DNA of 24,133 bases from a virus: the IMG/VR virus record IMGVR_UViG_3300037504_000484, positions 1 to 24,133 of that record; one strand, given 5' to 3'. Below the pieces are notes generated by a model. It was not told the DNA's origin, searched no databases, and saw only the letters and a list, made by a program, of their open reading frames with translations. How positions within the stretch are numbered: position 1 is the first letter of the stretch; each line of letters starts with the position of its first letter. A program made the translations under genes and the position numbers. Positions 1 to 24,133 of the stretch are shown one piece after another.

Positions 1-5
1 ACATT

Positions 6-1127
6 ATGGCAGGTGTGGACTATACCGCTCTCACGGACCTGATCGCCACCACGCTGGACGATCTTCCCAAGGGGCAGTTTGAGGTGATGTGGGACTCGCA
101 GAACTACAAGTTCTGCCAGATCTACCAGGAGCATCGACGCACGGTCGACGGCGGCAAGGCGATTCAGCGTAACGTGATCCTGGACCGCAAGGGCCGGGCC
201 CGGTATCGTCGTCTGTACGACACGGACGAGCCGGTCGTCGATCAGAACATGAAGGAGATTGACGTGCCGTGGACGCAGATCGGCACGGACTACTCGTGGG
301 ACGTGGTCGAGATCCTACGCAATAAGAACTCCGAGAAGGGGTTCATCAACCTGCTGGAATCCCGTCGCACGGAGCGGATGTGGGATCTGGCGGAGCTGAT
401 CGAAGATCGCGGATGGTCCACCCCCACGTCGGCCACGGACAAGCTGTATCCTTATGGCATCCCGTACTACCTCAACTTCCTGGACGATGGCTCGGAAACG
501 GGCGGGTTCCACGGGAAGACGATCCGCTACCAGGGCGGAACGACGGGCACCATCTGTGCGGGCATCGACGCCGCGACAGAGAACAAGTGGCGGAACTACG
601 CCGACGTGTACACGACCGTCGACAACGCCCTGCTCCGGAAGCTCCGACAGGCCGTTCGTCGTACTCGGTTCCGTCCGGCCGCGTTCGTCCCCAAGCCGGG
701 GAAGGACGCCGTCGGTTCGCCGATTGAGCTCTACGCGAACGATTCCGTGACGACGGAGCTGGAGGATCTCGGCGACAAGCGGGACGATCGCAACGGCCCC
801 AAGGATCTCGCCGGAAAAATGTTGCATGACTTCGACGGCACGGTGTACTTCAACCGAATGCCGGTGGTCTACATCCCGCAGCTCGACGACCTGACCGTGA
901 CGGACGGCGGCGACAACACGTTCTCGCCGGAGCCGATCTACTGCGTCGACTGGACCAAGCTCCAGCCCGTGGTACAGGACGGGTACTGGATGGAAGAGTC
1001 CGAGCCGATGGTTGATCGTGGCCAGCATACCACGGTCAGCGTGTTCCTCGACGGGTCGCACAACAACTTGTGCGTCAATCGTCGGACGGCCGGATTCGTG
1101 CTCCACAAGAAGATCCCGGCTTCCTAA
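6..1127 (+). CDS. Phage major capsid protein
   Basis: Predicted main shell subunit of the icosahedral head. The 373-residue protein has the length and mixed alpha/beta character of HK97-fold capsid proteins. It has no signal peptide or membrane segment. An N-terminal helical region (about residues 5-50) is followed by a charged arm rich in Arg/Asp (45-75), a long helix near 110-135 with several Arg and Glu, and a beta-rich C-terminal part ending in the segment around FVLHKKIPAS. Its order, first in a run of head and tail genes and directly ahead of a head-tail adaptor two genes later, supports the role. The overall pattern resembles capsid proteins I recall from planctomycete-associated phages, which is memory and not a search result. 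The ATG at base 6 is the only visible start; its Shine-Dalgarno site lies outside the window, so a longer protein cannot be fully excluded. Confidence 0.8.
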   Translation: MAGVDYTALTDLIATTLDDLPKGQFEVMWDSQNYKFCQIYQEHRRTVDGGKAIQRNVILDRKGRARYRRLYDTDEPVVDQNMKEIDVPWTQIGTDYSWDVVEILRNKNSEKGFINLLESRRTERMWDLAELIEDRGWSTPTSATDKLYPYGIPYYLNFLDDGSETGGFHGKTIRYQGGTTGTICAGIDAATENKWRNYADVYTTVDNALLRKLRQAVRRTRFRPAAFVPKPGKDAVGSPIELYANDSVTTELEDLGDKRDDRNGPKDLAGKMLHDFDGTVYFNRMPVVYIPQLDDLTVTDGGDNTFSPEPIYCVDWTKLQPVVQDGYWMEESEPMVDRGQHTTVSVFLDGSHNNLCVNRRTAGFVLHKKIPAS

Positions 1128-1151
1128 GCCGGAACGACCAGACCGCTGTAG

Positions 1152-1178
1152 CCCCGGGGGTGAGTGAAACCCCCGGGG
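1152..1178 (+). terminator. GC hairpin after capsid gene
   Basis: Perfect 10-bp inverted repeat: CCCCGGGGGT (1152-1161), 7-base loop, ACCCCCGGGG (1169-1178). It sits 25 bases after the capsid stop and ahead of the next Shine-Dalgarno site. There is no T tract, so it may be a partial terminator or an mRNA 3'-end stabiliser that raises capsid expression over downstream genes rather than a classical intrinsic terminator. Confidence 0.5.
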
Positions 1179-1226
1179 TCGTCAGCAGTAGTAACGCTGC
1201 TGACTCTTCCAACAGGAGACAAGCTG

Positions 1227-2075
1227 ATGACTGCTATCATTGATGTTTCGCGGGCGGGCGAATCGGACAAGCCGAGCCCCAGTATCTGGGGGGACTGCCC
1301 CTGCACCATCCTCAACGACAAGGGCCTGGGCGTTTTCGTCCATGAGGATTTCCAGGCACCCATCTCCATCGCTACGCCCACGGACTCCGCTCCGATCGGC
1401 GGGGGGGCGTTCTCCTTTAAGGGCGACACGGACACGAGCCTCACGTCCGTTGCGGACACGCCCGGCGGGATCATCGACATGGAGACCAACACCACGGCGG
1501 CCGACGCCGGGGCGATCGTCGGCAACGCATTCGCCAAGATCGTGAAGAACTCGGGCAAGAAGGTCTGGTTCGAGACCCGGGTAGCTCCCGGGGATGTCGA
1601 CGATGACATGGGTACGTTCGCCGGTCTGGTTGAAGAGGACGGGGCCGACGAGGACGTGATCGCCGACGATCCAGCGGACAACGACGCTACCGCCGATGTC
1701 ACGCTCATCGGGTATCTCCAGTCCAATGACGACCCTGACGCGTACGACGCCCTGACCAAGAACGATACCGACGACGCGGTCCTCGTGAAGAACGATGTCA
1801 CGAACGCGACGGGGATTCCGTCGGACGATCGGGCGTCGCTGGTCGACGGCGTTGCTGCGACCGGAGCCGGGTTCCACAAGCTCGGTATCTACTTCGGTGG
1901 CCGTGACGTGATCGAATTCTACGTGGACGGCTACAAGGTCGCCACCGCGGATGTCGATTCCAACATCGACCAGGACAACTGGCTGGCCCCCATCGTCGCC
2001 GTGAAGACGGGCGACACTGCCGCGGAGAAGATCTTCGTGGACTGGATCCGGGCCGCGTACCAGGAACGGAGCTAA
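1227..2075 (+). CDS. Beta-rich virion protein, lectin-like fold suspected
   Basis: Unrecognised 282-residue protein, very acidic, dominated by Asp, Thr, Ala and Gly. The C-terminal part (about 205-280) has alternating hydrophobic strands and the segment FYVDGYKVATADVD, a pattern typical of concanavalin A/LamG-type jelly rolls. No transmembrane segment is seen. I chose ATG 1227 over the upstream in-frame GTG at 1164 because AGGAGA lies just upstream of 1227, while 1164 falls inside the loop of the preceding hairpin. Position directly after the capsid gene suggests a head decoration or head-fibre protein. That is inference from order and fold type; a tail role is also possible. Confidence 0.6.
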   Translation: MTAIIDVSRAGESDKPSPSIWGDCPCTILNDKGLGVFVHEDFQAPISIATPTDSAPIGGGAFSFKGDTDTSLTSVADTPGGIIDMETNTTAADAGAIVGNAFAKIVKNSGKKVWFETRVAPGDVDDDMGTFAGLVEEDGADEDVIADDPADNDATADVTLIGYLQSNDDPDAYDALTKNDTDDAVLVKNDVTNATGIPSDDRASLVDGVAATGAGFHKLGIYFGGRDVIEFYVDGYKVATADVDSNIDQDNWLAPIVAVKTGDTAAEKIFVDWIRAAYQERS

Positions 2076-2088
2076 GTCGCATGGCCGA

Positions 2089-2117
2089 GCCCCGCTCCCC
2101 TGATCCGGGGGCGGGGC
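2089..2117 (+). terminator. GC hairpin between virion genes
   Basis: 11-bp stem with one G-T wobble: 2089-2099 pairs with 2107-2117, 7-base loop. It starts 14 bases after the preceding stop and ends 20 bases ahead of the next ATG. There is no T tract. The following gene has only a weak ribosome binding site, so the hairpin may also influence its translation. Confidence 0.45.
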
Positions 2118-2136
2118 GGCCCTGCGTGAGAACGCC

Positions 2137-3162
2137 ATGAGTGAGCCGACCAGTGCTCTGACATTTCGCGACCTGATTCTGGAGGTCGCCCGCAAGCTGG
2201 GCTACGCCAACTACGGCGAAGACGGCGACGGGCCAATCGAGATCCCCTCGGATCCCCATGATCTGGACGAGTGCAAGCGGATCGTCAACAAGGCGATTCG
2301 CATGTTCGTCGCGGACGCTCCGGCTTCCGGATGGAAGTGGGCTCGTCCTGTCGCCGAGGTGACACTGTGGGGGACCGTGGCGACGGACAGCGACAATCTG
2401 GCCACTTCTGGTGGGTACGACCCTATCGCTGACCGGACGACGCTCAACGTCAGCGAGGATTCGTTCTACCCGTCGATGGAGGAGCGGACCCTGACCCTTA
2501 CCGGCGTTGGGGACTTCGTGATCGCCTCTTACGTGTCCGCCACGCAGATCAAGGTGCGGGGCGACGCTACCGGGGCCGGGGCTGCGGGGGTCACCTGGAG
2601 CATCACCTCGGACGGCAACTTCACGTTACCCAGTGACTTCGGTGGTGAATACTCCGGCGACGTGACCTACGCAGCGGGCACCGAGCAGGGCGTGGGTTTG
2701 GACTGGACCAGCGATGCGATCATCCGCCAGTGGCGGGCCGATCTGGCTGACGACTCCGGGGATCCCTTCCTGGCAGCCGTTCGGCCGATGGCCACGGGCC
2801 AGCCCCGTCGTCGCTGGGAACTGATGGTGTATCCCCAGCCCGACGATGTCGTTACAGTGACGTTCCCGTATACAGTGGGCTTCGACCAGTTGGTTGAGTT
2901 GGACGAAGTACCGCCCATGCCGTTTTCGCACGACGAAACGGTTCGGGCCGCGTGCTTGGCCATGGCAGAGAAGGACAACGAGGATATGCCGGGGCCGGAC
3001 TGGGAATACTACCGCAGCGTGGCCCTACCAAACAGTTACCGCTCCGACCTCCATGCCGCCCCGAAGAAGCTCGGGTATTTCGGTAGGGGTGGCCGTGGGC
3101 GGCCGTCGATTACCACGTTTCGCAATCACATGTATCAGCGTCCGAACGTGACGCTGGAGTAA
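2137..3162 (+). CDS. Head-tail adaptor, tail tubular protein A-like
   Basis: Predicted connector that attaches to the portal ring and carries the tail nozzle in short-tailed phages (role of T7 gp11 and P22 gp4). The 341-residue protein starts with helices typical of this class: FRDLILEVARKLG (about 10-22), then ECKRIVNKAIRMFVADAP (about 44-61), followed by a Trp. A beta-rich middle (about 70-200) contains Gly/Thr-rich strands, and a C-terminal helical part includes HDETVRAACLAMAEKDNEDMPG (in two pieces, about 263-284), the region that often packs against the portal. Placement between capsid and nozzle genes supports the call. The Shine-Dalgarno site is weak, and no better start is seen. Assignment rests on pattern and order; the family was not searched. 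Confidence 0.65.
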   Translation: MSEPTSALTFRDLILEVARKLGYANYGEDGDGPIEIPSDPHDLDECKRIVNKAIRMFVADAPASGWKWARPVAEVTLWGTVATDSDNLATSGGYDPIADRTTLNVSEDSFYPSMEERTLTLTGVGDFVIASYVSATQIKVRGDATGAGAAGVTWSITSDGNFTLPSDFGGEYSGDVTYAAGTEQGVGLDWTSDAIIRQWRADLADDSGDPFLAAVRPMATGQPRRRWELMVYPQPDDVVTVTFPYTVGFDQLVELDEVPPMPFSHDETVRAACLAMAEKDNEDMPGPDWEYYRSVALPNSYRSDLHAAPKKLGYFGRGGRGRPSITTFRNHMYQRPNVTLE

Positions 3163-3172
3163 GGAGCATTCG

Positions 3173-3829
3173 ATGTTCAACACCAACAACTTCCTGACCG
3201 AGCTCAAGGCGATCGTGATGGGCGGGGGCCTCAATGACGCGGGCCACCCGTACAACGATGCCGGGTTCCTGCGGGACATCCTGATCCCGCTCTCAGCCCT
3301 CGACCTCAACACGACGCTGACGGTGGACACCAGCGATGCTGGTGCCTCGGACGACCCCGTGCTGTACGGCGGTGCGTACCTCACCGCCGACGAGACCAAC
3401 GCCCGCGTGGTGAAGGTCGAAGAGACGACCGACGATATCGCCCACCTCACGTTCCCAGTTCCCCGGGACTATGACGAGGCCACGGACGTGATGAAGGTCC
3501 GCGTGCTGGCCAGCATGATCTCCGTCTCCACGGACGACGATGTCGAGCTCGACAGCGAGATCTACGTCAAGACCGCGGGCTCAGCTCTCGGGTCGGACCT
3601 GGACGTTACCAAGCCGGGCACGGTGCTGAGCACGACCGCTCAGTGGCTGGAGTTCGACCTGACGGGCAACGACCTGGAACGGGACGACGTGGTGAACTTC
3701 CAGCTCATCACCAACGGTGGGAACGATACCGATGGCGAGGAGGTGTTGATCCACGCGGTGCAGGTCGTCTATCGGTCGACCCTCGTGAGCTACAACCGTT
3801 CGGATGCCAGCGGCAACGCCCTCCGGTAA
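3173..3829 (+). CDS. Beta-rich virion protein, unknown role
   Basis: Unrecognised 218-residue acidic protein. After a short N-terminal helix (FNTNNFLTELKAIVMGGG) it is almost entirely predicted beta strand, with Thr/Val/Asp alternation and a C-terminal strand ending VVYRSTLVSYNRS. It has no membrane segment, signal peptide or catalytic motif. GGAG lies 7 bases ahead of the ATG, one codon-length after the stop of the adaptor gene, so the two are likely co-translated. Location between adaptor and nozzle suggests a head decoration, trimeric plug or tail-associated protein. Asp-rich turns may bind metal, but nothing specific can be shown. Confidence 0.6.
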   Translation: MFNTNNFLTELKAIVMGGGLNDAGHPYNDAGFLRDILIPLSALDLNTTLTVDTSDAGASDDPVLYGGAYLTADETNARVVKVEETTDDIAHLTFPVPRDYDEATDVMKVRVLASMISVSTDDDVELDSEIYVKTAGSALGSDLDVTKPGTVLSTTAQWLEFDLTGNDLERDDVVNFQLITNGGNDTDGEEVLIHAVQVVYRSTLVSYNRSDASGNALR

Positions 3830-3855
3830 GTCGCTGCGTCCCCTGAACTGATTCC

Positions 3856-3886
3856 CGGGCCGGGCTCCTTACCGGGGTCCGGCCCG
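3856..3886 (+). terminator. GC hairpin before nozzle gene
   Basis: Stem of about 13 bp with two G-T wobbles (3856-3868 with 3874-3886) and a 5-base loop, 27 bases after the preceding stop and 21 bases ahead of the next ATG. There is no T tract. It is of the same type as the hairpins at 1152 and 2089, suggesting a repeated regulatory solution in this operon. Confidence 0.5.
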
Positions 3887-3907
3887 ATTGCTACCCTGGA
3901 GAGACCC

Positions 3908-6484
3908 ATGGCCACACCGCAACCGCTCGTGTTTCCGGTACAAGGGCTCAACCGGTCTGCGGGTTATCACGCCCAGCCTGATGCGACGACGAAGACCGCT
4001 CTGAACGTGCGGCCCCACGACGCCATTGAAGGAAAGCTGCGAGGCGGGCGTCGAGCCGGGTTGTCGAAATGGGTCAACGGCCAGATCAACAGCTCGAACG
4101 CGATCCAAGCCATGACCAAAGCCACCCAGGCCCTGGAGTACGGGGAGTCCTTCTGGGACTTGATTGTCGCTGGAGGTAACGATGTCGCGGGTACGGATGA
4201 CAACATGGTTTTGCTGGCGGGCTCCGATGGCACGCTGATAACCGGGGTGGATCTGGGTAGCTACCCATACGCTGTCGCCCGGGATGCCGATGCGAACATG
4301 TACGCCTGGGCCTCGTCGAATACTTCCTACGATGGGTCTGACGGGACCGCGGCGAATCTCTTCTCCTACACCCCCTTCGGCACGCTCCGATGGGCTGTGA
4401 ATGTTACCCTAAGCGAAACGACTGCATCCCATCAGGGTCGATTGACGTGGGACTCTGTGAACAACCGGATCGCTCTTGGGTCTCTCGGTGGGTTCGGTGA
4501 AGCGAATGAAGTGTTGGTCCTCGACGCGAACACTGGGGCGACTTTGTGGACCGCGAGTATCGCTGCGGCGGATATCCACGCTGCGGCATTTGATTCTGAC
4601 GGCAATTTGATCGTGGGAGGTGACGATACGAAGCTGTATAAGTACGACGCCGACGGTACTCTTATCGCAACGAGCGTCGACCTGGGGTTCAATGTCAACG
4701 ACATCGACATCAATCCAAGCACCGGTGAGCTCCTGGTCGGTGAATACGGTGATCCCGCCCGGGAGGTCCGGATTCTTTCGTCGGACCTCTCAACGGTTGT
4801 GAACTCGTACACCCTCGGGGATAATAACGAATGGCTTACCGTGGTGTGGACCCCTGACGGCGACTTTGTTACTGGAGCCGGAAAAGATAGCGACGGAGGC
4901 TCGGGCGAGGGGATCCAGCGGATCACTCGGAGTACAGGGGCTGTCGCCTGGAGTTTTACCCTGGGCAATCCTGTCGGGGACAACAACTATGGGACGTATG
5001 ACCTCCGGATCAGCGGAAGCGGAGATCTGGTCATCGGGTTTGATACCACCTCTTCTAATACCGGGGTGTTCGTGCGGGATATCTCGGACGGCAGTGCGAT
5101 CTGGGATGCTGAGGACACTTTGTACATCGGAGAAACGCACGTCGATACTTATCGCGGCGACTCCCTCACGGCGGCGACCCGGGAGACCTCGCTGGTGGTG
5201 GTATCCGGGGGGTCCGTCTACAAGGTCGCGAACGGGGCCCGCTTGGCCGCGTCCGCGGGCTCCGGTGTCCTGACGACTGAGCCTGGACGTGTGCAAGCCC
5301 AGGCAGCTTACAGTAAGGTCTTCTGCGTGGACGGAGCGAACAGCAAATACTTCGACCTCGCCGACAACACCGTGTACGATTGGGCGACCAAGGTAACGTC
5401 AGACGGCGAGGGCACCCTCCAGGCAAACTCCCGACTGATCGCCCTGTACCGGGGTCGGGTGGTGCTGAGCGGCGTGCAGAGCGACCCGCACAACTGGTAT
5501 ATGTCTCGGGTGGGGGATCCTCTGGATTGGGACTACGCCCCGGCGACCACGTCGCTCACAGATCCGGTCGCCGGGAATAACGCCCCGGCCGGACTGGTCG
5601 GCGATATCGTCACAGCCCTGATTCCCGTGTCGGACGACGTGCTGCTGTTCGGCTGTGACTCGTCGATCTGGCAGATGACGGGCGATCCGGCGGGCGGCGG
5701 AGCGATTGACCTCGTGAGCGACCAGACGGGGATCGCTTTCGGCCGAGCATGGGCGAAGGATCCGTCCGGGGCCGTGTACTTTCTCGGGATCGACGGCGTC
5801 TATCGGATGCGAATGGGGGAGTACCCAGTCAGCATCACGATCGGCCGATTGGACCGGGAGTTCGAGGGCATCGACTTGGAGGCGAATGCTGCTCGCATGG
5901 GATGGGACTTCATCCGTCGCCAGCTCTGGGTGGTCATCGTTCCGGCGGACGGCGAGTCCGCTACGACGGTCTACGTCTGGGATCAGCGGACCGATTCCTG
6001 GTGGCAAGATGAATACCCGACGACGATGGGGCCGAACCTCGTGATTGGCTTCGACTCGGACAAGGCCGAGGATACCGCGTTCCTGCTGGGGTGCCGAGAT
6101 GGGTATATCCGGGAGGTCGATGATACAGCCGCCGACGACGACGGGACCGGGATCACCAGTAAGGTCCGGTTCAAACCCTTGATCGCGGGCGACCCCGCGG
6201 GGAAACTCCGGGTCGAAGAGCTCACCGCTATCATGGGCCTGGGAAGCGGGAATGTGGACCTGCGAGTCTACACCGGCCAGACGGCGGAGGAGGCGTTCGA
6301 CTCCTCAACCGTGCGAATGAAGAAGGTGTTGAAGGCCGGGCGGAACTCCTCACTCCGTCAACGAGTTCAAGCCGCGGCCTTGGAGGTCGAGATCGGGCAG
6401 GATTCGGCGTCGAGTCGCTGGGCCCTGGAGCGATTGAACATCCGAGCACAGCCTACCGGTCGAGCCCGCAGGCGGAAGGGATAA
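3908..6484 (+). CDS. Tail nozzle protein (tail tubular B-like) with extra beta-propeller
   Basis: Predicted nozzle of the short tail, comparable in role to T7 gp12 or P22 gp10. Residues 1-60 carry a pattern typical of nozzle proteins (PVQGLNRSAGY, then ALNVRPHDAIEGKLRGGRR). The C-terminal half (about 500-830) has the nozzle signature of instrument-like strands: LIALYRGRVVLSGV, DPHNWYMSRVGDPLDW, DDVLLFGCDSSIWQMTGDP and YVWDQRTDSWW. Between them, about residues 105-405, lies a repeat-built PQQ/WD-like propeller with recurring DxDGNLIVGG, NPSTGELLVGEYG and STGAVAWSF units. At 858 residues it is longer than I would expect for a plain nozzle, and the insertion accounts for that. GGAGAG precedes the ATG. 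The propeller stretch has visibly looser codon choice than the flanks, which may mean separate acquisition. The propeller may bind host surface or carry fibres; this is inference. Confidence 0.75.
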   Translation: MATPQPLVFPVQGLNRSAGYHAQPDATTKTALNVRPHDAIEGKLRGGRRAGLSKWVNGQINSSNAIQAMTKATQALEYGESFWDLIVAGGNDVAGTDDNMVLLAGSDGTLITGVDLGSYPYAVARDADANMYAWASSNTSYDGSDGTAANLFSYTPFGTLRWAVNVTLSETTASHQGRLTWDSVNNRIALGSLGGFGEANEVLVLDANTGATLWTASIAAADIHAAAFDSDGNLIVGGDDTKLYKYDADGTLIATSVDLGFNVNDIDINPSTGELLVGEYGDPAREVRILSSDLSTVVNSYTLGDNNEWLTVVWTPDGDFVTGAGKDSDGGSGEGIQRITRSTGAVAWSFTLGNPVGDNNYGTYDLRISGSGDLVIGFDTTSSNTGVFVRDISDGSAIWDAEDTLYIGETHVDTYRGDSLTAATRETSLVVVSGGSVYKVANGARLAASAGSGVLTTEPGRVQAQAAYSKVFCVDGANSKYFDLADNTVYDWATKVTSDGEGTLQANSRLIALYRGRVVLSGVQSDPHNWYMSRVGDPLDWDYAPATTSLTDPVAGNNAPAGLVGDIVTALIPVSDDVLLFGCDSSIWQMTGDPAGGGAIDLVSDQTGIAFGRAWAKDPSGAVYFLGIDGVYRMRMGEYPVSITIGRLDREFEGIDLEANAARMGWDFIRRQLWVVIVPADGESATTVYVWDQRTDSWWQDEYPTTMGPNLVIGFDSDKAEDTAFLLGCRDGYIREVDDTAADDDGTGITSKVRFKPLIAGDPAGKLRVEELTAIMGLGSGNVDLRVYTGQTAEEAFDSSTVRMKKVLKAGRNSSLRQRVQAAALEVEIGQDSASSRWALERLNIRAQPTGRARRRKG

Positions 6485-6486
6485 GC

Positions 6487-7974
6487 ATGGCCGCTGGACA
6501 GACACGAATCAAGTCGTCGGATGCCCGAGCTCGGCGGAACGCTGCCCGGCTGGCAAACGCTGCCACGCAGCTTGTCGGCGGTGTGATGGAACTGGATGAC
6601 CAGGGCCGAATCGTGTTGAATCTGGCGGACACGAATCCGGGGCTGGAGAACTCTGATGGATTGCGGGTGAAGGTAACGTCCCCGATCGCCCGCACCGCTT
6701 CGGGGGTCGATCTAACTCTCGCCACGGACCCCGGACTGGAGGACGTGAGCGGGTTGCGTGTGAAAGCGGTCGCCCCCCTGGAACGAACGGCAGACGGGTT
6801 GGAACTTTCCCTGGATGCTACAGGTGGCCTGCTGACGGTTGATAGCGGCAATCTCGCCTTCTCCTATGACGACACCCAGGGTCTCGACCAAGTGGCGGGG
6901 GAGCAAGACCCGGTTCAGGAGGCTGAGCTGATCGGGTGGTGGAAGCTCGACGACGGCTCCGGGGCGACCGCGGCCGATTCCTCGACCGGGAGCCATGACG
7001 GCACTCTGACCGGGCCGTTCGATGACGGAAGCGGTTGGGACGCGGCTGTCCCGGCCGTATCTCCGATGGTGGATAGCTCCCTGGATTTTCTGAGCGGTGA
7101 CAACTACGTAAAGATCACTGAAGCCGGAGATTTGGACATCGACCCGGACGGGGACGACTACACCGTCATGTGCTGGTTCAAGGACGTTCCGGATAACGCG
7201 AACCTCGTCCTGAAGGCCGGTGACCGCTGGTACGATACGCGGGGGGAGTTTGTGCTACGAGTCGTGCCGGATTCCGGTGGCTTGAACCGGATTTACCTCT
7301 ATATCGGCAATACCAGAGACGACTGGACGGCGGCATCGGGGACTTTTGATGATGGGAACTGGCATCATCTCGCAGTCTCCGTCCACGGAACCGCTGCTTC
7401 TCCCTCGGCCGACGTTTATCTCGACGGTTCTCTGTTCGGAACCCAGAGCTCCCTCGGATCCTATTCCGGGAGTCACCCATGGTTTATCGGGGGATCTGAT
7501 GATCCTACGCTGCCTGCTTCGCTGAACGGAAACATCTGCGATGTCCGAATCTACAGCACGGATCTGAGTGCCGCCGAGATCGCGGATATCGCCGCGGGGA
7601 CGGAATCCAATGTCCCCGATCTCCTGGTCGTGGATCTGGCTGCCACGAATCCGGGGCTGGAGTTCGACGGCAGTGGGGATCTCCAAGTGAAGGTTAAGGC
7701 GTCCAGTGGCTTGACGGTAGACTCCGACGGGCTACAGGTGACGGCGGCGACGGCCCGGGCGGACTCGTCTCAGAATGCCATTACGTTGACATCGGTGACT
7801 GACCCCGCGGATGCTCCGGCCGACGCCGATGCACTCCGTGATGATCTGGTGGCGAACGCCTTGGCCGAGCTCCAGACCCGCGATGGGGAGCTGAAGACGG
7901 CGATCGAAACACTGGCCGGGGAGTTCAACGATCTGCTGTCCAAACTCCGGACCGCAAACTTGCTTGACACTTGA
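6487..7974 (+). CDS. Tail fibre protein with LamG domain
   Basis: Predicted host-binding fibre, 495 residues. After a basic N-terminal helix (6-35) come two fibre repeats of the form NPGLE..GLRVKV..P..RTA.G..L (about 47-78 and 79-110). A concanavalin A-like LamG_3 domain follows (about 148-370), with the usual marks LIGWWKLDDGSG, a central YTVMCWFK strand, GNWHHLAVSVHG, VYLDGS and the closing CDVRIYSTDLSAAEIADIAAG. A third fibre repeat (386-420) resumes after it, and a C-terminal coiled coil (about 440-490) probably trimerises the fibre. LamG domains commonly bind glycans. It starts 2 bases after the nozzle stop, with GGAAGG inside the end of that gene, so translation is likely coupled. The last codons overlap the promoter at 7964. 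Confidence 0.8.
   Translation: MAAGQTRIKSSDARARRNAARLANAATQLVGGVMELDDQGRIVLNLADTNPGLENSDGLRVKVTSPIARTASGVDLTLATDPGLEDVSGLRVKAVAPLERTADGLELSLDATGGLLTVDSGNLAFSYDDTQGLDQVAGEQDPVQEAELIGWWKLDDGSGATAADSSTGSHDGTLTGPFDDGSGWDAAVPAVSPMVDSSLDFLSGDNYVKITEAGDLDIDPDGDDYTVMCWFKDVPDNANLVLKAGDRWYDTRGEFVLRVVPDSGGLNRIYLYIGNTRDDWTAASGTFDDGNWHHLAVSVHGTAASPSADVYLDGSLFGTQSSLGSYSGSHPWFIGGSDDPTLPASLNGNICDVRIYSTDLSAAEIADIAAGTESNVPDLLVVDLAATNPGLEFDGSGDLQVKVKASSGLTVDSDGLQVTAATARADSSQNAITLTSVTDPADAPADADALRDDLVANALAELQTRDGELKTAIETLAGEFNDLLSKLRTANLLDT
6631..6648 (+). repeat. 18-bp fibre repeat, second copy at 7645-7662
   Basis: ACGAATCCGGGGCTGGAG occurs identically at 6631-6648 and 7645-7662, once on each side of the LamG domain of the fibre gene. 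It encodes the TNPGLE part of the fibre repeat. The exact identity suggests recent duplication, gene conversion, or a site for domain exchange. Confidence 0.7.
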
Positions 7975-7992
7975 TCGTCCTGATGGTATAAT
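7964..7992 (+). promoter_or_regulatory. Consensus sigma70 promoter with extended -10
   Basis: TTGACA (7964-7969), a 17-base spacer, then TATAAT (7987-7992), with TGG directly before the -10 box matching the extended -10 TGn element. All twelve hexamer bases are consensus. Transcription should begin near 7999, leaving a leader of about 19 bases with the purine-rich AGAGGCGAGG ahead of ATG 8018. It overlaps the final codons of the fibre gene and would drive the internal virion protein genes separately from the head and tail genes. Such a perfect match is very unlikely by chance in GC-rich sequence, and its position in the only gap between these genes fits a real function. Confidence 0.85.
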
Positions 7993-8017
7993 ACGAACAG
8001 AGAGGCGAGGTACACAG

Positions 8018-9025
8018 ATGGCATATGCTGATTACATTCAGTCTTACCTCACTATGCCTGAGTGGAAGGCGGGGGGTAGGCATACCAAAACAGGAAAGAT
8101 GAGCCCTGTTCGGTCGAATGTACCCAAGCCAGCCCTGGATGGCGTCCTCAACATGGAGGACTTCAACCGGCAGATGGCGAAGATGAATCAGGCCAAGATC
8201 GGGCCCTCCCGGACGACAGGCGGGAGCTTCGGGTTCGTGCAGGCCGGTGGGGACGGTCCGGCCATGATCGACCCGCAGACCGGGCGGCATACTGGGCTGG
8301 TCGCTCCCGGGGGTGGCGGATCCTCGGGCGGCGGTGGCGGTGGAATGCACATCGGAACTTCCCGGACTGGATCGGCGAGTAGTTCAGGCTCATCCCGGCA
8401 GGGCCGGGGAGCGACTGGTATTCGAGCAAAGGCGGCAGCTATGGCACGCGGATCAATGCCCGCAGGGCGTATCGTCAGCATGAAGACTATCGGCGGGTCC
8501 AGCGGTCTGGGCGGCAAAGGGAGTTCCAGGAAGCAGTCTCAACTCGCTGAAGACCTGATTGCCCAGCTGACCCAGATGCAAGGTCAGGCCAACAAGGCCG
8601 GGAAGGCTCGTTATCAGCAGCTCCTCCAGCAGATTGCCCAGCTTCAACAGGGAATCCTCGGAGAAGGCGGCACTCTTGCCCAAGCGGAAGAGCGAATGGC
8701 CGGATTCGGAGAGGCAGGCCGAGCTCGTCTGGACCAGGATCTGATCCGCCAAATGGCCGAGGCTGAGCAGGGCCTGATCTCTCGTGGTTTGGGCAACACC
8801 ACCGTCCGAACCTCCGCCCGGCGGGGTGTTGCAGAGGACATCGAACGTGCCCGTCAGGCCCTCGACGAGCGAGTCGCAGCCCAGCAGGCCGGACTCTTGG
8901 AGCGACGAGCGGGGATGCAGGCAGACCTCGGCCGTCTCGAAGCCGATGCGATCCTCAGTCGCCAGGATGAAGGCCCGAACATGGGCACCTACCTGAACCT
9001 GATTCAGGCTCTGACTTCAGTGTAA
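8018..9025 (+). CDS. Putative internal virion protein, Gly- and Gln-rich
   Basis: Unrecognised 335-residue basic protein. The N-terminal third contains short motifs (YIQSYLTMPEWKAGG) and a low-complexity Gly/Ser stretch around residues 105-140. The C-terminal half (about 180-320) is one long predicted coiled coil rich in Gln, Ala, Arg and Glu (AQLTQMQGQANKAGKARYQQ, then QQIAQLQQG). Such proteins in this position between tail genes and a giant virion protein are typical internal core or ejection proteins of short-tailed phages, comparable in place to T7 gp14/gp15. I chose ATG 8018 instead of the in-frame TTG at 7964, because the TTG is the -35 box of the promoter and would be untranscribed from it. 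Confidence 0.6.
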   Translation: MAYADYIQSYLTMPEWKAGGRHTKTGKMSPVRSNVPKPALDGVLNMEDFNRQMAKMNQAKIGPSRTTGGSFGFVQAGGDGPAMIDPQTGRHTGLVAPGGGGSSGGGGGGMHIGTSRTGSASSSGSSRQGRGATGIRAKAAAMARGSMPAGRIVSMKTIGGSSGLGGKGSSRKQSQLAEDLIAQLTQMQGQANKAGKARYQQLLQQIAQLQQGILGEGGTLAQAEERMAGFGEAGRARLDQDLIRQMAEAEQGLISRGLGNTTVRTSARRGVAEDIERARQALDERVAAQQAGLLERRAGMQADLGRLEADAILSRQDEGPNMGTYLNLIQALTSV

Positions 9026-9037
9026 CCCGGAGACCCT

Positions 9038-9976
9038 ATGCCCGCACCTGTTCCAATTCGGATTCGTTACGATGCCCCCGCAGCCTTGGCCCGAGCGGCC
9101 ATGGGGGCGGGAGAAGGTCAGCGTGAGGCGGCTCGCGACGCCCGCTCTTGGGATGCTGCGATGCGGGTCGCCCAGCTCAACCAGCAGGCACGCCAGCTCG
9201 CTCAGCAGGAACGCATTCAGCAGCAGCGGTTGGAGCTGGACTACGCGAAGCTCGCCCAGCAGGAGCGACTCCAGGGCCAGCGACTCGGGTTTCAAGAGCA
9301 AATGGCCCGACGCCGGGCTACTCCGACTCCCGGAGCAATCCAGCAACCTGCCGCGGCTGGAGTTCCGATCAACCAGGCCAAGGCGGCGTACCTCCAGAGC
9401 GTCGCTCCAGAGCTCCCGCCGTCAGAGGCTCAGGCCCTGGGGGTGCTGGCGATGGACCCGGCGACCAACCTCAACCAGATGCGAGTTGCGACGAGCGAAG
9501 CCCTACGTCGAACGCAGGCTCAGCAGCGACGGATCTCCCCGCAGAAAGCGGCAGTGATGGAAGTACGAGGGGTGGAGGGCGAGATCAAGCGGCTCCAGCG
9601 AGAGGCGGCAGACCTAGCTGACAAACTCGAAGAAGCCGGGTTCAACCCCGAGGCTCCCCCGGCTCAGTTTACCGCCCCTGCTGAGATCACGAAGGGCTGG
9701 GTTGCTGGACTCAATCTGGGCGAGGACGTTGCTCCAGGCGTCGAAGGCGGACCGGAGGCCCTGCAAACATATACCGCCATGACCAAGAAATTGCAGCAGG
9801 TTGAGGCACTGAAGAAGCAGCGAGAACAGCTCCTCAACGCCGGACCAGCCCAGCCCCAGGGCCCGGGAACACCGCCCCAGGGCCCGGGAACACCGAGCCG
9901 ACCCACCACGATGCGATCTACCCCGGAGACCCCGCCAGCCGATATGGAGGGCTGGTCCATCCAAAGGATTGACTGA
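9038..9976 (+). CDS. Putative internal virion protein, coiled coil
   Basis: Unrecognised 312-residue protein rich in Gln, Ala, Arg and Pro. Residues about 25-95 form a strongly Gln/Arg-rich coiled coil (AQLNQQARQLAQQERIQQQ), followed by a Pro/Ala linker. A second coiled coil lies near 170-200 and a third near 240-265. The C-terminus (270-300) is Pro/Gly-rich with a duplicated PQGPGTP unit. It follows the previous gene by 12 bases, with CGGAGA ahead of the ATG. Its TGA overlaps the ATG of the giant protein (TGATG), so their translation is coupled and they probably assemble together as head core or ejected proteins. It has no membrane segment or enzyme motif. Confidence 0.6.
   Translation: MPAPVPIRIRYDAPAALARAAMGAGEGQREAARDARSWDAAMRVAQLNQQARQLAQQERIQQQRLELDYAKLAQQERLQGQRLGFQEQMARRRATPTPGAIQQPAAAGVPINQAKAAYLQSVAPELPPSEAQALGVLAMDPATNLNQMRVATSEALRRTQAQQRRISPQKAAVMEVRGVEGEIKRLQREAADLADKLEEAGFNPEAPPAQFTAPAEITKGWVAGLNLGEDVAPGVEGGPEALQTYTAMTKKLQQVEALKKQREQLLNAGPAQPQGPGTPPQGPGTPSRPTTMRSTPETPPADMEGWSIQRID
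9854..9895 (+). repeat. Two tandem copies of a 21-bp repeat
   Basis: The 21-base unit at 9854-9874 is repeated exactly at 9875-9895, in frame, encoding PQGPGTP twice. Each unit also contains the palindrome GGGCCC followed by GGG. Copy number could vary by slippage without shifting the frame. Confidence 0.85.
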
Positions 9977-12900
9977 TGCCCCGATACCGGTTGAAATCCC
10001 CCCAGGGCCAGACCTACGAGGTCACAGCCCCCGACGGGGCGTCACAAGATGAGGTTCTGACGTACTTCAAGCAGCAACTCGCCCAGAAGCCCCAGACCGC
10101 CGTGCCGGACTACATGCGGAACGTCCTGGAGAAGGGCGGGGTCCCGGCAGAAGACCGGGAACGCCTGATGTCTACCGGCATCACGCCGGGTACGGCTCCA
10201 GAGTGGGCGTCCGCCCATATCCAGATGCGGGAGGCCCAGCAGGGCGAGCCCTTGGGTCAGGAGATGCAGGAAGCGATCTTCGACCTCTACAAGCGGCAGT
10301 CAGGCCGTCGCGACGTGACAGGCCAGGACTTCTACGCCCAGCAGCGGGCCCGATCCCGGGCGGAACGCGGGGAGACTCTACTCGGCCGGGCCCAGAACGC
10401 CGGGCTGAACGTCCTATCCGGCATCGGCCAACTGGAGCACGACCTGATGGGCCTGGCGAATCCAGCCGAGGCGGAGCGGCTTGGCACCGAATATCAGGCG
10501 TTTCTGAACCCGGCGACTGAGACGTTGTCGGGGCAAGCCGGACAAGTCGCCGGGGAGATTATCAAGGTCGGCGGTCTGGCTGCGACTGGTCCGGCGGGCA
10601 TGGCTGCGATCTACGGCGGGAGCGGAGCAGGTGGCCAGCGACGCGAGGTTCATCGCCTCCGGCAGCAGGGGGAGGACGTCTCCCTGATGGAAGAGGCAGC
10701 CACCACGGCGGGCGTCGGGACGGCCGAGGCTGTGAGCGGGTACATCGGCGGGAAGATCTTCCAGCGGATGGGCCGCGTCCTTCGTACTGCCAGTCCGCAG
10801 CTCCGGACTCTCCTGGAAGGCGGCAGTAAGCAGGCGGTAAAGCGGCTGTTAGGACAGACCCTGTCTGCGGCGGGCCACGCCTTCGCCGAGGGAGGCGAGG
10901 AAGCCGCAACCCAGTACATCACCAATGCGATTCGACAGGGGATCGACCCCGAGGTCGCCCTGAACGAGGGCGTTCGAGAGGCATTTGTGATGGGGGCGAT
11001 CATCTCGCCCTTCGGTGCCGTCGGGGCTACGTCAGGGGAGCCGCGGACGCAGTTCCAGCCCGACGCCTTCGATGCCGCGATCCGAGCGACCGGTCTCCAG
11101 GCGGACCCCGCTGGAACACAGCCGTCTCCGGACGCAGCTCCGGTGACGACGGACCCAGCCCGTATGCTCCCTGATGAGCGGAGCATGGTACAGCGGGAGT
11201 TACAGGACGCCCGGCAGGCCCTGGCGGACGCCCAACAGGCGGCCCCCGCTCCGGCTGAGGGCCCGTTCATGGTCGATGAATCAGGCAAGGCAGTGACGCC
11301 GACCCAGCGGCAGGCCGTTGAGGGGCTCCGACAGGAGATGCTGACCCCCAAGACCGACCCGACCAAGCAACTCCCCGGGACTACAGCCCGGTTCGTGGCC
11401 GGAGAGCAGGGTCTGATGGACTTCCGGCCGGAGGAGGCCAGTCCCCAGGCCCCCGCGGCGGAACGCCGGGATCCGCAGGTCAGCGATGCGGTCACAGAGG
11501 AAGCCCAACAGTTCATTGAGGATATCCGCAAGACAGCAGAGCTTGATGAGGCCCAAGAAAACCAGATCCGCCAGCTCGTCAACGAGGCTCGTCGGAATCC
11601 GCTTACAGGCGGTATGAACCGGAATGCTTTCGAGCATGTGTTCGACGCCGTTCGTCGGCGAGCGAAGAAGACTCAGAAACCTGTCTCCGTGATCGCCCTG
11701 GACGCGGCCAACCTCAAAACATTTAACGACGTGATCGGAGAGTCAGCAGGTGATGAGTACCTCCGGCGGGTCCAGCGGGCAATCGAGGGAGCCCTGCGTA
11801 AGGGCGGCGACGACCGCATCGGTGACGCGTTCCACTACGGCGGGGACGAGTGGGCGGTGGTGCTGCCGGACACAGATGCGGAGGGGGCAGAGGCAGTTCG
11901 AGCTCGAATCGAAGAAGCATTCGGGCAAGAGGAGATCGTTCCGGGTGTATCGGCGTTCCTGGTCGGGGGCTCCGAGACGATCGCCCCGGGAAGTCGCCGA
12001 GAGTGGCGATCCATCCTGGACAAGGCTGCCAAGGCGATGAAAGCCCGCAAGGCCGAGCGGAAGGCGGCAATGGGCGAACCCACCACGCGAGCGGAAGCGG
12101 AGGCCCGGGCAGCGGAAGCAGTTCGCGAGGAGAACTACGACGTGGACGACGTTCAACCGGAACGTCAAGGCCCCCGCGTGCGGGAAGCTCTCCGGCGGCT
12201 TCGTCAGAAGCAACAGGAATTGCAGGAGGTCGATCAGCGAGTTGCAGCCCAGGCCAGCCGGGCTCGCCAGGCGGTGAAGCAAGCTCCCCCGATGGCGGGC
12301 ACTCAGCACAAGCGACGGGTGCCGCAAACGATCGAAGAGTTTCTGACACCGCTGAGCAGCCGAATCCGCGACCTCAGCCCGGCCATGTTCAACCGGCTGA
12401 TGCGGATGGAGTTCAACACGGGTGTTGCTCGCGAGAATCTGAAGCGAGAGTTGTCCGAGCCTGCCGGTCGACTACGGGAAGCCCTTCGCCGGGTCAAGCA
12501 AGAGGACGCCTTCAAGCTGGCCGTGCTCAACCAGGATTTCGACGCTGCTCGTTCCCTGATTGAGGGGATCAACAGCGACCTGGCGGAGGACTTCAATATC
12601 TTCGTCGGGACATTCAAGAATCTCCTTGACAATCAGCGAGCAGCAGGCGTGACAATCGGCGAAGTCGAGAACTACTGGCCCCGATTTGTCAAGGACTATA
12701 ATGCGTTTGACGCGATCTTCGGCAGCGATAAAGGCCGGTTCGAGCGAGCCTTTGACCTGGCGAAGAAGGTCAAGGGCCGCCGTATGCTGAACAAGGAGGA
12801 GCAGGCGGAGATCGCCAACAGTGTGATCCAAGGCTTCGGCCCTCAAAAGCCCGGGGCCTTCGGGCCGCCGAATGCTCGGTCTCGCCGAATCGACCGGGTC

Positions 12901-14367
12901 TCGCAGGAGCAATTGGGGCACTACCTCGACCCCTTCGAGGCCGCCATGCGATACGTTGACGGGGCGACGTATTCAGCCGAGCGAGCCCGGTTCCTCGGTC
13001 GCAACCACACGCTGGAGAACATGGACGAGACGATCGGAGCGATCGTCCAGGAAGAGATCGACCTGGGCAACCTGAAGAAGGCGGACCAGGCCGAAATGAT
13101 GGACATGCTGACGACCCGCTTCACGGCCGACATGCTCAAACCGTCGAAGGCCGTCCGGAACTTCAAGCAACTGATCTACCTGACCACCTTAGGCCAGTTC
13201 CGCTCGACGCTTACCCAGCTCACCGACTCAGCCATGACCGCGGCAGAGCATGGGATCGGACCCTGGTTCCAGGGGATGAGGCGAGCCCTGCGGCTCACAC
13301 CACGAGATCGTCGGTTTATGATGGAGGACATCGGAATCCACGATCACGGGGAAGAGTTCAAGGATGTCGGCCGGATTGCAGGGGCGTTGGATTGGACCCT
13401 CCGCACGACCCAGTTCAAGCGGATTGACCGGCTGGGGAAGGAAGGGCGTATCAATGCGGCTTGGGTCGCGATGGAGAAAGCAGCGGCTCGTCCCCGGAGT
13501 GCCAGGTTCCGAAAGCTCGAACGACAGTATCGGTCTGTCTTGGGGGACGAAGCATTCGACCAGGTGATGCACGATCTCCGCCAAGGGAAGAAGACCGAGG
13601 ACGTGCGATATCTGCTCTTCTTGGATCTCACGAAGGTGCAGCCGGTGACGACCAGCCAGATGCCTCAGAAGTATCTATCGAGCCCGGGCGGCCGGATCTT
13701 GTACGCCTTGAAGACGTTCACGATCACGCAGCTTGACCACGTTCGCCGTGACATGGTTCGCAAGATCTTGGCCCCGGGTCAGCGGCGGGAAGGGCTGTCC
13801 CACCTTGCTCGCTACCTGGTTCTCTTCGGGTTGATCGGGTTGGGGAAGGACTGGGTGAACGACTGGATCCGAGGGAAGCCACTCTCGACCCGCCAGTTGC
13901 CGGACCGATCGGCGGACGCCCTGCTGGGGTGCGTTGGTCTCAACCGGTACACGGTCGAAGAAGCCTGGAGTCGCCCGTCGGACGCTGCGATTAACTTCGT
14001 CGCTCCGCCCATGTCCTGGTTGGACGCGACGGTCCAGGACGTGACCAGTGACGCCCCTGGGCTCCGGAGTATCCGGAACATCCCGGTGGTCGGGGAACTG
14101 ATCTACTACTGGGCACCGTTTGGCCGGGGGTACTACCTGAACAAGCGAGAGGCCAAGCGAGACTATCGAGAGCTTCTGGCGGAACTCCGGAGCGAGGCCG
14201 CGGACGCTGTGCGGATCGGGGACACGGGCTACGCCCGACAGCTCATTGCGATCTACAATGAACGCCGAAAACAGGGCCCAGGTGACGGCCGGAAGGGGCG
14301 GTTAACTATCCGCACCCTCCGACGTGATATTCGCCGTGATGCAAAACGACGCCGAGAACAGGAGTAA
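9976..14367 (+). CDS. Giant internal/ejected virion protein with GGDEF domain
   Basis: 1463-residue protein, last large gene of the virion block. Residues 1-40 hold a short domain (YRLKSPQGQTYEVTAPDG) common at the start of phage internal proteins. Gly/Ala-rich hydrophobic stretches at about 190-220 and 335-350 could touch membrane, and a Pro/Ala/Gln-rich linker spans 370-530. Residues 536-700 are a GGDEF domain: NPLTGGMNRNAF (541-552), D576, N584-D585, GD at 592-593, and YGGDEWAVVLPDT (621-633). A coiled coil (about 700-770) is followed by a long helical C-terminal region (780-1463) with hydrophobic segments near 1280-1290 and a very basic tail. Position, size and layout fit an ejection protein or the polyvalent class of phage proteins delivered with DNA. 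Key GGDEF residues are present, so synthesis of c-di-GMP is plausible; a degenerate structural role is the alternative. Translation is coupled to the upstream gene by TGATG. Confidence 0.8.
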   Translation: MPRYRLKSPQGQTYEVTAPDGASQDEVLTYFKQQLAQKPQTAVPDYMRNVLEKGGVPAEDRERLMSTGITPGTAPEWASAHIQMREAQQGEPLGQEMQEAIFDLYKRQSGRRDVTGQDFYAQQRARSRAERGETLLGRAQNAGLNVLSGIGQLEHDLMGLANPAEAERLGTEYQAFLNPATETLSGQAGQVAGEIIKVGGLAATGPAGMAAIYGGSGAGGQRREVHRLRQQGEDVSLMEEAATTAGVGTAEAVSGYIGGKIFQRMGRVLRTASPQLRTLLEGGSKQAVKRLLGQTLSAAGHAFAEGGEEAATQYITNAIRQGIDPEVALNEGVREAFVMGAIISPFGAVGATSGEPRTQFQPDAFDAAIRATGLQADPAGTQPSPDAAPVTTDPARMLPDERSMVQRELQDARQALADAQQAAPAPAEGPFMVDESGKAVTPTQRQAVEGLRQEMLTPKTDPTKQLPGTTARFVAGEQGLMDFRPEEASPQAPAAERRDPQVSDAVTEEAQQFIEDIRKTAELDEAQENQIRQLVNEARRNPLTGGMNRNAFEHVFDAVRRRAKKTQKPVSVIALDAANLKTFNDVIGESAGDEYLRRVQRAIEGALRKGGDDRIGDAFHYGGDEWAVVLPDTDAEGAEAVRARIEEAFGQEEIVPGVSAFLVGGSETIAPGSRREWRSILDKAAKAMKARKAERKAAMGEPTTRAEAEARAAEAVREENYDVDDVQPERQGPRVREALRRLRQKQQELQEVDQRVAAQASRARQAVKQAPPMAGTQHKRRVPQTIEEFLTPLSSRIRDLSPAMFNRLMRMEFNTGVARENLKRELSEPAGRLREALRRVKQEDAFKLAVLNQDFDAARSLIEGINSDLAEDFNIFVGTFKNLLDNQRAAGVTIGEVENYWPRFVKDYNAFDAIFGSDKGRFERAFDLAKKVKGRRMLNKEEQAEIANSVIQGFGPQKPGAFGPPNARSRRIDRVSQEQLGHYLDPFEAAMRYVDGATYSAERARFLGRNHTLENMDETIGAIVQEEIDLGNLKKADQAEMMDMLTTRFTADMLKPSKAVRNFKQLIYLTTLGQFRSTLTQLTDSAMTAAEHGIGPWFQGMRRALRLTPRDRRFMMEDIGIHDHGEEFKDVGRIAGALDWTLRTTQFKRIDRLGKEGRINAAWVAMEKAAARPRSARFRKLERQYRSVLGDEAFDQVMHDLRQGKKTEDVRYLLFLDLTKVQPVTTSQMPQKYLSSPGGRILYALKTFTITQLDHVRRDMVRKILAPGQRREGLSHLARYLVLFGLIGLGKDWVNDWIRGKPLSTRQLPDRSADALLGCVGLNRYTVEEAWSRPSDAAINFVAPPMSWLDATVQDVTSDAPGLRSIRNIPVVGELIYYWAPFGRGYYLNKREAKRDYRELLAELRSEAADAVRIGDTGYARQLIAIYNERRKQGPGDGRKGRLTIRTLRRDIRRDAKRRREQE

Positions 14368-14377
14368 GGTGAGTGCT

Positions 14378-14662
14378 ATGGCTGACGGACTGAACGCAGA
14401 CCAGGAACGAGAAGCTGCCCGGATCGCGGAGATTGAAACCCGTCGATTCTTCGACAACTATCTACAGCGTGTCTGGCCTCAACAGCATGCAGCCCTACTA
14501 CAGGCCATGCAACAGGGGATCCGCCTCCACAACGAGGATAAGGAGGCCCACGGTCGGGTCGAGCTGAAGTTCAATCGGGCTTTCTGGATTCTGCTGGGGA
14601 TGGCTGCGGCAAGCGGTGCAGGAGCGGTAGGTCTTGTACGTCTGTTTCTGTCAGTCGCGTAG
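14378..14662 (+). CDS. Small protein with C-terminal membrane segment
   Basis: 94-residue protein with a hydrophilic, helical N-terminal part (residues 1-65, rich in Glu, Arg, Gln) and a single C-terminal transmembrane segment (about 69-92, AFWILLGMAAASGAGAVGLV). This is the layout of XhlA-type phage membrane proteins and some holins, but no family is recognised with certainty. ATG 14378 was chosen over the GTG/ATT region upstream because AAGGTGAG lies at the stop of the giant protein, 6-12 bases before it. It is the last + gene. Its 3' end overlaps the end of the opposite gene at 14571 by 92 bases. Possible roles are holin, holin partner or virion membrane protein. Confidence 0.6.
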   Translation: MADGLNADQEREAARIAEIETRRFFDNYLQRVWPQQHAALLQAMQQGIRLHNEDKEAHGRVELKFNRAFWILLGMAAASGAGAVGLVRLFLSVA

Positions 14663-14939
14663 GCCGGGCTTGGGCCCAGCTTACCACCCCGACCGGCCGG
14701 GGGATTTCCACGGTGGGGCGTCGCTCTTGCAAGCGTTGATAGTCCCGCAGGGATTCCAAGGCTTGCCGTAGCACGCCAAGAGGGATCCTCTTTACCCAGC
14801 CCTCATGGATCCAGTAGACCTTGAGAGCCCTCCTGTCTCGAATGGCGTGAATAAGCCGTTCGGGGAGGGCTCGTAGGTCGAACATCGGGGCCTCCGTTGA
14901 GGTCTCGGACCCGGTCAGGATGACGTAGGATTCAGGCAT
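14571..14939 (-). CDS. Unknown 122-residue protein, last of the - block
   Basis: Unrecognised. The middle is helical and basic (RALPERLIHAIRDRRALKVYW at about 25-45, split, then ALESLRDYQRLQERR), and the C-terminus is Pro-rich. It has no membrane segment or signal peptide. The start is ATG 14939, whose A is shared with the TGA of the upstream HTH gene (TGATG), which supports translation of this frame. A TTG one codon earlier is less likely. The last 92 bases are antisense to the end of the + strand membrane protein gene. The Arg-rich central helix next to a DNA-binding gene might suggest a nucleic-acid role, but that is only a guess. Confidence 0.5.
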   Translation of the reverse strand: MPESYVILTGSETSTEAPMFDLRALPERLIHAIRDRRALKVYWIHEGWVKRIPLGVLRQALESLRDYQRLQERRPTVEIPRPVGVVSWAQARPTRLTETDVQDLPLLHRLPQPSPAESRKPD

Positions 14940-15178
14940 CAAGTGGACTCTCTCGACGGCCGCAGGCCCTGGGCTTGGACGAAGTCATCCACCCAGCTTG
15001 AGGACACCCGGGCACCGTTCTGGGTTTCCTGGGCTTTCAGATAGAGCCGGTTGCCCGATATGCTCTTGCGGCCCCGCTTGATCCAGTTGTAGACTGTCTG
15101 CCGGGTCACGTCCAATCCGTAACGGTTCCACAAGTACATCGGGATGTCCTGTACGCGGAGTGTTCTCGGGGGTGCCAT
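14939..15178 (-). CDS. Small helix-turn-helix DNA-binding protein
   Basis: 79-residue basic protein. Residues 9-37 form a helix-turn-helix of the excisionase/MerR-like or Cro-like kind (VQDIPMYLWNRYG, turn, VTRQTVYNWIKRGR), with a Trp-Ile in the recognition helix and a following wing-like KSISGNRLYLKAQ. A short C-terminal helix (SSWVDDFVQAQGL) may mediate dimer contacts. It could regulate phage transcription or act as an excisionase; no integrase is visible here to favour the latter. ATG 15178 has GAAGGAG upstream and its A is shared with the stop of the preceding 46-codon gene (TGATG). The frame is open further upstream, but without a comparable start signal. Confidence 0.7.
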   Translation of the reverse strand: MAPPRTLRVQDIPMYLWNRYGLDVTRQTVYNWIKRGRKSISGNRLYLKAQETQNGARVSSSWVDDFVQAQGLRPSREST

Positions 15179-15318
15179 CACTCGTACTCCTTCGTGGTCA
15201 GTGCAATGCAAAGGGTCATAGCGGCCCCGATTCCAACCAGGGCCATGCTCTCAGTTTCCAGGCCGGTGCTCATCATCGCCAGCCCCATCAAGAAAAGAAC
15301 CGCCTTGATTCCGTACAT
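15178..15318 (-). CDS. 46-residue two-helix membrane protein
   Basis: Very small protein made almost entirely of two hydrophobic helices (about residues 3-17 and 25-41) joined by a short polar turn with Glu (GLETES), ending in a charged KEYE tail. Its size and hairpin layout fit a small holin or an immunity-type membrane peptide, but no family is recognised. ATG 15318 is the likely start, because the in-frame region upstream reads as polar Ser/Arg-rich sequence lying under the real upstream gene. GGAGAG lies about 12 bases upstream, a slightly long spacing. Its first 68 bases overlap the end of the upstream 136-residue gene in another frame, and its stop overlaps the start of the HTH gene. 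Confidence 0.5.
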   Translation of the reverse strand: MYGIKAVLFLMGLAMMSTGLETESMALVGIGAAMTLCIALTTKEYE

Positions 15319-15661
15319 GTCGATCTCTCGCTCTCCGGAGGTCAAAGGTCCGCGGGTCATCGCCGTCGCGAACCGGGTCGCCCCGATCGGGGTCACCGTC
15401 CCAGTCCGCCCAGTCGATCGTCTCCGGGTACTCGACTGAGAAGCGATGATTCTCTTCGTCGACGACGACGGCGATGAACCAGCGACTCCCCCGCCAAGAC
15501 TCGACTTGGACGATCCAGCGGGGATTGCCCTGGACGGGTGCGAACCCGCCCAGAACAGTGACTTCTCCCTCATTCAGGGCCCTGCGGCACGCCCGCGTTG
15601 GCGTATGGTCCCGGACGAGGTTAATCAGGTCCGACTTGCAGTGGAGCGGACGGGGTTTCAT
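15251..15661 (-). CDS. Unknown 136-residue protein
   Basis: Unrecognised. Residues 1-30 are basic and helical. Residues 35-80 form a compact beta-rich unit with several Trp (NPRWIVQVESWRGSRWFIAV), and the rest is rich in Asp, Arg and Gly and probably disordered. It has no membrane segment. ATG 15661 shares its A with the TGA of the upstream acidic protein gene (TGATG), strong support for translation. The final 68 bases are shared with the start of the 46-residue membrane protein in a different frame, so the disordered tail may exist mainly because that DNA encodes something else. Trp/beta content could suit a small binding domain, but no function can be assigned. Confidence 0.5.
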   Translation of the reverse strand: MKPRPLHCKSDLINLVRDHTPTRACRRALNEGEVTVLGGFAPVQGNPRWIVQVESWRGSRWFIAVVVDEENHRFSVEYPETIDWADWDGDPDRGDPVRDGDDPRTFDLRRARDRHVRNQGGSFLDGAGDDEHRPGN

Positions 15662-16035
15662 CAGGCTTCGTTCCCGTCGTCCGTCTCCGCGTTGGCAACC
15701 TCGGCCAGGGCTTCGGCCTCTTCCCGGATCTCGTCGAGAACAGCCTCGTCCTCGCCGACGACCAGGTTGCCATCGGAGTCAAAGGTCGCTTCGTCCACTG
15801 TGATGACCTCGTTCGCGATTTCCTCATCGCCCTCGGCCATCTCACCCAGGACACGGGCCGTGGCAGGGTCGCTGTCAGCCAGGGCCTCGGCTTCGGTCAG
15901 CAGGGCCCTTCGGAGCTTTCGCCGCTGCTGGATGTATTCCTCCTGGTCGCCATGGCGATTGGTCTGGGTGCGGATCGCGAGTTCCAACAAGCGGAACAGC
16001 GAATCCACGATCAGTACGGTTGTTGATCCTTGCAT
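15661..16035 (-). CDS. Very acidic 124-residue protein
   Basis: Unrecognised. Residues 5-45 form amphipathic helices ending in a basic patch (QQRRKLRRA). Residues 46-124 contain 27 Asp/Glu and only 2 Arg out of 79 positions, giving a strongly negative C-terminal two thirds. ATG 16035 is preceded by GAAGGAGAT at a good distance; the in-frame GTG-type extension upstream runs into the hairpin at 16063 and is unlikely. It lies downstream of the lipoprotein gene and is coupled to the next gene by TGATG. Strong acidity could mean a DNA-mimic inhibitor, a chaperone-like or an assembly-core protein. None of these can be shown from sequence. Confidence 0.6.
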   Translation of the reverse strand: MQGSTTVLIVDSLFRLLELAIRTQTNRHGDQEEYIQQRRKLRRALLTEAEALADSDPATARVLGEMAEGDEEIANEVITVDEATFDSDGNLVVGEDEAVLDEIREEAEALAEVANAETDDGNEA

Positions 16036-16062
16036 CTGGTCATCTCCTTCTTGGTAAGGGGG

Positions 16063-16089
16063 CTCCCCCGGCGATCTCCGCCGGGGGAG
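16063..16089 (-). terminator. Perfect GC hairpin after lipoprotein gene
   Basis: Perfect 10-bp stem: CTCCCCCGGC (16063-16072) pairs with GCCGGGGGAG (16080-16089), 7-base loop, in the gap between the lipoprotein stop and the Shine-Dalgarno site of the acidic protein. There is no T tract on the transcribed side. It has the same architecture as the hairpins in the + block (10-bp stem, 7-base loop as at 1152). Confidence 0.5.
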
Positions 16090-16116
16090 GACGTTCACGT
16101 TGTGGAAGCCAGGCTG

Positions 16117-16464
16117 TCAGCGTTGTGCAGCGTACTTGACGGCGAGAGCCCGAAGTCTTTGGAGGATGTTCAACGCGAGTTCGTAACTGGCAGTAGGGTC
16201 CGCTCCGCTCTGCGTCGCGGCATCGTACTGGTCCAGAGCCTGGTCTCCGGCTCGGATCAGCGGCAGAACATCCTCCTTCCAGGTGGTAGTGTCGATGTCA
16301 CCACGCTTGCGGGCCGCAATCAGGGCCTGTGTCGCCGTGATGTACACGTCTTGGGTCTGCACGAATCGGCCACGGGCCGTATCCGCACAGCCGCCCACGA
16401 GGGCGGTCAGGGCCACCGTACTCAGTAGCACGACGGCCAACAGCAGCATTCTCCGGCGTCTCAT
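16117..16464 (-). CDS. Phage lipoprotein, possible spanin-like
   Basis: 115-residue lipoprotein precursor. An Arg-rich N-terminus (RRRRM) precedes a hydrophobic stretch (7-23), then the lipobox VGGC with lipidated Cys at 26. The mature part is helical (FVQTQDVYITATQALIAARK, then ALNILQRLRALAVKYAAQR). Next to a holin-like gene, a lipoprotein of this kind could be an outer-membrane spanin subunit, though mature Rz1-type proteins are usually shorter and Pro-rich; alternatively it is a superinfection-exclusion lipoprotein. ATG 16464 has GAGGAGATGAG upstream. Presence of a lipobox favours a diderm host but does not prove it. Confidence 0.7.
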   Translation of the reverse strand: MRRRRMLLLAVVLLSTVALTALVGGCADTARGRFVQTQDVYITATQALIAARKRGDIDTTTWKEDVLPLIRAGDQALDQYDAATQSGADPTASYELALNILQRLRALAVKYAAQR

Positions 16465-16492
16465 CTCATCTCCTCTACTCTGGGGGTGAAGG

Positions 16493-16690
16493 TCATTTCT
16501 TGACTTTGGGGGACACGATCCCCGCGACCCACTCGATGACCGTGTAGACCTTCTTCAGCACGGCGTCGTCCTTCGGTGTCGGCGTCAAGTTGACGATGAA
16601 CACCGCGAGGGCGTGGGCTGCGAGCAACCCCGACAGCACCTGGGCTGCGATGGGGAACTGCTCGAACAGCTGACGGATCAGATCTTCCAT
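16493..16690 (-). CDS. Holin-like small membrane protein
   Basis: 65-residue protein. After a short N-terminal amphipathic helix (EDLIRQLFEQF) comes a hydrophobic segment (about 14-34, IAAQVLSGLLAAHALAVFIV), then the motif NLTPTPKDDAVLKKVY, a second weakly hydrophobic helix (VIEWVAGIVS) and a Lys-rich end. The NLTPTP plus C-terminal helix layout is one I associate with small phage proteins annotated as holins beside lipoprotein and endolysin genes, from memory. It would form the inner-membrane lesion that starts lysis. ATG 16690 is preceded by GAGAGGAG. The lipoprotein gene follows after 28 bases. No endolysin is found nearby, so the lysis role is tentative. Confidence 0.6.
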   Translation of the reverse strand: MEDLIRQLFEQFPIAAQVLSGLLAAHALAVFIVNLTPTPKDDAVLKKVYTVIEWVAGIVSPKVKK

Positions 16691-16717
16691 GGAAGACTCC
16701 TCTCTGTCTCGACGTTA

Positions 16718-16739
16718 GAGCTGCGACCAGGGGCAGCTC
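16718..16739 (-). terminator. Short hairpin between phosphoesterase and holin-like genes
   Basis: 7-bp perfect stem GAGCTGC (16718-16724) with GCAGCTC (16733-16739), 8-base loop, beginning 5 bases after the phosphoesterase stop in transcription direction. There is no T tract. It is weaker than the other junction hairpins. Confidence 0.35.
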
Positions 16740-16743
16740 AGCC

Positions 16744-18369
16744 CTATTCCAGTGGAGCTCTCCAGCGGCCACCCTTCGACCACAGGAAAGTTCGTTTGCC
16801 GTTGGGGTAGATCCCACAGTGGGCGTGCATCCACTTCGACGGGCCCCGGTTGTATCCCATCTGCAAGGAGCCCATGACGCCGACTGTGTAGCACCCATCC
16901 ATGATACTGGGGGTGTGCGTGTGGCCGGTGATCGTCTTGAACCCGAGCTTGCTGTAGCTTCGGGGGGAGCCCCGCGACCCGCTGAGACCGACGTGTCCGT
17001 GGATTCCGCATTCGATCCCACAGACCTCATAGGAATCATCGACCCGCAGGAACTTAACGGACTCTGGGACGCTCAAGTGCGTTTGGAGATACCATTGGAA
17101 AGGGTCCAACGAGCAACCGCTCTGAGCGGCCCGGACCATTTCGAGAGCCGTTTGTAGGTAAATCTCCGCATTCTCCGGATCGGCTCGCCAGTCAGCTTCG
17201 CGGATCCACCGCCCGAACGCTTCGTGGTGATTGGACGCAATCACCACCACCTGGGTACTTGAGACAGTGGCTGTTAGCGACTTGAGAATGTCCGCGGCGT
17301 TTCGCAGGTCCCCAACAACTGACTGCTCACGAGAGTGCGTCCGTACCCGGAACAGGGGGTCATCCCGGGTGTGGTGGTTCCGGCTTTCAAAGTCAATCAG
17401 GTCGTGCACGAAGAGGTGGTCGGGGGACAGGGTATCGAGGATAGTCCCGACGAGATATCGCTGGTCCAGGGACAGCTTCTCACTGTGAACGTCCCCCAGG
17501 ACCAGGCCAGCCAACCCCTCCGGGTTTCGCTTGACGCGACCGTCTTCGACGCGACGATCCAACCAGTAGAACGATCCGTCTTCTTCCGCGTTGAGATGGT
17601 GAGTGAACCAGTAGCCGTCCTCGTCAACCTCCACCAGGAGGGCTCCGAGGACGTGATGGAAGTGAGCGATCTGTCCGGCCTTTCGCTGGATAAACTTCCG
17701 GAGCGTGACGCTGCCGGTCGTGGCCAGTTCCTTCGGCATCTGGTGTTGGCGACTCTCGACACACCGGAAGGCGAACCGGTTGTGGGGCACAATGACAGAG
17801 GACCGGCCACAATACGAATCGAGGCCGCTCAGGGGCCGCTTGGCGGTCGCCAAGATGTCCAGCTCCCCGCAGAACGCTAAGCGACGATGGAGCCGACACC
17901 GGGCGTTCACCATGTACGGCTTGATGGCCTGGTCCCACCACACTTCTCGCGATCGGTTCCCCTGGTCGCCCTTGCGAACCAGCCCTCGATAGCCTTGCTT
18001 GTCATAGATGGTGCAGGACACCAGCAGTTCAGCATCGACCTCGGCGGCCAACGCTTTGAGATTCGCCAGGAACCCCTCGTGGACTCGGCAGTTGTTCTGG
18101 GCTGAGGTCAGGATGTACCGGCGGACTCCGCCAGTCTGCTCGTGGCTCGCCCAGTAATCAACTGTCTCCACGCCTGCCTGCTCGATATGGGGGGCGGGCA
18201 GCTCCGTAGCATCAGGGACGAAGGCGTGTGCGGGCAACTCCGGCTCGAACCCCCGTAAGCGGCTCCGAATGGTAGACTCGGGAATCCCGAGAGCTCGGCC
18301 TGCCGGGCGGTAGCCGCCGTACTTCTGCACGGCTTCCCAGAGTTCTTGTTGGTTCCAGTTATCGGCCAT
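16744..18369 (-). CDS. HTH plus metallophosphoesterase, T5 A1-like
   Basis: 541-residue protein. Residues 7-40 form a helix-turn-helix (ELWEAVQKYGGYRPAGRALG, then PESTIRSRLRG). The C-terminal half (about 285-520) has the metal-binding motifs of calcineurin/Mre11-like phosphoesterases: GDVHSE (292-297, D293 and H295), Asp in VHDLIDF (321-327), SNHHE (379-383) and TGHTHT (481-486), plus HGHVG near 457-461. The middle (80-280) is not recognised. The fusion matches the family that includes T5 protein A1, a pre-early protein needed for host DNA breakdown and second-step DNA transfer. A nuclease acting on host or phage DNA is the likely role. ATG 18369 with GAAGGGAG upstream is preferred to the ATT-type extension from 18393. 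It follows the nucleotide-metabolism gene with a 20-base gap. Confidence 0.7.
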   Translation of the reverse strand: MADNWNQQELWEAVQKYGGYRPAGRALGIPESTIRSRLRGFEPELPAHAFVPDATELPAPHIEQAGVETVDYWASHEQTGGVRRYILTSAQNNCRVHEGFLANLKALAAEVDAELLVSCTIYDKQGYRGLVRKGDQGNRSREVWWDQAIKPYMVNARCRLHRRLAFCGELDILATAKRPLSGLDSYCGRSSVIVPHNRFAFRCVESRQHQMPKELATTGSVTLRKFIQRKAGQIAHFHHVLGALLVEVDEDGYWFTHHLNAEEDGSFYWLDRRVEDGRVKRNPEGLAGLVLGDVHSEKLSLDQRYLVGTILDTLSPDHLFVHDLIDFESRNHHTRDDPLFRVRTHSREQSVVGDLRNAADILKSLTATVSSTQVVVIASNHHEAFGRWIREADWRADPENAEIYLQTALEMVRAAQSGCSLDPFQWYLQTHLSVPESVKFLRVDDSYEVCGIECGIHGHVGLSGSRGSPRSYSKLGFKTITGHTHTPSIMDGCYTVGVMGSLQMGYNRGPSKWMHAHCGIYPNGKRTFLWSKGGRWRAPLE

Positions 18370-18389
18370 CAAATGCTCCCTTCGCAGTA

Positions 18390-19352
18390 TCACGAAGATT
18401 TCGTATAGACCATGTGCGGAAGGTCCACGTCCATCCCTGTCGTCTTAATCATTGAGCGGAGAAGGGCGTCCCCGTTCACCGTTGTGAGGGCCTCCCCGGT
18501 CTCAGCATTCAGGATGTCGAGTCCCAGCCACCGAGCGAGAAAGAACTCGCCGACCGCCCCGGTTGAGTGTTCCCACCCCGGCAGCATGGCGATCGCCTGC
18601 TGTCCAGGTATGACGGCGAGCCAGAGTAGGGCGGCCGTATCGCGGCGTGCGTAATGCCATGGCGGCAGGTCAGCATGGGCATCACCTTGGACGTGGTCGA
18701 TCCGAGCCGGGTTCACTACAATGTAGCCCCGGTGAAGCATGCGACCCTCGGCCTCAAAGAACGCCGGGAAATTCAGTTCCGGCAGACCCCGCATCGGCCC
18801 CGCGATATATGCGAACTGGTGAGGGTCCGCGAGCGGATTGGGTACGGTCACGCCGGATAGGATTTCCTCCGCCACGGTCTTGGCGATCCCGCATTCGCTC
18901 ATCAGGTCGGCATAGTCGTGGACGGGGTCAGAAAAACCCATACCATCAGGGTACACGGGGGCGGGGCCCTTGTCAAGCCCGGATTTGGCATTCTCGTCGA
19001 GCTTTGCAGCGGCTTCTTGGAGCTCCTGGATCACCTGCTCGGGGGCGTACATCACGGGGACATCTTCCTCGATTTCCGTCTGGAGCAGGGCCAAAGCTCG
19101 CCAGGCCACCTTGGCGGTATGCCGCAAGCCGTCATCGTCAAGGTCCCCACGTTCGATCAGATGACGAGCAATGCAGTCCGCGTGGTCGGCACTCTTGTCG
19201 CGAGCCCAGTGCATCGGCTCGCCAGGGTTGTGCTGCTCATTGCCGACGTAACTGACGTTGGCCACGGCCGCGATCGCGTCGGGGAAGTAGTCCAGCACGC
19301 CCCGGGTGATCGGATGCTCTTTGCGAGCCTGCTTGTCTTGAGGTAAACTCAT
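18390..19352 (-). CDS. dATP/dGTP diphosphohydrolase-type domain fused to DUF4406
   Basis: 320-residue two-domain protein. Residues 10-97 match the pattern of the phage dATP/dGTP diphosphohydrolase N-terminal family (DUF5664-type): KEHPITRGVLDYFPDA, NEQHNPGEPMHWARDKSADH, then a DGLRHTAKVAWRALALLQTE helix. A charged linker follows (100-175). Residues 180-282 match DUF4406, a nucleoside 2-deoxyribosyltransferase-like fold: YIAGPMRGLPELNFPAFF, VVNPARID, a Trp-rich region, and GWEHSTGAVGEFFLARWLGL. The protein probably adjusts the nucleotide pool or handles modified deoxynucleotides. Related N-terminal domains include MazZ of 2-aminoadenine phages, though the family is broad. CAGGAGAG precedes ATG 19352, 19 bases after the primase stop. 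Confidence 0.75.
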   Translation of the reverse strand: MSLPQDKQARKEHPITRGVLDYFPDAIAAVANVSYVGNEQHNPGEPMHWARDKSADHADCIARHLIERGDLDDDGLRHTAKVAWRALALLQTEIEEDVPVMYAPEQVIQELQEAAAKLDENAKSGLDKGPAPVYPDGMGFSDPVHDYADLMSECGIAKTVAEEILSGVTVPNPLADPHQFAYIAGPMRGLPELNFPAFFEAEGRMLHRGYIVVNPARIDHVQGDAHADLPPWHYARRDTAALLWLAVIPGQQAIAMLPGWEHSTGAVGEFFLARWLGLDILNAETGEALTTVNGDALLRSMIKTTGMDVDLPHMVYTKSS

Positions 19353-19371
19353 GGGTCTCTCCTGTCAAGGG

Positions 19372-21714
19372 TTAATCTGGTTTTCCACAAAATTGTTTCG
19401 CGGCCCAGGCTTTCAGCTCCAATCCGCGATACACGCTAAACTTATGGCCGCCCTTTTCGTATGTAACCGCTCGGGCAAACGGGGCATTGGCCTTGACTCG
19501 CTCCGCGAACCGCCCTTTGGAGATCGGCCGGATCCCACGTTCAGCGGCCCATCCGGTCCAAGCGTCGTACAGAAGCTGCTTCTGGACCTCGGTGTCCGCT
19601 CGCTCCGTGCAACATTCCTCCAGGAACGCCGCCATGGGAGACGTGGTCCGTCGCCACTCGCGGAGCGATTCCTTGCTGCTCTCCGGGAGGGTGAATCGGC
19701 CATTGGTTCGGAGGTGCTGGAGGCCTCGGAGAGCCCACAGAGCAATCCCGGGGGCCTCTGCGATCAGCTTATCCCTGAGGTCGAAGTCCTCACGACCAAC
19801 GAAGGATTCCTGGAAGTCGATGATATTCAGCCGGGCCTCCATCGCTCCGGCATGGTCCGGAAGCTCCGGCAGTTCGTTCGCCGCCATCGTGATCCGGGTC
19901 TTCAAGCGGTGGTTCGGCAGCGATTCGAGGAACTTACGCTCGACGTTGACGGGATCCTCGCCCACGATGTTGAGCAGCATCTCCAGGGCCTGCATCGCGT
20001 CCCGCGTGCGGGGGAGCTGGGCATCCCCGATGATCGCGACGTGCTTGCCGACTAGCGGAGCAAGGCCGAACGTCTGCGTCAACTGGCCGAACGTAACGGC
20101 CGCACTCTGATCCCGGCCAACGATTTCTTGCAGGACCGTAGCAGCGACACCCTTCCCTGATCGCCGGGGCCCCCGGAAGAGCATCATCTTGTGCAGGCGA
20201 GTGTCCGGTACAAGGCAGTATCCGAACCACTCGCGAAGCAGTCGAATCTTGGCCGCCTCGTCGCCGAGGGTTGTACGGAGGTATCGTTTCCAGGTGGGGC
20301 ACTGGGCCAGCGGGTCGAACTCAAAAGGTAATGCAAACGTCGTGAAGAAATCGGGGGTCAGCTCCAAGAAATACTCCGCCTCGTCTTTCCCCTGGAGGTA
20401 GCTCGGGACATGCAGGATTCCGTTACTGAAGGCGATCAGGTCAACTGGGTCCGGTCCAGTCGCTCCGTTGATCCACGCGGGGGCCTCCTCTGCCCCAATG
20501 GGGCACGGATGCAGGAGAGCGTCCATGATGTTGTTCACTGTGCCCCGGGTGCAAATGATCGGGTCGATATTCTGCTCGCCATTCCGAGCCTCGGTCACAA
20601 CTTGTTTGTCGTCGCACCAGCCGTAGAGCGAGCCGCGGATCTCGGTCTTCGGATCGACCTCCTCGTACTTCCGCCCCGTGTACTGGAACCACTGACCGAG
20701 ATGGTATCGGAGCGTGTACCGTCCGGCCATCCGGTGGTTGCTGTCAAGCCAGGCCGTGGCGATCGTGAGCGGCTTAGCATCAGGAAGGACGGTCTGTTCG
20801 GTCTGGGTTCGACCGTGGGCCTCGGCGTACTCCAGGAGCTCTTCTCCGGTGATGTCGCATCGCCGGATCCACTGGCGAAGATCCTTGACATGCTCCGGGG
20901 GGAGCACCATGCGGATCTCCGGGGCGACTTTCTTCAGAACTTGGAAGCAGGCGATCATGCCTTCGTGGCCCGGCCGTTGGCCAGTGGATTCATTGAACCC
21001 GTCATTCTCGCCGATGATGAGCACACTCCGGCCTCGGACCAAGTCCCCGAGGGGCTTCATGCCAGCCAGGTTCGAGGGGCGACCCACCGCCACGAAACCC
21101 AGGTCCATGGCAGCCGCCACATCCGTCATGCCCTCGACGATAATCACCGGGTGCTCGCTGGGGGGCAGGGCGGATGCTCCCCGCTGAATGCGGCCCTCCT
21201 CCTTCCGAATGTGCAGGTAGCCGAACCGCATCGGCTTGGTGGCTCCGTCCTGGACACGAATGCAGATCACGGCCTTCGGGTCGGCGGGATCCTCGCAGGA
21301 GACCACGCACCCATCCGGCTTACCACAGATGGGGCAGTCGATCCCGGCGTCCGCTGTCCGGACCCAGTTATGTGGGCCCGGGCGATAGCTCTGACAACCC
21401 TGCTCATGGTTCGGATTGACCGCGTAGGTCAGCCCGCGTTTTGAGCCCGGGTAGGTGCACTTAGAGTCGCCCTGAGACCGGAGGCTCAGTCCGACGGGCA
21501 GCCCCAGCTCGTCACGTTCCGGGATGACCCACCAGCCTTGATAGCTCGGCCCTTTCTTGAACTGGACAATCGGGGCCCAGCCCAGGGCCAATTGCTGGAG
21601 GCTTTCCGCGGATACGCCCAGGTGCTGAGCCAGGTGCTTATACATCGCCGGGTAGGCGTTGCCCTGGTACTTCTCCAGTAGGTTGGCGAACTTCTTGGTT
21701 TTCCGCTTCGTCAT
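19372..21714 (-). CDS. Bifunctional primase-helicase (TOPRIM + SF3-type)
   Basis: 780-residue replication protein that should make primers and unwind DNA at the fork. A zinc-binding region has C127, C130, C136 and C140, with an extra Cys at 151. A TOPRIM primase domain follows: VIIVEGMTDVAAAMDLG (190-206, catalytic Glu 194) and VLIIGENDGF (231-240). A linker with the D5-like N-terminal region spans 330-460. The helicase shows Walker A GPRRSGKG (515-522), a Walker B-like VAIIGDAQ and an ANELPELPD segment typical of SF3 motif C. The C-terminal 100 residues look like a winged DNA-binding domain. The layout matches P4/D5-type phage primase-helicases. ATG 21714 has GAGGT upstream. It lies between the SSB-like and nucleotide genes. 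No DNA polymerase is in the window. Confidence 0.85.
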   Translation of the reverse strand: MTKRKTKKFANLLEKYQGNAYPAMYKHLAQHLGVSAESLQQLALGWAPIVQFKKGPSYQGWWVIPERDELGLPVGLSLRSQGDSKCTYPGSKRGLTYAVNPNHEQGCQSYRPGPHNWVRTADAGIDCPICGKPDGCVVSCEDPADPKAVICIRVQDGATKPMRFGYLHIRKEEGRIQRGASALPPSEHPVIIVEGMTDVAAAMDLGFVAVGRPSNLAGMKPLGDLVRGRSVLIIGENDGFNESTGQRPGHEGMIACFQVLKKVAPEIRMVLPPEHVKDLRQWIRRCDITGEELLEYAEAHGRTQTEQTVLPDAKPLTIATAWLDSNHRMAGRYTLRYHLGQWFQYTGRKYEEVDPKTEIRGSLYGWCDDKQVVTEARNGEQNIDPIICTRGTVNNIMDALLHPCPIGAEEAPAWINGATGPDPVDLIAFSNGILHVPSYLQGKDEAEYFLELTPDFFTTFALPFEFDPLAQCPTWKRYLRTTLGDEAAKIRLLREWFGYCLVPDTRLHKMMLFRGPRRSGKGVAATVLQEIVGRDQSAAVTFGQLTQTFGLAPLVGKHVAIIGDAQLPRTRDAMQALEMLLNIVGEDPVNVERKFLESLPNHRLKTRITMAANELPELPDHAGAMEARLNIIDFQESFVGREDFDLRDKLIAEAPGIALWALRGLQHLRTNGRFTLPESSKESLREWRRTTSPMAAFLEECCTERADTEVQKQLLYDAWTGWAAERGIRPISKGRFAERVKANAPFARAVTYEKGGHKFSVYRGLELKAWAAKQFCGKPD

Positions 21715-21736
21715 GTGGACCTCGCTACCACGCGGT

Positions 21737-21761
21737 GGGGCCCCGGAGTAGCCGGGGCCCC
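21737..21761 (-). terminator. Perfect GC hairpin before primase-helicase gene
   Basis: Perfect 10-bp stem GGGGCCCCGG (21737-21746) with CCGGGGCCCC (21752-21761), 5-base loop, extendable by wobble pairs. It starts 22 bases after the SSB-like stop and ends 22 bases ahead of the primase start in transcription direction. There is no T tract. It may reduce read-through or protect the upstream mRNA so SSB is made in excess of primase. Confidence 0.5.
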
Positions 21762-21783
21762 GTCGACGATCACTTCGGCCAAC

Positions 21784-22656
21784 CTACACGTCCAGAGCGA
21801 GGTCGTGGATCACCTTCTGGGCGATTGCGGCCCAGTCCTTTTCGGTCAAGTCTTCTTCGTCCCGGCCGTTGCCAATCTCCTGGGCTGCCGTGATCCAGGC
21901 TTCCTCCACGGCCGAGTCCGTGTTGTCGCCCTTGTTGTCAACGACACGCTGCCATGCGTCCATCTGGGAGAGCTCCTCGTCCTGAGCTTCGTCCGGGGCC
22001 TCCTCTGTTTCTTCGACCTTCCTGGCCGAGGGCGGGCTCGCGGCGGCTGGCTTCTTCTCGGCCTTCGCCTTGGGCTTCTGCTCGACCTTCTTCTCGGCCT
22101 TCTTCTCGGACTTCTGCTTGGGCTTGGCCTTGGCGGCCTTCACCGGTTTCTTGGGCTTGCGGATCTTCAGCTTCGAGCTGAGTTCGGCGACCTTGTCGGC
22201 GTCGAGCTTCCGCAGCTCCCGGTTGGGCGAGGCATCGGGAGCGTCAATCCAGTTGAGCTTGAGCGAGACCTTGCCGTCGTACTCGTCCTCTTCCATCCGG
22301 AACAGAACCTGCTTGCCCTCGTAGGTCGAGTCATTCAGCGAGTCGAACTCCGTGCCGTCCCAACCCAACGCCAGTTGGAGCTGCTCGTAGTTCATCAGGG
22401 CCGTGTCTTCGCTGTATTCTTCGGCGTCGTTGAAGAGGACCAGGTAGCCGACGGCTTCCTCGTGGAAATCGGAGTAGTCCATCCAGCCCGGCTCTGCCAT
22501 CTCATAGTGGGCCAGCTCTGCCGCATCCTCGATGTACTTCTCGTCGGCGGAGACCTTGATGATGGCCTGCGGATAGCTGCTCTTCTTTGTGAGCCCGACG
22601 CCCATCTCCAGTACCTTGCCTCGGTATACGCCCGCGGTGTCAATTCGATTCGACAT
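21784..22656 (-). CDS. SSB-like phage replication protein with Lys/Ala-rich linker
   Basis: 290-residue protein probably binding single-stranded DNA. Residues 8-155 are beta-rich with an OB-type or DUF669-like look (GVYRGKVLEMGVG, AIIKVSADEKYI, GYLVLFNDAEEYSED, GKVSLKLNWIDAP). Residues 168-215 are a Lys/Ala/Pro linker resembling histone H1 tails. Residues 215-290 are acidic and helical (MDAWQRVVDNKGDNTD, then DWAAIAQKVIHDLALDV), comparable to the acidic partner-binding tails of SSB proteins. Neighbours, a RecA-like ATPase two genes upstream and the primase-helicase downstream, support the role. ATG 22656 is used because ATGAAGGAGAG, which contains the in-frame earlier ATG, is the Shine-Dalgarno site. 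The linker makes the opposite strand open for a long way, but that reading is an artefact. Confidence 0.6.
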   Translation of the reverse strand: MSNRIDTAGVYRGKVLEMGVGLTKKSSYPQAIIKVSADEKYIEDAAELAHYEMAEPGWMDYSDFHEEAVGYLVLFNDAEEYSEDTALMNYEQLQLALGWDGTEFDSLNDSTYEGKQVLFRMEEDEYDGKVSLKLNWIDAPDASPNRELRKLDADKVAELSSKLKIRKPKKPVKAAKAKPKQKSEKKAEKKVEQKPKAKAEKKPAAASPPSARKVEETEEAPDEAQDEELSQMDAWQRVVDNKGDNTDSAVEEAWITAAQEIGNGRDEEDLTEKDWAAIAQKVIHDLALDV

Positions 22657-22689
22657 ACTTCTCTCCTTCATGGGTTCGTGTGTGCGAAA

Positions 22690-23049
22690 CTACGCTTCGG
22701 CGACGGTCGATCGCGGCTCGTCGATGATAGCGACAATCTGCGACTGCTCGACCAGTGTGATCGCCCGATCGTCATTGGTTTTGAAGTCCACACCGATCGG
22801 CTCCAAGCCGACCGTGTTCTGATCCAATCGTCGCTGGCGGTGCAGCTTGACCAGGACGGTCTGACCCTTGCGGAGATCCGCACAGGGCGAGACCTCGTCC
22901 TTCTGGGTAATCATGCCGGGGCCGACTTCGACCACATGGCAAACCTTGTACTCCCGGCCAGTACCGGAGGGGATGACAAGGCCGTGCTCGGTCGTTCGCT
23001 CTGTCTTGAGCTCGGCGACAGCGACCAGGGTGTTGCGGGGTTGAAACAT
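22690..23049 (-). CDS. GroES-like co-chaperonin
   Basis: 119-residue protein with the pattern of the chaperonin-10 family: NTLVAVAELKTERTTEHGLV (near the N-terminus), IPSGTGREY, VVEVGPGMI, a LRKGQTVLVKLHR turn, and a closing SQIVAIIDE strand like the GroES end. Canonical GroES is about 97 residues; the extra length is mostly around residues 60-95, where the roof and second loop differ. In phages, co-chaperonins such as T4 gp31 adapt host GroEL to fold the capsid protein. The segment around TTEHGLVIP is the candidate mobile GroEL-binding loop, although it is short. ATG 23049 has GAAGGAGAG upstream, and it follows the ATPase gene after 42 bases. A non-chaperonin OB or GroES-fold protein is the alternative. 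Confidence 0.7.
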   Translation of the reverse strand: MFQPRNTLVAVAELKTERTTEHGLVIPSGTGREYKVCHVVEVGPGMITQKDEVSPCADLRKGQTVLVKLHRQRRLDQNTVGLEPIGVDFKTNDDRAITLVEQSQIVAIIDEPRSTVAEA

Positions 23050-23091
23050 AAAATCTCTCCTTCGTATTAAAGGTCTTGGTAGGTGTCTCAC

Positions 23092-24030
23092 CTACTCATC
23101 GGTAGCTTCGGCGGCGTCGCCGAAGATGTAGTCCCAGAGGGAGCCGTCAGTCGGCTCCTCGAACGAGATAACGGGCGGGATTCGATTGCCATTGATCGGC
23201 CGAGACTTGGCCGTGAAGTGCTGGGCTCCGCCGGTGAAGACCGCCCGGGTGGCGTCATCACTGATAACCTTCCCGGCTTTCGAGCCCTTCTCCGTGGCCA
23301 CCTCCAGGGCGAGGTAGCCGACACGCCCGACATGATCGGCCCATTGCTTGACCTCCTCCCGGGCGGAACAATCATTCCTATGTTGGAGGAATGGCCCGTC
23401 TTCGAGATAGTCGGAGCCCTCGGCGTTGGCGACCCGGATCTGGCCCTGCTGACAGAGCAGGATCACATTGCGTCCAGCCCTGCTGTGCCGGTCCAAGTCG
23501 GTCAGGAGGTTGCGAACCTGATCCAGGGTGTACCGGTCGCCGTCCCATCCGAACTTCCGAAAGCTGGTAACGTGCTTACCGTTGACGGTTGTGGTCTCCA
23601 GGACGTAGTTCTGGATCCACTCTTCCATCTTGGTCAGGGTGTCAACCACGATCGTGCAACCCTCCGGCCAGAGCTCGTCCTGGGCCAAGGCATCCCTGAC
23701 ATCCTGGAAGTCCTCAATGCCTTCGACCACCTGAACCGGTTCGCCCGTGACGGGGTGGCCGATCTTCCGGCCACCGTCGTCCACGCCGATGAAGACAGGG
23801 TTCGGGGCCAAAGCGGCCAAAGTGGTTTTCCCGATTCCACTCTTGCCGTACAACACGATCTTCTCGCCCTCATCGCTGCCGGACCACGGGATGATCTTGA
23901 AACTCTTGGCGGGGCGATCCGCCTTCCGGCCCGGCTTCGACGCCTTGGACACCTTGGACGGGGACGACTTCCGGGGCTTGCCGCTGGCCTTCGGGGGCTT
24001 CGTGGATTTCGGGGGTTTGCTCGGGACCAT
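23092..24030 (-). CDS. Sak4-like RecA-type ATPase (AAA_24)
   Basis: 312-residue recombination or replication ATPase. Residues 1-45 are a Lys/Pro/Ser-rich basic tail. Walker A is GKSGIGKTT (62-70), followed by FIGVDDGG, Walker B CTIVVDTL (125-132) and a later NVILLCQQGQ strand (about 187-196), the usual core of Sak4/AAA_24 phage ATPases. The C-terminal region around 255-312 is acidic and may bind SSB. Sak4-type proteins act in single-strand annealing or recombination with the phage SSB, and such a partner sits two genes downstream. ATG 24030 has GAAGGAGAG upstream and shares its A with the stop of the preceding gene (TGATG). A 7-bp hairpin (23079-23095) overlaps its stop codon. Confidence 0.8.
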   Translation of the reverse strand: MVPSKPPKSTKPPKASGKPRKSSPSKVSKASKPGRKADRPAKSFKIIPWSGSDEGEKIVLYGKSGIGKTTLAALAPNPVFIGVDDGGRKIGHPVTGEPVQVVEGIEDFQDVRDALAQDELWPEGCTIVVDTLTKMEEWIQNYVLETTTVNGKHVTSFRKFGWDGDRYTLDQVRNLLTDLDRHSRAGRNVILLCQQGQIRVANAEGSDYLEDGPFLQHRNDCSAREEVKQWADHVGRVGYLALEVATEKGSKAGKVISDDATRAVFTGGAQHFTAKSRPINGNRIPPVISFEEPTDGSLWDYIFGDAAEATDE

Positions 24031-24133
24031 CAGTTACTCTCCTTCGTCGTAGTGTGTGCTTGTTTGGCTTCGAGGGCCCGGACCCGTGTGATAGCTTTGC
24101 CCAGCATCCGGGCCAGACGCTTTCGCTGGGCGT
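24030..24133 (-). CDS. C-terminal end of an unknown basic protein (partial)
   Basis: Only 33 codons are visible; the start lies beyond the right edge. The readable end is basic and helical (RKRLARMLGKAITRVRALEA), then polar (THTT-like) to the stop TGA, whose A is also the first base of the ATPase start. That overlap and the good Shine-Dalgarno site GAAGGAG inside it support translation of this frame over the other two. The helix could be a coiled coil, but nothing more can be said. Confidence 0.5.
   Translation of the reverse strand, partial: AQRKRLARMLGKAITRVRALEAKQAHTTTKESN

Follow-up and report, generated by a model that had tools for sequence, protein, structure and literature searches.

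Can a bacteriophage carry a working second-messenger synthase within a protein that it ejects into the host, and would such an enzyme act at entry? This question was raised by a single IMG/VR virus record of an uncultured virus (IMGVR_UViG_3300037504_000484; 24,133 bases; 62% G+C), hereafter referred to as the window, in which a GGDEF domain is embedded in a 1463-aa protein designated P0002. The reading that we favor, and to which we give an even chance of being correct, is that the largest ejection protein of a short-tailed phage lineage would include a working diguanylate cyclase as one of its modules, and that this enzyme would act at entry.

Genomic context of P0002

The gene order in the window was of the short-tailed-phage type. 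The plus strand encodes, in this order, the major capsid protein, small virion proteins, a nozzle/closure protein, a lectin-like fibre, two proteins of 353 and 312 aa, and the 1463-aa ORF, and the minus strand bears a replication module consisting of a T5 A1-like protein, a nucleotide hydrolase fusion, a primase, a GroES-like protein, and a Sak4-like annealing protein.

6..7974 (+): structural module with major capsid protein, adaptor, nozzle/closure, and lectin-like fibre (NF033394, at 77.3 bits slightly below the cut-off of 80; phrog_376)
7964..9976 (+): gene pair (353 + 312 aa) immediately 5' of P0002, kept ahead of the GGDEF gene in relatives
9976..14367 (+): P0002, 1463 aa, putative large ejection-type protein with a GGDEF domain (open frame; synteny in relatives)

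The P0002 frame was open, with its ATG overlapping the TGA stop of the preceding gene. It closes the structural module and is separated from the nozzle/fibre genes by two small genes, a slot that in T7 belongs to gp16. By position only, the 353-aa and 312-aa genes occupy the places of T7 gp14 and gp15, and P0002, the third and largest of the three, would correspond to gp16. Neither sequence homology of the window proteins to T7 gp14-16 nor, outside the GGDEF domain, any sequence match in the PDB was found, and the assignment of P0002 as an ejection protein thus derives from position and analogy, not from membership of the T7 family. The initial annotation had described a giant phage virion protein; the large protein of a late module, in a position fitting an ejection protein, was borne out, and the word "virion" reflects gene position.

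The same plan was more completely visible in a relative (L109), where a terminase-like gene leads into a SU10-like portal; capsid, adaptor, and head-closure/nozzle genes come next, and two small genes separate these from the gene of the GGDEF protein (in L109/L215, Hc3 follows the terminase and the SU10-like portal in order). Tail-tube and tape-measure genes were not detected in L109, and its gene order is, as far as gene content tells, that of a short-tailed phage.

Several other genes of the window were characterized in passing. The fibre-like protein (6487-7974, +) combines a laminin-G/ConA domain with repeats matching the avian adenovirus fibre N-terminal family PF06536. In the replication module, the GroES-like co-chaperonin gene (22690-23091, -; phrog_3188, 31.6 bits) is also kept in L022, L023, L027, and L109, and weakly in L028; the product of 18390-19352 (-) fuses PF18909, the N-terminal domain of a dATP/dGTP diphosphohydrolase, to DUF4406, which resembles a nucleoside deoxyribosyltransferase; and 16744-18393 (-) encodes, here in a short-tailed phage, the T5 A1-like DNA transfer protein (phrog_1745 at 533 bits), relatives of which are present in 1125 phage records.

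Domain organization of P0002

Domain searches and structure prediction divided P0002 into the following parts.

10081..11022 (+): N-terminal module, aa 36-349, common to L022, L023, L025, L103, L106, and L028
11488..11595 (+): predicted helix into the GGDEF domain, aa 505-540 (AlphaFold2 helices ahead of the domain)
11596..12075 (+): GGDEF domain, aa 541-700 (PF00990; AlphaFold2; Foldseek)
12271..14325 (+): C-terminal module, aa 766-1450, predicted all-helical, common to L022, L023, L024, L025, L103, and L109

The GGDEF domain was the sole domain recognized, as the N- and C-terminal modules matched no known family; neither a metallopeptidase nor a further enzymatic domain was found in the domain searches, nor an LPD domain in the Pfam search. 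The N-terminal module is also in part common to the 3.5-kaa proteins of L117/L121. Hydropathy analysis indicated two Gly/Ala-rich segments of mild hydrophobicity (aa 195-213 and 333-351), whose location ahead of the GGDEF domain would fit a cytoplasmic placement of the latter. The helix at aa 505-540 resembles the signalling helix that precedes many diguanylate cyclases. The C-terminal region gave no match among 50,697 phage records even at an E-value of 10, and its AlphaFold2 model (pLDDT 55) was of low confidence and too poor for a fold search. Its identification as an LPD38 domain was rejected (hhalign probability 0.1 against LPD38 of L106/L115).

The region of aa 541-700 is a GGDEF domain. 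Pfam PF00990 matched aa 542-695 with an E-value of 3.9e-19, scoring 69.4 bits where 23.8 is the cut-off, and NCBIfam TIGR00254 with 72.2 bits (cut-off 37.4); the best PDB sequence match was WspR (E = 3e-16). The match is far beyond chance. The AlphaFold2 model of the domain (pLDDT 95.0, pTM 0.88) retrieved exclusively GGDEF domains as its top folds in a Foldseek search of the PDB, with WspR, SiaD, and PleD closest and E-values down to 5e-15. The intact-looking GGDEF domain recognized at the outset was hence upheld by the profile search, PDB sequences, and predicted fold alike, including the comparison with PleD that had been proposed as a check; its entry NPLTGGMNRNAF occupies aa 541-552 as claimed, and the end helix DKAAKAMKARKAERK is present and contains two phosphate-binding lysines, K692 and K696, which the first reading had missed.

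Active-site residues

The positions to which we presumptively transferred the metal, guanine, and phosphate contacts of PleD are as follows.

11701..11703 (+): D576, metal-binding Asp (PleD D327), invariant in 23 phage GGDEF domains
11725..11727 (+): N584, guanine contact (PleD N335), invariant in 23 phage GGDEF domains
11752..11754 (+): D593, guanine contact (PleD D344), D in 19 of 23 phage copies and N or T in the other four
11815..11826 (+): RIGD, aa 614-617, RxxD-like (WspR alignment; spacing varies among relatives)
11839..11853 (+): GGDEW active-site loop, aa 622-626; GGDE invariant in 23 copies, in part because it belonged to the search pattern for most of them, and the last residue F in 21
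12049..12063 (+): K692 and K696, phosphate-contacting pair (PleD K442/R446), both invariant in six lineage members

Alignment with WspR and PleD revealed that all catalytic positions are kept (D576, GGDE at 622-625, N584, D593, K581, K692, and K696), the spacing of K692 and K696 matching that of PleD K442 and R446 with the Arg replaced by Lys. D576, N584, D593, and YGGDEW (621-626) all lay at the places originally given, and the PleD alignment held on rechecking. Two residues were unusual: W626 of the GGDEW loop was unique to P0002 among the 23 phage copies compared, and E589 stands where His is usual. The RIGD sequence is located one residue nearer to GGDEW than the corresponding site in WspR and hence misses the register of the I-site, an optional RxxD feature that precedes GGDEF by five residues, so that P0002 has no canonical I-site, in line with the earlier view that the inhibitory RxxD site is not conserved.

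Receptor roles are well established for GGDEF domains that lack catalytic activity, and the domain may accordingly bind GTP or c-di-GMP in a sensory or structural capacity, for instance to signal arrival in the cytoplasm, and form no product. The two unusual residues, W626 and E589, would suit such a role; degenerate GGDEF receptors, however, usually lose the loop residues, whereas GGDE, D576, N584, K581, K692, and K696 are all kept in the six homologues, and the canonical I-site that would bind c-di-GMP is absent. We consider this explanation fairly improbable.

With regard to the product, the retention of D593 argues for GTP and against the Hypr/cGAMP type, as had been reasoned at the start, and with N584 also kept, the residues support assignment of the P0002 domain to the c-di-GMP type. 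The formation of another cyclic dinucleotide (cGAMP, c-di-AMP, or a mixed one) that jams or mis-primes a CBASS-like or Panoptes-like defence appears quite improbable given that both of these residues point to GTP, even though four of the 23 phage copies have N or T in place of D593, free-standing relatives adjoin anti-restriction genes, and polyvalent proteins have been proposed to serve as counter-defence (Iyer et al., 2017; PMC5512222).

Relatives of P0002

Single-protein scans of IMG/VR with P0002 or the A1 protein found no relatives. A scan with an alignment of the neighbouring A1-like protein, which carries no GGDEF information, yielded seven close phages (L022-L028). A large ORF lay beside the same genes in six of the seven, and the GGDEF domain exceeded the Pfam cut-off in five of these six; the contig of L027 stops ahead of the gene. 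In the sixth, L028, a large ORF with the N-terminal module in common fills the same slot, and no GGDEF domain is present anywhere in the 44.4-kb record, indicating that the domain is not essential for this phage type.

A scan with a GGDEF alignment gave 26 loci, including three further lineage members (L103/L104, L106, and L109); in all, the scans beyond the A1-based one yielded four more same-slot GGDEF members and one free-standing copy. The GGDEF gene follows the nozzle, the fibre, and two small genes in L022-L025, L103, and L109, and the arrangement is similar in L106, L111, and L128, the last of which, in a Planctomycetia assembly, shows a nozzle gene, a small gene, and then a 2540-aa GGDEF protein. 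Among the 26 loci, the domain was also found inside phage-type proteins of 2000-4300 aa, some of which additionally contain LPD38, LPD22, or ADP-ribosyltransferase (ART) domains; such combinations were seen in L106, L115, L116, and L124. The product of L124:3612-14714, for example, is a 3701-aa phage-type protein with GGDEF and a polyvalent-protein ADP-ribosyltransferase. The free-standing copy (L110:2732-3358) is a 209-aa GGDEF gene located upstream of replication genes on a contig with a related Sak4 gene. A second group of phage GGDEF domains (L114:7869-8453, L122:1098-1682, L113:4902-5645, and L116:7932-8459) occurs both as single genes of ~195-250 aa and within a 3.2-kaa protein with LPD22.

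The annotated phage-collection matches to P0002 that we opened were flanked by bacterial genes and were discarded as contamination. In INPHARED, L002-L005 are labelled as phage and carry bacterial housekeeping genes around the GGDEF match; they include Acinetobacter phage MD-2021a, Microcystis phage MaAM05, and the bacterial flank of E. coli phage 683R6.

Selection, module exchange, and phylogeny

Across the six homologues that had been found without the use of GGDEF, to which this argument is limited (26-65% identity), 9 of 10 active-site positions were invariant as compared with 17 of 160 in the whole domain (hypergeometric P = 1.5e-9). The GGDEF domain also had the lowest amino-acid divergence within the protein in all three pairs formed by the window, L102, and L103; between the window and L102, pN was 0.21 for GGDEF, 0.27 for the C module, 0.37 for the N module, and 0.44 for the linker, synonymous sites being saturated. 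These patterns indicate strong purifying selection on the domain and its active site.

The N-terminal, GGDEF, and C-terminal modules occur in differing combinations across the relatives. L024 and L109 have only the GGDEF and C modules in common with P0002, L106 only the N module and GGDEF, L026 a short N-terminal stretch and GGDEF, and L028 only the N module. Since the modules recombine independently and GGDEF evolves the slowest of them, GGDEF is a selected module, and by its pattern it looks like an exchangeable, useful one.

In a tree of 103 domains, the GGDEF domains of the lineage formed one group with an SH-aLRT of 94. Most of the other phage copies lay close to this group, and the bacterial GGDEF domains among the matches listed were separate from it. 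With bacterial domains drawn from those matches, a sample biased towards window-like sequences, and with a quickly built tree, a GGDEF branch specific to phages is likely, not proven.

These data also bear on a trivial origin of the domain, as a neutrally hitch-hiking bacterial fragment, a chance event, or a bacterial contaminant in the contig. GGDEF domains are very common in bacteria, and the annotated phage-collection matches examined do sit among bacterial genes; the domain, however, recurs in the same slot in ~10 separate contigs, on one tree branch, and under strong purifying selection. Such an origin is extremely improbable, and contamination or a degenerate domain was rejected on the grounds of selection, tree grouping, and active-site conservation.

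Proposed mechanism

The virion core of T7 holds four copies of gp16; after ejection the number is six, and its C-terminal part is thought to be placed in the cytoplasm (PMC8954989). By analogy, P0002 would form an oligomer inside the capsid and enter the cell before the DNA does, and its portion beyond the hydrophobic segments would reach the cytoplasm like gp16-C. Two GGDEF domains could then pair via the oligomer and the preceding helices and convert GTP to c-di-GMP, which, given the lack of a canonical I-site, we propose would proceed without product inhibition. No PilZ or EAL proteins, the two commonest kinds of c-di-GMP receptor and phosphodiesterase, were found in eight related records, the control genomes being positive, and the signal would therefore act on host receptors. 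The likeliest effect early in infection, within its first minutes, would be slower motility or altered surface structures, or a disturbance of nucleotide-based defence. Phages are known to use a rise in c-di-GMP as a tactic: a peptide of PB1-like phages is described, in the account that PMC12380882 gives of De Smet et al. (2021), as acting on YfiN and raising c-di-GMP.

Several observations weigh against the favored reading, namely L028 with its GGDEF-free ORF, the Trp for Phe substitution in the GGDEW loop of P0002, the lack of detected sequence homology to T7 gp14-16, and the poor C-terminal model. In addition, P0002 would be made late and could thus act in the producing cell. In that case the cyclase would alter the host before lysis, and its place in a virion protein would be incidental. 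Location of the gene in the late structural module implies production in bulk at that stage, and the free-standing phage GGDEF genes (L110, YuA gp44, and Bordetella CN1 gp42) must act within the infected cell; fusion to an ejection-type protein across many distinct backbones, in contrast, would not be expected from late action, which we regard as unlikely. The broader form of the entry reading, in which a second-messenger synthase in the ejection apparatus would raise host c-di-GMP before phage gene expression and the same phage-specific GGDEF lineage would also exist as free-standing genes, falls somewhat short of an even chance.

Comparison with known systems

Ejection proteins are able to carry enzymes, as in N4 (vRNAP) and phiM1. 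P0002 resembles T7 gp16, phiM1, and N4 vRNAP in being the large last gene after two smaller ones and, with respect to phiM1 and N4, in having an enzyme in an ejection-type protein, and it differs from T7 gp16 in showing no detected sequence homology. The known cargo is a peptidoglycan hydrolase or an RNA polymerase, whereas that of P0002 would be a second-messenger enzyme domain. The domain itself shares fold and catalytic residues with WspR, PleD, and SiaD, but lacks a receiver or sensor domain and the canonical I-site, and has Lys for R446 and the GGDEW loop.

GGDEF domains in phage polyvalent proteins have been described as not very widespread, with a prophage protein of Acetonema longum as an example, and were proposed to use or interfere with cyclic nucleotides after delivery with the DNA (Iyer et al., 2017; PMC5512222). 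The core hypothesis, namely GGDEF delivery and a cyclic-nucleotide role, was thus already put forward in 2017. P0002 is like the polyvalent proteins in that GGDEF is embedded in a giant phage protein near late virion genes, and differs in that no metallopeptidase, LPD (frequent but not obligatory in polyvalent proteins), or other enzymatic domain was found in it and in belonging to a conserved short-tailed lineage in the ejection-protein slot. What is new here is this lineage and slot, together with the evidence that the domain is selected and its neighbouring modules exchanged, a broader collection of phage copies, and the cultured kin. If P0002 is active and ejected, a virus would deliver a signalling enzyme with its genome prior to transcription, with motility, surface structures, or cyclic-nucleotide defence as targets, and the lineage would give the 2017 proposal a conserved, testable case, for which YuA gp44 and its kin offer cultured relatives. 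The lineage also provides examples of an apparently phage-specific GGDEF branch.

Unlike P0002, the free-standing phage GGDEF proteins (YuA gp44, the Bordetella phage CN1/LK3 protein, Bacillus phage G Gp350, and SP-15) are small, separate, and unfused to an ejection-type protein. No biochemical test of a phage GGDEF domain was found in the literature outside subscription journals and bioRxiv. Lysogens of LK3, which carries a GGDEF protein, form 2-4 times more biofilm, as a correlation only (PMC8471281). In the cultured phages YuA (gp44, L208:7992-8462) and CN1 (L209:4944-5402), the GGDEF genes encode SGDEF/AGDEF loops and lie beside anti-restriction genes.
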